From NCBI RefSeq assembly GCF_003545715.1, contig NZ_QVNU01000007.1, positions 310,001 to 374,000 on the forward strand: a DNA stretch of 64,000 bases. The letters are read 5' to 3'. The notes below the pieces were generated by a model, which saw only the letters and a program-made list of their open reading frames with translations, was not told the origin of the DNA and made no database searches. Each line of letters starts with the position of its first letter. Position 1 is the stretch's first letter. Source of the stretch: Taibaiella koreensis (GTDB lineage Bacteria > Bacteroidota > Bacteroidia > Chitinophagales > Chitinophagaceae). This document shows positions 1-64,000 of this stretch, piece after piece. The position numbers and the translations under genes are program-made.

Positions 1-2422
1 GCAAGCTACAGGAAGCACCAATGGCAGCATTGATTGGTGTTGTTTCGGTAGTGTTGATGAGCACCGGTTGCTGATTGGCCCCCGTTCCATAATAATAAAT
101 GAGGTTGAGCACCTGGTTCGTTGGCGCAGTAATATGCCGGTGCAGTCCGCCACCATTGCCCAATGCAGAGAAAGCATTCCCGGCAGGAGTGGCGGCGCTG
201 CCCTGAAGGCGGCACATGCCATGTTGCATAGGATCAGACCCCAATACACTTTCATCAAATCCCATTTGCTTGTAGGTGTTACAGAGAAACTGTAAGCCTG
301 TGGCCGAGCTCTCCTTTCGCCCGTTGGTATTTAAACCCAGGGACTCATTGGCCACATACAATTTGGAATAGCTGTTATTGGTCACTTTGGTATTGGCAGA
401 ACCACCATCTTTAACCACAACGCCTACCTTTTGTATACCGGTACCGGCGCTGGCTGTAAAGTCATTGCTATTAAAGCTATAACCGGTACTGCCATTGAGT
501 AAGGCACCGTAGGCATTGGGCGTATTGGATACAGTGTAACCCACCCGGAAGCTATTCTGGGTGATCGCAAATGCCTGCGCTGCCGAGACATCGATTCCCG
601 TTTTGTTGTCGATGAAGTCGGAGTTTTTAATGCTGAAGCTTTGAACGCCGGTTATATGACCTACGGTTACGCCTTCGTCCAATCCGCGGAAAGTATTATT
701 TAACTGATTCGAGCAGGGTACGGTATTGGTCAGGCAGTAGGCGCCTGCGTTAAAGCCACCATCATAAGAGACGATACCTGTGGTAGGTACATAGTCGGAG
801 CGGGTGGCCAGCTCGCTTATAAAGGTGCAACCCTCGATTTTTACACCTTCTACTTCCCAAAGGGAAATACCCAAAGACGCGCCGGGATGGTTGGGCGCAT
901 GCGTCCATTCAAAGGTAGATTGGGTAATGATGGTACGGTTGCCTATTGGTATTCCTGTTCCCACCGCTGTGTTGTGAAACGGAGCAAATTCAACGCCTTT
1001 AAAACAATTGCTGAAAGTAGTATTACTGATCGTTGCAAATCCGCCCGTCTGGGAATAATCGCCATTGGGTTCCCAAAGCATTACTCCTCTAGAGGCATTT
1101 TCGATAAGGCCGTTGCTGATCGTCGCATTACCTTGCCAGTTGTTGTAAGGCGCCCCTGCTGCCGGATCGTCCATCTGGCTCTTATAGCTACGCCCGAGCA
1201 CCACGATACCATCCCACATGGAATGATCGTTGTAGGAGGTAATGATACCGCCGTCAATCACCAGTCTGGCGCCTTGTTCTACAATAATCTGCCCGTTTTC
1301 CGGCATCGACACACGGCATTTGATAGTGAGTGTATGTCCGGCCGATACCCTTATATTACTGAAGACACGGATGTCAAAATCCCAGGTTTCATCCTTGGAG
1401 AGTATCCAGGGATCAAACTCAGGTGAATTTACATTGTAGACAAAATTCCTTCCGGCGAGAAAATGTGCATTGCGGTGTATGCGGCCCACCTGCAAGGGAG
1501 AGAGGTAAACGCCGTTGGAGCTGCCCATCAGGTTATTGGTATAAGGTCCGGTAGGATCTGTATCATCCTCGCCCCAGATAAAATTGTCGGGCCATAAACA
1601 ATGTTTCAGCTGACCGGTATTAAAAATGTCCTTCAGATAATCAAGATTTGTTTCATCACAAGATTCCGGTGTGGATGAATTGGTTCCCGGTGAGGTACGA
1701 TACAGGTGCATCAACCCCACAGCATGCCCTATTTCATGTAAAAGATTGGTGGCTGCCACCCAGGGTTGTGTGTCGTAATGGTTGACAAAATAATTATGAA
1801 CGGCGATATACTCCCCGCTTGGTGCAAAGGTATTGGTACCATTCACGATATCCTGCCAGGGCAGCGTGCTGCAAACGGTATAGCCGCCGGCGCTGGTGCC
1901 GAATGAGGGGTTCCGGTAAAAGAAGACATTGAGTTCCTCATCATTATTATGAAGATAAGGCACCAGGTTCATGTTGTTGTCCGTTACAAAGTCGATGCCC
2001 GCGCATTCTATCTGGAGTTTTGCATCGGTGAGCCGGCAGGTGCCGCAGATATTGCTCTGTGGAAAGTTTGGCGCCTGCGGATTAGCTAAGTAATCGTTCA
2101 TGTAAAAGAAGATATCCTTTATCTTATTCGTATCCACGATACTGTAGTTGTCTCCTGGTTGACTGGTCTGAACAACGATGATCCTTACTTTTATTTTTTT
2201 TTGTGTTGTAGCGGCGGTAGGGGTATTGATATTCGGTACATAGTTCTCTTTGTTCCGGTAGAAATTGACAAAGTCCGGCGATTGCGGCACACAAGGAGTC
2301 GTTACAATGCGTTTGGTTAGACCAGCGCCATGCTGGATACCATAGCAACGGGGTTCGACCTGTTGCTGCGCATAAGAAACGCCTGCTCCCCATAGGGAAA
2401 GCGCTAAAAAGATCTTTTTCAT
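1..2422 (-). CDS. Secreted metzincin zinc protease with beta-helix-like region (C-terminus outside window)
   Basis: The frame is open for about 807 codons from ATG 2422 to the left edge, so the C-terminus is missing. The first ~19 residues (MKKIFLALSLWGAGVSYAQ) form a signal peptide. HEIGHAVGLMH at about residues 229-239 is the metzincin zinc site HExxHxxGxxH, and NNLMGS about 60 residues later (Met ~299) fits the Met-turn. Overall this is closest to the M43 pappalysin/cytophagalysin type. From about residue 350 on, short Asn/Gly-rich strands recur (for example NATISNGLIENA, ATISNTTFSNC, SIKNSDFIDNKTGID), as in right-handed parallel beta-helix proteins. A T9SS sorting domain is likely beyond the edge but cannot be seen. 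The role is inferred to be an extracellular or surface protease. Substrate unknown. Confidence 0.8.
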   Translation of the reverse strand, partial: MKKIFLALSLWGAGVSYAQQQVEPRCYGIQHGAGLTKRIVTTPCVPQSPDFVNFYRNKENYVPNINTPTAATTQKKIKVRIIVVQTSQPGDNYSIVDTNKIKDIFFYMNDYLANPQAPNFPQSNICGTCRLTDAKLQIECAGIDFVTDNNMNLVPYLHNNDEELNVFFYRNPSFGTSAGGYTVCSTLPWQDIVNGTNTFAPSGEYIAVHNYFVNHYDTQPWVAATNLLHEIGHAVGLMHLYRTSPGTNSSTPESCDETNLDYLKDIFNTGQLKHCLWPDNFIWGEDDTDPTGPYTNNLMGSSNGVYLSPLQVGRIHRNAHFLAGRNFVYNVNSPEFDPWILSKDETWDFDIRVFSNIRVSAGHTLTIKCRVSMPENGQIIVEQGARLVIDGGIITSYNDHSMWDGIVVLGRSYKSQMDDPAAGAPYNNWQGNATISNGLIENASRGVMLWEPNGDYSQTGGFATISNTTFSNCFKGVEFAPFHNTAVGTGIPIGNRTIITQSTFEWTHAPNHPGASLGISLWEVEGVKIEGCTFISELATRSDYVPTTGIVSYDGGFNAGAYCLTNTVPCSNQLNNTFRGLDEGVTVGHITGVQSFSIKNSDFIDNKTGIDVSAAQAFAITQNSFRVGYTVSNTPNAYGALLNGSTGYSFNSNDFTASAGTGIQKVGVVVKDGGSANTKVTNNSYSKLYVANESLGLNTNGRKESSATGLQFLCNTYKQMGFDESVLGSDPMQHGMCRLQGSAATPAGNAFSALGNGGGLHRHITAPTNQVLNLIYYYGTGANQQPVLINTTETTPINAAIGASCSL

Positions 2423-3330
2423 TGATGGAATGATGTTAGTTTAGATTGTGTACTTAGTTGGTTAGAAGTTTGGATTAGAGGCATGAAAATAGGTGCACGC
2501 CAAAGCAATTAAAGCGCAGGTTAAGCATGTGTAGGTGCGGAGCTGATGGTTAATTTGATTCCTGAATAATGACCTCCTTTTTTAATATTTGCTGCAAGTT
2601 CTTTTTTTTAAAACCCGGAGAAAGAGGCAATTGGTGATTACGCACGATCACTTTGTAATCATGCAGGAATAAACAATGGAAGTGACAAGGGCATATGCTT
2701 ACGGGAAGATGCCTGATAATAATCGCAGGTCCCGATGAATAAGGGTTTCCAAAATGCCCGTACCATTTGAAGTGTCTAATGATATGGGTAAAGCACCGGT
2801 TAACAGCTGACAAGGAACTCTCTTACACATGATTGTCAGGTCGGCGCTACCTATACTATTTTGAAGACATCCTAGCCGATAATATACCTGCAAATGCGTA
2901 CATATCATTTGCAACGTTTATCGCATGAACACGGCAAATCAATTACCGGTTTTCGATTGCAATCATTACTTTGCAGCGTCGTAAAATGTACTTGAATACC
3001 ATATTTGTTAGCCTGAAATAGAAGCCTGGATTAGGATCAAGCATTCTTCCTGATGGAAAGGGTCGCCGGTTTTTAATTGAACAGGTAGGTGGGAAAGATG
3101 TATTGCAAAAAAGATGGCATGGAAATTTCAGTCATCGTTCTTTTTCATTTTATGCTAAACCTTCTGAAAGAATAATATTAACCCTCTGCTGATAAAACAA
3201 CGGTTTGTTGGACGAAAAAGATAATCAGTATGTAATTGAGCCTTTAATTTATCGGACGATCTGCCTTTTCCCCAATATGAATAATAGAAAAGTGAGCTGC
3301 AGATTGCTTGCAGCATACCGCAGCTTTGAA
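2423..3330. other. Intergenic region between divergent protease and sensor kinase genes
   Basis: About 900 bases lie between the divergent starts at 2422 and 3331. Two overlapping minus-strand ORFs (2550-2813, 2699-2914) have no recognisable motif and a composition unlike the neighbouring proteins, so I do not call them. The region should hold the promoters of both flanking genes, but I see no exact TAnnTTTG with a paired TTTG. Confidence 0.5.
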
Positions 3331-6201
3331 ATGCCCTTCAAGCTGTTTTTTCTTTCGCTACTGTACCTATTGTCTGTAGTTGCTCCAGTTTATGCCCAGC
3401 GATACAGTTATACTAACTATGATATAAAAGATGGCCTGGCCGGCAGTACTGTGAACGGTATGACCCAGGATAAATCAGGTTTTATATGGTTCAGTACAGA
3501 AACGGGACTTAGCCGTTTTGACGGAACAAAATTCAAAAATTTCAGAAGGGAAGACGGGCTTCCCAGTAACGAGACTTTTGCCGTATATGCCGATACCAAA
3601 AGCAGGATCTGGATCATCCCTTATAAAAACACGATATGCTATTACTGGAATGGGAAAATATACAACGACCAGAATGATACTACGTTAAGGAAATTGAGGT
3701 TTACCTACGAAGTCAATGGCATTGCTGAAGATGCAGCTGGTAATCTTTTAGTGGAAACGCAAAGAGAAGCTTTTGTCATTTATGCCGGCCGGCATACGGT
3801 AAAATTCTACGCTAAAGTTCCGGAAAAGTATGAGATCGGTGGGTTGGATTTCAAGCCCGTGGCCGGTGTAGGAGGGCGGTTTCCGGCGACGATGATATCG
3901 GCCAGGATGGGGCAAAATTTCAATTATCTGGCGCATCCGGATAACCGGAATTTTTCGAAATCGAGTGCCGCTGTTTTTTTTTCCTACCTGGACAGTAGCC
4001 TTGCGATCCTATACAATAGCACCGCACCTGCCTATTATTTAAAATTGCCGCGGGAGGCAAGGGTGAAGATAGTTGATGATAGTATCGTTGCGATTATGAA
4101 TACTCCGGGGAATGGCGCCCGTTTTTTTAATATTTATAGAAAACAATTTACAGCGCAATTCCTTCGGGGTTATACTATTCACGATGTATTCCGGGATATA
4201 GAAGGCAACATCTGGTTTTCTACAAAAGAATCCGGAGTATTTAAACTAAGCCCTGCAGTATTCAGGTCTTTCTTTTTCACCACAAATCCCATACCGGTTG
4301 CTGTCTTAAGTATATTTAAATGCGGAAAGGAACTGCTGGTGGGTACCAACAAAGCCCAATGCTGGAAACTTTACCCCACCGAAGGATTGAATTTTAGCAG
4401 GATAAATTTAAAGGACAACGAACGTTCCCCATTACTGAAAAGCAGCTGGGAAGAACCGCTGTTTATCAATTATGCGAGCTCCGATTACCTGCATTTTGCA
4501 AAGCGACGTGCTACTGATATAAAGACTTTAATGTTTTTTCATGACACCGTGTTGATCAGTAATTGCGACGGCGTCTTTCTTTCCAATCTCCGGGATGGCA
4601 CACTCCTAAAGTGTTTACATAAGGGCCGTGCTACCTGTGCTTACAGGCATGAGGGCCTCTATTATATTGGTACATTGAACGGACTATATACGACAACAAA
4701 CGAAGGGGAGGAAGTTTATCTGGGCAATAGCAATAGCCTTTTCAGGAACCGCATCAGTTCTTTTGCGGCGGATAAGGAAGGTACTCTTTGGATTGCTACC
4801 TATGAAAATGGAATCGTAGGATACAGGAACGGAAGTGTTACCGTAAATATTACACAAACGAATGGCGGGCTCAACAGTAATATCTGCAGATGTCTTTATC
4901 GTTCGGGAAATACTTTATGGGTAGGCACGGAGAAAGGGCTGAACAAAGTGGATATGACTGGTATTGAAAAATATAAAGTAACCGGAAGGTTCAGTATGGC
5001 CGATGGGTTAACTTCGGATATTGTCAATGCAATTTATGTGAATGGCCCTGAAGTATATGTAGGGACAGCAAACGGACTGGTACGTTTTAACGAAACCAAA
5101 GTACCGCAGCATTCCATTTGTTATCTCCGGATGACGGACATCCGGGTGTCTGAAAAAAGTTATGATCCCGAAGCGCCTTCCTTTGAGCTACCGCACGCTG
5201 ATAATAATATAAGCTTTGAATTCGTTGGTATATCCTTTTTGTCGGAAGGAAATATCCGTTACCAATACCGGCTCAGGGGCATGAATGACCAGTGGAAAGT
5301 AACTTCGGTACCAATCCTTACTTATCCGTCATTACCCTCGGGAAAATATACACTTGAAATTATCGCCGTAAATAAATTCAATGACAAGAGCGAGTTGATG
5401 GTGAGGGAATTTGAGATCAGGAAAAGCTTGCCGGAGGAAATCTGGTTCAGGGTCCTGATCCTTGTCCTGATAACCGGTATTATCTGGTTGCTGGTATTGG
5501 CCCGTTTTAGCATGGCGAAAAAAAAGGAAGCAGAGCGAAGCCGGGTACAGCAGCAACTATTGGAATTGGAGCACATGGCCTTAAGGGCGCAGATGAATCC
5601 CCATTTTATATTTAATTGTCTCAATTCTATTCAGCATCATATTATGCAGCAAGATACCATGGGAGCCAATATTTATCTGTCCCAATTTGCAGACTTGGTA
5701 AGACAGACGTTAAATAACGCGCCCAGGACCCATATTATGCTCAGCGAAGAAATAGCGTATCTTACCAGCTACATGGAACTGGAAAAGCTGCAAATAGGCG
5801 ATGAGCTCAGTTATAGCATAACCGTCGACCCGGCTTTAAACAGAAGTAAGATCAAAGTGCCCAATATGGTTATCCAGCCTTATGTGGAGAACGCCATTAA
5901 ACATGGCATCGGCCGTTTAGCTGCAGGAGGAACGATCCTGGTTCAATTTCGATTGCAGCGCAGTACGAATGTTTTGGAATGCATTATCGAAGATAACGGC
6001 CCGGGGATGGCGCAAACCCTTGCTATGGACAGGGAAAGCAAAAGGCTTCATGCCTCTAAGGGGCTTTCCATTACACAAAACAGGATACAGACTTTGAACC
6101 AGCTTTCCGGTTCGCAAAATAAGATCAATGTCAGGCTGGAAGAAGTAAGCCCGGATGCGATCAATAAGGGAACGCGCGTCATCCTTCATTTTCCTTTGTA
6201 A
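3331..6201 (+). CDS. Two-component sensor: propeller periplasmic domain plus LytS-type histidine kinase
   Basis: From ATG 3331 this is 956 aa. The frame is open upstream (TTG 3205, ATG 3277), but the ATG at 3331 starts directly at the signal peptide (MPFKLFFLSLLYLLSVVAPV). Reg_prop-type propeller blades follow (IWFSTETGLSRFDG, IWFSTKESGVFKL, LWIATYENGIVGY, LWVGTEKGLNKVD), then a Y_Y_Y-type domain near residues 610-700 and one membrane helix at about 706-728. The cytoplasmic part is a His_kinase/LytS module: MNPHFIFN with the likely phospho-acceptor His758, the N-box VIQPYVENAIKHG and the G-box EDNGPGM. It senses an unknown periplasmic signal and should phosphorylate the LytTR regulator 31 nt downstream. 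Unlike SusR-like hybrids there is no fused receiver. Confidence 0.9.
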   Translation: MPFKLFFLSLLYLLSVVAPVYAQRYSYTNYDIKDGLAGSTVNGMTQDKSGFIWFSTETGLSRFDGTKFKNFRREDGLPSNETFAVYADTKSRIWIIPYKNTICYYWNGKIYNDQNDTTLRKLRFTYEVNGIAEDAAGNLLVETQREAFVIYAGRHTVKFYAKVPEKYEIGGLDFKPVAGVGGRFPATMISARMGQNFNYLAHPDNRNFSKSSAAVFFSYLDSSLAILYNSTAPAYYLKLPREARVKIVDDSIVAIMNTPGNGARFFNIYRKQFTAQFLRGYTIHDVFRDIEGNIWFSTKESGVFKLSPAVFRSFFFTTNPIPVAVLSIFKCGKELLVGTNKAQCWKLYPTEGLNFSRINLKDNERSPLLKSSWEEPLFINYASSDYLHFAKRRATDIKTLMFFHDTVLISNCDGVFLSNLRDGTLLKCLHKGRATCAYRHEGLYYIGTLNGLYTTTNEGEEVYLGNSNSLFRNRISSFAADKEGTLWIATYENGIVGYRNGSVTVNITQTNGGLNSNICRCLYRSGNTLWVGTEKGLNKVDMTGIEKYKVTGRFSMADGLTSDIVNAIYVNGPEVYVGTANGLVRFNETKVPQHSICYLRMTDIRVSEKSYDPEAPSFELPHADNNISFEFVGISFLSEGNIRYQYRLRGMNDQWKVTSVPILTYPSLPSGKYTLEIIAVNKFNDKSELMVREFEIRKSLPEEIWFRVLILVLITGIIWLLVLARFSMAKKKEAERSRVQQQLLELEHMALRAQMNPHFIFNCLNSIQHHIMQQDTMGANIYLSQFADLVRQTLNNAPRTHIMLSEEIAYLTSYMELEKLQIGDELSYSITVDPALNRSKIKVPNMVIQPYVENAIKHGIGRLAAGGTILVQFRLQRSTNVLECIIEDNGPGMAQTLAMDRESKRLHASKGLSITQNRIQTLNQLSGSQNKINVRLEEVSPDAINKGTRVILHFPL

Positions 6202-6232
6202 TACAGATATACGCTGAAATAATTTTACACCA

Positions 6233-6997
6233 ATGATAAACGCTGTAATAATTGAGGATAAAGCCATAAATGCAAAAACATTACAGGCCATGGTCCGGAA
6301 CTACTGCCCCTCAGTAAATATTGTTGGTATAGCCGGAGATATTGACAGCGCATTTGCCATGCTCCGCCAACATATGCCCGACCTGGCTTTCCTGGACATT
6401 GAAATGCTCGGAGGAAGCGGATTCGACCTGCTTCGCAAGTTTGATCCCGTCCCCTTCGAAGTCATTTTTACTACAGCCTACAACCAATATGCCATTGAAG
6501 CTTTCCAGGAGAACGTGCTGGATTATTTATTGAAACCGATCAATATTTCCAATCTTCAGCGTGCTGTAGCTAAAGTCGAAAAGCAAGTTGCACTGAAAAA
6601 ATCGAACGAGGAGGTTGCAAAACATTTGAGATCCCTTCAGAAGCTGGCGCCAGGCAAGATCAGCCTCCCGACTATTGACGGTTATCTTTTTATCGCCCCC
6701 CAGGAAATCATACGTTGCGAAGCTTCCGGCAGCTACAGCAATTTTTATATGAGTTCAGGCAAAAAGATAGTGGTCAGCATGCTTTTGAAAAAGTGTGAAG
6801 ATTTGTTGCCCTCAGCATTATTCCTCAGGATACATAACTCCCATATCATCAACCTTCAGTTTGTACAGCAATATATACGTGGCAGGGGAGGGTATATAGT
6901 GATGCAGGATGGATCACGGGTGGACGTGGCTGCCAGCAGGAAACAGGACTTTCTGGATGCGATGAGCCCTGCACATTCCATAAGGATCAGCAAGTAA
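6233..6997 (+). CDS. LytTR-family response regulator
   Basis: 254 aa. The N-terminal receiver has the acidic pair IED (8-9), the phosphorylation site Asp55 in AFLDIEM, TTAYNQYA near 81-88 and Lys102 in LLKPI. The C-terminal half (about 145-250) is a LytTR DNA-binding domain, with IIRCEASGSYSNFYM, FLRIHNSHIINL and the closing GSRVDVAASRKQDF. It lies 31 nt after the sensor kinase and is surely its cognate regulator. LytTR proteins bind direct repeats upstream of targets; the divergent protease gene and the downstream cargo gene are plausible targets, but no binding site could be assigned. Confidence 0.93.
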   Translation: MINAVIIEDKAINAKTLQAMVRNYCPSVNIVGIAGDIDSAFAMLRQHMPDLAFLDIEMLGGSGFDLLRKFDPVPFEVIFTTAYNQYAIEAFQENVLDYLLKPINISNLQRAVAKVEKQVALKKSNEEVAKHLRSLQKLAPGKISLPTIDGYLFIAPQEIIRCEASGSYSNFYMSSGKKIVVSMLLKKCEDLLPSALFLRIHNSHIINLQFVQQYIRGRGGYIVMQDGSRVDVAASRKQDFLDAMSPAHSIRISK

Positions 6998-7471
6998 AAT
7001 GTCGCTTTTGCAGGGTTAATATTTTAGTTAGCTGTGCTAAGAAGAAATACGCGATAGAAGACTCAATAAAACGCTGGTTTTTTGAAGCAATTGCCTTTAT
7101 GGCCTATCCGGAGCGCAAAGGGCACATTTGATAACGTACTGGCAGAAATGGCTGCGCGCCCGGTAATCTTAATAAAGTAGGTCGTAGCGCGACGCTACGA
7201 ACAGGTGGGTACAACCCAACTCAGTTGTCACACAACCGAAGAAATAAATCTTCGATTATTGAGATCCAAAGGAACATCGATGGAAAGACCTGGAAACTAA
7301 CAAGCGGCGTATCCTCGTATAGTATAAGGGCCGGTTTACGATAATATACATTTCCTGGCAATTCTTTTCATAAAGAAGAATGGAAACAAAAAGCCAACAG
7401 GTTGAGTGTTGGCTTTTGTTTTTTTTATCTACACATACAATTCGATAAATGAATGATGAACGTAGGCGCAC
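6998..7471. other. Non-coding gap with several hairpins
   Basis: No convincing gene. Inverted repeats follow one another: TCGTAGC/GCTACGA at 7182-7200, CAACT/AGTTG near 7219-7229, CGAAGA/TCTTCG near 7239-7256, and the terminator hairpin at 7389-7426. The 71-aa minus-strand ORF at 7256-7471 has no family features and is probably spurious. Confidence 0.5.
7389..7426. terminator. Bidirectional intrinsic terminator
   Basis: An 11-bp stem (AAAAGCCAACA / TGTTGGCTTTT) with a 7-nt loop is followed by a T-run on the plus strand and also, reading minus, by TTTTTGTTT. It lies 45 nt past the stop of the minus-strand gene ending at 7472, so it most likely ends that transcript. Confidence 0.8.
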
Positions 7472-8521
7472 CTAATGTTGTACAATCATTTTGCTATAGT
7501 AGTTGCCTGAATCGGCATTGAATCTGAGAAAATACAACCCATCAGGTAGTGGGCGTGTATCATAACCCATCTTTTGCTGGCCTTTGCTTAAAACCTTTTC
7601 TGCAATCCGTTTGCCGGTAATATCATAAATCTGTATCGTCAAGTCAGTATTGAGTGTTTTTGTGCAGGCTATGGTGATTTCCTCGTTTGCCGGATTGGGG
7701 GAGACGGACAAAAATGAGGGTAATTTTTCCAGATCGTTTACGCTCAGTTTTCCCGGACTGAATAAGGTATCGCAGGGAAGGGGAGAGATCAGTGAAATCG
7801 AGTGAGCGGAATCGGTGTAACATCTCAGCTTACCATAAAACGGCCCATTGTTGATGATCTGTCTGCCGTCTGTTGCATGTGTGGTGACCGTTGGGTACAG
7901 CCCGCTTACGTTGGCTAAAGTGCCCCCCAGCTTTTCGGTATACCGGCCTTTGTTAAGCCATCCACCGGGGCCACTGCCACTATTGGGAAAGGATATGCCC
8001 CAGTTAACAGCATAACTGAAATTGTCGATAATTGTATGCGTATAATAAGTTTTTAAATGACTCGTGTCGTACAACTCTGTTCTTATGGAATCTACAATAT
8101 AACGAAATGTAGTATCTCCAAAGAAATTGAACAGTCCCGAAAGGCGTACTGTGTCGCCCTCTGATACGTTGTAAACATAAAGCGGAATAAACTTTCCGGA
8201 GGTATTGGCATAAACGAATGCCGTATCAGTATTGTCGTAGACGAAAGTAGTCTTGACGCTGGTATGGACTACATCCGGGTTGTCGGCACTTCTGGACCTT
8301 ACAGTGGTGACCAGCTGCCTGCATGGAATACCATTAACCACGGTGTCTCCAACCGACTTTACGTGATCTACCCAGGTGGAATTGACAAAAGGAGATTGCG
8401 GGTCGGCATAATCTCCATAGTTCCCGCCGTACCACCATTCTGCCCCTACAGGCGCAAATGTGGTTTGGGCATAATTCATAATCGGAATACAAAGCAGGAT
8501 AAACAGTAATAATTTTTTCAT
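7472..8521 (-). CDS. Exported protein with T9SS type A sorting domain
   Basis: 349 aa with a signal peptide (MKKLLLFILLCIPIMNYAQ) followed by PVGAEWWYGGNYG, a start seen in several Chitinophagaceae exported proteins of unknown function. The last ~80 residues form a Por/T9SS type A sorting domain: LSVSPNPANEEITI, IQIYDITGKRIAEK, LPDGLYFLRF, SKMIVQH. The middle part is beta-rich and unassigned. The protein at 44380-45300 has the same architecture and similar opening and middle segments (VGDTV, YRY-type strands), so the two look like paralogues. Predicted secreted or surface-attached; function unknown. Confidence 0.82.
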   Translation of the reverse strand: MKKLLLFILLCIPIMNYAQTTFAPVGAEWWYGGNYGDYADPQSPFVNSTWVDHVKSVGDTVVNGIPCRQLVTTVRSRSADNPDVVHTSVKTTFVYDNTDTAFVYANTSGKFIPLYVYNVSEGDTVRLSGLFNFFGDTTFRYIVDSIRTELYDTSHLKTYYTHTIIDNFSYAVNWGISFPNSGSGPGGWLNKGRYTEKLGGTLANVSGLYPTVTTHATDGRQIINNGPFYGKLRCYTDSAHSISLISPLPCDTLFSPGKLSVNDLEKLPSFLSVSPNPANEEITIACTKTLNTDLTIQIYDITGKRIAEKVLSKGQQKMGYDTRPLPDGLYFLRFNADSGNYYSKMIVQH

Positions 8522-8536
8522 AGTGTAAATTTTTAA

Positions 8537-8968
8537 AATGAAGGATTTTATTCTACGACACCGGCGAAGGGGAAAAGTACTATTATTGTAAATAAGATCA
8601 TTGATTCTTTAAAATTACTTAAACCAGATAGCGCTATAACAAGTGAATTGGACTACAGGATAGATATGCTAAATTCCGTATTCCAGGATTACGAAATCGA
8701 TAGCGTAGGGTATGCGCTATATGACACCTTAATGGTTAAGGAAGGCAAGCAAGAGTTTGTTGTTTATAAGATATCGAGCGATTTATCATCTTCTTTTTGG
8801 AATGAAGATTTTAACAACTGGATGTTTCTTTATTGCAAGGAATTTGGCGTGATTCAATACGAATATTGGGGTGGACTTGGAGACTATTCCTTTCCTGATA
8901 CCTCTATACCTCTACCTGTAGGCTTGTCGATAAATGCCGCTTATCCGATTTGGAAAAACTCCAACTAA
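8537..8968 (+). pseudogene. Probable N-terminally truncated gene fragment
   Basis: The frame is open from just after a TAA at 8534-8536 to the stop at 8968, but the first ATG in frame is at 8672 (only a TTG lies at 8648). The readable product includes NKIIDSLKLLKPDS, the plausible globular stretch VYKISSDLSSSFWNEDF and LYCKEFGVIQYEYWGGL. No signal peptide or family was recognised. It reads like the C-terminal part of a protein whose start was lost; a short real gene using TTG 8648 cannot be excluded. Confidence 0.4.
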
Positions 8969-9497
8969 ACCGGCTTCAAGCGAGAGTTAAATTAAGACCA
9001 TAGAATGATTGTCGTGAATACCCTTTTAAAAAATAGAGTTACTCAATATCAAATCTATGAAAAACAGCCATCGTGATTATTATCGGGCTTTATTCCTCTA
9101 CAACTTCTGTTTATGGACAAAGTAATACTTGCAAAATTGTATTGCGACTGAACTTTTTTGAAGGTCTCCTTTAACAAGGAAGCATTAATGGTCAATAGCA
9201 TTTATAGTCAGCTTATCACAGAATCTTACGGCCAGGTCTTTCGGAATTTCCACTTTTGTTTTAATATCACCGAATCATACTAGGCAACCTATGTCTTTTC
9301 CCATTATTGCACGGAAAACAGGCTGTTATGAGAATGATAATTTCGTTGGAACCGTCATTTGCAACAGGGTCAATAACGCCCAGATCCGCCGTTAAGTCGA
9401 AACGTTTATAGATGTTCTAAAAATCATTCCTTGATTTGCTTACAAGCTTCAGGGGTTTGCATACATGCGCACGATTTGACTTACCGACCTTTGGATC
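8969..9497 (+). pseudogene. Intergenic stretch with a frameshifted signal-peptide gene remnant
   Basis: At 9057 an ATG opens MKNSHRDYYRALF and stops after about 22 codons. The +1 frame of the same bases reads TAIVIIIGLYSSTTSVYGQS, a good signal-peptide sequence, and continues to a stop near 9175. This is what a single-base frameshift in an exported-protein gene would leave. A further open stretch (MVNSIYSQLITESYGQVF) runs to about 9285. No intact gene is seen before the aldo/keto reductase. Confidence 0.4.
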
Positions 9498-10502
9498 ATG
9501 GAAATAAAACAAATAGTATTGGGCAGCCAGGGTTTGGTTGTGCCGGTGGTCGGCCTGGGCTGTATGGGCATGACTGGGTTTGAAGAGGCGCATATGTATG
9601 GTCCTGCGGATGAGCAGGAAGCCATCGCGACAATCCAACGTTCGCTTGAGTTAGGCGGTAATTTTTTAGATACTGCCGATCTGTACGGACCGTTGAAGAA
9701 TGAGCAGCTGATCGCTAAAGCGATCAGTGGCAAACGAGATCAGTATATTTTGGCGAGCAAGTTTGGCTGGGAGATCGATGATCACAATAAGATAACCTGG
9801 GCCATCAATGGTAAGAAAGATTATGTAAAGAAATCTTTGGAGCGTTCGCTCATAAATCTGAATACGGATTACATCGATCTGTATTACTTGCACCGCCTGG
9901 ATAAAAATACGCCGATTGAGGAAACGGTCGAGGCGATGGCACGGCTCGTTCAAGAGGGTAAAGTGGGTTATATCGGTTTATCGGAAGTTTCGTCTGAAAC
10001 GGTTAAGCGGGCGCATGCCGTGCACCCAATCACTGCCGTACAAAGCGAGTACTCTTTGTTCGAGCGCACGGTGGAGGAACGTGGGGTTTTGACAACCTTA
10101 AAGGAACTGGGTATTGGTTTTGTAGCCTACTCACCGCTGGGCCGTGGATTCTTATCTGGACAGATCAAAAGCATCGATGACCTGCCTGAGCATGATTTCC
10201 GCAGGGCAATCCCTCGTTTCCAGGGCATACAGTTCGACAAGAATATTGAATTGGTGAAGGCTATCGAAGTAATGGCTGAAGCCAGGCATGTCACTTCTTC
10301 GCAGCTGGCCTTGGCCTGGATTATGAGCAAAGGCATTCTGCCAATCCCAGGAACGAAACGCCGGAAGTACCTGGAGCAAAACATTGAGGCAACAACTATT
10401 GTATTAACTCAAGCGGATCTATCACAACTGGAAAGCATTGTGCCCTTAGGTACGGATACCGGTGCGCCTTATGATGAGTTCAGTATGGGTTTAATTGATT
10501 AG
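9498..10502 (+). CDS. Aldo/keto reductase
   Basis: 334 aa, the usual length for the family. The catalytic tetrad is visible: Asp58 and Tyr63 in FLDTADLYG, Lys88 in LASKFG and His132 in YYLHRLD. PIPGTKR near the C-terminus is the NADP(H)-binding segment. The GLGCMGMT start is typical of the YakC/AKR13-like branch. It reduces aldehydes or ketones with NADPH in the cytoplasm; the natural substrate is unknown. The AraC-type gene begins 8 nt downstream, so the two are co-transcribed and the regulator may control the reductase in response to its substrate. Confidence 0.93.
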   Translation: MEIKQIVLGSQGLVVPVVGLGCMGMTGFEEAHMYGPADEQEAIATIQRSLELGGNFLDTADLYGPLKNEQLIAKAISGKRDQYILASKFGWEIDDHNKITWAINGKKDYVKKSLERSLINLNTDYIDLYYLHRLDKNTPIEETVEAMARLVQEGKVGYIGLSEVSSETVKRAHAVHPITAVQSEYSLFERTVEERGVLTTLKELGIGFVAYSPLGRGFLSGQIKSIDDLPEHDFRRAIPRFQGIQFDKNIELVKAIEVMAEARHVTSSQLALAWIMSKGILPIPGTKRRKYLEQNIEATTIVLTQADLSQLESIVPLGTDTGAPYDEFSMGLID

Positions 10503-10510
10503 TTTTGACT

Positions 10511-11398
10511 ATGAACGCCATTAACTCCATATCGGAATTTCACCGTTTGCTATCCTTAACCGAACCTCGCCACCCGCTGGTGAGCGTGATCAATCTGGCA
10601 GAAAGTGTTTTTTTGGAAGACGAGATATGGAAAAGTTTCGTTAACCGCTTTTATTGCGTGGCGCTCAAGCGCGAAGCCAAAGGCAAGATTAGGTACGGAC
10701 AGCAGCATTATGATTACGATAAAGGAGTATTGAGTTTTACCGCACCTAATCAGGTTCAACAACTGGACCTGCAAAATACAGAATGCGGTTCCGGCTATCT
10801 TTTGATTTTTCATCCGGACTTCTTGCTGCAGCATACGTTGGCGAACAATATTCATCACTACGGTTTTTTCGATTATGCGGTAAACGAAGCGCTGCATCTA
10901 TCAGCCGAGGAGGAAGATGACCTGATTGCTATCCTACATAAAATTGATAAGGAGTGCCAGCATATCGATAAGCATACGCAGGAGATCATTCTCACCCAGA
11001 TCGAGGGTCTGCTAAAATACTCCAACCGTTTTTATGAGCGGCAGTTTTTGACTCGTAAGAATAATAATTCAGCGCTGCTGACCAGGTTCGAGCAGCTGAT
11101 CGATGACTACTATAACAGCGACGTACAGGGTTTGCTCACCGTACAACATATTGCTGCGCAGATGAATTTGTCGCCGAATTACCTGAGTGACCTGCTTCGG
11201 GTCCATACCGGGCAAAACACACAGCAGCATATTCACGAAAAACTGATCGTCAAAGCAAAAGAAAAACTTTCCACGACTAGCCTTTCAGTCAGTGAGATCG
11301 CCTATGCCCTGGGCTTTGAGCATCCGCAGTCCTTTAGCGTGCTTTTCAAAAAGAAGACGAATTTATCGCCGCTAGCATTTCGTCAGGCCTTTAACTGA
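10511..11398 (+). CDS. AraC-family transcriptional regulator
   Basis: About 295 aa from ATG 10511; a TTG at 10505 in frame is a less likely start. The N-terminal ~170 residues form a cupin-like AraC sensor domain (KIRYGQQHYDYDKGVLSFTA, LLIFHPDFL). The C-terminal ~100 residues hold two helix-turn-helix motifs: LLTVQHIAAQMNLSPNYLSDL, then LSVSEIAYALGFEHPQSFS followed by FKKKTNLSPLAFR. It starts 8 nt after the aldo/keto reductase stop. AraC plus reductase pairs are common; a role in regulating that reductase is inferred. Confidence 0.92.
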   Translation: MNAINSISEFHRLLSLTEPRHPLVSVINLAESVFLEDEIWKSFVNRFYCVALKREAKGKIRYGQQHYDYDKGVLSFTAPNQVQQLDLQNTECGSGYLLIFHPDFLLQHTLANNIHHYGFFDYAVNEALHLSAEEEDDLIAILHKIDKECQHIDKHTQEIILTQIEGLLKYSNRFYERQFLTRKNNNSALLTRFEQLIDDYYNSDVQGLLTVQHIAAQMNLSPNYLSDLLRVHTGQNTQQHIHEKLIVKAKEKLSTTSLSVSEIAYALGFEHPQSFSVLFKKKTNLSPLAFRQAFN

Positions 11399-11601
11399 TT
11401 GTTTCGATTATTTAAGCAAGATCAAAAGTTTGGAAAAAAGTGATCTCGAATATTTGAAGAAATTAGTCAAAAATCGAAACTTAAGTCTCCTGGACGTTTA
11501 GCCTTTGGGATAATGAAATGGAAAAAATGCAAGAATGTCAGCTAGACTAAACGGGACAGTTGAAAGGTTAAACGATATAAACTATGTAATATTGAAATAA
11601 C

Positions 11602-12246
11602 ATGAATTATACATTTTTTTTTGACGATGACTTGGATGATTTGTTATCAGAAGCAAAAACAGCAAAGAAGATTGCGAATTTTGAATCATGGAATCAACCA
11701 TCGTTGAAAGTTGAAATAGAAAATTTAAGTAAGTTAGATTTTGTTCATCAAGGAATCAAGGAATACTACGAAAAAAGAAGTGACGGCTTTAAATTAGAAT
11801 GGTGGGCAAATAGAGAAAAAGGAATAGGAGGGAAAATAGCATTAGCTCAAACTAAATATTTATTTGCAGAAGATAATGGAATATACGATGAAGGAGATGA
11901 AACAGATCTCAAATATTTTCGTCCCCTTGATTATCCATCGCCGGAGACTTATGTAGGTTTCGTAATGAAGCCAGATATCGTATATAAGTCGCTTTACTAT
12001 ATGAGTACAAGTAATTATGAATTAGATAATTTGGATTTGGACTATAACGGTTACACCCAAATGGCAGTTGAAGCGCGTGTATTTAATCATTGGCAACTTG
12101 TTTTATTACATTATATGGATGGTAGCGGTATTGGTTCAGTAGAAATGGAAAATTTTAAAACTGAAATGCCTGAGATATTTCCAGATTGGACATGGGAAAA
12201 TTTTATTGCGAAGTTTGAGAATTTACGTCTTTCTAATAAAAAATAA
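11602..12246 (+). CDS. Hypothetical acidic protein in AT-rich accessory DNA
   Basis: 214 aa, no signal peptide or membrane segment, strongly acidic and rich in Tyr, Asp and Glu. Segments such as YVGFVMKPDIVYKSLYYMS and VFNHWQLVLLHYMDGSG look like a folded cytoplasmic protein, but I do not recognise the family. Base composition is clearly more AT-rich than the flanking genes, and the gene sits directly before transposase and recombinase remnants, so it was probably acquired horizontally. Size, charge and context resemble immunity proteins of polymorphic toxin systems, but no toxin gene is adjacent; that reading is speculative. Confidence 0.7.
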   Translation: MNYTFFFDDDLDDLLSEAKTAKKIANFESWNQPSLKVEIENLSKLDFVHQGIKEYYEKRSDGFKLEWWANREKGIGGKIALAQTKYLFAEDNGIYDEGDETDLKYFRPLDYPSPETYVGFVMKPDIVYKSLYYMSTSNYELDNLDLDYNGYTQMAVEARVFNHWQLVLLHYMDGSGIGSVEMENFKTEMPEIFPDWTWENFIAKFENLRLSNKK

Positions 12247-12310
12247 AATTTCAAAAAAGACAAAAGTGGAACCTTTAAGTAAGGTTTCTCTTTTTTATAG
12301 TGGTATTGCT

Positions 12311-12420
12311 TTTAGGAAAAGGATCTATTCTACTCTCCAGCAGATACAGGAAGATCTGGACGCATGGATCAATGAGTATAATACTAATCGAACACACACG
12401 GGAAAGTATAGCTTTGGCAT
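12311..12420 (+). mobile_element. Transposase 3'-end remnant (IS3/IS481 integrase type)
   Basis: The frame reads RKRIYSTLQQIQEDLDAWI followed by NEYNTNRTHTGKYSFG. This is the typical end of the rve integrase core in Bacteroidota IS3/IS481-type transposases (LDxWIxxYNxxRTHxGKYxFG). The catalytic part is absent and the sequence switches to unrelated DNA at about 12420. This is a dead fragment of about 110 bp. Confidence 0.75.
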
Positions 12421-12546
12421 AAGATTTACACCTGTAGCCAGGTCATTGATGGCCTGGTTGATCGCCCTCAGGTCATCTTCTTTTGCCTCCTCCCGCAGCA
12501 GGTAAAATGCCTTGCTTAACGGTTTTTTTTCTTCGTTCTCTTCCAT
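12421..12546 (-). pseudogene. Truncated ORF of a mobile-element pair (5' part)
   Basis: The minus strand opens with ATG 12546 and reads MEENEEKKPLSKAFYLLREE, then AKEDDLRAINQAINDLATGV, a charged helical start. The frame then runs into the transposase remnant and stops near 12325, so its original 3' end is lost. It begins 11 nt after the stop of the minus-strand ORF at 12558-12815, suggesting two genes of one former operon. Family not recognised. Confidence 0.4.
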
Positions 12547-12557
12547 TTTTATCAGAT

Positions 12558-12815
12558 TTATTGTCTTATTTTTCTTCGTTTTTTCTTCTTCCTTGCTGCT
12601 ATTTCAGTAGGTTCAGTGGGAGTGTATACGGCCGTACGGCCCATTAATGCTTCCAGCACAGAACCCATCCGGCTATTACTATTTTGCTGCTGCCCACTAT
12701 GACCTGCGTATGGCCCAGGCTGTATGTTATCCCTTTGAAAAGCGTCGTTTTGACAATGAACAGGGCGGTCAACCGGCAGCCTTCTGCTTAAAGAGTCTTG
12801 GGAGGGCCAAAATCT
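12558..12815 (-). pseudogene. Truncated basic-tail ORF, partner of the preceding fragment
   Basis: The minus strand is open for about 86 codons from 12815 to the TAA at 12558, with an internal ATG at 12668. It includes DRPVHCQNDAFQRDNIQPG, MGSVLEALMGRTAVYTPTEP and a very basic tail (ARKKKKRRKIRQ). The N-terminal part is missing. Composition and context suggest a gene of a plasmid or integrative element; I do not recognise the family. Confidence 0.35.
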
Positions 12816-13211
12816 TCACGCATCCGATGACCGGAAAGAAACCATAAGGCAAATATCGGAGCTAAAGGATAAGTTATCTTACATTAGGGAGCTACTTTCT
12901 TCCCGGCAGATCGAACCTGATGATTTCAGAGAAATGAAATCTGATTATGGCTTGAAGCTGGATCGTCTCGAAGCAAAGCTGAATGGGTTGAACCACGAAA
13001 ATATCAATATCAAAGACTTGCTGGAAACCGGTATGGATAACCTCTTAAAGCTGGATTCTATATATGAAGGGGCCGATATGGAAAAGAAGCGGGCAGTCAT
13101 TGGTTCGATGTTCCCGGAAAAATTGCATTTTGAAAACAACAGGCTTCGAACCGGAAGGGTTAATGAGTTTGTGCAATATATCTACCAGATAGAGAGCAAA
13201 ATAGGCGGAAA

Positions 13212-13249
13212 TAAAAAAGGACAAAATGGAATCGCTTCCATTTTGTCCT
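13212..13249 (-). terminator. Intrinsic terminator on the minus strand
   Basis: A perfect 14-bp stem (13218-13231 with 13236-13249, tetraloop) is followed on the minus strand by TTTTTTATTT. It lies just past the extra copy of the tRNA-Pro 3' end, the place expected for a terminator of that tRNA before an insertion moved it away. Confidence 0.7.
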
Positions 13250-13254
13250 CTCAA

Positions 13255-13271
13255 GTCGGGAAGACAGGATT
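13255..13271 (-). repeat. Extra copy of the tRNA-Pro 3' end (candidate attachment site)
   Basis: These 17 bases are identical to 13420-13436, which cover the last 16 bases of tRNA-Pro plus one flanking base, in the same orientation. Similarity stops abruptly at 13272 rather than fading. The serine-recombinase tail ends here. Read as an att-type direct repeat left by integration at the tRNA gene. Confidence 0.6.
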
Positions 13272-13383
13272 ATTTACATGATCCTAAAGGTGGAAGTCCA
13301 AAAGAAATAAAGCTTGCTACGCTGCTTTTTTCTTTTGTCCCTTCTGTTCGAAAACAAGTTTTCTGCCATTCGTGTCAAAAGAA

Positions 13384-13412
13384 AAAGCCCTCCGCATTGC
13401 GGAGAGCTTTAT
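13384..13412 (-). terminator. Intrinsic terminator of the tRNA operon
   Basis: The stem AAAGC(C)CTCCGC / GCGGAG(A)GCTTT has an ATT loop. Read on the minus strand it is followed by TTTTTCTTTT. It lies directly downstream of tRNA-Pro. Confidence 0.75.
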
Positions 13413-13420
13413 TTCTTTTG

Positions 13421-13494
13421 TCGGGAAGACAGGATTCGAACCTGCGACCCCCTGGTCCCAAACCAGGTGCGCTACCGGCCTGCGCTACTTCCCG
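13421..13494 (-). tRNA. tRNA-Pro (TGG)
   Basis: 74 nt, minus strand. The acceptor stem pairs CGGGAAG with CTTCCCG, with discriminator A. The anticodon arm CCTGG-TTTGGGA-CCAGG gives anticodon TGG, and the T arm contains GGTTCGAATCC. CCA is not encoded. It is the second gene of a tRNA-Ser/tRNA-Pro unit, and its last 16 bases are duplicated at 13256-13271. Confidence 0.97.
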
Positions 13495-13535
13495 TAACCG
13501 GTTCATAAACCGAAAACCTATAAAAAGATCTTCAG

Positions 13536-13624
13536 CGGTGAGGGGGGGATTCGAACCCCCGGTACAGTTTAACCCGTACGGCAGTTTAGCAAACTACTGA
13601 TTTCAGCCACTCATCCACCTCACC
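13536..13624 (-). tRNA. tRNA-Ser (GCT)
   Basis: 89 nt, minus strand, class II length with a variable arm. The acceptor stem pairs GGTGAGG with CCTCACC. The anticodon loop TTGCTAA gives GCT, and the T arm contains GGTTCGAATCC. It lies 41 nt upstream of tRNA-Pro, so both are probably on one transcript. Confidence 0.95.
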
Positions 13625-13741
13625 ATTAAGTTTAAGAACTGGTTTCCTTCGTTAAAGGAGTGCAAAGGTAATGTCTGGAGTTCGAATGGCGAAATTATTT
13701 TTTGAAATTTTCATAATTATTTTTTCGCCATCGCTGTGCTC

Positions 13742-15220
13742 CTACATGGCCGCCAGCTGCACTTTCTGCTGGATTTCAAGCAACTTCTCGCGGTAGGATT
13801 GATCGGTCTCCATCAGGTTTTCTACAGTCTGGCAGGAGTGAATAACCGTAGTGTGATCTTTGCCGGTAAAGTGCTCCCCAATCGTCTTCAACGAGCTACG
13901 GGTAAACTTCTTGGCAAAGTACATCGTGATCTGGCGCGCCTGCACGATCTCCCTTTTACGGGTCTTCGTCAACAGGTCGTTGTAAGGCACGTTATAGAAG
14001 TTGCAGACCATCTTCTGGATATCGTCGATGCTCAGTTCTTTGAAAGAGGCCTTCACAAAGTTCTTGAGCACGCGCTTGGCCAGCTCCAGGTCAATTTCTT
14101 TCTTATTCAGAGTAGCCTGTGCAAACAAGGAGATGACGGTACCTTCAAGGTCACGCACGTTGTTCTGCACATTGTAGGCTACATACTGCACTACTTCTTC
14201 GGGTATCTCCAGGCCTTCGTTGCGCATCTTCATCTCCAGTATTGCCTTGCGGGTATCGTAGTCGGGCGCCTGTATCTCGGCGTGCAATCCCCAGCGGAAG
14301 CGGCTCAGCAGGCGTTCCGGCATGCCTTCCAGGTCTTTGGGCGGCGTATCGCTGCTCAGCACGATCTGTTTACCGTTTTGATGCAGGTGGTTGAAGATAT
14401 TGAAGAATACATCCTGTGTCTTGGTCGCACTTACCAGCAGGTGAATATCGTCGAGCAGCAGCACATCGATCAGCTGATAGAAGTGTATGAAATCGTTCAC
14501 CTCCTGGTTCTTCGAGTGATCGATGAACTGGTTGATGAACTTCTCGGTGCTCACATACAATACCGATTTGTTGGGATGCTGGCGGCGGATCTCGTTACCG
14601 ATAGCCTGCATCAGGTGCGTCTTGCCGCAGCCGGTGCTGCCGAAGATCATCAGCGGGTTAAAGGCCGTTGCGCCGGGCTTTTGGGCAATGTGCACACCGG
14701 CAGTGCGTGCGAGGCGGTTGCATTCGCCTTCTATATAATTTTCAAAGGTAAGGTTGGGATTCAGCTGCGGATCGATCTGCACCCGCTTCATACCCGGTAT
14801 TACGAACGGATTCTTGATCTTCTGCGGATCATCCATTACATAATCCAGGTTCACAAAGTTATTCTCTTTGGCGTTTTTGGGATGCGCGCTGCCCGGTAGC
14901 TGCATGGTTGCAGGCTGCTGGCGTTGCTGCGCCGAAGCTTCCATCTGGATCCGGTATTCCAGTCTCCCTTCTCTGCCCAGTATACGTTTGATCGTTTTGC
15001 CCAACAGTTCTACATAATGCTCTTCCAGCCACTCGTAAAAGAACTGGCTGGGCACCTGTATGGTCAGAATGTTGTTGGTAAGGGCAGCAGCTTTGATGGG
15101 TTCAAACCAGGTTTGAAAGGCACGCCAGTTGACGTTATCTTTGATAATGCCAAGACATTTGTCCCATGCCGCTACTGCGTCAAGATTAGAAGTAGAGTTG
15201 TTGGATTGGGATGGAGTCAT
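13742..15220 (-). CDS. dnaA: Chromosomal replication initiator protein DnaA
   Basis: 492 aa. Domain I spans about 15-90 (WRAFQTWFEPIKAAAL) and is followed by a Gln/Pro-rich linker. The AAA+ domain has Walker A GSTGCGKT at about 194-201, Walker B LLLDDIHLL, and sensor/arginine-finger segments (PERLLSRFRWGLHAEI). Domain IV ends with the DnaA signature HFTGKDHTTVIHSC, which reads the DnaA box. It binds oriC and opens it in an ATP-dependent way. It is transcribed alone, away from the tRNAs. I found no cluster of TTATCCACA-type boxes next to it, so oriC is not assigned here. Confidence 0.98.
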   Translation of the reverse strand: MTPSQSNNSTSNLDAVAAWDKCLGIIKDNVNWRAFQTWFEPIKAAALTNNILTIQVPSQFFYEWLEEHYVELLGKTIKRILGREGRLEYRIQMEASAQQRQQPATMQLPGSAHPKNAKENNFVNLDYVMDDPQKIKNPFVIPGMKRVQIDPQLNPNLTFENYIEGECNRLARTAGVHIAQKPGATAFNPLMIFGSTGCGKTHLMQAIGNEIRRQHPNKSVLYVSTEKFINQFIDHSKNQEVNDFIHFYQLIDVLLLDDIHLLVSATKTQDVFFNIFNHLHQNGKQIVLSSDTPPKDLEGMPERLLSRFRWGLHAEIQAPDYDTRKAILEMKMRNEGLEIPEEVVQYVAYNVQNNVRDLEGTVISLFAQATLNKKEIDLELAKRVLKNFVKASFKELSIDDIQKMVCNFYNVPYNDLLTKTRKREIVQARQITMYFAKKFTRSSLKTIGEHFTGKDHTTVIHSCQTVENLMETDQSYREKLLEIQQKVQLAAM

Positions 15221-15480
15221 TTAGTTAGCCAAATATATTTTTCCTGTTTTCAAATGTAATTTTTTTTCTACAGTCGACAAGGCGCTCTTTCGATTATTTT
15301 CAATAATCAAAAATCAGTCCGTTTTTTTAATCTTTTTTCTTAATGAATTCTCAAAAAATCAGTAATAACAGGAGCGTCTTTTTGTGCGTTCGTAGCGTGT
15401 GCTGCGGTCCGAAAAACCAGGTCCCTTTTTTCTTTAGCGGGACGACGAAATTCTCAACATTTTGTTGAAAAAAAAAATCC
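15221..15480. promoter_or_regulatory. dnaA upstream region with an AT-rich dyad
   Basis: This 260-base AT-rich gap precedes dnaA. It contains the inverted repeat GATTATT-TTC-AATAATC at 15292-15308 and TCAACA-TTT-TGTTGA at 15453-15467. Either could be a protein-binding dyad; no canonical DnaA boxes are seen. Confidence 0.35.
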
Positions 15481-16413
15481 TCAACCTATTGTTTGTTTCC
15501 TTAGAATTACAGTTTGGGCATTGGTGAGTTTGGTATTTTTTTTGCTGTCAAATGTGAAGTCTAATTTTCCCAGGCGAATACCTGCCCATCCCACCTGGTT
15601 AACGATAACATCGCGGCCAGCCTTGTTTTTGATAAGGGTCGGTTCGTCAAGAAAAGTATGTGTATGCCCCCCTATAATGAGGTCTATATGCTCCGTTTCC
15701 CGTGCAAGGATACAGTCGCTTACCTTGTTTCCGGTATATTGGTAGCCGAGGTGCGACAGGCATACGACCATATCGCAGCCTTTTTTCTTTTTTAGCTTTT
15801 CGCTTAGCTCCTGTGCAATGGGCAAAGGATCGTGGTACCAGGTCCTGCCATAGGCTTCTTTGGGTACCAATCCCCATAGCTGTATACCCAGTCCGAATAC
15901 CCCTATTTTCAGGTCTCCTTTCCTGAATATCTGGTACGGTTTTGTTTTGCCTTCCAGCTCGGTATGATTGAAGTTGTAATTAGCTATCAGCACAGGAAAA
16001 TTAGCATGCGGCAGCTGCTGCGCGAAGCCCGCTACACCAGCGTCGAAATCGTGATTACCCATGGTACAGGCATCATAACCCATCATCGACATGGCCTTGA
16101 TCTCCGGTTCTCCCTTGTACAAATTGAAATAAGGCGTGCCCTGGAAAATATCGCCGGCGTCGAACAGCAATACGTGCTGTTCCTCCTTCCTGACCTGCTC
16201 GATAAGCGCAGCCCTGGCGGCGATACCACCCAATCCCTGGAACTTTGAACCGTCCATAGGAAAAGGGTCGAGCCGGCTGTGCACATCGTTGGTGTGCAAG
16301 ATCGTAAGCCTGGTGGTTTCCGCTGCGGCCAAAGCCCCGAAAGGGAATCCCCCGGCGAGCAATAAGCCGCTGCCCAGGGCTGTTTGCTTCAGGAATGCTC
16401 TTCTATTCTGCAT
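15481..16413 (-). CDS. Metallophosphatase half of a split 5'-nucleotidase
   Basis: About 310 aa from ATG 16413; an upstream in-frame start at 16437 is less likely because the signal begins at MQNRRAFLKQTALG. That segment looks like a Tat signal with a lipobox-free AAAE end. Calcineurin-type phosphoesterase motifs follow in order: LHTNDVHSRLDP, LFDAGDIFQGTP, TMGNHDFD, CLSHLGY and IIGGHTHTFLD, carrying the Asp/His/Asn ligands of the two-metal site. The usual C-terminal substrate-binding domain is absent; it is encoded by the upstream gene, whose last codons overlap this start by 11 bases. Predicted to hydrolyse extracytoplasmic nucleotides, supplying nucleoside and phosphate. Confidence 0.9.
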   Translation of the reverse strand: MQNRRAFLKQTALGSGLLLAGGFPFGALAAAETTRLTILHTNDVHSRLDPFPMDGSKFQGLGGIAARAALIEQVRKEEQHVLLFDAGDIFQGTPYFNLYKGEPEIKAMSMMGYDACTMGNHDFDAGVAGFAQQLPHANFPVLIANYNFNHTELEGKTKPYQIFRKGDLKIGVFGLGIQLWGLVPKEAYGRTWYHDPLPIAQELSEKLKKKKGCDMVVCLSHLGYQYTGNKVSDCILARETEHIDLIIGGHTHTFLDEPTLIKNKAGRDVIVNQVGWAGIRLGKLDFTFDSKKNTKLTNAQTVILRKQTIG

Positions 16414-17152
16414 AGCTGATTCTTTTTTCCAGAACAATATTCAGTTTGGCGCCTTTGCTGTTCAGCTCCGAAAGGTAGTCGATCAGCATATCTCTGATGA
16501 ATATGTTATAATAGGTTTTTTTACAATCGACTAGGAAGTCGCAGTTGTCGCCGCCATTGGCCAGGTAATCCGATAGTGCGGTATGATAGACCAGTTGCTC
16601 ATTAAGCGGCTCGCCCTGTATACGTATATCGACGGCTTTCTTAGCCTTGATGCGGAAGCTGATACCCGCTACAGGCCAGCCGCCCCAGGCCGCGATATGA
16701 TCACAAAAGATACGCATGACCTTGCCCGGTATCTCTACGATCGTCAGCTTATTGTCAAAAGGCATCATCTCGTAAAGTTTGCCTTTGGTTACCGATCCCG
16801 GGCTGAGATAGGGTATACGGATACCGCCATAGTTAAGAATAGAGACCTGGACGCTGCGATCGGAACGCAAAGCCAGCGCCATCTGCGCATCGGCCATAAA
16901 GTTGCCCATGGTACACTCCGGTTGTGCCTTTGATAAGGGTACCTCGCTGTAGCCCACAAGCACATTCATAGCCGTGTCCATGCTTTTCTTGTAGGGAAGC
17001 AGCATTTGCGCCATGCGGTCATCTTTGCGCAGGGTAGTGTCGATCACGGTATACGAGGTATGGTACTGGCTTACCTGTTTCCGCGAAACGGCGCAGGAAG
17101 CCAGAAGCAGCAGGGAAAGTTGCGGAATAAAACGACGCAGGGAAAGTATCAT
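16403..17152 (-). CDS. 5'-nucleotidase C-terminal (substrate-binding) domain lipoprotein
   Basis: 249 aa. The lipobox LLASC sits near residues 17-21 (Cys21), so this is probably an outer-membrane-anchored lipoprotein. The rest is a 5_nucleotid_C domain: ECTMGNFMADAQ, VSILNYGGIRIPY, GKLYEMMPFDNKL and the late YLANGGDNCDF, which in UshA-like enzymes form the nucleoside-binding pocket. It has no phosphoesterase motifs. Its stop codon lies inside the next gene, which encodes the metal-binding half, so the two are translationally coupled and should work together. Confidence 0.88.
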   Translation of the reverse strand: MILSLRRFIPQLSLLLLASCAVSRKQVSQYHTSYTVIDTTLRKDDRMAQMLLPYKKSMDTAMNVLVGYSEVPLSKAQPECTMGNFMADAQMALALRSDRSVQVSILNYGGIRIPYLSPGSVTKGKLYEMMPFDNKLTIVEIPGKVMRIFCDHIAAWGGWPVAGISFRIKAKKAVDIRIQGEPLNEQLVYHTALSDYLANGGDNCDFLVDCKKTYYNIFIRDMLIDYLSELNSKGAKLNIVLEKRISYAE

Positions 17153-17366
17153 GTGGCAGCCGGGTCTGAAGGCAAAATTAAGTTACTCGTTCCTGAAAGT
17201 GGTTAATAGAACATTAAATTCGAAAGCCTTGATACAAGCGCGCTCCGGGCCCCTTGCCAGCAGGCATCTATAGGGAAAAATCCTGTATAAAAAATAGATG
17301 ATACACCCTTCGTCAGTCAGGTAATACACTGGTTGTGCTTCAGGGAAATCCGGATAAAGAGCCGTA

Positions 17367-18080
17367 CTAGCGGAAATGCTTCAGGTAATAAACAATACCA
17401 CTTTCATCTTCGATCACGAGCTCGCTATCGCTAAGCCGCCACACCTTGATCTTATGTTCCTTTTGCGCAGCATCGGCAACTACCAGGTCGGAAGCTTCTG
17501 CCTTTATTATCGTATACAAAGGTCCGGTCCCTTGCCCGCCGGAAACGGTACCAATGGCCTTTTCCCCGGTAGCTTCGCCTGTCTTCAATCCCTTGATCAG
17601 GGTGCTGTAATCGATCTTAGGCAGCGGGCCGTTTTTGCCTTTGCGTTTGTACACCTCCCAGCTTCCCCGGAGTAGGGTCATATCGATCGCACTTACCGGC
17701 TGCGCCGGCAGATCGATGGCTGCTTTGCCGGCGGCAGCGTCTGCTGCCGACAAGTCCCGGGCTTCCCTGCTGAACACGTGGATGAATTCCTCATCCCGCA
17801 GACGGATCTCATTGTTGGTTTGCTTATCGATGCCATAGGTGAGTGCGCCCATATCCAGGAGGTCGTTCTGTATGGTTCCTTTGTAAAGAAAAGATCCCCG
17901 GCGCATGTTCAGGCTTTCTTTGGTGATATCGGAAAGACGCAGGGTATCGGTATAGGCTACCGCTTTCTGCTTCAGGTTTAGTCTCTGGGTCTCTTTCCAG
18001 CGATCGGAAAGGCTTTCCTGGGCATGCAATAAAGGCTGGGTGACGAGGGATAACAGACAAAAAGTAAGTAAGGGCTTCAT
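17367..18080 (-). CDS. Exported hypothetical protein
   Basis: About 237 aa from ATG 18080; the TTG at 18089 adds only three residues. The signal peptide is MKPLLTFCLLSLVTQPLLHA. The mature part is rich in Lys and Asp. The central segment MTLLRGSWEVYKRKGKNGPL and the C-terminal KVWRLSDSELVIEDESGIVYYL resemble lipocalin-like 'remaining activity' strands (WxxxxxxLxLxDxxGxxYYLK) found in small Bacteroidota exported proteins. Function unknown. Monocistronic, divergent from the M13 peptidase. Confidence 0.75.
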   Translation of the reverse strand: MKPLLTFCLLSLVTQPLLHAQESLSDRWKETQRLNLKQKAVAYTDTLRLSDITKESLNMRRGSFLYKGTIQNDLLDMGALTYGIDKQTNNEIRLRDEEFIHVFSREARDLSAADAAAGKAAIDLPAQPVSAIDMTLLRGSWEVYKRKGKNGPLPKIDYSTLIKGLKTGEATGEKAIGTVSGGQGTGPLYTIIKAEASDLVVADAAQKEHKIKVWRLSDSELVIEDESGIVYYLKHFR

Positions 18081-18175
18081 AGGATGCAATGTTTGTAGAC
18101 AAAACAGGGTAATGCAAAAATTGTTCCAAAAAACCTCACTTCATCCGGGGGAGGAAATGGTTGGGCAGGAAATTT

Positions 18176-18183
18176 TATCTTTG
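18176..18183 (+). promoter_or_regulatory. -7 promoter element (TATCTTTG)
   Basis: Exact match to the Bacteroidota -7 consensus TAnnTTTG, 44 bases before the M13 peptidase ATG. No well-spaced TTTG is seen upstream. Confidence 0.45.
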
Positions 18184-18227
18184 GCGGGCATAATCTTATC
18201 GTTTCAAACGTAAAACCAGATAATTAA

Positions 18228-20279
18228 ATGATCAAGCAAGTTCTGTCTGTTGCCTGTGGTTCGGCCCTATTGTTTGCTGCCGCTTGCAACAGTCACCACG
18301 ACGAAGCCGATGTCAACAAAAAGACCGGCGATATACTTAAAGCCAATCTCGATACGACGGTTAACCCCGTTAACGATTTCTTTGACTATGCCAATGGCGG
18401 TTGGATCAAGACCCATCCGATCCCCGATGAACAAAAAAGCTGGGGTATTGCCTACCTGGTGCAGGAGGATCTTTACAACCGGTTGAAGACGATCAATGAG
18501 CAGGCAGTGGCAAAGGCGGATAATGCCACGGCAAAAAAGATCGCAGCTTTTTGGAAAAGCGGTATGGATTCAGCCTGTATCAACAAGCAGGGCATGACTG
18601 CCATTCAGCCTGAGCTGCAGCTGATCGACCAGATCAAAAGCAAGGAAGATGTGCTGGCAGTAGCGGCTAAGCTTAACGTCATGGGCATAGGCGTCATGTT
18701 TGGTAACTATGTAGGACAAGACGACATGAACAGCGAAAAAATGGCCATGATGCTGGTACAGGGTGGTCTGGGACTGCCCAACAGGGATTATTATTTCAAC
18801 ATGGACGATCGTACCAAAAAGATAAGAGACGCCTATCCCGGCCATATCGAACGTATGTTCAACCTGGCCGCCCTGGCGCCCATCACCGAAACCAAAACGA
18901 AAAGCCAGGGCATTGTGCGGCTGGAAACCCGTCTGGCCAAAGCCAGCCGCAAGCTGGAAGACCTCCGTGATCCGTATAAGAACTACAACAAGGTTGCCGT
19001 ATCGGCGCTAGGCAAGCTGACACCGGATATCGACTGGCAAAAGTGGCTCCCGATGATGGGCGTCAACAAACTGGATACCGTGATCGTGGGACAGCCCGAG
19101 TTCTTTAAAGAGCTGAATGCTGCCTTGCTGTCAGAAAGTATCGATGTATGGAAGGACTACCTGAAATGGAATGTGATCAACGATCTGGCGCCTTACCTGA
19201 GCGCTGAGGTGGAGCAGGCCAATTTCTCTTTCTATGGCCAGATGCTTAGCGGCGCCAAAAAGCAGAAGCCCCGTTGGAAAAGAGTACTGGATGAAGAAGA
19301 AAAAGCAATGGGCGAAGCACTGGGTCAGCTTTTCGTAAAAGAATACTTCAACGAAAAAGCTAAGAAGCGTTACAGCGATATGGTAGAAGACATTCGCGAA
19401 GCGTTGAAGGACCGCATTAAAAAGCTGGACTGGATGAGCGAGGGTACCAAGGAGAAAGCGCTCGTAAAGCTGGCGAAGATGAAGAAAAAGGTAGGCTACC
19501 CCGATAAGTGGAAAGACTTCTCCGCTATGGAGATTAAAGACCAGGCCTATGTACGCAATGTGATCGCCGCCCGCGAATGGTGGCATCGCTATGAGATCAA
19601 TAAGCTGGGTAAACCTGTCGATCGCGAGGAATGGGATATGACGCCGCAAACCTACAACGCTTACTACAATCCCTCCAACAATGAGATCGTATTGCCTGCG
19701 GGCATCTTTACCGTACCGGGCAAGCGCGATGAAGAGCTGGACGATGCCCTGGTATACGGCTATGCGGCCGCCTCTACCATCGGGCACGAGATCACACATG
19801 GCTTCGACGACCAGGGACGCCAGTATGATGAGAATGGCAACCTGAAGAACTGGTGGACCAAAGAAGACGAAACGAAGTTTAATACCAGAGCAGCGGTAAT
19901 GATCAAACAGTTCAACGCCTATATTCCGGTAGACAGCCAGCATATTAACGGTAGCGCTACCCTGGGCGAGAATATCGCCGACCTTGGCGGCGTGCTGCTG
20001 GGCTGGGATGCATTTATCAAAAAAGAGCAGTATAAAAAGGGAGAAAAAATTGCCGGCCTGGATCCGGGACAACGGTTCTTCCTGGGCTATTCGTTGGGTT
20101 GGCTGTACAGTTTCCGTAAAGAATCGCTGGCGCAGCAATTGCTTACCGATGTGCATTCACCTGCCAAATACAGGGTAAATGGTCCGTTCTCCGATGTAGA
20201 TGCTTTCTACAAAGTGTTCAGCGTAAAACCAGGCGACGGCATGTACATTGCCGATAGTCTGAGGGTGCGGATATGGTAA
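18228..20279 (+). CDS. M13-family metallopeptidase lipoprotein (neprilysin/PepO-like)
   Basis: 683 aa. The N-terminal lipobox LFAAAC indicates a lipoprotein. The zinc site HEITH is at about 520-524 (GHEITHGFDDQGRQYD), and the third ligand Glu581 lies in ENIADLGG. NAYYNPSNNEIVLPAGI and the C-terminal SPAKYRVNGPFSDVDAFYKVF are standard M13 segments, and CAD-like substrate contacts are replaced by RVRIW at the end. Full length for the family. It degrades peptides of limited size in the periplasm or at the surface. Confidence 0.96.
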   Translation: MIKQVLSVACGSALLFAAACNSHHDEADVNKKTGDILKANLDTTVNPVNDFFDYANGGWIKTHPIPDEQKSWGIAYLVQEDLYNRLKTINEQAVAKADNATAKKIAAFWKSGMDSACINKQGMTAIQPELQLIDQIKSKEDVLAVAAKLNVMGIGVMFGNYVGQDDMNSEKMAMMLVQGGLGLPNRDYYFNMDDRTKKIRDAYPGHIERMFNLAALAPITETKTKSQGIVRLETRLAKASRKLEDLRDPYKNYNKVAVSALGKLTPDIDWQKWLPMMGVNKLDTVIVGQPEFFKELNAALLSESIDVWKDYLKWNVINDLAPYLSAEVEQANFSFYGQMLSGAKKQKPRWKRVLDEEEKAMGEALGQLFVKEYFNEKAKKRYSDMVEDIREALKDRIKKLDWMSEGTKEKALVKLAKMKKKVGYPDKWKDFSAMEIKDQAYVRNVIAAREWWHRYEINKLGKPVDREEWDMTPQTYNAYYNPSNNEIVLPAGIFTVPGKRDEELDDALVYGYAAASTIGHEITHGFDDQGRQYDENGNLKNWWTKEDETKFNTRAAVMIKQFNAYIPVDSQHINGSATLGENIADLGGVLLGWDAFIKKEQYKKGEKIAGLDPGQRFFLGYSLGWLYSFRKESLAQQLLTDVHSPAKYRVNGPFSDVDAFYKVFSVKPGDGMYIADSLRVRIW

Positions 20280-20328
20280 TCTAAAAAATGCCTTAAAATA
20301 GGTGGAATGGCTCTGGCCGCTCCGGACA

Positions 20329-20364
20329 ACAGCGGGAAGCACATGTGCTTCCCGCTGTTTTTTT
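20329..20364 (+). terminator. Intrinsic terminator after the M13 peptidase
   Basis: A 30-base perfect palindrome (20329-20358) is followed by a T-run, about 50 bases past the stop at 20279. Confidence 0.9.
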
Positions 20365-20506
20365 GCTGACAATTAGTTGACAATTGACACATATGCTGCA
20401 TTTTGATTAAATAAAGGGGGCTGTATGTTAGTCGGCTGGAACGCTGTTAACGAAATGATTAACATTTACATAATCCAGGCTTAGCATTAAGAAAATACTA
20501 CACATC

Positions 20507-20514
20507 TAGTTTCG
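20507..20514 (+). promoter_or_regulatory. Variant -7 promoter element (TAGTTTCG)
   Basis: It lies 9 bases before the ATG of the 1256-aa protein. The form TA[C/G]TTTCG recurs before other genes here (38695, 51051). Confidence 0.35.
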
Positions 20515-20523
20515 CCGCACAAA

Positions 20524-23500
20524 ATGACATACATGAAGACCAATTTGACAAGCATGTTGTCCGGCCTCGGTTGCCTGGGTCTTGCCCTTATGATGCCTAC
20601 GCGCAGCCAGGGACAGATCAACCTGTTGCAGGACTACAAAAATTACACCTCTGCGCCTATCGGCACTTTCCAGGGGATCAATTTCCGGGAAGGCGGCTTT
20701 TCCACGCTGTATCCTATTCCGGGTACCGATGGAAAGGAATTCTGGACCTGCTCCGATCGTGGTGTAAACATCGATTGTGCCAGCGCTAACCCTACCGGCT
20801 GCACACCCACTTACGACAAGATGTTTAGCTTTCCCGGCTATGCGCCCAAGATCCATCGCATCCGTATCGAAGGTGATTCGGTGCGTATCCTGCGCTCTAT
20901 TACCATGAAGCGTCCCGGCGGCGCCAATGCTACCGGCGTGATGAACCCTACGGGCTTCGGTAGCACCGCGACTGAGCTGGCTTCTACCGACACCGTAATG
21001 AATTGTGCGAACTTCAGTTCAAAAGTAGCTGCAAAAGATATATGGGCTATCGATCCCGAAGCATTGGTGGTCGATAAGGACGGTAATTTTTACGTATCGG
21101 AAGAAAATGGTCCCACCATCTGGAAGCTAAACCCTAATGGCGTTGTGATCAAGCGTTACAGCCCTTATGCCAACCTGCCCGGCGCACAGCCACAGGATGT
21201 GCAGATCGATAGCATATACAAATACCGCAAAAACAATCGTGGCTTTGAAGCGATGGCGATTGCACCCAATGGCAAACTATATGTGCTTATCCAGAGCCCG
21301 CTGCTGAACCCTACTACGGCTGTTGGTGAAAACACCCGTATACACCGTCTGCTGGAGATCGACCCGGCTACCAATGCACAGCGTATGCTGGTGTACCTGA
21401 ACGATGGCATCATTGGTACCGGCGCCAACCAGATTCGCCTGCGCGACTGGAAGGTCGGCGATATGGCCGCGATCAACGACAGCACCTTGCTGGTGATCGA
21501 AGCTGCACTGAGAGGCACCACCGATATCAAACGCATTTATAAGATCAATATCAACAATGCTACGCCGGTGAACTCGGGCCTTTACGGCGGCCAGACACTG
21601 GAAGCGCTGGTAGATTCTGCCGGCCTGGCTTTCCAGGGTATCAACGCGGTGAAGAAGACGCTGTTCCTGGACCTGAATGCCAACGGCTGGCCTTCAAGCC
21701 TGGAAAAATCAGAAGGCCTGGCCATCATCAATGATAGCACCATCGTTGTATGTAACGATAACGACTTCGGCCAGGTATCGCCTGCGGCCAACGGTATCGC
21801 TACTGCTACGGGCTACCTGTCGCATGTACTTAAATACGGTCTGCAGGGCAACAACAAGCTGCAGAACTTCAACTTCCTCACACCTACGCTCAGCCAGGGC
21901 CGCACTGCTACTGCCAGCAGCCAGGCGCCTTACCTGGTACCCACAATGCCTGGCATGCAGTTTACTTCGCTTATCTCTGCAGGTGATGTGGTAAATGGTT
22001 ATAAAATGGTAGGTGTACCCGATGGTCTGGGCGCTTTCGACAACAACGACGGCACCTTTACGCTGCTCATGAACCACGAGCTGGGCAACACTTCCGGCGT
22101 AGTACGGGCGCACGGTTCTACAGGCGCATTCGTATCCAAATGGGTGATCAACAAATCGGACCTCACCGTACTAAGCGGTTCCGACCTCATCCAGACGATC
22201 AAGCTATGGAACCCGCTTACATCAAGCTATATCACTTACAACGGTTCTTTCCCTACTTCCGCCGCAGCGCTCGGTCGCTTCTGTTCTGCTGACCTGGCGC
22301 CGGTTTCGGCTTATTTCAACAGTGCCAGCGGTAAGGGTACACAGGCCCGCATCTTTATGAATGGTGAAGAGAGCGGTAACGAAGGACGCGGTTTTGCACA
22401 CATCGCCACCGGTCCCGAAGCCGGCACTTCCTATGAGTTGCCTTCGCTGGGTAAGTTCTCCTGGGAAAACTCTGTAGCCAATCCCCAGGCCAGCGACAAA
22501 ACCATCGTGGCCGGCATGGATGATGCTACTCCCGGACAGGTATATTTCTACATCGGCAACAAAAGCACTACCGGCAACGAGATCGAGAAAGCCGGTCTGA
22601 GCAATGGTAAGCTGTACAGCGTGGCGGTAAGCAATATGCTGGTAGAAACCAATGCCAGTGTACCTACGCCCAATACTGCTTTCAACATGGTCGACCTGGG
22701 CGATGTGAAGAATATGACCGGTTCTACACTCAATACCAACAGTAACAACGCCGGCGTAACCAATTTCCTGCGTCCCGAAGATGGCGCCTGGGATCCCAAC
22801 AACCATAACGACTTTTACTTTGCGACCACCAATGCTTTCAACAACAACAGCCGTCTGTGGAAGCTTCACTTCAATAACCTCGACAGTCTTGAGAATGGCG
22901 GTACCATTACCGCGGTGCTCGAAGGAAATGAAGGACAACAGATGCTGGACAATATCACCATCGACAACTCCGGCCACGTACTGCTGGTTGAAGACGTAGG
23001 CGGTAACGCGCACCTCGGCAAAATATGGCAGTATACCATCGCTACCGATGAATTTGTACAGATCGGTGCACACGATAGCACACGCTTCCTCAATGGCAGC
23101 GCTAACTTCCTGACCCAGGACGAAGAAGCTTCCGGTATCCTGGATGCACAGGCTATTCTCGGCCCCGGTAAGTTCCTGGTAGTAGATCAGGCGCATTACA
23201 GTATCCCGGGCGAGGTAGTAGAAGGTGGTCAGCTGCTGGTGTTCAACAACCTGGCTTCCGCTGCTGCCGTATCGGAAATGAACGTGACCGGAAATGGTAT
23301 CGACATCGCTGCCGGCGACAATACGCCTGCTGTGGCCGATAATACCGACTATGGTAATATTAACGCAACGCAATCGCTCACCAGGACCTTCCGTATACAC
23401 AATGCGGGTCCGGGCAACCTGATGGTAAACGGCGTTAGCTTCAGCGGCGCTCAGGCGGCCGACTTCAGCCTTGCCGGTGGTACTTTCCCCATGACCATTG

Positions 23501-24294
23501 CAGCAAATGGTTCCGACAGCATTCGTGTAACCTTCACGCCTGCTGCCGACGGTCTGCGCAGCGCGATCCTGAACATCGCCAATAACGATTACGATGAAAG
23601 CAATTATAGCTTTGCGCTGAAAGGTAACGGCGTATCGCCCGATATCGTGGTGAAAGGCAATAACCTGGCGATCATGAACGGTGATCCTACGCCCGGAACC
23701 GCAAACAATACCGATTTTGGCGCGATTGTGAAGAATACGACCACCACGAAAACCTTTGTGATCCAGAATACCGGTACCGGTAAGCTTACCGTGTCGGGTA
23801 TTGCCTTCAGCGGTAGCAATGCAGCCGAGTTTAGTCTTGTATCTGCACCCGGCTTCCCGCTGGTGATCCCGGCCAACGATACACAGACCATAACCGTGAA
23901 ATTTGCTCCCGTAGCCGCGGGTATCCGTATGGCTACGCTGGCGGTAGCCAACGACGATGCCAATGATGGCGCCTATAGCTTTGCCCTGCAGGGTATCGCT
24001 TCAGAGCCGGTAGGCGTTAACGGGGTGTCTGGCATCAGTGGTATGGTGAAGCTGTATCCCAATCCGGCCCGCAACGAAGCTACCCTTGCACTGAACCTGG
24101 TGAAAGAGCAACGCATGATCATCAGCATGTTCGATATCCAGGGTAAGCAAGTAATGCCTGCGATCGACCGCAAGTTTGGAGCCGGTGAGCAAAGCCTGCG
24201 TCTGGATATTGCCGGTATCGAAGACGGTGTCTATTTTGTACAGCTGGCCTCCGAGCAGGATGCCGTGAAGCTGAAGCTTGTGGTAAAACACTAA
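20524..24294 (+). CDS. Large T9SS cargo: phytase-like propeller + PhoX-like domain + two choice-of-anchor D domains
   Basis: 1256 aa; ATG 20524, or three codons later at 20533. A signal peptide is followed by an esterase/phytase-like propeller (about 50-420): GGFSTLYPIPGTDGKEFWTC, DPEALVVDKDGNFYVSEENG, GFEAMAIAPNGKLYVL, EKSEGLAIINDSTIVVCNDN. A second part (about 450-930) has PhoX/DUF839-like features: GAFDNNDGTFTLLMNHELGN, ARIFMNGEESGNEG, WENSVANP, FLRPEDGAWDP. Two ~100-residue choice-of-anchor D repeats follow (IAAGDNTPAVADNTDYGNI and MNGDPTPGTANNTDFGAI open them). A T9SS type A sorting domain ends the protein (VKLYPNPARNEATLAL, GVYFVQLASE). Probably an extracellular phosphoesterase, judged by fold only. 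The haem peroxidase gene follows after 138 bases. Confidence 0.87.
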   Translation: MTYMKTNLTSMLSGLGCLGLALMMPTRSQGQINLLQDYKNYTSAPIGTFQGINFREGGFSTLYPIPGTDGKEFWTCSDRGVNIDCASANPTGCTPTYDKMFSFPGYAPKIHRIRIEGDSVRILRSITMKRPGGANATGVMNPTGFGSTATELASTDTVMNCANFSSKVAAKDIWAIDPEALVVDKDGNFYVSEENGPTIWKLNPNGVVIKRYSPYANLPGAQPQDVQIDSIYKYRKNNRGFEAMAIAPNGKLYVLIQSPLLNPTTAVGENTRIHRLLEIDPATNAQRMLVYLNDGIIGTGANQIRLRDWKVGDMAAINDSTLLVIEAALRGTTDIKRIYKININNATPVNSGLYGGQTLEALVDSAGLAFQGINAVKKTLFLDLNANGWPSSLEKSEGLAIINDSTIVVCNDNDFGQVSPAANGIATATGYLSHVLKYGLQGNNKLQNFNFLTPTLSQGRTATASSQAPYLVPTMPGMQFTSLISAGDVVNGYKMVGVPDGLGAFDNNDGTFTLLMNHELGNTSGVVRAHGSTGAFVSKWVINKSDLTVLSGSDLIQTIKLWNPLTSSYITYNGSFPTSAAALGRFCSADLAPVSAYFNSASGKGTQARIFMNGEESGNEGRGFAHIATGPEAGTSYELPSLGKFSWENSVANPQASDKTIVAGMDDATPGQVYFYIGNKSTTGNEIEKAGLSNGKLYSVAVSNMLVETNASVPTPNTAFNMVDLGDVKNMTGSTLNTNSNNAGVTNFLRPEDGAWDPNNHNDFYFATTNAFNNNSRLWKLHFNNLDSLENGGTITAVLEGNEGQQMLDNITIDNSGHVLLVEDVGGNAHLGKIWQYTIATDEFVQIGAHDSTRFLNGSANFLTQDEEASGILDAQAILGPGKFLVVDQAHYSIPGEVVEGGQLLVFNNLASAAAVSEMNVTGNGIDIAAGDNTPAVADNTDYGNINATQSLTRTFRIHNAGPGNLMVNGVSFSGAQAADFSLAGGTFPMTIAANGSDSIRVTFTPAADGLRSAILNIANNDYDESNYSFALKGNGVSPDIVVKGNNLAIMNGDPTPGTANNTDFGAIVKNTTTTKTFVIQNTGTGKLTVSGIAFSGSNAAEFSLVSAPGFPLVIPANDTQTITVKFAPVAAGIRMATLAVANDDANDGAYSFALQGIASEPVGVNGVSGISGMVKLYPNPARNEATLALNLVKEQRMIISMFDIQGKQVMPAIDRKFGAGEQSLRLDIAGIEDGVYFVQLASEQDAVKLKLVVKH

Positions 24295-24432
24295 GCCGGT
24301 AATCAATAAAATGGCTTTAAATGCAGCCGTAATAATACTCAAACAGGGTGTGCCGGAACCACCGGTACACCCGTTTGAATTAACAAAAGAACAGGACCCA
24401 CCGGGTGCTGCTGTGCCAAAGCCTTGTGCGAT

Positions 24433-26358
24433 ATGAATCGGAAAATTACATTGTTTGCCTTAATTGCCCTTTCCGCTGTTTTCCTGTTCTCCTTCAACAA
24501 CAGCAGCCCCACCAATGCATACACATTGACTTACTACAGGTATGTCAATGCGCTTACAGCAGGAGAAGAGGCGCTGCAGGAATTGATCCGGCACAGCGAC
24601 CTGGACAAGGAGGCGGATGTGCGGCAGATCGGCGCGGCAATACAATTGTGTCGCAGCCGTATGAAAGCGGCTGATTTCTGGCTGCGCTACCTGGAGCCCA
24701 TCAGCTATAAGAAGATCAACGGCCCTTTGCCGGTAGAGTGGGAGACGGAAGTTTTTGAAAAATTTGAGAAGCCCTACAAGCGCGATGGTGCGGGGCTTAC
24801 CTTGGCGGCCCAGTACCTCGAAGAGACGGATAAAAACAAGGATATCCTGGCGCGGCTGGTGGCAGAAGCAATAGCCATAATGCCGGTATACGGAGCCGAT
24901 TCCATTACGCGGAACCTGAGGGATCACCACCATTTTTTCTTATGCAACCGCCTGTTCCTGCTGAATCTTGCTGCCCTGTATACCACAGGCTTTGAATGTC
25001 CCGATACGGCAGCGATCATTCCCGAGCTCGGCACAATGCTGGAAGCGACTGACAGCATTTACCTGGCTTTCAATGAGAGCTACCCGGCAACACCTTTAAC
25101 AGATGAATACCTCCGGCTGTACCGGGACCTGAAAGCCTTCGTACACCGGCAGCCCAGGAGCTATAGCGTCTTCGATCATTTTACCTTTATCCGGGATTAT
25201 GTCAATCCGCTGTATCGCCTCAGCCAGCAGATGATCCTTCGCTATCGCGTAGCATCCCGGAGTATGGTCGATTATTCGCTCAATAAGGCGGCCGCTTCCA
25301 TTTTTGATAAGGCCGTTTACAATGGCTCCAATGCCAAGGGTCTTTTTCTACGGGTAAAAGATACGGCGGTACTAAACGAGATCGACAGGGTAGGGAAGCT
25401 GCTCTTTTACGATCCTATTCTTTCGGGCAATAACCTGCGCAGTTGCGCTTCCTGCCATAAGCCCACCGAATATTTTGCCGATGGACAGGGCCAGGCCAAT
25501 CTGCAGTTCAATCGCAAAGAATTGCTGCCCCGCAATACACCCTCGCTCATCAATGCACCATTCAATCACCTGCTGATGCTGGATGGCAGCCATATTACCC
25601 TGCAGAACCAGACACTGGCCGTGATGACCAATCCCCTGGAGATGGGTAGCGACGAGCAGAAAATACTGGAGAAAGTACTGAGCTGCGCCGACTACAAAAA
25701 AGCCTTTACCCGCCTGCTGGCCTATACACCCCAGGAGCCCGAGATCACACTGGAGCATATTTCTTCGGCAATCACCATGTACTATAGCAAGTTCAGCCGT
25801 TATTACGCACCTTTTGATGAGGCGATGGACGGAGGAAAAGCCTTGCCCGCCGATGCGATCGCAGGCTTTAATTTATTTATGAGCAAGGCGCAGTGTGCTA
25901 CCTGCCATTTTGTGCCCCAGTTCAATGGTGTAAAGCCACCTTTTGTAAGCTCGGAGTTTGAAGTGCTGGGCGTACCGGCCGATACGGCTTATCGCCAGTT
26001 GTCTCCCGACCCTGGCCGGTACAAAGTGAACCCGGCAAAGGAGACCCTGAATGCCTTTCGTACAGGTTCTATACGCAATGCAACGCATACAGCGCCTTAT
26101 ATGCACAATGGTATTTTTCGTACTATGAAGGAAGTCGTTGACTTCTACGACGCCGGTGGCGGCGCCGGTAAGGGGCTGCAGGTTGGCAACCAGACCCTGT
26201 CGTCCGATCAGCTGCATCTCAGCCCCCAAGAAAAGGAAAACCTGATCGCCTTTATAAAATCTCTGGACGAGCAGGTCGTCTTTGAAGCGCCGCCTGCAAA
26301 GTTGCCCCGTTCAAGGAACCCTGCCTTAAATCGTCGAAAAGTGGGTGGTGAATATTAA
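24433..26358 (+). CDS. Di-haem cytochrome c peroxidase/MauG-family protein with N-terminal extension
   Basis: About 641 aa from ATG 24433; a TTG at 24424 is in frame. The N-terminal signal is MNRKITLFALIALSAVFLF. The first ~290 mature residues are helical with no family I can name with certainty (imelysin-like is possible). The C-terminal half is a di-haem peroxidase: haem sites CASCH (338-342) and CATCH (488-492), plus LGKLLFYDPILSGN, RNTPSLINAP and FRTGSIRNATHTAPYMHNG. It reduces peroxide, or acts as a MauG-like oxidase, in the periplasm with electrons from a c-type cytochrome. The mono-haem cytochrome gene begins 22 bases downstream, an obvious partner. Confidence 0.88.
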   Translation: MNRKITLFALIALSAVFLFSFNNSSPTNAYTLTYYRYVNALTAGEEALQELIRHSDLDKEADVRQIGAAIQLCRSRMKAADFWLRYLEPISYKKINGPLPVEWETEVFEKFEKPYKRDGAGLTLAAQYLEETDKNKDILARLVAEAIAIMPVYGADSITRNLRDHHHFFLCNRLFLLNLAALYTTGFECPDTAAIIPELGTMLEATDSIYLAFNESYPATPLTDEYLRLYRDLKAFVHRQPRSYSVFDHFTFIRDYVNPLYRLSQQMILRYRVASRSMVDYSLNKAAASIFDKAVYNGSNAKGLFLRVKDTAVLNEIDRVGKLLFYDPILSGNNLRSCASCHKPTEYFADGQGQANLQFNRKELLPRNTPSLINAPFNHLLMLDGSHITLQNQTLAVMTNPLEMGSDEQKILEKVLSCADYKKAFTRLLAYTPQEPEITLEHISSAITMYYSKFSRYYAPFDEAMDGGKALPADAIAGFNLFMSKAQCATCHFVPQFNGVKPPFVSSEFEVLGVPADTAYRQLSPDPGRYKVNPAKETLNAFRTGSIRNATHTAPYMHNGIFRTMKEVVDFYDAGGGAGKGLQVGNQTLSSDQLHLSPQEKENLIAFIKSLDEQVVFEAPPAKLPRSRNPALNRRKVGGEY

Positions 26359-26380
26359 AAACAAAAATGAAGAACAGATC

Positions 26381-26788
26381 ATGAAGAAGCCGATTATTGT
26401 ATCTATAATGGCTATTGGCGCGGCCTTAGCAAGCACAAGCTCAATAGCTCAAAAGAAAAGCCCTAAGATCGATTATGTATTTCCCGATGCTATGGCGCAG
26501 CCGGTCAGGGACCAGTACCTGAAGCTTGCAGAGAAGGGGCGTGTGCTATATGAGCTCAGCTGTGCCAAATGCCACAACAGCCTGGTCAAGGGTAAGCTGC
26601 TTATCCCCGATTTTACGGAAGACCAGCTGGGAGCCTATTCTATCAGGGTAGCCAATCCCCGGCATGAAGAGCAGGTATCGGAAAGTAATGTATCGGCCGA
26701 AGAGCTGGCGCTCATCAGCACCTTCCTTACCTATAAGAAAAAGAATGAGCCCCTGCTGCTGATCAATAATGGTATTGCGCATCAGTAG
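26381..26788 (+). CDS. Small mono-haem cytochrome c
   Basis: About 135 aa from ATG 26381; the open frame upstream overlaps the peroxidase end. The signal peptide ends near SSIAQ. One haem motif, CAKCH, lies at 61-65, followed by a short C-terminal region with a possible Met-free distal side (no clear second ligand apart from late His residues). It lies 22 bases after the di-haem peroxidase and probably feeds or receives electrons from it. Confidence 0.85.
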   Translation: MKKPIIVSIMAIGAALASTSSIAQKKSPKIDYVFPDAMAQPVRDQYLKLAEKGRVLYELSCAKCHNSLVKGKLLIPDFTEDQLGAYSIRVANPRHEEQVSESNVSAEELALISTFLTYKKKNEPLLLINNGIAHQ

Positions 26789-27236
26789 TGTGTGGGGATT
26801 GGACGCTAGATGTTAGACGCTAGATGCAAAGAGTCAGGATGCAGGATGTAAGTGAATGAAAGTATTGGGTATTAAGTATTGGGTATTAGGTATTGGGTAT
26901 TGGGTATTGGGTATTAGGTATTAGGTATTAGGTATTGGGTATTAGGTATTGGGTATTGGGTATTGGGTATTGGGTATTGGGTATTGGGTATTGGGTATTG
27001 GGTATTGATCACAGGGCACATTATGACGCCTCTTTGCGCCCTTTGCGTATCGCTCAGCGCCCTTCGCGGTTAATAAAGTTCGGCATTGTAAATTGCCAAT
27101 TGCCCACCGAGTAGTTAACCGCAAAGAGGCAAAGGTTGCGCAAAGAACACAAAGTCCTTCTGTTTATATTTTCTTCGCGCGATAGAATTTCTGATTTTCA
27201 ATTTCCCGCCAGTAGCCACCATCTGATGTCTAACGT
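26789..27236. repeat. Intergenic repeat cluster
   Basis: A 448-base gap without a gene. It holds, in order: TAGATGTTAGACGC-type short repeats (26802-26850), the heptamer array (26862-27008), and two inversely related ACCGCAAAGAGGC-like blocks (27028-27075 and 27115-27150) around ATTGCCAATTGCCCA. It ends with copies of CTAACGTCTAAT/CTCTCACGTCTAAT from 27226, which continue into the end of the MFS gene. Confidence 0.75.
26862..27008. repeat. Tandem heptamer array, about 21 units of GTATTGG/GTATTAG
   Basis: Twenty-one consecutive 7-base units, mostly GTATTGG with GTATTAG and single GTATTAA and GTATTGA variants. The unit is not a multiple of a codon-length period, and the ORF across it is only a translation of the repeat. 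Likely variable in copy number through slippage. Confidence 0.95.
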
Positions 27237-28457
27237 CTAATCTCTCACGTCTAATCTCTCACGTCTGGCGCTCCCAAACGCAAAATGCAGCAGCAGGGCC
27301 AGGCCGGTGCACAAAAGCCCGAAACCGCATACCCCCGACCATTTCCAGTGGTCCCAGGCATAGCTGCCGATAAGCGTGCCCAATGACCCGCCAATGAAAT
27401 AGGTTACCATATAGACCGTGTTCAGCCGGTTCCGTGCTTCCGGATAAATAGCAAAGATGATCGTTTGGTTGGTAATATGCGTCGCCTGCAGACCCATATC
27501 CAGCACCACCACGCCAATAATAAGCCCCGTCATACTACTCGCCGACAGACCGAATATAATCCAGGAAAGTACCATCAACGTAATGGTAACGATGTGGAGC
27601 GTATAGGGCTTGATACGGCTGCTTGCCCTGCCGGCAAGAGACGCCGCCAGCGCGCCTCCGGCGCCGATAAGGCCAAATGCGCCCGCAACATCGCTGCCTT
27701 TGAAGAACGGTGGTCCTTCCATAAGAAATACCAGTGTAGTCCAGAAAGCGCTGAAGCTGGCAAAGCCCAAGGCGCCCTTTACGGCCGAAAGGCGTAGCTC
27801 GGGCACCGTACGGGCATAATGAAGCAGCGATTTCATCAATCCGCCGTAAGTGCCTTTATAATGGGAGGGTATTTCCGGCAGGAACCGCCACAAGGCAGTG
27901 GCATTGATCAGCATGGCTATCGCTGCGATCTTGAACATCATACGCCAGCCATAGTGCTCGCCTACATAGCCGCTGATGCTCCTGCTGCAGAGAATGCCGA
28001 TAAGCAAGCCCCCCATAACGGTGCCTATGGCCCGGCCCCTGTCTTTGTCGCTGGCCATGTGTGCGGCCATGGGTATGAGTAGCTGCGGCACAACGGAGGT
28101 AAATCCTATAATAAAGGAGATACCTGCAAGCAGATAGATATTGCGCGCCCAGGCCATGCAGCATAGTGCCAGTATGATAAAAATGAAATCGACCAGGATC
28201 AGCTTTTTGCGCTGCAGCATATCGCCCAGCGGAATGATAAACAGCAGGCCGGCCGCATAGCCTACCTGCGTCAGCGTAGCGATGCTACTCACGCTGGTCT
28301 CGCTCAGGCGCAGCTCTGCCGCAATTTTACCCAGCACCGGCTGACAATAATAGATGTTGGCCACTACCAATCCGGCGCTAATAGTCATCAGCATAAGAGA
28401 GAAGCGGCTTAAGGTTGCCTGAGGCACCGGATCGGCCTTTTGATCCATTGTGATCAT
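27237..28457 (-). CDS. MFS transporter
   Basis: 406 aa with twelve predicted membrane helices. LGDMLQRKKLIL between helices 2 and 3 is the MFS loop motif; IYYCQPVLGKIAAEL is the usual first-helix segment of the YgaY/arabinose-efflux-like group. ATG 28457 or 28448 (MDQK) could be the start. Substrate cannot be read from sequence. The last codons (about RRERLDVRD) and the stop are made of the same short repeat (CGTGAGAGATTAGA) that fills the downstream intergenic DNA, so the native C-terminus has apparently been replaced. Confidence 0.92.
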   Translation of the reverse strand: MITMDQKADPVPQATLSRFSLMLMTISAGLVVANIYYCQPVLGKIAAELRLSETSVSSIATLTQVGYAAGLLFIIPLGDMLQRKKLILVDFIFIILALCCMAWARNIYLLAGISFIIGFTSVVPQLLIPMAAHMASDKDRGRAIGTVMGGLLIGILCSRSISGYVGEHYGWRMMFKIAAIAMLINATALWRFLPEIPSHYKGTYGGLMKSLLHYARTVPELRLSAVKGALGFASFSAFWTTLVFLMEGPPFFKGSDVAGAFGLIGAGGALAASLAGRASSRIKPYTLHIVTITLMVLSWIIFGLSASSMTGLIIGVVVLDMGLQATHITNQTIIFAIYPEARNRLNTVYMVTYFIGGSLGTLIGSYAWDHWKWSGVCGFGLLCTGLALLLHFAFGSARRERLDVRD

Positions 28458-28610
28458 TCTTAATGTGAAAAATTAATATAGAGGTAACAGATGATTATAT
28501 TCCAGGCTGCTAAGTTACTTCTTTGGCGGTTCAGCTATCAGTGATCTATATCAATTTATGAGGGAGGTGTGCACACTTTTGCATCCACCAATTTAAACCA
28601 ATAGATCAAG

Positions 28611-30215
28611 ATGAAAAACAGATTGCCGGCCTTTGTCACTGCCGTTATTTTTGGAACGATTTTTACGGGAACCACTACTGATGCTCTGGCCCAGGACTGC
28701 ACAGCTACCGCTTCGGGAAACAACATTGATGTCAACGCCGGACAGGTAGTCTGCGTTACTTCAGATATCTATAATGCCAATGTGAATGTCGCCAGCGGCG
28801 GTACACTAAAGGTGGCAAGCGGTTATACCCTCAGCATTCAGAACTTCAATAATTTCAACGGTACGCTGATTAATAATGGTACCCTGATCACAGGAAATGT
28901 CAATTTCGGTAACGGTGGCACACTGATCAACAACAATAGCCTGACTTTTAACGGGACCTCTAATTTCAACGGCTCGGGTACGATCACCAACAACAAGAAT
29001 GCTGTGATTACTTATAACGTCACCTTTTCGCTGAACAATAACGCCACGTTCAACAACAGTGGTACGGTGATTGCGGCCTCGGGCGACGCTACCGTGAATT
29101 CCGGCTGCTCGTTCAACAACTACGGCAGGTTTGAAGTACGAAGCGGTAACTTCAACAGCGGCGGTACCCTTACCAATAATGGATTTATCAAAGTAAACGA
29201 TTTTATTAATTTCAATGGTGGCAATGTATACAATAACTGCCGCTTCGTAGTCGGTAATGGTTTCAACAATGCCGCTGTATTCGTGAACGATGGCCTGATG
29301 TGGGTGACCAATACCAGCACCGGAAAGATACAGAACAATGCCGGCAGCTGGACCAATACTTATCGCGGCAAAGTGAGGGGAACCGATTTCCACAACAATG
29401 CCCCTCTTTCCGGTAGTGGTGAATTTTATTTTACCGGCGATACCCGCCAGCAGAGCTCTTTTTCCGGCTCATACAACAGTCCCGATAGCGCGATTAAATT
29501 TTACGATGCCAGTCTTACATCGCCTCAGCAAAGTGGTAGTTATTTTGACTTCGGCATGCAGGGTAACCATGTCGTACGCCCTGCAAGCATGGTGCCCGGC
29601 GATACCGCCAGCTTCTACGGCTACTGCGGCCAGCAAACATTCCAGCCATCCGGGATTACGCCGCTGCCCTTAAAGCTGATCCGTTTCGATGCGGCTTTAA
29701 TGAACAAAGAGGTATTGCTGAGCTGGGAAACAGCACAGGAGATAGATGTAAAAGGCTTTACCATTGAATACAGCAAAGACGGTAGCAGCTGGGCCACAGT
29801 AGGTTCAATAGCTGCGACCGGCAATGGCAGCAAACAGGAGAATAGCTACCGCTTTACCCATTATAATCCTGCTGCTACGGTAAACCTGTACCGCCTGAGA
29901 ATGGAAGATGTCGATGGACTGTATACCTACAGCCCTGTGCGGTCTGTGGCCATAGCTGCCGGTGACAATGCGATCAGCGTTTATCCCAATCCTTTCTCAG
30001 GTAAGCTGAGCCTGGCTTTTGATAATAATAATCCGGCTATGCAGATCCAGCTGCAGGTATTCGACCTGAGCGGAAAGCTGATGCAGCAGGCAACGTTGAA
30101 CGCCACCAATCAGCAATGGGACCTCAGCCACCTTGCTCCCGGTATCTATTTCCTGCAGGGAAGGGACCTGAATGGCGGCGCCACTATTCTTCAGAAAAAG
30201 ATCATTAAGAAATAA
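28611..30215 (+). CDS. T9SS cargo protein with Asn/Gly-rich beta-helix-like region
   Basis: 534 aa. Signal peptide, then about 60-320 of short Asn-rich repeats (FNNFNGTLINNGTLITGN, NGTSNFNGSGTITNNKN, NNATFNNSGTVIAAS), which should fold as a beta-helix or solenoid. A fibronectin-like segment follows at about 360-445 (LLSWETAQEIDVKGFTIEYS, YRLRMEDVDGLYTYSPV). The T9SS type A sorting domain is at the end (ISVYPNPFSGKLSLAF, LAPGIYFLQG, LQKKIIKK). Probably a surface adhesin or structural protein; no enzyme motif seen. Confidence 0.85.
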   Translation: MKNRLPAFVTAVIFGTIFTGTTTDALAQDCTATASGNNIDVNAGQVVCVTSDIYNANVNVASGGTLKVASGYTLSIQNFNNFNGTLINNGTLITGNVNFGNGGTLINNNSLTFNGTSNFNGSGTITNNKNAVITYNVTFSLNNNATFNNSGTVIAASGDATVNSGCSFNNYGRFEVRSGNFNSGGTLTNNGFIKVNDFINFNGGNVYNNCRFVVGNGFNNAAVFVNDGLMWVTNTSTGKIQNNAGSWTNTYRGKVRGTDFHNNAPLSGSGEFYFTGDTRQQSSFSGSYNSPDSAIKFYDASLTSPQQSGSYFDFGMQGNHVVRPASMVPGDTASFYGYCGQQTFQPSGITPLPLKLIRFDAALMNKEVLLSWETAQEIDVKGFTIEYSKDGSSWATVGSIAATGNGSKQENSYRFTHYNPAATVNLYRLRMEDVDGLYTYSPVRSVAIAAGDNAISVYPNPFSGKLSLAFDNNNPAMQIQLQVFDLSGKLMQQATLNATNQQWDLSHLAPGIYFLQGRDLNGGATILQKKIIKK

Positions 30216-30276
30216 GCATAGCTAGTATAGCAATAGAACAATCAAGAAGGTGCCATAGTTTTGGTGTTTGGTTTAA

Positions 30277-30308
30277 GCAGCCCTTTGTCTAAGGGGCTGC
30301 ATTTTTTT
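30277..30308 (+). terminator. Intrinsic terminator
   Basis: A 10-bp stem (GCAGCCCTTT / AAGGGGCTGC, one G-T pair) is followed by ATTTTTTT, about 60 bases past the stop at 30215. Confidence 0.85.
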
Positions 30309-30323
30309 GCAGAAGTTTTTCAC

Positions 30324-30368
30324 AAAAAAAAGAGATTCAAGTTTCAAAAACTTGAATCTCTTTTTTTG
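30324..30368. terminator. Bidirectional terminator between convergent genes
   Basis: GATTCAAGTTT / AAACTTGAATC with a 3-base loop, flanked by A-run and T-run that extend the stem. It lies just after the minus-strand GH3-family gene end (30378) and serves both directions. Confidence 0.85.
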
Positions 30369-30377
30369 AAAGCATGT

Positions 30378-31862
30378 CTAAGATAAAGCATCCGCTATTT
30401 TACGATCATTGCTGAGTCTCGGCGTTTTATTTTGTCCCCCCAGCTTGCCTACCGATTTCATATAGTCAATAAAAGCATTCTTACGCAGGGGCCTTATCTT
30501 AAGCGGCTGCAGGATCGATCCCCTGATCAGGTCGTCGTAATATATATTTTTCTCCCGCAGCTGATTGTTCACCTCCAGGGAAAAGGCCTGTAAGTCGTCG
30601 GGCGCCTGTTCAAACTCAACCAGCCACTCATGAAAAGGAAGCTCGTCCTCGGTTTGGATCATAGGCGCCACTGTAAATTCAACGATACGGGCAGGATATT
30701 TTTGTGTGGCTTGCAGCAGTGCATGTTCTACCTCTTCGGCGATCACGTGTTCGCCAAAGGCTGAAATGAAATGTTTGGTACGGCCGGTTACCACGATGCG
30801 GTAAGGGTCCAGGCTTACAAATTTTACCGTGTCCCCGATATTGTATCCCCATAAGCCGGCATTGCTGTTGACGATAAGCGCATAGTTCTCGTTCAGCGTC
30901 ACCTCTTCTAGAGAAAGGCGTGTGGGATTGTCGTGGAAGATCTCCTGGGCAGGAACAAACTCGAAGAAGATACCCGAGTTTGTGTTCAACAATAAGCCTT
31001 CCTTATCGAGCGTATCCTGGAAGGCAAAGAAGCCTTCGGAAGCCGGAAAGGTCTCTATCGCATCTACGGATTGCCCCAGGCTATCCATCAGCTTTTGACG
31101 ATAAGGCTCAAAGTTGACGCCGCCATGCACCAGCACCTGCAGGTTGGGAAACAGCTCTTTTACCTTTTTACCATCCGACCGTTCGATCAGCCAGTCAAAA
31201 TACATCTGCATCCATGGCGGAATACCGCTGATCAAGGTCATATCCTGATCAATGGTCTGATCAACGATCCGCGCCAGCTTGGTTTCCCAGTCCTCGATGC
31301 AATTGGTTTCGTAGTCGGGCATCTGGTTCTTACGCAGGTAGCCCGGTACGTGATGGTTTACGATACCGCTGAGGCGGCCGGTAGGAATGCCGGCAATGCG
31401 CTCCAGGGTGGGAGAGCCGGAAAGAAAGATCATTTTACCATCGGCAAAAGCAGTATTGCCGCTTTCGGCCATATAGCAGAGCAGGGCGTTGCGCGCCGTA
31501 TTGATATGATTGGAGATGGAATCTTTGCTGATAGGGATATACTTAACGCCGCTGGTCGTGCCCGATGTTTTGGCAAAATAAAGCGGCTTGCCTTTCCACA
31601 ATACATTATGCTTGCCTTCCTTGATCTGCTCAATATAGGGGCTGATGGCCTCATAGTCCCTTATTGGAACCGCTGCATTGTATTCTGTATAGTTCTTTAC
31701 GTCTTTCAGCTTATGGTCTGCGCCAAAAATGGTCTTTACCCCTTGCTTCAACAGTTGCTGCAGAATATGTTGCTGATCGGCAACGGCTGTCTGCATGGAT
31801 TTCTGTATCCTTTTGTGTACGACGGAAGCATAAGGTTTGGCCAGGAAAGATTTGATCTTCAT
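30378..31862 (-). CDS. GH3-family (auxin-responsive-like) acyl-adenylate-forming protein
   Basis: 494 aa, family length. YFAKTSGTTSGVKYIPIS is the ATP/P-loop motif of the GH3/ANL superfamily. VHGGVNFEPY, TFPASEGFFAFQD and LWGYNIGDTVKFVS are the A3-A5-like nucleotide-binding segments, and VTGRTKHFISAFGEHV starts the mobile C-terminal domain. Plant GH3 enzymes conjugate carboxylic acids to amino acids; the bacterial substrate is unknown. Cytoplasmic, single gene. Confidence 0.93.
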   Translation of the reverse strand: MKIKSFLAKPYASVVHKRIQKSMQTAVADQQHILQQLLKQGVKTIFGADHKLKDVKNYTEYNAAVPIRDYEAISPYIEQIKEGKHNVLWKGKPLYFAKTSGTTSGVKYIPISKDSISNHINTARNALLCYMAESGNTAFADGKMIFLSGSPTLERIAGIPTGRLSGIVNHHVPGYLRKNQMPDYETNCIEDWETKLARIVDQTIDQDMTLISGIPPWMQMYFDWLIERSDGKKVKELFPNLQVLVHGGVNFEPYRQKLMDSLGQSVDAIETFPASEGFFAFQDTLDKEGLLLNTNSGIFFEFVPAQEIFHDNPTRLSLEEVTLNENYALIVNSNAGLWGYNIGDTVKFVSLDPYRIVVTGRTKHFISAFGEHVIAEEVEHALLQATQKYPARIVEFTVAPMIQTEDELPFHEWLVEFEQAPDDLQAFSLEVNNQLREKNIYYDDLIRGSILQPLKIRPLRKNAFIDYMKSVGKLGGQNKTPRLSNDRKIADALS

Positions 31863-31932
31863 TAATTACGGTTAAGGTAAACGTAAAACAAAGATACAGT
31901 AAACATGTTCAATCCTGTGACCCTCCGGCCGG

Positions 31933-33150
31933 TCAGATGAAGCTGAGACGGGGCATTTCTTTACCCAGTATGGCAACATCGTCGGCCGCCAGCCATTGTT
32001 TCAGCACCGTGGCATACACACTTTTGAAATCTACCTCATATTTGAGATCACCATCCTGCAATTCCTCCAGGTTGGGTAAGGCATTCAGCAGACCCTGCTG
32101 TTTAAGGCCACCGCCGATGAAGAACATATTGTTGGCCGTACCGTGATCGGTACCGTTGCTTGCATTTTGCGCTACCCGCCGGCCAAACTCGCTGAAGGTG
32201 AACAGCAGCACATCCTCAAACCGGCGATTGTCCTTCATGTCCTGTGTAAAAGCAGTAACAGCCTCGTTGATCTGTTTGAATAGTCTTGCCTGCTGGCCTT
32301 CCTGGCCCACATGGGTATCAAAGCTGCCTACGCTCACGTAATAGACACGCGTATTGGCCTCCGAAAGGATAAGGGAGGCTATTGTTTTCAGGTTTTTGCC
32401 GAGTTCCGTTTTGGGATAGACGGTCGTCGTCTCTTTTGCCTTGCTTTTTTCAAATATATAGTCGGCGCTGTTTAAGGTGCCCGCCATGGTTTGGTACAGG
32501 TAGTCTACGGGTCGTTCATGCTCCAACTGGTGATGGCCTGCCCGGTAGGCTTCGGAAAGTCGTTTCAGGTACTCCTGGTGGCTGTTGTTGTATAGCTGCC
32601 GCGGATCCTTCAGCGCGATGGCTTTCTGCAGCTCTCCTTTCAGAGCGAGGCTCAGGGTATCATCTATTTCCAGCGCCTGGGTGGGCAGGTCGCAGGCTTT
32701 GCATTGCTGGTCCAGGTAGCGGCCCAGCCAGCCTGTTTGCCATACTTCGCTGCTGGCACTGGCGCTTTGCCATATATCCATACTGCGGAAGTGGCTTCTG
32801 TCGGGATCGGGATAGCCCACGCTGTTGAGTATACCCAGGTGTCCCTCGTCGTACAACGATTTGAAGCAAGTGAGCTCAGGATGTAACCCCGCTTCATCGG
32901 TAAGGCTGAGCGTTTTCTCACGGGCCAGACCCAGTGCGGGCCTGGAGCGGTAATATATATCGTTGCGCACGGGTATCACCGTATTGAGGCCGTCGTTGCC
33001 ACCGCTCAGCTGCAGGATGACCAGTACCTTGTTGCCGGCAGGGAGCGTTTCATCCCCTTTGCGAATGATCGCCTGTAGCATTTTGGGAACAAACAGTGAG
33101 GCCGTAGCCAGCGATCCCATTTTAAGAAATGTTCTGCGTTGAAGCAACAT
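31933..33150 (-). CDS. DUF1501 (sulfatase-like fold) exported protein
   Basis: About 405 aa from ATG 33150. The longer open frame upstream (to 33222) is composed of short intergenic repeats. The N-terminus MLLQRRTFLKMGSLATAS is Tat-like with a short hydrophobic stretch. DUF1501 hallmarks: VLVILQLSGGNDGLNTVIPV, LHPELTCFKSLYDEGHLGIL, FRSMDIWQSA, GSFDTHVGQ, FSEFGRRVAQNASNGTDHGT and NMFFIGGG. The family belongs to the alkaline phosphatase/sulfatase superfamily but has no proven activity. Next to its usual partner DUF1800. Confidence 0.93.
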   Translation of the reverse strand: MLLQRRTFLKMGSLATASLFVPKMLQAIIRKGDETLPAGNKVLVILQLSGGNDGLNTVIPVRNDIYYRSRPALGLAREKTLSLTDEAGLHPELTCFKSLYDEGHLGILNSVGYPDPDRSHFRSMDIWQSASASSEVWQTGWLGRYLDQQCKACDLPTQALEIDDTLSLALKGELQKAIALKDPRQLYNNSHQEYLKRLSEAYRAGHHQLEHERPVDYLYQTMAGTLNSADYIFEKSKAKETTTVYPKTELGKNLKTIASLILSEANTRVYYVSVGSFDTHVGQEGQQARLFKQINEAVTAFTQDMKDNRRFEDVLLFTFSEFGRRVAQNASNGTDHGTANNMFFIGGGLKQQGLLNALPNLEELQDGDLKYEVDFKSVYATVLKQWLAADDVAILGKEMPRLSFI

Positions 33151-33166
33151 AAACAAAGATGATTTA

Positions 33167-33330
33167 TGATGAATGATCAAATTCAAAGGATCAAGTTCCA
33201 ATGAATAAATTCCAAACTCCAATAGTTAAATTCCAAATTGCCAACTCTCTATTATCCGCTGCCCATTGCCAACTCCCCATTGCCACCTGCTCATTGCCAA
33301 CTGCCCATTGCCAACTAACACAACTGCCAA
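33167..33330. repeat. Short intergenic repeats (CCCATTGCCAACT and AAATTCCAAA types)
   Basis: AAATTCCAAACTCCAA-like copies are followed by about six CCCATTGCCAACT-like copies, running exactly up to the DUF1800 stop codon. The same words occur at 39482-39646 and around 27090-27110. Confidence 0.8.
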
Positions 33331-34818
33331 TTAACACAACTGATATTCCGGTGTGCTCATGAGCGCGATCACCAGGGTTTGCAGGTAGGTTTCATCTGTT
33401 GTCTGATCTACCAGCTTCATGACCGCGTCTTTGTCGGCCGATCCGGGAGGCGTTTGCAGCAACAAGGCCTCCAGCTTATTGTAGAGCACTTCCCGGTTGG
33501 TCTCGTCCAGTGCTTTATCAAGCACAGTCCAGTCGATGTGCGCCAGCATCTGGTAGCTACCGCCCGCTTTCTTCGTTTTGCCGCCGCCGGCTGGCAGCAG
33601 CTCTTTACCACCCATTTGCACATCATCGTTGCCTTTGGGCTTGATGCTGATGGTCTCATCGCCGCGGATGAGACCTGGAATGCGCAGGCGCAGCATCAGA
33701 CTGGAGCTGTCGATCCAGGCTGTGCCGCCCGGCCATCCGGCTACATTGGGCGGGTTGAAGAGCCATTGGCCCAGCAGACGTTGCAGCAATACCTGTACTT
33801 CTTCATTTCGCAGGGTCATCGGCAGGAAACGCCTTATCCCGGCCAGATATTCAACCGGAGACTTGATGTGGGTGCCAATATTGCGCTCTTCGTAAAACCA
33901 ATCGCTCGTAAAAATATCATGCATGAGCTTGCCGATGTCATATTGGCTGCTGTAGAACCGGTCGGCCAGCCAGCCGACCTGCTGTGTATCGACCACCTCA
34001 TTTACGAAGTAGCGGTATATTTTGGTGCAAAGAAAAAGTGCAGTCTGCTTTTGCTGCAGGATAAGGTCCAGCACAGCATCGCCATCGAAGTTGCCGCCGC
34101 TGCCCAATATGGTCTTCATCCCTTCGTCATGCACCTTTTCACGGAACACGAAAGTACCGTCGCGCTCAAACCCCCATCCTGTAAAGGCACGTGCCGCCTC
34201 CTTAATATCTTTTTCGCTGTAATGTCCTCTGCCCAGGGTAAACAGCTCCATTACCTCCCGGGCAAAATTCTCATTGGGTTTCTTCTTCCGGTTTTGCTGG
34301 TTGTTAAGAAAAGCCAGCATGGACGCGCTTTTACTGACGCCACGCAGGAGATCGCCGAAAGATCCCAGCGCATTTTCCCGGATCACCCGGAGCAGCTGCT
34401 GCTGGTAAAGACTGTTGTTCACCCTGCTGGCGAAATGGCCATGCCAGAACAAAGCCATTTTTTCCCGCAACTGTGCCTCACTGCTTACCATCTCGTTCAT
34501 CCATGCTATGCTCAGCTGCCTGATATCGGCATTGCTTTGCTTGTTGATCTGCTTTCTTTGTTCGGCGCGCGCCGCTTTACGGGCATCGGTATCCATCATG
34601 GCATTATTGGAATCGTCCATTTCCTTGCCTGCCATAGCCTCTTTTACAAAGGGACTCACCGTATCCAGCGCTTTGGTGGGTGTGGCGGAAGCCTTTTCCA
34701 ATCTTTTATACAATTTATGCGGTGTTATATCATCCAATCGCTGAAGCGTGCTGGCGGCAATGCCGAAGCCTGCGCGTCCCAATAAATGCTGGTTCCTGGT
34801 CTGGTTGTTCACTGCCAT
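33331..34818 (-). CDS. DUF1800 family protein
   Basis: 495 aa, typical length. HLLGRAGFGIAASTLQRLDD opens the family domain; MALFWHGHFASRVNN, REVMELFTLGRGHYSEKDIK, AARAFTGWGFERDG and SPVEYLAGIRRFL are conserved blocks, and PPNVAGWPGGTAWIDSSSLM is the late signature. No signal peptide is seen from this start. Transcribed ahead of DUF1501 (180 bases of repeats between them). The pair is conserved across bacteria; function unknown, perhaps cell-envelope related. Confidence 0.93.
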   Translation of the reverse strand: MAVNNQTRNQHLLGRAGFGIAASTLQRLDDITPHKLYKRLEKASATPTKALDTVSPFVKEAMAGKEMDDSNNAMMDTDARKAARAEQRKQINKQSNADIRQLSIAWMNEMVSSEAQLREKMALFWHGHFASRVNNSLYQQQLLRVIRENALGSFGDLLRGVSKSASMLAFLNNQQNRKKKPNENFAREVMELFTLGRGHYSEKDIKEAARAFTGWGFERDGTFVFREKVHDEGMKTILGSGGNFDGDAVLDLILQQKQTALFLCTKIYRYFVNEVVDTQQVGWLADRFYSSQYDIGKLMHDIFTSDWFYEERNIGTHIKSPVEYLAGIRRFLPMTLRNEEVQVLLQRLLGQWLFNPPNVAGWPGGTAWIDSSSLMLRLRIPGLIRGDETISIKPKGNDDVQMGGKELLPAGGGKTKKAGGSYQMLAHIDWTVLDKALDETNREVLYNKLEALLLQTPPGSADKDAVMKLVDQTTDETYLQTLVIALMSTPEYQLC

Positions 34819-34960
34819 GTGATGTGATTAAGTTTGTGGAGCAGCATTGAGAGTTATAAATACCATCGAGGTTAAACCGGCGAAAAGTTAAAATGCCTAC
34901 AAATGAGGGTGAGGTGCCGCTAAAGGAAAGAGCAGAAAGCATTTAATCTGTAATGAATAA

Positions 34961-34991
34961 TTTGTGATGCCCTCATTTTCCGTTAAACTTG
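34961..34991 (+). promoter_or_regulatory. Promoter: TTTG-N19-TAAACTTG
   Basis: TTTG at 34961-34964, a 19-base spacer, and TAAACTTG at 34984-34991 (one mismatch to TAnnTTTG). 31 bases before the ATG at 35023, in the divergent gap. Confidence 0.55.
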
Positions 34992-35022
34992 CATACTAAA
35001 ATCCTGGAATCCGGAACGTTTA

Positions 35023-37047
35023 ATGAATTTAATATATTGGCTGCTTTGTCTGCTCATTGGTCTTATTCCTGCAGTATTGCTTTACCGCAGCGACCGGCGA
35101 AAGAATATACCGGTAAAGTGGCTGCCCGCTTTGCTGCGTTTTCTTACTTGCTTTTTTACAGCTGCCTTGCTGCTGGCGCCCGCTTTTCCCACTACACATA
35201 CGGAAGAGGAAAAACCGCTGCTCCTTTGGCTGCAGGACAATTCTTCGTCTATGCGTGCGGCGCTGGGCAAAGATTCGGTGGCCTATAGGGAAAAAATGCA
35301 GCGGCTTGAGGCCGGATGGCGGAAAGACTATACTGTGGTGCGGTTTGCTTTCGGCGCCGATCTTTCCCGTGACAGCCAGCTCCATTACGACCAGCGGAGC
35401 ACCAATATAGCGAGGGCTTTGCAGGCGGCGGCAGAACAATACCAGGATCAGAATATAGGTGCGATCATTATTGCCTCCGATGGGATTTACAACGAAGGAC
35501 TGGATCCGCTATATGCGCCCGCCAGCGCCCCGGTACCTATATATACCATCGGATTGGGCGATAGTACACAGCCCCGCGACATCAGCATCGGCAGGGTATA
35601 TGCCAATAAGACGGTGGCGCTGAACAGCAAGTTTGAGATCATGGTCGACCTCCGTGCCGATAAGCTGAATGGCGGCAATACCACGCTCTCAGTGCTCCAC
35701 AATGGCAGCACAATAGGACAACAGCCGGTAAAGATCGACAAGGACCGTTATACCGCCTCTTTCCACTTTGAAGCCGAGGCAAAAGAGAAAGGGTTTCAAC
35801 GCTATTCCATAGCAATACCGGTGCAGGAAGGCGAGCAGAATACGCTCAACAACCGTATGGACTTTTTTGTCGAAGTGATCGACGATGAGACCAAAGTGCT
35901 CTTGCTGGCCGCAGCACCACATCCCGATATTGCCGCCATAAAAGAGGCGCTGGAAAGCGTTCCGCAATACAAAGTGGATGTACGCTTCGGCAGCGATGTA
36001 CCCCCTGTAACGCCGTATCATCTGATTATCGCGCACCAGGTGCCTTCTTCAGCGGGTGTGCAGCTTCAGGCGGCCGGCAAACCCGTATGGTATATCCTGG
36101 GCCGGCAAAGTAACCTGAATGTTCTTAGCCAGCAGCAGGACCTGGTGAAGATCGCCGGCGGCGGTAATCCCAACGATGTGCTACCCAATATCAATACCGC
36201 TTTCAGCTATTTCACCCTGCCGGTCAGTATAAAGGAAGTGATGGGCAAAATGCCGCCCTTGCAGGCGCCCTACGGCAACTATTCTGTAGCGCCGGATGCG
36301 CAGGTGTTGATGCGGCAGCAGATCGGCAATATCAGCACCAATTATCCACTATGGGTGTTCCGGAACAGCGGTACGCCGCAGGCTATGTTATGCGGTGAAG
36401 GACTGTGGCGCTGGCGGCTGTATGAGTATAAGAACTCGGGTAAGCACGAGGTTGTGGACGAACTGATCCGCCAGACCGTAAGCTTGCTGAGCGTCAAAAA
36501 GGACAACAGGCCTTTCCGCTTGTTCATGGATAAATATGTGCTGAGCGATAATGAGCCGGTAAACCTATATGCCGAGCTGCGCAACGATAACGGGGAGCTC
36601 GTCAACGGCCCTGCCGTAAAATTATCGCTCACCGACAGCGCCGGCAAGGCGCTTGCCTACGAAATGGAAAAAAACGGTAATAGCTACCGCCTGAATGTGG
36701 GGCTGCTGGCGCCGGGAAGCTATCACTTTAAAGGAACGGTGAGCAATAACGGAAAAAGTGCGGTTTCCGAAGGTTCATTTCTCGTGGAATCGGTACCCCT
36801 GGAGCGTCTGCGTACCAACGCCGATTTCGATCTGTTGGGCCGGATGGCAGCCCAGACCGGTGGCGGTTTCTTTACCTACCGCAGTATGGATGCCCTCGCC
36901 GATAGCCTGAGGAACAACAGCCAGGTAAAGCCCCTGATCCATACCGACAAGACCTATACCGCGCTGATCGATCTCCGTTGGTTCTTCGGGATCATCCTGC
37001 TCACGGCCATTGCGGAATGGTTGCTGCGGAAATACTGGAATGCATAA
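35023..37047 (+). CDS. Membrane-anchored von Willebrand A-like protein
   Basis: 674 aa. Two N-terminal membrane helices (about 1-20 and 38-55) are followed by a VWA-like domain: LLWLQDNSSSMRAALG carries a degenerate DxSxS metal site (DNSSS), and IIIASDGIYNEG provides the later Asp. Immunoglobulin-like segments follow, then an unassigned region, and a last helix near the C-terminus (FFGIILLTAIAEWLL). This build matches BatA-like proteins, although no MoxR/DUF58 partner lies here. Monocistronic; an envelope role is likely but not shown. Confidence 0.8.
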   Translation: MNLIYWLLCLLIGLIPAVLLYRSDRRKNIPVKWLPALLRFLTCFFTAALLLAPAFPTTHTEEEKPLLLWLQDNSSSMRAALGKDSVAYREKMQRLEAGWRKDYTVVRFAFGADLSRDSQLHYDQRSTNIARALQAAAEQYQDQNIGAIIIASDGIYNEGLDPLYAPASAPVPIYTIGLGDSTQPRDISIGRVYANKTVALNSKFEIMVDLRADKLNGGNTTLSVLHNGSTIGQQPVKIDKDRYTASFHFEAEAKEKGFQRYSIAIPVQEGEQNTLNNRMDFFVEVIDDETKVLLLAAAPHPDIAAIKEALESVPQYKVDVRFGSDVPPVTPYHLIIAHQVPSSAGVQLQAAGKPVWYILGRQSNLNVLSQQQDLVKIAGGGNPNDVLPNINTAFSYFTLPVSIKEVMGKMPPLQAPYGNYSVAPDAQVLMRQQIGNISTNYPLWVFRNSGTPQAMLCGEGLWRWRLYEYKNSGKHEVVDELIRQTVSLLSVKKDNRPFRLFMDKYVLSDNEPVNLYAELRNDNGELVNGPAVKLSLTDSAGKALAYEMEKNGNSYRLNVGLLAPGSYHFKGTVSNNGKSAVSEGSFLVESVPLERLRTNADFDLLGRMAAQTGGGFFTYRSMDALADSLRNNSQVKPLIHTDKTYTALIDLRWFFGIILLTAIAEWLLRKYWNA

Positions 37048-37145
37048 TTTTACCGGCTATAGCCGTCATAACTGCCTGGGTGATATCTTTGCCCGGTGAG
37101 GCCGGACCTGGCCAAAGCACATTTTTTTATTATTACATTTGCGCT

Positions 37146-38582
37146 ATGCTAAAAAAGACCCTTTTTGCTGCAGCCATGCTCACCGCCGTAGCCGCAAGTG
37201 CCCAGGACTCCCTCTGGACGCTGCAGCGAAGCATACGCTATGCTGTCGACAATAACCTTGATGTCAAACAAAGCGTGCTGAACGAGCGACTGGCGCAACT
37301 GCAGCAGCTGCAAAGCCAGTTGTCGATGCTGCCCAGTGCGCAGGTCTCGACCAACGTCGGACGTAGCTACGGCCGTTCTATCGACCCTACTTCCAACCAG
37401 TTCCTCAATGCAGGCTACACCTTTGCCGGCGCATCCGGAAATGTGGATGTGCTGCTGTTCGGCTGGTTCCAGAAGCAGAATACGATCAAGCAAAATAAGC
37501 TGCTGAGCCAGTCGGCGTCGGCCGATCTGTCGCAGCTGAAGGACGATATATCGCTGAATGTGGCCACGGCCTTCCTGCGGATCCTGATGGCGCAGGAGCA
37601 GATCCATGTGGCCGAAAGCCAGCTGAAATACAGCCTCAAGCAGCGGGAGCAGACCGACTATTTCGTTAAGGCGGGCCGCTCACCGGAACTGGACCTTGCC
37701 CAGATGGAGGCGCAGGTGGCTACCGATAGCTCGGGCTACTTTACAGCATTGGCTACCTTCCAGCAATCGGTACTGGACATGAAAGCCTTGATGAACTTTG
37801 AGATCAGCGCACCTTTTACGCCTGTGGCCCCGGAGGTGAACAATATACCGATTGGCGAGCTGGCCGGGCTGACACCCGAGCAGGTGTTTGCCTCGGCCCA
37901 GAAACATTTTGGCTCGATCCGCAGCAACCAGTTGAAGATAGAAGCTTCCCGTAGCGCACTGGCCGCCGCAAAAGGCGCTCTTTACCCCCAATTATCGCTT
38001 AGCGGACAATTTGGTACCAACTATGCCTCTTCCTATAGGGAGACGGTTGGAGGTTATACCTATATCAGCGACGAGCCTTCTGGCGCTTATATCAATTTAA
38101 ACGGGCAGCGAGTTGATGTTTATGCACCTAACTTTGCGCCACCTTCAAGCAGGGATGTGGGTTTCTTTAAGCAGTATAGCGACAACTTCAGGCAAACCTA
38201 CCTCCTGAACTTGTCTATACCACTGTTCAACGGCTGGGCCTCAAGGACCAATGTTAACCGGAGTAAGGTCGATGTGCAAAGCAAGCAGCTGGGACTCGAC
38301 CAGGCAAAGCTGAAGCTGAAGCAGGATGTATATAAAGCTTATTACGATGCTATGGCCGCCGTGCAGAAACACTATGCGACGATGCGTGCCGACGAAGCCT
38401 CTGAGCGGGCGTACACATTTGCACAGAAGCGCTACGAGCTGGGCCTTATGAATGCCCTGGAGCTGCTTACGACGCAGAACACGGCTTTTAAAGCAAAGGC
38501 AGATGCGCTTTCTGCTAAATATGATCTGCTGTTTAAATTGAAAGTGATCGACTATTACCTGGGTAAAGAAATCAAGCTGTAA
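37146..38582 (+). CDS. TolC-family outer membrane efflux protein
   Basis: 478 aa from ATG 37146. The frame is open back to 36978 inside the preceding gene, but the signal peptide starts at MLKKTLFAAAMLTAVAASAQ. Two OEP-type halves are visible with long coiled helices: LDVKQSVLNERLAQLQQLQS and GRSPELDLAQMEAQVATDSS in the first; IRSNQLKIEASRSALAAAKG, LYPQLSLSGQFGTNY and LGLDQAKLKLKQDVYKAYYD in the second, ending with ALELLTTQNTAFKAKADALS. Should form a trimeric outer-membrane channel. No pump or adaptor gene is adjacent. A perfect -7 box (TACATTTG, 37134-37141) lies only 4 bases before the ATG. Confidence 0.93.
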   Translation: MLKKTLFAAAMLTAVAASAQDSLWTLQRSIRYAVDNNLDVKQSVLNERLAQLQQLQSQLSMLPSAQVSTNVGRSYGRSIDPTSNQFLNAGYTFAGASGNVDVLLFGWFQKQNTIKQNKLLSQSASADLSQLKDDISLNVATAFLRILMAQEQIHVAESQLKYSLKQREQTDYFVKAGRSPELDLAQMEAQVATDSSGYFTALATFQQSVLDMKALMNFEISAPFTPVAPEVNNIPIGELAGLTPEQVFASAQKHFGSIRSNQLKIEASRSALAAAKGALYPQLSLSGQFGTNYASSYRETVGGYTYISDEPSGAYINLNGQRVDVYAPNFAPPSSRDVGFFKQYSDNFRQTYLLNLSIPLFNGWASRTNVNRSKVDVQSKQLGLDQAKLKLKQDVYKAYYDAMAAVQKHYATMRADEASERAYTFAQKRYELGLMNALELLTTQNTAFKAKADALSAKYDLLFKLKVIDYYLGKEIKL

Positions 38583-38606
38583 TACATCATCTTCATATAC
38601 TATATG

Positions 38607-38632
38607 GCGGGGGCAGGCTGCTCCCGCTTTTT
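38607..38632 (+). terminator. Intrinsic terminator after the TolC-like gene
   Basis: GCGGGGGCA / TGCTCCCGC (one G-T pair) with a GGC loop, followed by TTTTTA. Confidence 0.8.
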
Positions 38633-38670
38633 ATTTGACAAAGTGCCGTTACAGGCGCAGGCAAATATGT

Positions 38671-38702
38671 TTTGCTCAAATAGCAGCGGAATTTTACTTT
38701 CG
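38671..38702 (+). promoter_or_regulatory. Promoter: TTTG-N20-TACTTTCG
   Basis: TTTG at 38671-38674 and TACTTTCG at 38695-38702, 17 bases before the ATG at 38720. One of the best matches to the Bacteroidota sigma consensus in the window. Confidence 0.6.
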
Positions 38703-38719
38703 TGGTACAATTAGTATGA

Positions 38720-39481
38720 ATGAAAGAAACGCTGCTCAATGCCATAAAAGAGGCGGGAACGCTGATCCTCAAGCATTTTAACGGCACTTTTGCCGTTTCT
38801 CACAAAGAAGGTATCAACAACCTGGTAACCGAAGTGGACCAGGCCTCTGAGCGGCTTATCACCTCGATCATCAGGGAACGCTATCCTGATCATGGTATCA
38901 TAGGCGAAGAATATGGCGCGCACGATGCCTCATCCCGGTACAAATGGATTATCGACCCTATCGACGGCACCGTTAATTATGCCCATGGTATACCTTTATG
39001 CTGCGTGAGCATAGGCCTTATGGAAGACGAGACCATGATCCTGGGCGCGGTATACAATCCCATGATGAACGAGCTGTTCTTTGCCGAGAAGGGCAAGGGC
39101 GCCTGGTTGAATGATCGCCCGATCAGCGTATCGGAAAAGAGCGATTTTGCCAAAGCATTCCTCGTTACAGGCTTCCCTTATCACTTTCCTGAAGGCAAGA
39201 ATCCTTTTTCGATTTTTGAGCGTATGGTCACCAGCGGTATACCGGTGAGGCGTCTGGGTTCGGCGGCGCTGGATCTTTGCTGGGTGGCCTGCGGCCGTTT
39301 CGATGGCTTCTGGGAGTACAATCTCAATGCCTGGGATATTGCCGCCGGGTACCTGATCGTGGAAGAAGCGGGGGGTAAAGTCACCGATTTTCGCGACAAC
39401 CCCTATACGGTATGGGACAAGGAAACATTAGCCACCAATGGTAAGATACATGAAGAATTGCGGCAGGCGATTATAGCGTAA
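38720..39481 (+). CDS. Inositol monophosphatase family protein
   Basis: 253 aa. The metal-binding motifs are complete: IIGEEYG (Glu ligand), WIIDPIDGTVNYAHG and NAWDIAAGYLIVEEAGG. A lithium-sensitive, Mg-dependent sugar or inositol phosphate phosphatase in the cytoplasm (SuhB-like). Its stop codon touches the repeat block 39482-39646, which separates it from dut. Confidence 0.95.
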   Translation: MKETLLNAIKEAGTLILKHFNGTFAVSHKEGINNLVTEVDQASERLITSIIRERYPDHGIIGEEYGAHDASSRYKWIIDPIDGTVNYAHGIPLCCVSIGLMEDETMILGAVYNPMMNELFFAEKGKGAWLNDRPISVSEKSDFAKAFLVTGFPYHFPEGKNPFSIFERMVTSGIPVRRLGSAALDLCWVACGRFDGFWEYNLNAWDIAAGYLIVEEAGGKVTDFRDNPYTVWDKETLATNGKIHEELRQAIIA

Positions 39482-39646
39482 ATTCCAAAAGGCAAAATTC
39501 AAAATTAGAAAGGGAAAAATGTACATGTCTTGCCAACTACCATTGCCAACTGCTCATTGCCAACTCCCCAATACCCAACACTTACAATCACTTACATCTT
39601 GCATCTAATATCTAAAGTCTAACATCTAAAGTCTAACATCTAAAAA
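39482..39646. repeat. Short intergenic repeats filling the gap between two genes
   Basis: Begins at the stop of the phosphatase with AATTCCAAAAGGCAAAATTC-like words, continues with CCATTGCCAACTGCTC-like copies, one CCCAATACCCAA (complement of the heptamer at 26862), then four CTAACATCTAAAGT-like copies that end at the dut ATG. No promoter or gene is evident. Confidence 0.85.
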
Positions 39647-40084
39647 ATGCTCTCCATCAATATCATCAACCAATCGCATCACGATCTTCCAAAGTACCAG
39701 ACCGAAGGTTCGGCCGGTATGGACCTTTGCGCTTTTATTCCGGAAGCCATTACCCTAAAGCCCCTGGAACGTGTACTGGTACCTACAGGTCTATTCATTG
39801 AGTTGCCGATGGGCTACGAAGCGCAGATCCGTCCGCGTAGCGGCATGTCCATTAAAAAAGGCATCACCGTGATCAATGCGCCAGGTACCATTGACAGCGA
39901 CTATCGTGGTGAGATCAAGATACCTATTGTGAACCTGTCCAACGAAACGCAGACGATAGAGGACGGCGAAAGGGTGGCCCAGATGGTGATCGCGCAGCAT
40001 GAGATGGCTGTATGGACAGCGGTAGAAGCCCTGAACGAAACGGTAAGGGGCGCCGGCGGCTTCGGGCATACCGGCGTTCACTAA
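39647..40084 (+). CDS. dut: Deoxyuridine 5'-triphosphate nucleotidohydrolase (dUTPase)
   Basis: 145 aa with all five trimeric dUTPase motifs: [46 protein letters not shown] and the C-terminal [12 protein letters not shown] that closes over the active site. Converts dUTP to dUMP, keeping uracil out of DNA and feeding dTMP synthesis. pfkA follows after 33 bases with a small hairpin between them. Confidence 0.97.
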
Positions 40085-40090
40085 ACCAGA

Positions 40091-40109
40091 CGGGTCGATC
40101 CCGTTTTTT
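40091..40109 (+). terminator. Small intercistronic hairpin with T-run
   Basis: ACGGG-TCGAT-CCCGT followed by six T, between the dut stop and pfkA start. It looks like a weak terminator or attenuator within an otherwise tight gene pair. Confidence 0.5.
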
Positions 40110-40117
40110 AAATAGCT

Positions 40118-41089
40118 ATGAAAAAACTTGCTTTGCTTACCTCGGGCGGCGATGCGCCGGGCATGAACGCAGCCATCAGGGCTGTGGCACGGACGGCGTT
40201 GTACAACGGCCTGGAAATATTCGGTATCCGCAGGGGATACCAGGGGATGATCGATGGCGACATCTTCAAAATGGAAACCACCTCGGTATCCAATATCATA
40301 CAAAGAGGCGGCACCATACTGAAAACGGCACGCAGTAAGGAATTCCTGACGCTGGAAGGCAGGGAAAAAGCTTACCGGCAGTTGAAACAGCACGATATAG
40401 ATGGCCTGGTCCTCATCGGCGGCGATGGTACCTTCAAAGGTGCCAATGTCTTTTTTAAGGAATATTCGTTACCGGCAGTTGGTATTCCCGGTACTATCGA
40501 TAATGATATTGCCGGCACCGACTATACGCTGGGTTTTGATACCGCGGTGAATACCGCTGTGGAAGCGATTGATAAGATAAGGGATACGGCCGAGGCACAT
40601 GACCGTATTTTCATCGTAGAAGTCATGGGCCGCGATGCAGGCTATATTGCCCTCAACAGTGGTATTGCCTGCGGCGCCGAAGACATACTGGTCCCTGAGC
40701 AGGCTTCGGACATTAATGTTATCCTGGAGCGTATAGGCAACGATAAGCGCCGGAAAAAGCTGGTGAATATTATCGTGGTGGCCGAAGGCGACGATTTCGG
40801 CGGGGCCGACGCTCTGCGCATAAAGATCATGGAGCACCTGCCCGAGCTCGATGTACGGTCTACCATACTGGGCCATATTCAGCGGGGCGGCTCACCCAGT
40901 TATTTTGACCGTGTACAGGCCAGCCGTATGGGTTATGCCGCCGTGAACGCCCTTGTTTCGGGCCAGACGCAGGTCATGGTCGGGCTCGAAAACCAGGAGA
41001 TCATTTACACATCCTTCGATCATGCCATCAAGCAGCATGCACCCCTGGATATGAAAATGCTGGAAATGGCGAAGATACTGGCGTCTTAA
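40118..41089 (+). CDS. pfkA: ATP-dependent 6-phosphofructokinase
   Basis: 323 aa, the length of bacterial PfkA. ATP site LTSGGDAPGMNAAIR and GGDGTF (the Gly after GGDG marks an ATP- rather than PPi-dependent enzyme); catalytic PGTIDNDIAGTD; MGRDAGYIA; HIQRGGSPSYFDR binds fructose 6-phosphate. Catalyses the committed glycolytic step in the cytoplasm. Convergent with the DUF3570 gene. Confidence 0.97.
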   Translation: MKKLALLTSGGDAPGMNAAIRAVARTALYNGLEIFGIRRGYQGMIDGDIFKMETTSVSNIIQRGGTILKTARSKEFLTLEGREKAYRQLKQHDIDGLVLIGGDGTFKGANVFFKEYSLPAVGIPGTIDNDIAGTDYTLGFDTAVNTAVEAIDKIRDTAEAHDRIFIVEVMGRDAGYIALNSGIACGAEDILVPEQASDINVILERIGNDKRRKKLVNIIVVAEGDDFGGADALRIKIMEHLPELDVRSTILGHIQRGGSPSYFDRVQASRMGYAAVNALVSGQTQVMVGLENQEIIYTSFDHAIKQHAPLDMKMLEMAKILAS

Positions 41090-41378
41090 TATTCTGATCT
41101 CGCAGCGTCGCTGCGACGCCGCGAGACATGTCCTTTCCCTTTCCATTCGCCATAGAGAGAATCGGGAGCAAGCAGACCCGGGATTATGTTTCAGCTACCA
41201 CTTCTTTGGAGCGGACACAGATCGTCCTGTCCGGCTTCCGGTCTGAACGCGCCAGCGGTCGGAACGGAAGCTGAATCTTTAGATTTTTTTATCCCCCGGC
41301 TTTCCGCTTGAGCCAGATCCACTAAGAACATCCTCCTACCGGCGCCGGCAGGAGGATGTTCTTGGTAAATAACGTCTT
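41090..41378. other. Intergenic gap with two long hairpins and a dyad repeat
   Basis: Contains a 30-base near-perfect inverted repeat at 41098-41127 (TCTCGCAGCGTCGC arm), the 30-bp CCGGTC...GAACGG element at 41238-41267, and a 40-base nearly perfect palindrome at 41324-41363 (AAGAACATCCTCCT arms around a CCGGCGCCGG core). The last lies where a bidirectional terminator for pfkA and the minus-strand operon is expected, but lacks a clear T-run. Confidence 0.7.
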
Positions 41379-42605
41379 TTAAAGACTTGTCAACGTTTTG
41401 ATCCTGGAGTGCTTTACATCCAACAACAGCGTCACCATATGCGCATACAAGCCGTCGCTGCGCTTATACCAGGCATAACGCAATGCGGCTTCGTCGAAGA
41501 AGCAATGCCCGCCCATTCTTGCCTGCGGGGCATAACGCAGGGTAAGGCCCATCTTGATATCATTAAACGCAGAAAGATCATAATCGGAAGTGTAAAAAAC
41601 TTCTGAAGAACTATGTTCTTTATAAGGCTTGAAGTAACGCGAAGCGGTTTGGGTATACCAGCGCAGGTGTGGCGCTATCGCCAGCTGCGGCGACAGTTTC
41701 ACCGGCACCTCCAGCTGAAAGGTATGCGCCGTGATCCCGAAGTTGTCCCAATAGAAGCGGTAGTAGGCGCGGAAGATCAGGTTGCGGAAAGCGAATATGT
41801 TGGCCTGAAGACCGATCGGTATTTTCCAGCGTTCCATAGGCAGGTTCTCGACCCGTGCCGAAATTTCATTATCGAAATACACCCGGTGAAAGGGCGTAGA
41901 CAACAAGCCTTTCTGGTAGACCAGCTCAGGCATCAAAGCAACGCGTACACGTCTGTTAACGATCTGGTACAATGCAAAGCTCAGGTTATAAGAGTTGCGG
42001 GTATAAGTATCGAACCATTGCTTATAGCGCAGCTCGATGGGATATACCAGGGTTACGGGCCGCCAGTACCGCTTGTTGATACGCCCCCAGCGCAGATCGT
42101 CGAAATAGGTTTGCAGGCCCAGTTGCAGCTCGGTGGAGCCATCTGCATTGGTATAAGAGAGCGATAGCCCTACAGGAAGAGAAGTATAGTCCGATTCCAC
42201 CGAAAGTCCGGTACGGAGCCCTGCGGTAATACCACTTCGTCCCAGCTTGCGGCTATAGCCGATACCGAGGTGGCTGCGTATATCGGAGCGGGAGGCTGAG
42301 CTGATCACATAATCGATGTTATCGGTTGAGGCGGAGGTGATCACGTCGGCGCCGATATTGATGCTCATCGTTTGTACAGAGTCGGGCCGGTGGGTAATCG
42401 TCGCTTCCGCGGCAAAGACGGTAAGCTGCTCGGTTCCCTTGCCGCCGGTGACTGCCGAATGATTGCCGTCCTGGCTATAATAGGATAGCAACGCCTGTAC
42501 TTCGGTTTCTTTCAACTGTTGTTTTTGATATACGGATTCCTGTTGCTGCGCTCTTCCGGTAAAAGAAGATGCTAATAATCCAAATAGCAGGTATCTTTTC
42601 TTCAT
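41379..42605 (-). CDS. DUF3570 outer-membrane beta-barrel-like protein
   Basis: 408 aa. Signal peptide (LLFGLLASSFTGRAQ), then alternating amphipathic strands ending in an aromatic-rich C-terminal half (RYKQWFDTYTRNSYNLSFAL, YYRFYWDNFGITAHTFQLEV, HLRWYTQTASRYFKPYKEHS), as in DUF3570. ALLSYYSQDGNHSAVTGGKG and GADVITSASTDN are the N-terminal family signature. Asp87-V-I-T-S-A-Ser93 resembles the D-x-x-[S/T]-[G/S]-A-[S/T] flavin acceptor motif of ApbE, and apbE lies two genes upstream. Probably a covalently flavinylated barrel or its partner; that is inference. Last gene of a four-gene operon. Confidence 0.85.
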   Translation of the reverse strand: MKKRYLLFGLLASSFTGRAQQQESVYQKQQLKETEVQALLSYYSQDGNHSAVTGGKGTEQLTVFAAEATITHRPDSVQTMSINIGADVITSASTDNIDYVISSASRSDIRSHLGIGYSRKLGRSGITAGLRTGLSVESDYTSLPVGLSLSYTNADGSTELQLGLQTYFDDLRWGRINKRYWRPVTLVYPIELRYKQWFDTYTRNSYNLSFALYQIVNRRVRVALMPELVYQKGLLSTPFHRVYFDNEISARVENLPMERWKIPIGLQANIFAFRNLIFRAYYRFYWDNFGITAHTFQLEVPVKLSPQLAIAPHLRWYTQTASRYFKPYKEHSSSEVFYTSDYDLSAFNDIKMGLTLRYAPQARMGGHCFFDEAALRYAWYKRSDGLYAHMVTLLLDVKHSRIKTLTSL

Positions 42606-42619
42606 AGGGTTTACCGGTA

Positions 42620-42844
42620 TTAATTGCAGCCGCAGCCGCCGCTGCTTTTACCTGTGCCGCCGCCCGAAGCGCCTTCGCGGTACGACTGTGCATTCTCGTC
42701 AAAGCGTTCTACATCCAGCTTGCCGGCCTGCATATAGCTATCGTTCAGGTAGGCTCTCTGGTAAGGCTTTACCGTAGTGCAGGCGCCGAGCCCCAGGAGC
42801 CCGGCTAACAACAGCATAAGCCCGCGGGATCTAAGCTTGTGCAT
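42620..42844 (-). CDS. DUF4266 small lipoprotein
   Basis: 74 aa from ATG 42844. The lipobox LLGLGAC gives a lipidated Cys, followed by TTVKPYQRAYLNDSYM, the DUF4266 core (VxPYxRxxLxDxxM), and a Gly/Ser-rich tail ending GGCGCN. Start overlaps the end of apbE by 14 bases; DUF3570 follows after 14 bases. The family always seems to accompany DUF3570; function unknown. The Cys pair near the C-terminus could bind metal or be redox active (inference). Confidence 0.88.
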   Translation of the reverse strand: MHKLRSRGLMLLLAGLLGLGACTTVKPYQRAYLNDSYMQAGKLDVERFDENAQSYREGASGGGTGKSSGGCGCN

Positions 42845-43757
42845 GGGTAGCAATATGTTGAGAGGTGTGCATACGGTTGTTTTGATCAATAATGAGGGCA
42901 TGGACGCCGGGGAGCTGCTCCACCAGGTCGAGCCCTACTTCGATACCCATAATGGTAACGGCTGTTGCCAGGGCATCGGACAGTTCTGCGCTGGGACTAA
43001 TGATGGTGACGCTCCTGATCCAGCGGGCCGGAAGCCCCGTGCGCGGATCGATATTATGAGAATAGCGCGTGCCATCGAGATCGAAATATTGTTCGTAATT
43101 GCCCGAGGTCGCTACAGAGGCCTGGTCTACTGGCAGCCACAGTAATATATGCTCGGGCCGTTCCGGATCGGCGATGCCGACCTTCCAGGGCTGGCCATCG
43201 GGACGCAGCCCCCAGGCGGTAAGATCGCCGCTGGCATTTACCACGCCCGAGGTAACGCCTTCGCGTTGCCACAGCCGCCGCACACAGTCGGCAGCATAAC
43301 CTTTGCCAATGGCCCCAAACCCTATCCGGGCGCCCTTCCGGCGCAGGAATACTTCATTGGTACGACTGGTATCGATATGCCGGTAGCCGGTGCTGTGCAA
43401 GGCCTGCTTTAATTGTTCCGTAGAAGGTAGCGCAACGCTATGGCCTTTGAAATTGTACAATGCTTTTAACGCGCCGGACGATATGTCGAAAGCGCCCTGG
43501 GTAAGGTCCGATAGCTGTAGGCAGCGTTTCGCCAGCGCATATACTTCCGGATCTACCGGTACAGGCGCCACGCCTGCCTGGCTGTTGATCCTGCCGGTGT
43601 CGGAGCCCTTGTCAAACTCGGTAAGCAATCGTTCCAGTCTTCTGATCTCATCTACACCGGCCTGAAGCAGGCGCTGCATCTGCGATACGGATTCACCGGT
43701 CACGATCAGCTCAAAATCAGAGCCCATCAGCCTTGCCTGTAGTTTACATTGCTGCAT
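42831..43757 (-). CDS. apbE: FAD:protein FMN transferase (ApbE family)
   Basis: 308 aa. MGSDFELIV, FDISSGALKALYNF, RIGFGAIGKGYAADCV and VNASGDLTAWG are the flavin-binding blocks, and YSHNIDPRTGLPARW with SDALATAVTIMG supply the Mg/FAD site. ApbE links FMN from FAD to Ser/Thr of exported proteins. No N-terminal signal or lipobox is visible from this start, so its location is uncertain; most family members act outside the cytoplasmic membrane. Overlaps both neighbours by 14 bases. Confidence 0.94.
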   Translation of the reverse strand: MQQCKLQARLMGSDFELIVTGESVSQMQRLLQAGVDEIRRLERLLTEFDKGSDTGRINSQAGVAPVPVDPEVYALAKRCLQLSDLTQGAFDISSGALKALYNFKGHSVALPSTEQLKQALHSTGYRHIDTSRTNEVFLRRKGARIGFGAIGKGYAADCVRRLWQREGVTSGVVNASGDLTAWGLRPDGQPWKVGIADPERPEHILLWLPVDQASVATSGNYEQYFDLDGTRYSHNIDPRTGLPARWIRSVTIISPSAELSDALATAVTIMGIEVGLDLVEQLPGVHALIIDQNNRMHTSQHIATHAQA

Positions 43758-44190
43758 CGATCTCTTTTAAAGCCTTTTCTATTTCGGCGATCAGGATGGC
43801 TGGAGTGGGGTAGTCCTGTTGAAAGGCATGAAGCAATTGCCTGTCCTTTCCCAGCAGGAGTATTTTTGGGAAACGGCCCTCGGCATTGAAGGCCTCGGCC
43901 AATGAATCATATTGCTGCTGCAGTGCAGGCGGTATTTTCTTTTTTTGCGGGAAGTCGGCTTTCAGGATAAAGAACCGGTCGCGGGCAAAGTCGGTGAACC
44001 GCGGGGCAGAAAGCACCTGTTGCTCGAGCCTGATGCAGGGAATACACCAATCGGAGCCCTGGAAAACGAGCAGAACGGGTTTTTGATGCTGCGAAGCCAT
44101 CGCAAACGCCGCTGCCGGATCGGTGAAAACCTGCGCCCCGGCTCCATAAGCAAAAAGCAGCAACAAAAGCGTCATCCCGTACTTGTACAT
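43744..44190 (-). CDS. Exported thioredoxin-fold protein
   Basis: 148 aa from ATG 44190; the frame continues upstream to 44244, but the signal peptide starts at MYKYGMTLLLLLFAYGAGAQ. Thioredoxin fold with the CIPC motif in GSDWCIPCIRLEQQV, a DsbD-gamma/thioredoxin_7 type start (AFAMASQHQKPVLLVFQ), and the cis-Pro region RFPKILLL. Probably a periplasmic disulfide reductase or electron carrier. First gene of the apbE operon. Confidence 0.9.
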   Translation of the reverse strand: MYKYGMTLLLLLFAYGAGAQVFTDPAAAFAMASQHQKPVLLVFQGSDWCIPCIRLEQQVLSAPRFTDFARDRFFILKADFPQKKKIPPALQQQYDSLAEAFNAEGRFPKILLLGKDRQLLHAFQQDYPTPAILIAEIEKALKEIDAAM

Positions 44191-44379
44191 AAATCTTGCT
44201 TCCTTTGAGCAGGCAAAAATAGACAGCAATCGGTTGTCCGTCAAATTACTTTTTCACTTCCGGGCAATCCTGCACATTTATGAAGCGATAAAGCACACCT
44301 GTCAAATACTTAAAGAGCGGATTTCGGATTGTTAATATTTTTGAAAAAATATCATCTCTTGAAATTATCTTTTACTATC

Positions 44380-45300
44380 ATGAAAAATGCTTTGCTTTAT
44401 TGCCTGCTATTCTCCATTGCATCTATCACGGCGCAGGCCCAGACTTATGTGCCGTTTCCCACGACGAATACTGTATGGCGGGAACGATTCCGTATAGACG
44501 ACGAATCACCTTATACTATTCATTATTACGGTCTGAAAAACGGGGATACGATCCTCGACGGCATGAGTTATCACAAACTCTATAAGTCAACGGATACGCT
44601 TTTTGATGCATCTGAGCTAATTGGAGGGATAAGGGAAGACGATGAGAAAAAAGTTTATTTCCGGACGCTCTACCCTAGCATCCCGAGCGGCCTTCTCTAT
44701 GATTTTTCGCTGCAGGTAGGCGATTCTGTTCAGTACGACGACAACATGGGGCAGAATAACTGGAGGACTACTATGCACGTTATTGCTACCGATTCTGTCA
44801 ATATTGGTGGCGTGTACCACAGGCGTATTAAATTTGATTTTTTGTGGACGAACTGGATAGAGGGCGTGGGTAATGGCCTGAGAGGCTTACTGTGGTACTC
44901 TGGTACCTGGCCCAATAACGGTACCTGGAACGACCTCATCTGTTTTGGCCGCGACGGGAACTGGGTATATCATAATCCCGCCAGCGCTACTAATCCCGAT
45001 ATGCCGTTGCCGGGTTGCGACGAAGCGCTCGTAGGTATTGCAGGCCATATTATCGATTCTAAAGAAATTCTTTTTTATCCTCAGCCGGTCGTTACTACCA
45101 GTCAGGTATCCCTTAAAGGGAATGCTCACCTGCAAACGATGATGGTATACGATGTTACCGGCAGAAAGGTTAAAGCGTATGAGGCCGGCAAGACTAACCA
45201 GATAACCATCAGCCGGAGCGGTTACCTTCCCGGCATCTATTATTACCGGTTGTATACGGAAGAGGGAAAAGTAGCGATGGGCAAATTTGTAGTCAGGTAA
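44380..45300 (+). CDS. Exported protein with T9SS type A sorting domain
   Basis: 306 aa from ATG 44380; the frame is open to 44329 with a TTG only. Signal peptide MKNALLYCLLFSIASITAQA. A beta-rich middle part (TVWRERFRIDDESPYTIHYY, GLLYDFSLQVGDSVQYDD) is similar in plan to the protein at 7472-8521. The last ~75 residues are a sorting domain (EILFYPQPVVTTSQVSL, MVYDVTGRKVKAYE, GIYYYRLYTEEGKVAMGKFV). Secreted; function unknown. Confidence 0.82.
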   Translation: MKNALLYCLLFSIASITAQAQTYVPFPTTNTVWRERFRIDDESPYTIHYYGLKNGDTILDGMSYHKLYKSTDTLFDASELIGGIREDDEKKVYFRTLYPSIPSGLLYDFSLQVGDSVQYDDNMGQNNWRTTMHVIATDSVNIGGVYHRRIKFDFLWTNWIEGVGNGLRGLLWYSGTWPNNGTWNDLICFGRDGNWVYHNPASATNPDMPLPGCDEALVGIAGHIIDSKEILFYPQPVVTTSQVSLKGNAHLQTMMVYDVTGRKVKAYEAGKTNQITISRSGYLPGIYYYRLYTEEGKVAMGKFVVR

Positions 45301-45372
45301 CCGGTAAAGTACCACTTTAATACCATCGTAATCTGCAGCTTTGACCAATTGTTATTATCTTGCAAGATACAA

Positions 45373-47631
45373 ATGGATTTAGCTGCTTCTTACCAATCTG
45401 TCAACAAACGTTTGCAGTCGCAATACCGTGAACCCGCCTGGGGATGGGGGCTCAGGGTAGCCATGTCGGTAACGATACCACTGCTCTGGGGCGCTTTTTT
45501 TGAAAAGGAAAGCGGCGCCGAATGGATGGCGATCGCAGCCGAAAGTGTTTCTTTTATTGAGCTCAAAGGCAACATCGGTCAGCGTGTGCGGCTGTTGCTC
45601 AGTGCCTCGCTGTTGTCGGTGCTGTTCTGTGTTGTAGGCAGTCTGGCCGGCAACCTCATATGGATCAGCCTGCCGGGCATGTTTGCCGTAGGCTTTCTCA
45701 GCGGCCTGTTCAAGAACCTGGGCGATCGTGGCATGGGTCTTGCGCTCAGCGTCTATATCTTTTACATCATCACCAGCGCTTACCCGGTGCCAACCAGCGA
45801 AGCCTTGTGGACCCGTTGCGGCTGGGTATCCCTGGGGGCCCTGTGGACTACAGTGGTGGGGCTTTGCAGCTTTCTCTTCATCCGTATCGGCACGCCATAT
45901 CGCCGTACCATCGCCGTGATATGGAAGTCGGTGGCTGCCCTCGCGCAGGCCACAGGTAAGGGCTGGGACGGTACCACTACCCGGAGCTCGGTAAGGGATG
46001 TCTATCTTAAAGAAAAAGATGTACGTACCGCCATCGACAGCTCGCTGTTCCTCTTTGAAGAAACGGCCGACCAGGTAAGCAAAAGCCAGAAGACCAAGTA
46101 TGCCCTGGCCCAGTCGCGCCGCTGCGCCTCGCTGGTGAGCATGCACATCATACAGATCAGCGAGGCTGCCGAGCAGCTATACCGGCAAACCGGCGACCGG
46201 CAGCTCATGGTGCAGTTTCACAGCCTGTTCAGGGCCCTGGAGCAGATAGGAGAGCGTATGGAAATATACCTGCTTACGCTAAAGGAAGAAGAACGTATCC
46301 TGGTCACTTCCCGTGTTGAACGCCTGCGCAAGCTTTCGCTGCAGATATCCGAGTTGCCGGAAGCGACGCAACCCGGCATTTCGGATACGATGAAGAAGAT
46401 ACTCGTACTTACCGAGCGTGTGGCAAAGCTGGTTGAAAAGTCGTTGGAGCTGCTGGCGCAGCCGGGGGAGCGAAGGGTGTACCGCGCCTATTCTTTTACC
46501 CAAACCCTCAATATCCTTCACCCCAGGTACGTTAAGAACAACCTGCGGCAATTGTTCAACCTCGACAGCATTACCACCCGCTACGCCATCAGGATCGGCA
46601 TTGCAGCCTTCCTGGGCACGCTTATCGGTTATTTGCTGGGCGAGGGCAGCGCCTTCGCGCTATTCCTGCACAATACACTCGATCTGCCCCTGGTACAATT
46701 GCGGCATCATGGTTATTGGATCGCTTTTACCGCGATCATCGTCTCCCAGCCCTATTTCGGAGCTACCTTAAAGAAGGGGATCGAACGCAGCGCCGGGACC
46801 GTGGCCGGCATCATAGTAGGCTCCGGCTTCCTGCTGCTGCCTTTCCCGCTGTTGTCACGTTTTATCCTGGTATTCTTCAGCTCGGTATTCCTCATCTATT
46901 TCCTGCGGCGGCAGTATTCCGTAGCGGCCTTCTTTATTACCCTTATGCTGGTGGGGCTGCTGGCCATCGACCCCGGCTTCGATGCCGGGCTCATGAAGAC
47001 ACGTATCCTGTGCACCCTTATCGGATCGGCACTGGCCATCGGCGCCGGCTTTTTGCTGTTGCCTTCCTGGGACAAAGATCATTTGCCCCGATACCTGGCA
47101 CAGGCCTTTACCGCCAATTTCAGCTACTTCCAGGGCACTTTTTACCGTAGTGAGGAGCGTACACCCTGGACCAGGCTGAAGCGCATAGCAGAATCCCGTA
47201 GCAGCAATGCCTTCGACTCTTTTACCCGCTTTATGCAGGAACCCGGCATGCGGCGCAAAAAGGGCTATGCCAACTATTACTATCTGCTTACGCATAACGT
47301 GCGCATCACCCGCGAGCTCAATAACTTCCACGGAGAAACTGAGCTGGAAACGGAAAAGATACCAGTACGGGAGAAGGAAAAATTCTACCAGATGCTGAAC
47401 CAATGCGACGATCTGTTCCGGGACAACATACAACTGCTGAGGCAATCGGGTAACGATTTTGTGGAGGATAAATACCTGAAGACCTTTCCTGAAGAAGGCT
47501 TTAATACCATGAACCCCGTGGAAAGCCAGATGGTCTACATCGAAAAAATGCTGATCGAGCTCAAGGCCATTTATAATGGCCTGCATGGCGCGCCGTCGGA
47601 GCCGGAACCGAAGGCGATCGAAGAAGTATAA
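45373..47631 (+). CDS. FUSC-family inner membrane protein (YccS/YhfK-like)
   Basis: About 752 aa from ATG 45373. Two blocks of membrane helices (about 30-165 and 400-535) flank a soluble ~230-residue coiled region, and a soluble tail ends the protein. The second block has the FUSC/aromatic acid exporter signature (YWIAFTAIIVSQPYFGATLK, GIERSAGTVAGIIVG). The DUF2955-like first block ends PYRRTIAVIWKSVAALAQ. Family members export fusaric acid or aromatic acids, or are of unknown function; substrate not predictable. Confidence 0.9.
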   Translation: MDLAASYQSVNKRLQSQYREPAWGWGLRVAMSVTIPLLWGAFFEKESGAEWMAIAAESVSFIELKGNIGQRVRLLLSASLLSVLFCVVGSLAGNLIWISLPGMFAVGFLSGLFKNLGDRGMGLALSVYIFYIITSAYPVPTSEALWTRCGWVSLGALWTTVVGLCSFLFIRIGTPYRRTIAVIWKSVAALAQATGKGWDGTTTRSSVRDVYLKEKDVRTAIDSSLFLFEETADQVSKSQKTKYALAQSRRCASLVSMHIIQISEAAEQLYRQTGDRQLMVQFHSLFRALEQIGERMEIYLLTLKEEERILVTSRVERLRKLSLQISELPEATQPGISDTMKKILVLTERVAKLVEKSLELLAQPGERRVYRAYSFTQTLNILHPRYVKNNLRQLFNLDSITTRYAIRIGIAAFLGTLIGYLLGEGSAFALFLHNTLDLPLVQLRHHGYWIAFTAIIVSQPYFGATLKKGIERSAGTVAGIIVGSGFLLLPFPLLSRFILVFFSSVFLIYFLRRQYSVAAFFITLMLVGLLAIDPGFDAGLMKTRILCTLIGSALAIGAGFLLLPSWDKDHLPRYLAQAFTANFSYFQGTFYRSEERTPWTRLKRIAESRSSNAFDSFTRFMQEPGMRRKKGYANYYYLLTHNVRITRELNNFHGETELETEKIPVREKEKFYQMLNQCDDLFRDNIQLLRQSGNDFVEDKYLKTFPEEGFNTMNPVESQMVYIEKMLIELKAIYNGLHGAPSEPEPKAIEEV

Positions 47632-47749
47632 TGTATGCTGCCGGCTGTGATCGCTATAAAAATTACAAAAATCACAAACCGATAACAAAACGATATTCCC
47701 TACATGTGTATTACATGTTTAATTTTAGGGTAACTAAAAAAACACAACA

Positions 47750-48019
47750 ATGAAAAAGATCAGCGCATTACTCCTGGCCCTTATGCTTATGGTTTCGGGA
47801 GTGACCTTTGCCCAGGACAAAACAGCGCCCAAGACGAAACCGGCTGCGACGCAAACCAGCAAGCCTGCCGATAAAGCTGCTCCCGGCGATCATACCAAGA
47901 AGGACGGCACGCCCGACAAGCGCTACAAGGAGAACAAAAAGATGAAAAAAGACGGTACGCCCGATATGCGCTACAAAGAAAATAAAGACAAGAAAGCTGC
48001 AGCACCTGCAGCAAAATAA
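47750..48019 (+). CDS. Small exported basic repeat protein
   Basis: 89 aa. Signal peptide to about residue 22 (VSGVTFAQ), an Ala/Pro/Lys linker, then two copies of KKDGTPDxRYKENKxxKK in tandem, and an Ala/Lys tail. Proteins of this kind (KKDGTPDMRYKEN) occur singly in many Bacteroidota and are unassigned. A palindromic ACATGTGTATTACATGT lies about 45 bases upstream. The strong charge suggests binding to an acidic polymer, which is speculation. Confidence 0.82.
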   Translation: MKKISALLLALMLMVSGVTFAQDKTAPKTKPAATQTSKPADKAAPGDHTKKDGTPDKRYKENKKMKKDGTPDMRYKENKDKKAAAPAAK

Positions 48020-48055
48020 AACAGCAATACAGGCGGGTTGCCGCATATTGTACAC

Positions 48056-48089
48056 AAAAAAGGACTGGTTATTCGACCAGTCCTTTTTT
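48056..48089 (+). terminator. Intrinsic terminator after the small repeat protein
   Basis: AGGACTGGT-TATTCG-ACCAGTCCT followed by a T-run and preceded by an A-run. Confidence 0.85.
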
Positions 48090-48200
48090 AATCGCTATAT
48101 AAATTGTTCCCTCGCGGTAGAGGACACATTTGAGATATTCTATTACAGCATAGTGGAGAAGGTGTACCATACGTTGCAATACAGACATGGTTTAAGCCCA

Positions 48201-48433
48201 TTCAGAATCATTTCCCCCGCTTGCGGCACAGCGTCGCTGCGAGGAAGCATACTCGTGTTTTACCATACAGATAAAGCTTGGGGCATATTCAGCATTGTTC
48301 CCTCGCTGCGGGCACAGCGTCGCTGCGAGGAGGTATACTCGTGTTTTACCATACGGATAAAGCTTGGGCATATTCAGAATCATCCCCCGCTGCGAGGAAG
48401 TATACGCATGTTTTTCAATGTAGGCAAAAGCAT
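48201..48433. repeat. Imperfect tandem repeat, unit about 85 bp, 2.5 copies
   Basis: Copy 1 is 48201-48287, copy 2 is 48288-48372, and copy 3 from 48373 lacks about 17 bases and decays by about 48433. Each begins TTCAGAATCAT or a variant and holds a hairpin core (CCTCGCTGC ... GCTGCGAGG in copy 2), then ATACTCGTGTTTTACCATAC and AAAGCTTGGGCATA. The core word CAGCGTCGCTGCGA also occurs in the hairpin at 41098-41127. Confidence 0.85.
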
Positions 48434-48676
48434 GGCAACCGCAAATGATCCTTTTTTTTTGTTGATTAAGATCAATGACTGCAGGCCATAATGCTATAGG
48501 ATAGTGAAATCAGAAAAAACAATTGTCATAATCCTGTCTTTTTTTTCTTTTCTCTTTTTTATGAAGTAAATTTGCGTGCCGGTTTAGGAGAAGGGACGAA
48601 TTAAATCTTGACTGGTCTAAAAATACCCCTCCTGATCCCTACAATATTCAATGTTTTTCAAATCTTCTTTTTAAAA

Positions 48677-50944
48677 ATGGCTTTCGACTTAGATCTCATC
48701 CAAAAAGTTTACGCTGAAATGCCGGGCAAAGTGCAAATTGCCCGCCAATTGCTCGGACGTCCGTTGACCCTGACGGAAAAAATCCTTTACGCGCACCTGG
48801 ACAAGCCTGCGACTGCCGCTTACGAGCGGGGCAAGGCTTATGTGGACTTCCGTCCTGACAGGGTAGCGATGCAGGATGCGACGGCGCAGATGGCATTGCT
48901 TCAGTTCATGACTTGCGGACGCGACAAAGTAGCGGTGCCTTCCACTGTTCACTGCGACCACCTGATCCAGGCCAAAGTAGAGGCTGACAAAGATCTGCAG
49001 GTAGCCGTGGACTCCAATAAAGAAGTATACGATTTTCTTTCCTCCGTTTCCGATCGTTACGGTCTCGGCTTCTGGAAAGCGGGTGCGGGCATTATTCACC
49101 AGGTGGTATTGGAAAACTATGCTTTTCCCGGTGGTATGATGATAGGGACCGACTCCCATACGCCCAATGCCGGCGGTCTTGGTATGATCGCCATCGGCGT
49201 AGGCGGTGCCGATGCCTGCGATGTAATGGCAGGCCTGCCCTGGGAGCTGAAGATGCCCAAGCTGATCGGCGTACACCTCAAAGGCAAGCTCAATGGCTGG
49301 GCAACCCCTAAAGATATCATTCTCTGGGTAGCAGGTAAGCTCACCGTTAAAGGTGGTACCGGCGCCATCGTAGAGTATTTTGGCGAAGGCGCTACCAATA
49401 TCAGCTGTACCGGTAAAGGCACCATAGGCAATATGGGCGCCGAAATAGGAGCGACCACTTCGACTTTCGGATACGACGAAAGCATGGAGCGCTACCTTCG
49501 TGCTACAGGCCGCGCTGCAATAGCCGACCTGGCCAATGGCATTAAGGAACACCTTACCGGCGATCCGGAAGTATATGCCAACCCCGCACAATATTTCGAC
49601 CAGGTGATCGAGCTCGATCTTTCTACCCTGGAACCTTATATCAACGGACCCTTCTCTCCCGATCTGGCTACGCCCATTTCAAAAATGAAGGATGCAGCAG
49701 CAGCCAACGGATGGCCCACCAGACTTGAAGTAGGCCTTATCGGTTCCTGCACCAACTCTTCCTATGAAGACATCAGCCGTGCAGCCAACCTGGCCCAGCA
49801 GGCAGTAGATAAGAACCTGAAGGCAAAAGCCGCTTATACCATCACCCCTGGCTCGGAGCAGGTACGTTTTACCATCGAGCGCGACGGTTTCATTGATACC
49901 TTTGGTAAGATCGGCGGTACGGTATTTGCCAACGCCTGCGGTCCCTGTATCGGTATGTGGGCCCGCGAAGGCGCCGATAAAAAGGAAAAAAATACAATCA
50001 TCCACTCTTTCAACCGCAACTTTGCCGCCCGCCAGGATGGCAACCCCAATACTTACGCTTTCGTAGGCTCCCCCGAAGTAGTGACTGCCCTGGCTATTGC
50101 CGGCGATCTTACCTTCAACCCGCTTACCGATAGCCTGACCAACGAGGCCGGCGAGCAGGTAAAATTAGATGCACCTACGGGCTACGAACTGCCTCCCAAA
50201 GGCTTTGCAGTGGACGATCCTGGTTTCCAGGCGCCCGCCGAAGACGGCAGTAGTATCCAGGTGATCGTATCGCCCGAGTCGCAAAGGCTTCAGCTGCTGG
50301 TGCCCTTCCCGGTCTGGGAAGGTACCGACCTGAAAGGATTGAAGCTCCTGATCAAGGCAAAAGGTAAGTGTACTACGGATCATATTTCCATGGCCGGCCC
50401 CTGGTTGAAATTCCGCGGCCACCTGGACAATATCTCCAACAACATGCTCATTGGCGCCACCAACTACTTTAACGATAAGACCAATAGCGTAAAGAACGAA
50501 CTGACGGGAGATTACGCACCGGTACCGGAAGTGCAGCGTGCCTATAAAGCCGCAGGCATCGGCTCTATCGTGGTAGGCGACGAGAACTATGGTGAAGGAT
50601 CCAGCCGTGAGCATGCGGCTATGGAGCCCCGTCACCTGGGTGTGCGTGTGGTGCTGGTAAAATCCTTTGCCCGTATCCATGAGACCAACCTGAAGAAGCA
50701 GGGCATGCTGGGCGTGACCTTCAACAACAACGACGATTACAATAAGATCCAGGAAGACGATACGATCGATGTGCTGGGCCTCACTACCTTTGCCCCGGGT
50801 GTGCCGCTTACCGTGGTGGCTAACCATAAGGACGGTACCAAAGATGAGATTGTGGTAAACCATACCTACAACCAGCAGCAGATCGAATGGTTTAAGGCCG
50901 GTAGTGCCCTGAATATCATCCGCAAAGAATTCGGCGTAGCCTGA
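48677..50944 (+). CDS. Aconitate hydratase, mitochondrial type
   Basis: 755 aa from ATG 48677; an upstream in-frame TTG at 48608 gives an unlikely hydrophobic extension. The [4Fe-4S] cluster cysteines are Cys358 ([12 protein letters not shown]), Cys421 and Cys424 ([11 protein letters not shown]), the same numbering as the pig mitochondrial enzyme. [12 protein letters not shown] and [17 protein letters not shown] carry substrate and catalytic Ser/Arg residues. Interconverts citrate and isocitrate in the TCA cycle. Monocistronic, followed by its own terminator. Confidence 0.97.
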
Positions 50945-50969
50945 TCATTTCCATAAGGATTTTTTGTCA

Positions 50970-50999
50970 AAAACAGCAGGGATTTCCTGCTGTTTTTTT
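50970..50999 (+). terminator. Intrinsic terminator after aconitase
   Basis: AAAACAGCAGG-GATTT-CCTGCTGTTTT with a T-run, 26 bases after the stop. Confidence 0.9.
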
Positions 51000-51086
51000 A
51001 TTGTTTTTATTAAGACATGGATATGTCTTCTACAGTAATATAATTTGCAATACTTTCGCAGGGAATTTTATTCTATCTGGTAAAAA

Positions 51087-53354
51087 ATGAAATCGATACA
51101 GATGAAAACCTGGTCATCAGGTATCCTGGCTGCGGCGATGCTGACGGTCATGAGCGCACAGGCGCAGCAAAAGCCTAACCGGCTGGCTACCGCGATCAAG
51201 AACGAGCTGGAGATGCGGGATGCCGTGGCTTATGGGCTGTTTACACCACTGGCTGAACGCGATCCGCTTGTCGACAAAGAGATCAATAATGTGGTTTACC
51301 TGAAGCTGGACAAGACAGCGCTGAAGACACTGGTTGCGGCAAAGGCCCCCCTGGTTCGCCTGACGCTGCCCCTCGACAACGGTAAGACCCTGCCTTTTAC
51401 CCTGAACAGCTATAGCATCCTGGACAATGGGTTCAAGACTTATGAAAGAGGTGCCGATGGGCAGAAAAGGGAAGTTTCGATAGCTACCGGTACCTTTTAC
51501 CGGGGTATCGTCGATGATCAAAACCGTTCCCTGGCTGCCTTCACCTTTACCGGCGACGATGTTGCCGCGGTAGTCAGCACACCAGACGGAGGTAACTACA
51601 ACCTGGTGTTGGATTATGTAAATCCTGGTCCGCAAAGAGATCATTACCTGCTGTTCCGCGAGGCTGATATCAAAACCCGCAAAGCTTTCCCTTGTGGTGT
51701 GACAGAGGCTATGGAAAGTATGCAAAAACACAAGCAAACGGCAGCAAGAGGCAGCTTTGCCAATTGTGCCAAGCTGCGGGTATCGATGAATGCCGATTAC
51801 CTTACTTATCAAAAGAGGGGCAATAGCGTAGCCGGTGCTACCAGCTATCTGTTGGCGCTTTTCAATGTGATTTCTACGCTATACAGCAATGAAGATATCA
51901 ATGCGGTAGTATCTGAAACAGTAGTGAACAGTGCGCCGGACGGTTATACCTTCGGTAGCTCCAGGGAAGTGCTGATGCATTTCGGAGCGCAGGTGCACAG
52001 CAGCTTTAACGGCGATATCGCGCACCTGGTTACTGCCTACGAGCAGAGCGGCTTCCCGCCCCTGGGCGGCGTGGCCTGGCTGGGAACCATTTGTATGCCG
52101 CCCGCGCAGTTTAATCAGCCGGGTATGGGCAATGTATGGGTAGGACCTTTCGGTATCTCTGACAACTATATCCTGGACCCCATTCCACAATTGCCTATAT
52201 TCTCCTGGGATGTAGAAGCATCGGCTCATGAGATGGGACACAATATAGGCTCGCCGCATACTCACAGCTGCTCATGGCCCGGTGGTCCCATAGACGACTG
52301 CTACCCTGTAGAAGATGGAACCTGTGCTCCCGGTCCCGATCCCGATCCTTCGGGCGGAACGGTAATGAGCTATTGTCACCTCACCAGCTTCGGTATCAAC
52401 CTGGCCCTGGGCTTTGGCCCCCTGCCCGGCGATCTGCTACGCGAGAGCATGAGCTCCAGTCCCTGTATTTCCACGGCAGTGCCCGATACAACGATTGCCT
52501 CCGCCAGCAAAGTGAGCATCGCCAACCGCCAGTGTACCGACGGTCAATGGACATACTACTACAACGATAACAATACCGCAATCGATACCGATGACGAAAT
52601 GGTGTTGATGATCCAGACCAACGGACAGAATATCGGTAATGTGGACCAGGCCGGATTCCAGGTCAAAGTGACCACAGAGGCTGCTTATGGCACCAATACC
52701 GGCCGTACCGTAACCGCACCCTATGCCACCGGCGGCTGGAAAGAAGCCAACCGTAGCTGGAACGTGACCCTGAGCAGCCAGCCTACGGCAGCCGTATTGA
52801 TCCGCTTCCCTTTTTTGGACCAGGATGTGCTCGATATTAAAGGTTCTATTCCTGAGCTCGCACAGGCCAGCGAATTGTCCGCTGTGGCCTTCAAAAGCCA
52901 GGCAGCAGCAGCCAGTCCCGCAACGGCTTCGGCCAGCGCCGTAAGCATCTATACCAATGGCAATACAGCCGATGCGACACACTGGCGCCTGGGCACCCAG
53001 GGCAGCTATAAATATGCCGAATTCTCCAGCAATTATGGCGTATTCGGTGGTAGCCTGGGCTTTAAGAAACTGGAAGTAGGTATCAACGATCCTCTGGCAA
53101 AAGAACAGGAGCTTATGATCTATCCCAATCCCACCAACAGCGAGCTGAATATTGCGCTGCCGGCGATAGTGAAGTCTTCCCGCAACGCCGTGACGGTTTA
53201 CGATCACCTGGGAAGGGTAGTGCTGAGCAGGGACAATGCTGTCGCGACGCAAGGTACTATTCAGCTGAATGTATCCCGGCTGGCCAGCGGTGTGTATACC
53301 GTTCGCTATACCAACGACGGCGCCTCCTTCAACGGCCGTTTCGTTAAGCAATAA
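51087..53354 (+). CDS. Secreted reprolysin-like (M12B-type) metalloprotease with T9SS sorting domain
   Basis: 755 aa. The signal peptide ends near SAQAQQ (start ATG 51087, or 51102 MKTWSS). A propeptide-like region is followed by the protease domain at about 230-470: zinc site HEMGHNIGSPH at 381-391 and Met-turn GTVMSYCH. A second beta-rich region (about 480-670) precedes the sorting domain (LMIYPNPTNSELNIAL, VTVYDHLGRVVLSR, LASGVYTVRY). Extracellular proteolysis. A TACTTTCG -7-like box lies at 51051-51058. Confidence 0.93.
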   Translation: MKSIQMKTWSSGILAAAMLTVMSAQAQQKPNRLATAIKNELEMRDAVAYGLFTPLAERDPLVDKEINNVVYLKLDKTALKTLVAAKAPLVRLTLPLDNGKTLPFTLNSYSILDNGFKTYERGADGQKREVSIATGTFYRGIVDDQNRSLAAFTFTGDDVAAVVSTPDGGNYNLVLDYVNPGPQRDHYLLFREADIKTRKAFPCGVTEAMESMQKHKQTAARGSFANCAKLRVSMNADYLTYQKRGNSVAGATSYLLALFNVISTLYSNEDINAVVSETVVNSAPDGYTFGSSREVLMHFGAQVHSSFNGDIAHLVTAYEQSGFPPLGGVAWLGTICMPPAQFNQPGMGNVWVGPFGISDNYILDPIPQLPIFSWDVEASAHEMGHNIGSPHTHSCSWPGGPIDDCYPVEDGTCAPGPDPDPSGGTVMSYCHLTSFGINLALGFGPLPGDLLRESMSSSPCISTAVPDTTIASASKVSIANRQCTDGQWTYYYNDNNTAIDTDDEMVLMIQTNGQNIGNVDQAGFQVKVTTEAAYGTNTGRTVTAPYATGGWKEANRSWNVTLSSQPTAAVLIRFPFLDQDVLDIKGSIPELAQASELSAVAFKSQAAAASPATASASAVSIYTNGNTADATHWRLGTQGSYKYAEFSSNYGVFGGSLGFKKLEVGINDPLAKEQELMIYPNPTNSELNIALPAIVKSSRNAVTVYDHLGRVVLSRDNAVATQGTIQLNVSRLASGVYTVRYTNDGASFNGRFVKQ

Positions 53355-53382
53355 AGACCGATAGTTGTTGTTTATTTTCAAG

Positions 53383-53409
53383 GCTGCCCCGAAATGGGCA
53401 GCTTTTTTT
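53383..53409 (+). terminator. Intrinsic terminator
   Basis: GCTGCCC-CGAAAT-GGGCAGC followed by seven T, about 30 bases after the protease stop. Confidence 0.9.
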
Positions 53410-53576
53410 GTGCCGCCCTGTTCCGGCAGTCTTTCTTTGGTCTTCTTTCTGTCGTTTACGCTTATTGCCGGCTGGATACATTTATTGTCTACCGGCAGCA
53501 CCTGCTCAATGGTACTTGGTATCTGGTATAGTACATTGGTATTTTTACCTTATACCCACTTGTAAAACATTCTTTT

Positions 53577-55358
53577 ATGAAAAAACGGAACTTTGTGCTG
53601 CTACTGGCCCTGGCCTGCAGTAATTTATTGCCGGCGCCGGTATCGGCCCAATATGTGCGTACCTACCAGTCGTTCAATCCCGCCGCCATGCCGGTTGGCG
53701 CCGTCGACCTTATCGCGGCAAATCCCGGCACTTCGGTACTGCTGGCAACGGACATCACTTATGACCCGGTCATGGGAGCCTCGCCTAACGATAATATCCT
53801 GCTCCGGGAGTTGGATATTAACGGGAATATTCTCTTCGAGACCCTCTACCGGCGACCTGACCTTTATGTGATCCCGCAGCAGGTGATCCGTGCAGCGAGC
53901 GGCGGCTATATTGTGGTAGGTGTATGTGCACCCCGGAGCGGACTATTTGTCCAGCAGCCCTTCGCTGCCCGGTTCGACAATACAGGCAATTTCCTGTGGA
54001 TAAGGGAGTATCCCTGCAATACCGCACGTTATGGCACCTCACAGCTTGGGAAAGGTGTCTGTATCGAACAGGTGCAGGATGCGCCCGGAGAATCTTATAT
54101 CATAGCGGCATCAAGCCAGCAAACCATCTTACCGCCTTACGATCAGGACTGTATCCTGAATGTATTGCGTATCGATGGTACGGGAAACGTTATGTGGGAC
54201 AAAAAGTATTCTGTAAATATGGCTACCCGCGCAGCTATAGGCTCACCGGCCATGACGGGCCTGCTCATCAGTCCTTCGGTGATCCGCTATGGCTTAGGTA
54301 AATACCTGATCGTGGGGGCCAGAGAGCGGTTCCCCGGTGGTTCAGCATCCTTTTTGATGACTATCGACAACAGCGGAGGCATTGTTGATAATTACCGGGA
54401 GCTGATCGTGCCCACCTATAGCTTCAACCATGATGTTATCTTTGACCCGGTGAACAATAACTTTGTTCTGGCTTACACCATGGGCGACAATAATGTTGTC
54501 GGCGTTCCTACGGCTTCGCAAATCGCTCTCAGCCGCTTTGACGCGGTTACCATGAATCATTTGCGGACGAACTACTATTGGGTGGATCAGACAACCGAAA
54601 ATTATGCTACGGGCATCATGCAGGACAAAGGCTATAAAGGTTATTTCATTTCCTGCAGCATCATGCCATCTCCCCCGAACCCAAGTATCCCGGAAAAAAA
54701 TGCCTGCTTGCTACGCGTGGATAAGTCTACCGGGAGTGCCACGTTTTTCAAGCGCTTTAATATCTATACCAGCACCCTGGCCGCTACCCAACCGGTAAGC
54801 ATCAGCGACCCGCTTACCGGTAAGGAACAGCTTGTTTTTGCCGCAGCCAAAAGCGCAACGAAAGAGATCAGGATGATTGCTACCGATATCAACGGGAGTA
54901 CCTGCGGCGCTGAAGAATACCCGGTAAAACAGGGTACCATAATCCCGGTTTTCTCTTCCAACCCACATGGAGATTATGACATTGTTTGTATGCCCACACT
55001 CGATTTTCTCGATCTTTCGCCTGTATCTACCACCTACAACCAGTGTTCCGGCACCGGTAGCCAATATAAAGGTGTAGGAGAAATGACCATGGAGAGCGAT
55101 TTTAAAGTGTATCCTACGCTATTGGACAAAGGGAATAATCTCCTGAAGCTAGACATAACCACTCCTGGCGCCACGCAGCTGGATCTGGTATTGACAGGTA
55201 TGGACGGCCGCCAGGTAGGCGCTCATTCCTTTGTACTTAATGGAGGAGCGCAAACATTGTCTTGGGCATTACCCGAACTGGCATCCGGCATATATGCTCT
55301 TTCAGCCCATTCGGCCGATGGGACGATACGGGAAACCCGTCGCCTGGTCAGGCAATAA
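53577..55358 (+). CDS. T9SS cargo protein, probable beta-propeller
   Basis: 593 aa. Signal peptide MKKRNFVLLLALACSNLLPA. Repeating units of the form 'NILLRELDINGNILFETLYR', 'AARFDNTGNFLWIREYP', 'NVLRIDGTGNVMWDKKYS' (each about 50-70 residues apart) are the blades seen in Bacteroidota exported propellers. The last ~85 residues are a sorting domain (FKVYPTLLDKGNNLLKL, LTGMDGRQVGAHS, LASGIYALSAHS). No catalytic residues evident; extracellular, function unknown. Confidence 0.85.
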   Translation: MKKRNFVLLLALACSNLLPAPVSAQYVRTYQSFNPAAMPVGAVDLIAANPGTSVLLATDITYDPVMGASPNDNILLRELDINGNILFETLYRRPDLYVIPQQVIRAASGGYIVVGVCAPRSGLFVQQPFAARFDNTGNFLWIREYPCNTARYGTSQLGKGVCIEQVQDAPGESYIIAASSQQTILPPYDQDCILNVLRIDGTGNVMWDKKYSVNMATRAAIGSPAMTGLLISPSVIRYGLGKYLIVGARERFPGGSASFLMTIDNSGGIVDNYRELIVPTYSFNHDVIFDPVNNNFVLAYTMGDNNVVGVPTASQIALSRFDAVTMNHLRTNYYWVDQTTENYATGIMQDKGYKGYFISCSIMPSPPNPSIPEKNACLLRVDKSTGSATFFKRFNIYTSTLAATQPVSISDPLTGKEQLVFAAAKSATKEIRMIATDINGSTCGAEEYPVKQGTIIPVFSSNPHGDYDIVCMPTLDFLDLSPVSTTYNQCSGTGSQYKGVGEMTMESDFKVYPTLLDKGNNLLKLDITTPGATQLDLVLTGMDGRQVGAHSFVLNGGAQTLSWALPELASGIYALSAHSADGTIRETRRLVRQ

Positions 55359-55442
55359 CCTGCGGGCATGCGCCGGTCGGAACGCGATAGCGGTCTGAAC
55401 GGCGGCTGGGGATTGATTTTGAAGGTATCACAGCAAGTACAT

Positions 55443-55477
55443 AAAAACAGGCTGACCCTGAAGGTCAGCCTGTTTTT
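55443..55477. terminator. Bidirectional terminator between convergent genes
   Basis: AAAAACAGGCTGACC / GGTCAGCCTGTTTTT, 15-bp perfect stem with a 5-base loop. Confidence 0.9.
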
Positions 55478-55519
55478 GTATAGGCATATGATCATTACCC
55501 GGTAAAATGATAAGTCTGA

Positions 55520-56419
55520 TTACTGTGCGCCTACGGCCAGCTGTACGCCCTGGTAAGAAGGTAGCTGCGACGCCGGGGGAGCAACATCCAGGTTGGAGTC
55601 GGCCTGGGCCAGCGTCCTGGTCACCATGGCGGGATTATTGCTTTGTTTGTTCAGCTTCTGGAATTCGCCTTTGATCAGCTCATCCTCCGAAACCTGGGGC
55701 ATACGGTTGAGCCAGACAGACTGTGCCAGGTAAGCGCGGCTGGGATAATAAATGTACAGGCAGGTACCCTCCTTGATCGTATTAATGATCGCCTTGCTTT
55801 GTGTTACAGGTATGGCCGGGCATCCCCAGCTGCGGCCCAGGCGCTTGTTGTCGCGGATATAAGATTCGCATACATAGTCGGCGCCATGCATCACGATAGC
55901 GCGGCTGTAAGCGGCGTCGTTATAGCCATTATCCATGCCGTTCAGCTTCAGGGAGTAACCATTATCACCATCGTAGGTTTCTTCGGTAACATAAAATCCC
56001 AGGCTGCTTTGATGAGAATTTTCACGATTGGAAAAGTTAACGGCGAATTCTTCACCGGTACCTTGTCCATGAGCCACCAATGTATGGAACATCACCCTGG
56101 CGCGCTCCAGGTCGATTACCCAAAGTCGCTTTACATTGGCCGAAAGACTGAAATCGCAGATGCTGAGCATGGCATGCGCCTGGTCCAACTTACCTGCTTC
56201 TTTTAAATTGAGGTAGCCGGTGTAGGCTTTACGGAACACTTCCCTGGAGAGCGGCTCGTTTTTTCCAAAATCTATCTGGTTATAAACCTGGTCGGCTTTC
56301 TGGTTAACACCTGTTCGGGGATTATTAAATCTTGAATTTTCTTCCCCTTTCACTACTTGTACAAAAAATGAAGATGCACACATCACAATCATCAACAAAC
56401 CCACTCTGATTTTTTGCAT
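55520..56419 (-). CDS. Murein L,D-transpeptidase catalytic-domain-like protein (YkuD_2)
   Basis: 299 aa. Signal peptide (VGLLMIVMCASSFFVQV). The catalytic region has His178 in AIVMHGADYV and Cys200 in GRSWGCPAIP, the HxxS/C pattern of the L,D-transpeptidase-like family PF13645; WVIDLERARVMFHTLVAHG and YSLKLNGMD are the other conserved blocks. Expected to remodel peptidoglycan or act on a related substrate in the periplasm. The C-terminal ~60 residues are low-complexity. Monocistronic. Confidence 0.92.
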   Translation of the reverse strand: MQKIRVGLLMIVMCASSFFVQVVKGEENSRFNNPRTGVNQKADQVYNQIDFGKNEPLSREVFRKAYTGYLNLKEAGKLDQAHAMLSICDFSLSANVKRLWVIDLERARVMFHTLVAHGQGTGEEFAVNFSNRENSHQSSLGFYVTEETYDGDNGYSLKLNGMDNGYNDAAYSRAIVMHGADYVCESYIRDNKRLGRSWGCPAIPVTQSKAIINTIKEGTCLYIYYPSRAYLAQSVWLNRMPQVSEDELIKGEFQKLNKQSNNPAMVTRTLAQADSNLDVAPPASQLPSYQGVQLAVGAQ

Positions 56420-56747
56420 AAGCCCCTTTTATTTTATTTTTTAATGAATAAATAATAGCCCAATTGTTCAAAAGTATCTAATTGTGATAAAATAAACAAC
56501 CCCTTGATGCTATTTAAACATAGATAAATCCGATTTATATGTCATGAACTTATGACAAAACTATTTTAAGTGACTGGGTATGAATTATGCGGGCATTTTC
56601 GGTATATGGTACATAAAAGGCGGAAGAGGCTTTACTTTTATGGTTTCTTTAGTATAGAACGCATGTTCCTGTCCGGCAGGCTTTTTGTGCCTGGGCTAGA
56701 AAGCGCCTCTAAGCTGCCCGTTTCTTCTTAGCTTTGCGCACCAAGAA
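56420..56747. promoter_or_regulatory. Divergent promoter region with a TAGCTTTG box
   Basis: A 328-base AT-rich gap between divergent starts. TAGCTTTG at 56729-56736 matches TAnnTTTG 11 bases before the polyprenyl synthase ATG. No gene is visible in the remainder. Confidence 0.45.
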
Positions 56748-57719
56748 ATGGATCGTATGCGCAGCTTCCAGGAGATTTCCTTACTCTTCGAACAATATCT
56801 AAAGGCATCCCTGCCTTTCCCCGGCCACCAGGAGCAATTGTATGAGCCTTGCCGCTACCTGCTTGAAGCAGGTGGCAAAAGGGTGCGCCCCGCCTTATGC
56901 CTGATGGCGGGAGAACTGTTTGGCGGCGTTAACGACGATGCTTACCATGCCGCCATGGCTGTGGAGCTATTCCACAATTTCACCCTTATCCACGACGATA
57001 TTATGGATAAGGCGCCTTTGCGCAGGGGCAAGCCTACGGTACATGCCAAATACGGTCTGACCACCGGTATCCTGTCGGGCGACGTGATGGGGATATTTGC
57101 CTATCACTGCCTGGGAATGGTAAAACCGGAGTATCTGCAAAAGGTATTCCAGGTCTTTAATAAAACCGCGATCGAAGTATGCGAAGGGCAGCAATGGGAT
57201 ATGGATTTCGAGGCACAGGAAGAAGTCTCTATTGACGAATACCTGAAAATGATCGAGTTGAAGACCTCTGTATTGCTGGCGGCCAGCCTGCAGATCGGCG
57301 CCATTGTTACAGGTGCACCGGATGAAGATGCCCGGCACCTCTATGAATTCGGAAAAAATATGGGCATTGCCTTCCAGCTACAGGATGATTATCTTGATAC
57401 CTTCGGTGCAGAGGAAAAGATTGGCAAAAAGCCAGGGGGCGATATCAGGGCCAATAAAAAGACCTTCCTGGCGCTGAAGACAAGGGAAGTTGCCGAAGCG
57501 CATCCTGTGATGACCGAGCTGATGCAGAAAGAAGAGGATGAAAGAGTGGATGGTATGCGGCGATTGTACCTCGATCTTAATATAGATGAGCATAGCCGGA
57601 ATATTATCAACCAATATTCGGAATATTCATTTGCACACCTGGATAAGATCAATTTGCCCGATGACCGGAAGCAGCCCTTGCGCCAGCTTGCCGCCTGGCT
57701 GCTGAACCGGCAATACTAA
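56748..57719 (+). CDS. Polyprenyl synthetase family protein
   Basis: 323 aa. The first aspartate-rich motif is DDIMD (Asp83, 84, 87) and the second DDYLD (Asp213, 214, 217); GGKRVRPAL binds IPP. Phe78, five residues before the first motif, is bulky, which in this superfamily limits chain length, so a C15-C20 product is more likely than a long quinone tail (inference). Condenses IPP with allylic diphosphates in the cytoplasm. Start could also be ATG 56757. Confidence 0.94.
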   Translation: MDRMRSFQEISLLFEQYLKASLPFPGHQEQLYEPCRYLLEAGGKRVRPALCLMAGELFGGVNDDAYHAAMAVELFHNFTLIHDDIMDKAPLRRGKPTVHAKYGLTTGILSGDVMGIFAYHCLGMVKPEYLQKVFQVFNKTAIEVCEGQQWDMDFEAQEEVSIDEYLKMIELKTSVLLAASLQIGAIVTGAPDEDARHLYEFGKNMGIAFQLQDDYLDTFGAEEKIGKKPGGDIRANKKTFLALKTREVAEAHPVMTELMQKEEDERVDGMRRLYLDLNIDEHSRNIINQYSEYSFAHLDKINLPDDRKQPLRQLAAWLLNRQY

Positions 57720-57796
57720 GGAACAGAGGGCTTTAAATAATGTCAAATTGACAAAAAAGAAGATTTGGCAAGTAAATTGAACACTCAAACTATAAA

Positions 57797-58435
57797 ATGA
57801 ACCGGTTTAACCCTTTCAATAAAAAAAAGCGTATGAGTAACAAAGACCAAGAGCTTCAGAATGAGGCCCAAAGCAAGGACGAAACGAATCAACAAAATAT
57901 AGACGAAGCAGCCATGAGCTTTAATGCGGATGATAGTTTGGCAGGTACGACACATTTAAATGACGAAATGGCCAATGAAGAGGACGGGCCAGTGCAGCAA
58001 CTGGAAGGCCAGCTCAGGGAGTCCAATGATAAATATTTGCGCCTGGTAGCGGATTTTGACAACTTCCGTAAGCGTAATGCTAAAGAGCGTATAGAGCTGA
58101 TCAAGAATGCAGGAGAAGACGTAATTAAATCTTTGCTTGATGTAGTTGACGATTCGGAACGTGCCATGAAGCAAATGGAAACCAGCGACGATCTGAATTT
58201 AATTAAAGAAGGCGTTCAATTGGTTTTTAATAAATTAAAGAATATACTGCAACAAAGAGGGCTGAAAGCGATGGAAAGTAAAGAGCAGGAATTCGATACA
58301 GAGTTGCATGAAGCCATTACCGAGATCCCCGCACCCACTGAAGCGCTAAAAGGCAAAGTGCTGGATGAGGTACAAAAAGGCTACTACCTGAACGACAAGA
58401 TTATCCGCCACGCCAAAGTGGTGGTTGGCAAATAA
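57797..58435 (+). CDS. grpE: Nucleotide exchange factor GrpE
   Basis: 212 aa; ATG 57797, or 57833 (MSNKDQE). An acidic disordered N-terminus, long coiled-coil helix (QQLEGQLRESNDKYLRLVAD), and the GrpE core (FDNFRKRNAKERIELIKNAG, LLDVVDDSERAM). The C-terminal beta domain ends with GKVLDEVQKGYYLNDKIIRH AKV-type signature. Releases ADP from DnaK. First gene of a grpE-small gene-dnaJ operon; dnaK is not here. Confidence 0.96.
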   Translation: MNRFNPFNKKKRMSNKDQELQNEAQSKDETNQQNIDEAAMSFNADDSLAGTTHLNDEMANEEDGPVQQLEGQLRESNDKYLRLVADFDNFRKRNAKERIELIKNAGEDVIKSLLDVVDDSERAMKQMETSDDLNLIKEGVQLVFNKLKNILQQRGLKAMESKEQEFDTELHEAITEIPAPTEALKGKVLDEVQKGYYLNDKIIRHAKVVVGK

Positions 58436-58448
58436 TGCTTTCGTCCCT

Positions 58449-58796
58449 ATGAAAGCAGCGATTCCTGCCGAAGAAAGGCAACTGATCCTGGACTGCCTGA
58501 AGCAAAGAGGCGATGTGCCGGATGCCGATCTTCAGGCGTACCTGAGGGGGAGAAAGGTGAGTGAGCAAAGGATACCTGCTATCGTAGACAAAACGCTTAA
58601 GGTAGCCGAAGCCAGGCGCTTGGCAAAGACAAGAATGCAGGAAGGTGGCGTGGTAACGACCATAGGATTGGGTGGTGTCGCTTATGCGGCCACAACAGGA
58701 AGGGACGGAACGGCCTGGTTGCTGTGGAGCATGGTAGGCCTGGGCATACTGGCCAGCGGATGGTGGAAAAGAAAGAGATCGAAACAGTACAATTAA
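58449..58796 (+). CDS. Small membrane protein between grpE and dnaJ
   Basis: 115 aa from ATG 58449, 13 bases after grpE; a TTG at 58425 would overlap grpE. The N-terminal ~65 residues are charged and helical ([20 protein letters not shown]). A hydrophobic segment follows ([17 protein letters not shown]) and a membrane helix ([18 protein letters not shown]), with a basic tail. No family recognised. Position in the chaperone operon suggests a link to protein quality control at the membrane; unproven. Confidence 0.82.
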
Positions 58797-58833
58797 AATT
58801 TTAAAGCGCTGTTCTGCCGGAACAGGTACGTAT

Positions 58834-59985
58834 ATGAGCAAGAGAGATTATTACGAAGTGCTGGGTGTCCAGAAGGGAGCATCGGCCGATGAGATCAAGA
58901 AGGCATACCGTAAAGTGGCTATGCAGTATCACCCCGACCGGAATGCCGGTGACAGCGCCGCTGAAGAGAAATTCAAAGAGGCGGCTGAAGCATACGAAAT
59001 ATTGAGCGATAGCAATAAGCGGGCTCAGTACGACCGTTTCGGCCATGCCGGTATGAGTGGAGCTGCCGGTGGCGGCTTTGGCGGCGGCATGCGTATGGAA
59101 GATATCTTCTCCAACTTTGGCGATATTTTCGGCGACGATATGTTTGGTAGCTTTTTCGGTGGCGGCCGCCAAGGGGGTGGGCGTAGGGGCTCAAGGGGTT
59201 CCAATCTCCGGGTAAAGCTCAAAATGTCTTATGCCGAGATCGCCCATGGTGCTACCAAAAAGATCAAAGTGAAGAAACATGTGCATTGCAGCACCTGTAA
59301 CGGCAGCGGCGCCAAGGACAAGAACGCTGTGCAAACCTGTACGACCTGTAATGGCAGCGGCCAGGTGCGCAGGGTACAAAGCACATTCCTGGGGCAGATG
59401 CAGACGGTAACTGCTTGCCCTACCTGTAATGGCGAAGGCTCGGTAGTTACCGCCAAATGTACTGTTTGTAAGGGCGAAGGTCGTGTTTTCGGAGAAGAGA
59501 CGATTACGATCGATGTGCCGGCCGGCGTACAGGATGGTATGCAGCTCAGCATGAGCGGCAGAGGTAATGTGGGCGAGCGCGGCGGTATGCCAGGCGACCT
59601 GCTGATCCTGATCGAAGAGGAAAAGCATGCCGAACTGGCTCGCGACGGCAACGACGTGCAGTATGTGCTGCCCTTGTCCTTCTACGATGTGATATTCGGC
59701 ACACAGGTAGAGGTGCCGACTATTGATGGTAAAGCCAAGATCAAGATTCCTGCCGGAACACAAAGCGGCAAAATTTTCAGGCTGAAAGGCAAAGGTTTTC
59801 CCGAGATCAACAGTTACGGAAGGGGCGATCAACTGGTACAGGTAAAGGTATGGACGCCGCAGCAGATGACTGACGACGAACGCCGCGCAATCGAGAAGCT
59901 GAAAGACTCAGTCAATTTCGAGCCTGGTGAAGAAGCCCGTAAAGAGCGTAGCTTTTTTGAAAAAATAAAAGATGCCTTCAGCTAA
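58834..59985 (+). CDS. dnaJ: Chaperone protein DnaJ
   Basis: 383 aa, full type I DnaJ. J-domain with His33-Pro-Asp35, a Gly/Phe-rich region ([20 protein letters not shown]), and four CxxCxGxG zinc repeats ([32 protein letters not shown]). The substrate-binding domains end with [19 protein letters not shown]. Stimulates DnaK ATPase and delivers unfolded clients. Confidence 0.98.
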
Positions 59986-60005
59986 ACAGCGGGGTGGAAA
60001 ATTTT

Positions 60006-60031
60006 AAGGGCGCGTAGGGCGCCCTTTTTTA
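60006..60031 (+). terminator. Intrinsic terminator after dnaJ
   Basis: AAGGGCGC-GTAGG-GCGCCCTT followed by a T-run, 20 bases past the stop. Confidence 0.9.
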
Positions 60032-60421
60032 TGCTACCCTTTTCCCCGTATCAAACCCGCCGGTCGGGGCGCGCAGCGACCTAAACGGCAAGGGCTGCGG
60101 CACGCCGGTCGGGGCGCACAGCGACCTGAACGGAAAGCCGGCTCCGCTTGAAAGCACGCTAGCGACCTGAACGACAAGGGTGATGTATAGCTCAGAGATG
60201 TGGGAAAACCTCTTCCCGCTGCGCTGTATCCCGACCGTTTTCCCATATCGAACCTGCCGGTCGGTACACGCAGCGACCAGAACGGAAAGCCGGCTCCGCT
60301 TGAAAGCACGCTAGCAACCTGAACGGCACGCCTTAGCTATACGGCAACCTATGCAAGGTGCTCGTCTGTTCTTACGTAACAAAAAAATAATCCGGCTACA
60401 CCAGAATCCTGATTTTATTCC

Positions 60422-60429
60422 TACCTTTG
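60422..60429 (+). promoter_or_regulatory. -7 promoter element (TACCTTTG) of prs
   Basis: Exact TAnnTTTG, 21 bases before ATG 60451. The TTG of this box is also the first codon of the longer frame, which argues for the ATG start. Confidence 0.5.
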
Positions 60430-60450
60430 CGCCCTCATTCCATTTTCTCA

Positions 60451-61401
60451 ATGCAACCTTCGGTTAAAATCTTTTCCGGTACCAATTCCGAATACTTAGC
60501 CAGCAAGATCGCTAATGCCTACGGGGATAAGCTGGGCGATATCAACGTCCAGAAATTCAGCGATGGCGAGTTCCAGCCTGTATTCCAGGAGTCGATCCGC
60601 GGCGATTATGTTTTCCTGGTACAATCGACTTTCTCGCCTTCCGATAACCTGATGGAATTGCTGATGATGATCGATGCTGCGAAGCGTGCTTCCGCCGGCT
60701 ACATCACTGCGGTGATCCCTTACTTCGGCTTTGCCCGCCAGGACCGGAAAGATAAGCCCCGCGTTTCCATCGCTTCCAAGCTGGTAGCCAACCTGCTGAC
60801 GACAGCCGGTGCAGACCGGGTAATGACCATGGACCTGCATGCGCCCCAGATCCAGGGATTTTTCGACATCCCTGTGGACCACCTGGACAGCTCCGCTATT
60901 TTTATCCCATATATTGAAAGATTAAATCTGGAAAACCTTACCTTTGCGTCCCCCGACGTAGGTAGCACCAACAGGGTGCGTGAGGTGGCCAGCTATTTCA
61001 ATGCGGAAATGGTGATCTGCGACAAGCATCGTAAGCGTGCTAACGAGATCGCTTCCATGACGGTGATCGGTGATGTGGCCAACCGGAATGTGGTGCTGAT
61101 CGACGATATCTGCGATACTGCAGGTACCTTGTCCAAGTCTGCGGCCATACTGAAAGAAAGGGGAGCCCTGAGCGTGCGCGCTTTCTGTACCCACCCCGTA
61201 TTGAGTGGCAAGGCGTATGAGAATATTGAAAATTCTGAGTTGGAAAGCATGGTGGTATGCGATACCATCCCGCTGAAGCAGCAATGCAGCAAGATCGAAG
61301 TACTGAGCACAGCCGAATTGTTTGCTATTGCGATCAGGAATACGTTCGAGAATAAATCGATCCATTCCCTGTTCATCCACAGCCAGAGAAAAAATAAATA
61401 A
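60451..61401 (+). CDS. prs: Ribose-phosphate pyrophosphokinase
   Basis: 316 aa from ATG 60451; a frame from TTG 60427 would begin inside the promoter box. FSGTNSEYLASKIANAYGD, ATP-loop FARQDRKDKPRVSIASK, catalytic DLHAPQIQGFFDIPVDHL and the PRPP loop VVLIDDICDTAGTLSK are all present. Makes PRPP from ribose 5-phosphate and ATP for nucleotide and amino-acid synthesis. rplY follows 156 bases downstream. Confidence 0.97.
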   Translation: MQPSVKIFSGTNSEYLASKIANAYGDKLGDINVQKFSDGEFQPVFQESIRGDYVFLVQSTFSPSDNLMELLMMIDAAKRASAGYITAVIPYFGFARQDRKDKPRVSIASKLVANLLTTAGADRVMTMDLHAPQIQGFFDIPVDHLDSSAIFIPYIERLNLENLTFASPDVGSTNRVREVASYFNAEMVICDKHRKRANEIASMTVIGDVANRNVVLIDDICDTAGTLSKSAAILKERGALSVRAFCTHPVLSGKAYENIENSELESMVVCDTIPLKQQCSKIEVLSTAELFAIAIRNTFENKSIHSLFIHSQRKNK

Positions 61402-61557
61402 GCGCCTGTACTGTAACAGGATAGTATAAAATGACTGTTTAAGCAAGAAAACCCGGCCGGCTATGCCGCCACACCTTTATTTTTTTTAAAAGCAGCTTAG
61501 AGTACAGATGTTCGCCGGGACCACATTTGACTTTGGGTAGTAAAAAATCACACAAAA

Positions 61558-62139
61558 ATGAAATCTGTTGTTATTGAAGGACAACCGAGGACCGACATGG
61601 GTAAAAAAGCAGCCCGTGATCTGCGTTCACAAGGACAAGTATTAGGCGTAATTTATGGTGGTAAGGAAGAGATTCATTTCTCTGCACCCGTTATGGCTTT
61701 CCGTGGCCTGGTGTATACCCCCGAGTTCCTGATCGCCGAGATCAAAGTTGACGGTAAGTCCTATCGCACTGTCCTTAAGGACAAGCAATTTGACGTGGTA
61801 ACCGACGCGCTGAACCACATCGACTTCCTGGAGCTGGTAGAAGGCCGCAAAGTGGTTGCCAACCTGCCGCTGAACTTCCACGGACAGTCTGAAGGTGTAA
61901 AAGCCGGTGGCCGTCTGGTAATCAAAATGAAATCTCTGAAGGTACGTACGCTGCCTGAAAATCTGGTGGCCTCCATTGATGTTGATATTACCAACCTGGA
62001 GCTGAATGGTAACATTCGTGTAGAGGACGTAAAGATAGACAATGTGGAGCTGATGAATCCAGCCCGTCAGCCTATCGCTTCGGTAGTAATGACCCGTGCG
62101 CTGCGTCAGGCCGAAACCGAAGAAAAGAAAGGTAAATAA
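61558..62139 (+). CDS. rplY: 50S ribosomal protein L25 (general stress protein Ctc type)
   Basis: 193 aa, the long form with a C-terminal TL5/Ctc domain. GKKAARDLRSQGQVLGVIYG is the N-terminal L25 RNA-binding part; LKDKQFDVVTDALNHIDFLE is the family core; VANLPLNFHGQSEGVKAGGR begins the C-terminal domain. Binds 5S rRNA. Follows prs, as in many bacteria; pth, commonly next, is not present. Confidence 0.96.
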   Translation: MKSVVIEGQPRTDMGKKAARDLRSQGQVLGVIYGGKEEIHFSAPVMAFRGLVYTPEFLIAEIKVDGKSYRTVLKDKQFDVVTDALNHIDFLELVEGRKVVANLPLNFHGQSEGVKAGGRLVIKMKSLKVRTLPENLVASIDVDITNLELNGNIRVEDVKIDNVELMNPARQPIASVVMTRALRQAETEEKKGK

Positions 62140-62160
62140 GCTATTGCATTTTGCTTACGA

Positions 62161-62190
62161 ATGCCGTACCGTCTGGTGCGGCATTTTTTT
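62161..62190 (+). terminator. Intrinsic terminator after rplY
   Basis: ATGCCGTACC-GTCT-GGTGCGGCAT (one T-G pair) followed by a T-run. Confidence 0.9.
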
Positions 62191-62299
62191 GTGCAAACCG
62201 GAACATGTTAATTGTGTCCTCCTGCATATACCTTCATGGGGAAGATGCGTTAAAGCATATTGCATTAGAACCGCTGATCTGAATGCGCTACCCTAATCT

Positions 62300-62986
62300 A
62301 TGAAACGGTCTGTTTGTTGCCTGTTAGTATTATTGCGTTGTACTATCAACGCTTTTGCCCAGGAAAGCGATATTCATTCGCAGGAAATACCTTTGGTTAC
62401 GATCGAGGCTCATGCAGGCAAGAAGCAGGAGATGTCTTCCTTTAACCTGTTGCGCTATGGCTCACGTATGGGCAGCATGTTGCTTTGTACCGAGCAACTC
62501 GGTATCCTGGTCCCGCAGCGCGTCGATTCGGTGCTGTACCTGCATTCGGCTGTGATCCCTTTCGAATACGTGAAAGAAGCGCTAGCGCTTACCGGAACCA
62601 GCAGGCCGGAATACGACTTTTTTCTCCTGCTGCCTTTCCCTTCAGGCGATAGTTTTATCCGGCTGGATCCGGAGTATATTGTGGAAAAGGGGAGGGCTAC
62701 CTGGTATGGAACCGTGCGGCGCCGCCTGATACTGGATATCGGTGAGCGCCTGTTGTTGAAAGAGGCTATTCCCTATTTCTATTTTTTCATGAAACCCAGA
62801 TGCGCCGGCGAGGCGAGCAGCAGAGAGATCTTCCGTTTTGTGCATCGCTTCCGTTCTAAGCTTACCTACCAGAAGATAAATGATAAGGTCCTGTTGTGGG
62901 ACCTTCGCCAGCGGGATGTGGCATTTCTTCGAAGCGCCTTCTTTTTAAACTGGCAGCTGAAGCTGGATTATCGCTGTGATCTTTAG
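62300..62986 (+). CDS. Exported hypothetical protein
   Basis: 228 aa. Short signal peptide (MKRSVCCLLVLLRCTINAFA; cleavage near AFAQ). A segment typical of a carboxypeptidase-regulatory or beta-sandwich start (IPLVTIEAHAGKKQEMSSFN) is followed by basic C-terminal strands. No known family recognised and no sorting domain. ATG 62300 follows the rplY terminator by about 110 bases; single gene. Confidence 0.75.
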   Translation: MKRSVCCLLVLLRCTINAFAQESDIHSQEIPLVTIEAHAGKKQEMSSFNLLRYGSRMGSMLLCTEQLGILVPQRVDSVLYLHSAVIPFEYVKEALALTGTSRPEYDFFLLLPFPSGDSFIRLDPEYIVEKGRATWYGTVRRRLILDIGERLLLKEAIPYFYFFMKPRCAGEASSREIFRFVHRFRSKLTYQKINDKVLLWDLRQRDVAFLRSAFFLNWQLKLDYRCDL

Positions 62987-63017
62987 TGTACCCGGGAATC
63001 TGAGGCGATAATAAAGA

Positions 63018-63050
63018 AAGGCCGCCTCTGAACAGAAGCGGCCGTTTCCA
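63018..63050 (-). terminator. Intrinsic terminator for the minus-strand RND gene
   Basis: GGCCGCCTCT / AGAAGCGGCC with a short loop. On the minus strand it is followed by TTTCTTTATT, about 50 bases past the RND gene stop (63098). Confidence 0.75.
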
Positions 63051-63097
63051 ACAAAAAATAAGAACAAGGCCGGATTGGAAAAAGCGGCCATTATCTG

Positions 63098-64000
63098 TTA
63101 TTGGCCTACAGCGCCAATCTTTTTGAGCAGCTTACGGTTCTCCCTTTTATGAATAAGGTTGTAAGCTTTGTAATACAATATAGGAAGGATGAGCAGTGTC
63201 AATATGGTGGAGGTAACCAGGCCGCCGATCACCACAATGGCCAGGGGCTTTTGGGTCTCGGAACCAATGCCTGTGCTGATCGCCGCCGGCAGCAGGCCTA
63301 TGGCTGCCATCAGGGCTGTCATGACCACGGGCCGGGTACGGGCGATCACACCCTGTTCCAATGCTTCTTTGATCGGTATCTTGGCCTCCAGGTTTTTCTT
63401 AAATACACTGATGAGGATAACGCCGTTCTGGATACACACTCCGAAGAGGGCAATAAAGCCGATACCGGCGCTGATGCTGAAATTCATACCGGTGATGTGC
63501 AGGGCCAGGATACCGCCTATAAGCGCGAAAGGCACGTTCATCAATGTCAATACTGAGTCCTTTACATTACCGAACAGTACGAACAGGATCATGAAGATGC
63601 CCAGCAGGCACAACGGTACCACGTTGGACAGTGTTTTGGATGCCCTTTGTGCATTTTCAAATTCACCGTTCCAGGTAAGGTCATAGCCCTTGGGCAGCTT
63701 TACATGGGCTTTTACTTTTTCCTGTGCCTCTTTAATAGTGCTGCCCAGGTCGCGGCCACGTACGGAGAATTTTACCGGGATATAACGCGAGTTGTTGTCA
63801 CGGTATACAAACGAAGGACCGGTCAGCACCTTGATCTCGCTGATCTCCTTAATGGGGATCTTGGAGCCGTCCTGGGTAGGTACCATCAGCTGCTCGATCT
63901 TTTCTTCCGTATTCCGGAATTCCTTATCGTAGCGGATACGGATGTCAAACTTGCGTTCGCCTTCGTAAAGCTGAGTGGCTGCTTTACCACCGATCGCCAT
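63098..64000 (-). CDS. RND efflux transporter permease, CusA/CzcA type (C-terminal part, N-terminus outside window)
   Basis: About 300 aa of a ~1000-aa protein; the Met at the right edge is internal. The visible part includes periplasmic porter-domain strands (PIKEISEIKVLTGPSFVYRD, FSVRGRDLGSTIKEAQEKVK), then the last five membrane helices (NVVPLCLLGIFMILFVLFGN, VPFALIGGILALHITGMNFS, GIGFIALFGVCIQNGVILI, ARTRPVVMTALMAAIGLLPA, VVIGGLVTSTILTLLILPIL). The HME-RND type fits metal efflux (Cu, Ag, Zn, Co) with a membrane fusion protein and TolC-like partner that lie outside the window or elsewhere. Confidence 0.93.
   Translation of the reverse strand: MAIGGKAATQLYEGERKFDIRIRYDKEFRNTEEKIEQLMVPTQDGSKIPIKEISEIKVLTGPSFVYRDNNSRYIPVKFSVRGRDLGSTIKEAQEKVKAHVKLPKGYDLTWNGEFENAQRASKTLSNVVPLCLLGIFMILFVLFGNVKDSVLTLMNVPFALIGGILALHITGMNFSISAGIGFIALFGVCIQNGVILISVFKKNLEAKIPIKEALEQGVIARTRPVVMTALMAAIGLLPAAISTGIGSETQKPLAIVVIGGLVTSTILTLLILPILYYKAYNLIHKRENRKLLKKIGAVGQ

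Follow-up and report, generated by a model that had tools for sequence, protein, structure and literature searches.

A sole ApbE flavin transferase without an export signal in a DUF3570 operon of Taibaiella koreensis

The genome of Taibaiella koreensis holds a single match to the flavin transferase ApbE; its gene stands in one operon with genes for a thioredoxin-like protein, a DUF4266 lipoprotein and a DUF3570 protein, and the enzyme carries no export signal. Flavinylation of exported proteins by ApbE is generally placed in the periplasm or outside the cell. A periplasmic reaction raises the question of how FAD leaves the cell, which an operon with its sole ApbE inside would avoid. The explanation that, as a whole, fits best, and which we favour with modest confidence, is that the operon is a cluster of a published type and that here a cytosolic ApbE would flavinylate DUF3570 before Sec export, followed by electron transfer outside. 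The four-gene flavinylation system is already known; an account of where its ApbE works was not found in print.

The window, a stretch of 64,000 nucleotides of contig NZ_QVNU01000007.1, encodes the four proteins together on a single strand, with Pfam scores above cut-off for each:
43744..44190, minus strand: thioredoxin-like protein, 148 aa, PF13899 (45.5 bits)
42831..43757, minus strand: ApbE flavin transferase, 308 aa, PF02424 (265.4 bits, full profile)
42620..42844, minus strand: DUF4266 lipoprotein, 74 aa, PF14086 (65.6 bits), start at an internal ATG of a longer open frame that runs from 42901
41379..42605, minus strand: DUF3570 protein, 408 aa, PF12094 (97.1 bits)

These coordinates agree with the tight arrangement described in the initial annotation, namely 14-base overlaps between thioredoxin and ApbE and between ApbE and DUF4266, and a 14-base gap between DUF4266 and DUF3570. 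The three spacings of 14 are not conserved: relatives show both overlaps and gaps between thioredoxin and ApbE, and each of the three frames occurs. That the four genes form one unit was rightly proposed, and the same gene set is described by Meheust et al. 2021 (PMC8238504). Its 285 DsbD-containing clusters hold DUF3570 in 227, thioredoxin in 183 and DUF4266 in 221 cases, and 316 further clusters are without DsbD. The window cluster is one of these DsbD-less layouts, the genome's only DsbD being unlinked on a different contig, and it resembles the DsbD type in having all four genes, two DUF3570 motifs and the CxC tail of DUF4266. Co-occurrence lists read by hand point the same way: in a sample of 248 genomes from the order, DUF4266 occurs in 55, all of them among the 57 with DUF3570, and ApbE is found in 56 of these 57 as against 91 of the 191 others.

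The start of ApbE, MQQCKLQARLMGSDF, puts about nine residues between Met and the PF02424 profile match, too few to hold a signal peptide. The open frame extends just three codons upstream of the ATG, and with only 12 open codons before the profile match a wrong start call that hides a signal is ruled out. Likewise, the entire open frame leaves at most 18 residues before the domain in 35 of 78 signal-less ApbE rows, which counts against mis-called starts there. The N-terminal export signal of exported lipoprotein ApbEs is thus absent from the window enzyme. It retains SHNIDPRTG and SDALATA, which we take to be catalytic motifs, and could be aligned to the solved chains 7esa (FMN transferase) and 1vrm (TM1553). 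Because the genome's sole ApbE lacks an export signal, flavinylation as an extracytoplasmic step, as initially suggested, is not supported for this genome, and transfer in the cytosol would be most likely.

DUF3570 is the likely FMN acceptor. It contains two candidate flavinylation motifs:
42327..42338, minus strand: motif 1, TSAS, residues 90-93, with Asp87 three residues before Thr90
42291..42302, minus strand: motif 2, SSAS, residues 102-105, with Asp98 four residues before Ser102

The stretch from Asp87 to Ser93 is present as initially described; the annotation had seen this motif alone, and SSAS at 102-105 has to be added. Motif 2 matches [ST][GS]A[ST] yet falls short of the complete D-x-x form, its Asp standing at -4 instead of -3. 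Both motifs have Ser, not Gly, at their second position, and the consensus of 61 relatives does too. Of these 61, 56 retain an intact motif 1 and 51 an intact motif 2; a separate count over 110 proteins requires finding the N-terminal block and may undercount. With motif 2 included, the window protein has two [ST]GA[ST]-type motifs, as in the published cluster. The proposed test, whether the motif is kept only where apbE is linked, did not separate the two cases: of seven named loci with no ApbE seen at the locus, six are in the alignment, and five of these have both motifs, while the sixth (L208) has motif 2 alone. The choice of DUF3570 as acceptor appears right, as the homologue from Chlorobium luteolum was flavinylated at two [ST]GA[ST]-type motifs when co-expressed with ApbE in E. 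coli (PMC8238504). The constructs followed the same strategy as those for signal-truncated DUF2271 and ApbE, and DUF3570 was mostly found in the cell pellet; from construct strategy and pellet location, ApbE seems able to act on DUF3570 in the cytosol.

PMC8238504 treats the process as extracytosolic, in contrast to what the signal-less window ApbE suggests. A first count there excluded genes that lacked a signal or lipidation site, and clusters were later retained if at least one of ApbE, FMN_bind, DUF3570 or DUF2271 had one. Signal-less ApbEs of DUF3570 clusters do not come up in the parts considered; a supplementary table of the paper lists signal predictions.

The signal-less state recurs in relatives. 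Among complete, unfused ApbEs, 46 of 67 linked to DUF3570/DUF4266 (drawn from order and phylum; 78 rows less eight cut by the locus end and three fused) have no signal, compared with one of 52 unlinked ones, a sample from the order only (the best-scoring 30 loci and 40 chosen stretches, after removal of duplicates and linked ones). If only the window's order is counted, 39 of the 49 linked ApbEs are signal-less, by a hand count of origin. The Fisher p of 3.7e-15 for linked against unlinked overstates independence, since the two sets sit in nearly separate clades (3 changes). Signals were called by a hydrophobicity rule and by eye, not by SignalP, with L088 and L073 set by eye to "none" and L133 to "signal". 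At the 46 signal-less loci the partners have signal-like starts: thioredoxin in 39 of the 39 found, DUF4266 in 45 of 46 and DUF3570 in 42 of 44 complete ones. One of the two borderline failures is the window DUF3570; its start, MKKRYLLFGLLASSFTGRAQ, falls just under the threshold of the rule and looks signal-like by eye. In at least 18 genomes, counted by hand, the sole ApbE match is the signal-less one. Among the 80 named loci, the best of 549 confirmed ones and so leaning towards near relatives, seven showed no ApbE and two are cut; the remaining 71 comprise 35 with a signal, 31 without and five fusions. Motif spacing in DUF3570 showed no link to the ApbE signal: across 112 loci, a spacing of 12 is the most frequent in each of the three classes compared. 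On quickly built ApbE trees (193 rows, 188 different, as some named rows repeat unnamed ones) the signal-less state requires 5-6 changes, of which starred branches force only two.

A rather unlikely alternative is that ApbE works in the periplasm as published and crosses the membrane with no classical signal, for example by Sec via its mature part or carried by thioredoxin. A signal-less Sec substrate is known in SodA of Rhizobium leguminosarum (review PMC5963308), and ApbE can evidently sit behind an exported thioredoxin, because natural thioredoxin-ApbE fusions occur (8 tree rows, 7 distinct proteins). However, signal-less ApbEs without a thioredoxin in the stretch (L062, L094, L095, L096, L099 and L193, and from another family with short stretches L014 and L028) speak against this reading, and the N-termini of these enzymes are short and unlike one another. 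Basal and inner members of the window's own ApbE clade are thioredoxin-ApbE fusions that would be exported, and exported ApbEs are frequent among relatives, so this flavinylation system does not depend on a cytosolic site.

The signal-less ApbE might instead modify a cytosolic protein, with DUF3570 of the window genome not flavinylated at all, which we regard as improbable. Cytosolic ApbEs with cytosolic targets are described in a review (PMC12052999) for Klebsiella and trypanosomatids; the functional enzyme of Klebsiella pneumoniae, like that of the window, has no signal peptide, but its target is a soluble cytosolic fumarate reductase, while the likely target in the window begins with a signal-like stretch. 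The same source reports that a cytosolic ApbE failed to replace the periplasmic one in Salmonella, which counts against the favoured cytosolic site. Periplasmic lipoprotein ApbEs with NqrC-type targets share the family and the FMN chemistry, but are exported, and the window genome is without FMN_bind and NqrB/RnfD proteins. A genome-wide profile search for FMN_bind, NqrB/RnfD, DUF2271 and Flavodoxin_4 gave no match, in line with the earlier observation that no other known acceptor lies nearby, and this speaks against a separate target from these four classes. ApbE is moreover tied to DUF3570 by operon and occurrence, the window DUF3570 retains both motifs, and L148, the sole signal-less ApbE among the unlinked ones, has Asp where a His is conserved.

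This orphan looks decayed, and decay could begin with the loss of a signal, so that the short ApbE might be a failing enzyme in an operon that runs without flavin. Such decay is highly improbable, as almost all of the 78 signal-less rows, which span many families, retain the active-site residues (Lys 78, Thr 78, Asp 76, His 77; we assume these positions to be catalytic). A programmed frameshift in the 14-base overlap, giving an exported thioredoxin-ApbE fusion, is very unlikely: the frames overlap and natural fusions are known, the window's clade included, but the frame relation is 0, 1 or 2 in close relatives with no shared slippery sequence seen, the ATG lies 5-7 bases past the thioredoxin stop in six Chitinophaga loci and one Flavihumibacter locus, and some signal-less ApbEs have no adjacent thioredoxin.

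For flavinylation in the cytosol, we hypothesize that ApbE would move FMN from FAD onto Ser93 and/or Ser105 of the unfolded DUF3570 precursor, ahead of Sec export and of folding outside. According to a review, the Sec channel can open as far as about 22 A (PMC5963308). From its sequence, which is beta-strand-like with an amphipathic strand pattern, DUF3570 is probably an outer-membrane protein; profile comparison found no relative among solved structures. It is an even call whether this exported, probably outer-membrane protein receives FMN in the cytosol, is threaded through Sec and is inserted bearing the flavin, with the compartment of flavinylation evolutionarily free after several losses or switches of the export signal among the operon's ApbEs. 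If so, a Sec-exported protein would carry a covalent flavin attached before export. Loop length and variability hint that the flavin loop faces outward on the putative barrel, in which case modification must precede insertion and would give a surface-exposed flavin.

Electrons might then pass from DsbD to the thioredoxin, perhaps over the DUF4266 tail, to FMN-bearing DUF3570 and on to a final acceptor, possibly a metal. An outer-membrane flavoprotein fed by periplasmic thiols, as initially suggested, agrees with the DsbD model of PMC8238504. The thioredoxin, likely an electron carrier, has a hydrophobic, signal-like N-terminus, MYKYGMTLLLLLFAYGAGAQ, and the cysteine sites noted before in both proteins were confirmed:
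44035..44046, minus strand: CIPC redox site of the thioredoxin, residues 49-52
42626..42634, minus strand: CGC of the DUF4266 tail, Cys71 and Cys73, the protein ending in CGCN

Of the best thioredoxin matches in relatives, 75 of 77 and 70 of 70 keep C..C, with variable middle residues. DUF4266 is a lipoprotein with lipobox LGAC, and all its distinct relatives (98 of 98 and 80 of 80) share the C-terminal CxC. Its YREGAS stretch was rejected as a further flavin site, since EGAS occurs in no more than 27 of 98 and 25 of 80 relatives, alongside variants, in counts that depend on the search pattern.

No conserved neighbours were found beyond the four genes, the commonest other cluster occurring in 7 of the 80 named loci. 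Promoter and terminator scans listed 5 and 2 sites where 3.0 and 3.3 would be expected, and hence no usable signal. A 23-bp inverted repeat, absent from the terminator-scan listing, is a possible terminator:
41321..41366, no strand assigned: inverted repeat just beyond the DUF3570 stop, before a convergent phosphofructokinase gene

After DUF3570, four named loci encode a Rieske-like protein.

The four minus-strand genes lie where the initial annotation had placed them, and all four match their Pfam families above the cut-off:

43744-44190, minus strand, thioredoxin (PF13899)
42831-43757, minus strand, ApbE (PF02424)
42620-42844, minus strand, DUF4266 (PF14086)
41379-42605, minus strand, DUF3570 (PF12094)

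The main idea of that annotation, that the DUF3570 operon is a flavinylation system, is right and already in print (Meheust et al. 2021, PMC8238504). The accessible text of that paper describes the gene set both with and without DsbD, a conserved CxC tail in DUF4266 and a proposed electron route that starts at DsbD. It also reports that the DUF3570 protein of C. luteolum is flavinylated by its own ApbE in E. coli, and that loss of this flavinylation requires mutation of both sites. The window operon is an ordinary member of this published gene cluster. Between two convergent genes, at 41321-41366, lies a near-perfect 23-bp inverted repeat, a possible terminator that was not among the sites listed by a simple terminator scan of the window.

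The ApbE of the window begins with MQQCKLQARLMGSDF and lacks an export signal. An alternative start that would provide a signal peptide is ruled out, because the open frame extends only three further codons 5' of the start. It is the sole ApbE match in the genome (99.65% complete), and whole-genome profile searches gave no match to FMN_bind, NqrB/RnfD, DUF2271 or Flavodoxin_4. Since the only ApbE is signal-less and none of these four acceptor classes was matched, we compared ApbEs encoded beside DUF3570/DUF4266 (linked) with unlinked ones. After 8 cut and 3 thioredoxin-fused sequences had been set aside, 67 of the 78 linked ApbEs were counted. A signal is absent in 46 of these 67 complete, unfused proteins (39/49 within the order of the window, by hand count), whereas it is present in 51 of 52 unlinked ApbEs from the same order. 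The lone unlinked ApbE without a signal (locus L148, 2944-3906) is placed in a signal-less branch of the tree and carries Asp instead of the conserved His, and neither DUF3570 nor DUF4266 is matched in its genome; it looks like decay after partner loss. By eye, its neighbour resembles a gene for cytochrome c biogenesis.

Where ApbE is signal-less (46 loci), its partner proteins have signal-like starts, namely all 39 thioredoxins found, 45/46 DUF4266 and 42/44 complete DUF3570 proteins, the window DUF3570 being one of the two just below the threshold. The conserved residues compared, which we take to be catalytic, are retained in the signal-less ApbEs. In a second set, the named loci that are the best 80 of 549 confirmed, 71 ApbEs are complete: 31 without signal (for example in Taibaiella, Chitinophaga, Dyadobacter, Pseudarcicella, Edaphocola, Aquimarina and Hyunsoonleella), 35 with signal (the Pontibacter, Hymenobacter and Roseivirga loci of this set, and 8 of its 13 Saprospiraceae) and 5 fused. 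At least 18 genomes have a signal-less protein as their sole ApbE match. Thirty short loci from a distant family of the same phylum (L002-L031, family code f16) have ApbE after DUF3570 in 13 cases, after DUF4266 in 2 and none within the covered stretch in 15; all observed ApbE starts are signal-less, and thioredoxin was not found in these short stretches.

The signal-less state requires 5 changes on a tree of 122 ApbEs and 6 on a tree of 193, where starred branches force 2 of them. The compartment therefore appears to have switched several times. On the larger tree, 36 signal-less and 5 fused rows fall within the clade of the window's ApbE. Single-frame thioredoxin-ApbE fusions occur in several lineages, including basal and inner members of this clade (L192:2328-3698, with an identical protein in L083; L198, L203, L205, L207; L110 (L038), L119 (L039)).

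Under the simplest reading, the DUF3570 precursor would be modified in the cytosol and exported afterwards. The Sec channel, which according to the accessible part of a review can widen to about 22 Å (PMC5963308), should leave space for FMN. The E. coli co-expression followed the strategy that had served for signal-truncated constructs, and DUF3570 was mostly in the pellet, as far as the accessible text goes (PMC8238504); this suggests that ApbE can do without an exported, natively folded target. Against a cytosolic site, Salmonella ApbE needed a periplasmic location according to the consulted part of the ApbE review (PMC12052999), and the same family also holds fused and signal-bearing ApbEs. 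That review also mentions ApbEs that reside in the cytosol and whose targets are cytosolic or fused. Signal-less ApbEs in DUF3570 operons are not reported among the papers listed from the open literature searched, subscription papers, preprints and supplementary tables being beyond reach. The variation in flavin transferase location is real and, as far as the literature was searched, undescribed.

Of 248 sampled genomes from the order, 55 have DUF4266, every one within the 57 with DUF3570; in the remaining two the DUF3570 matches are weak. ApbE is found in 56/57 DUF3570 genomes versus 91/191 others (p 4.6e-14). Two sites in the window DUF3570 are candidates for flavin attachment: D87-VITSAS93 and, with Asp one residue farther off, D98-YVISSAS105. 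When 61 DUF3570 proteins are aligned, Ser93 and Ser105 are invariant, and [ST][GS]A[ST] is matched by motif 1 in 56 of them and by motif 2 in 51. Exceptions are three Hymenobacter proteins (ASAS and STPS), two Aureispira proteins (TSPS in motif 1), four Saprospiraceae or Chitinophagales proteins (SSDS in motif 2) and one protein apiece with SSTS, SSPS and SSSS in motif 2. Among a wider 110 proteins, 67 have two motifs, 29 one and 14 none, as counted near the N-terminal block.

In outer-membrane barrels, the length of loops and turns usually tells the side they face. The two-motif segment is long and length-variable (21 to 58 residues), and the turns that precede and follow the strands next to it have fewer residues (3 to 14 and 7 to 9), so by this rule the flavin loop would face outward. 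We take this as no more than a hint, because the later strands, by eye, do not fit the pattern neatly.

DsbD is matched once in the genome, by a protein whose C-terminal part is thioredoxin-like by eye. This single DsbD is consistent with a route, which we infer, in which electrons would pass from DsbD to the CIPC thioredoxin and on to DUF3570. In four related loci (L211:5191-5613, L223, L227, L255; Pfam PF00355 match checked in L211 alone), the next gene after DUF3570 encodes a small Rieske-like protein, which may be an electron partner there. In other loci (L221:5871-7064; L229:1031-2047), the neighbours on the flanks of the operon are a PepSY_like protein and one that matches the cytochrome c-like PSCyt1. 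Positions 2001-14000 of the window have a G+C content of 0.41-0.45, compared with about 0.50 across most of the remainder, and may be a foreign stretch.
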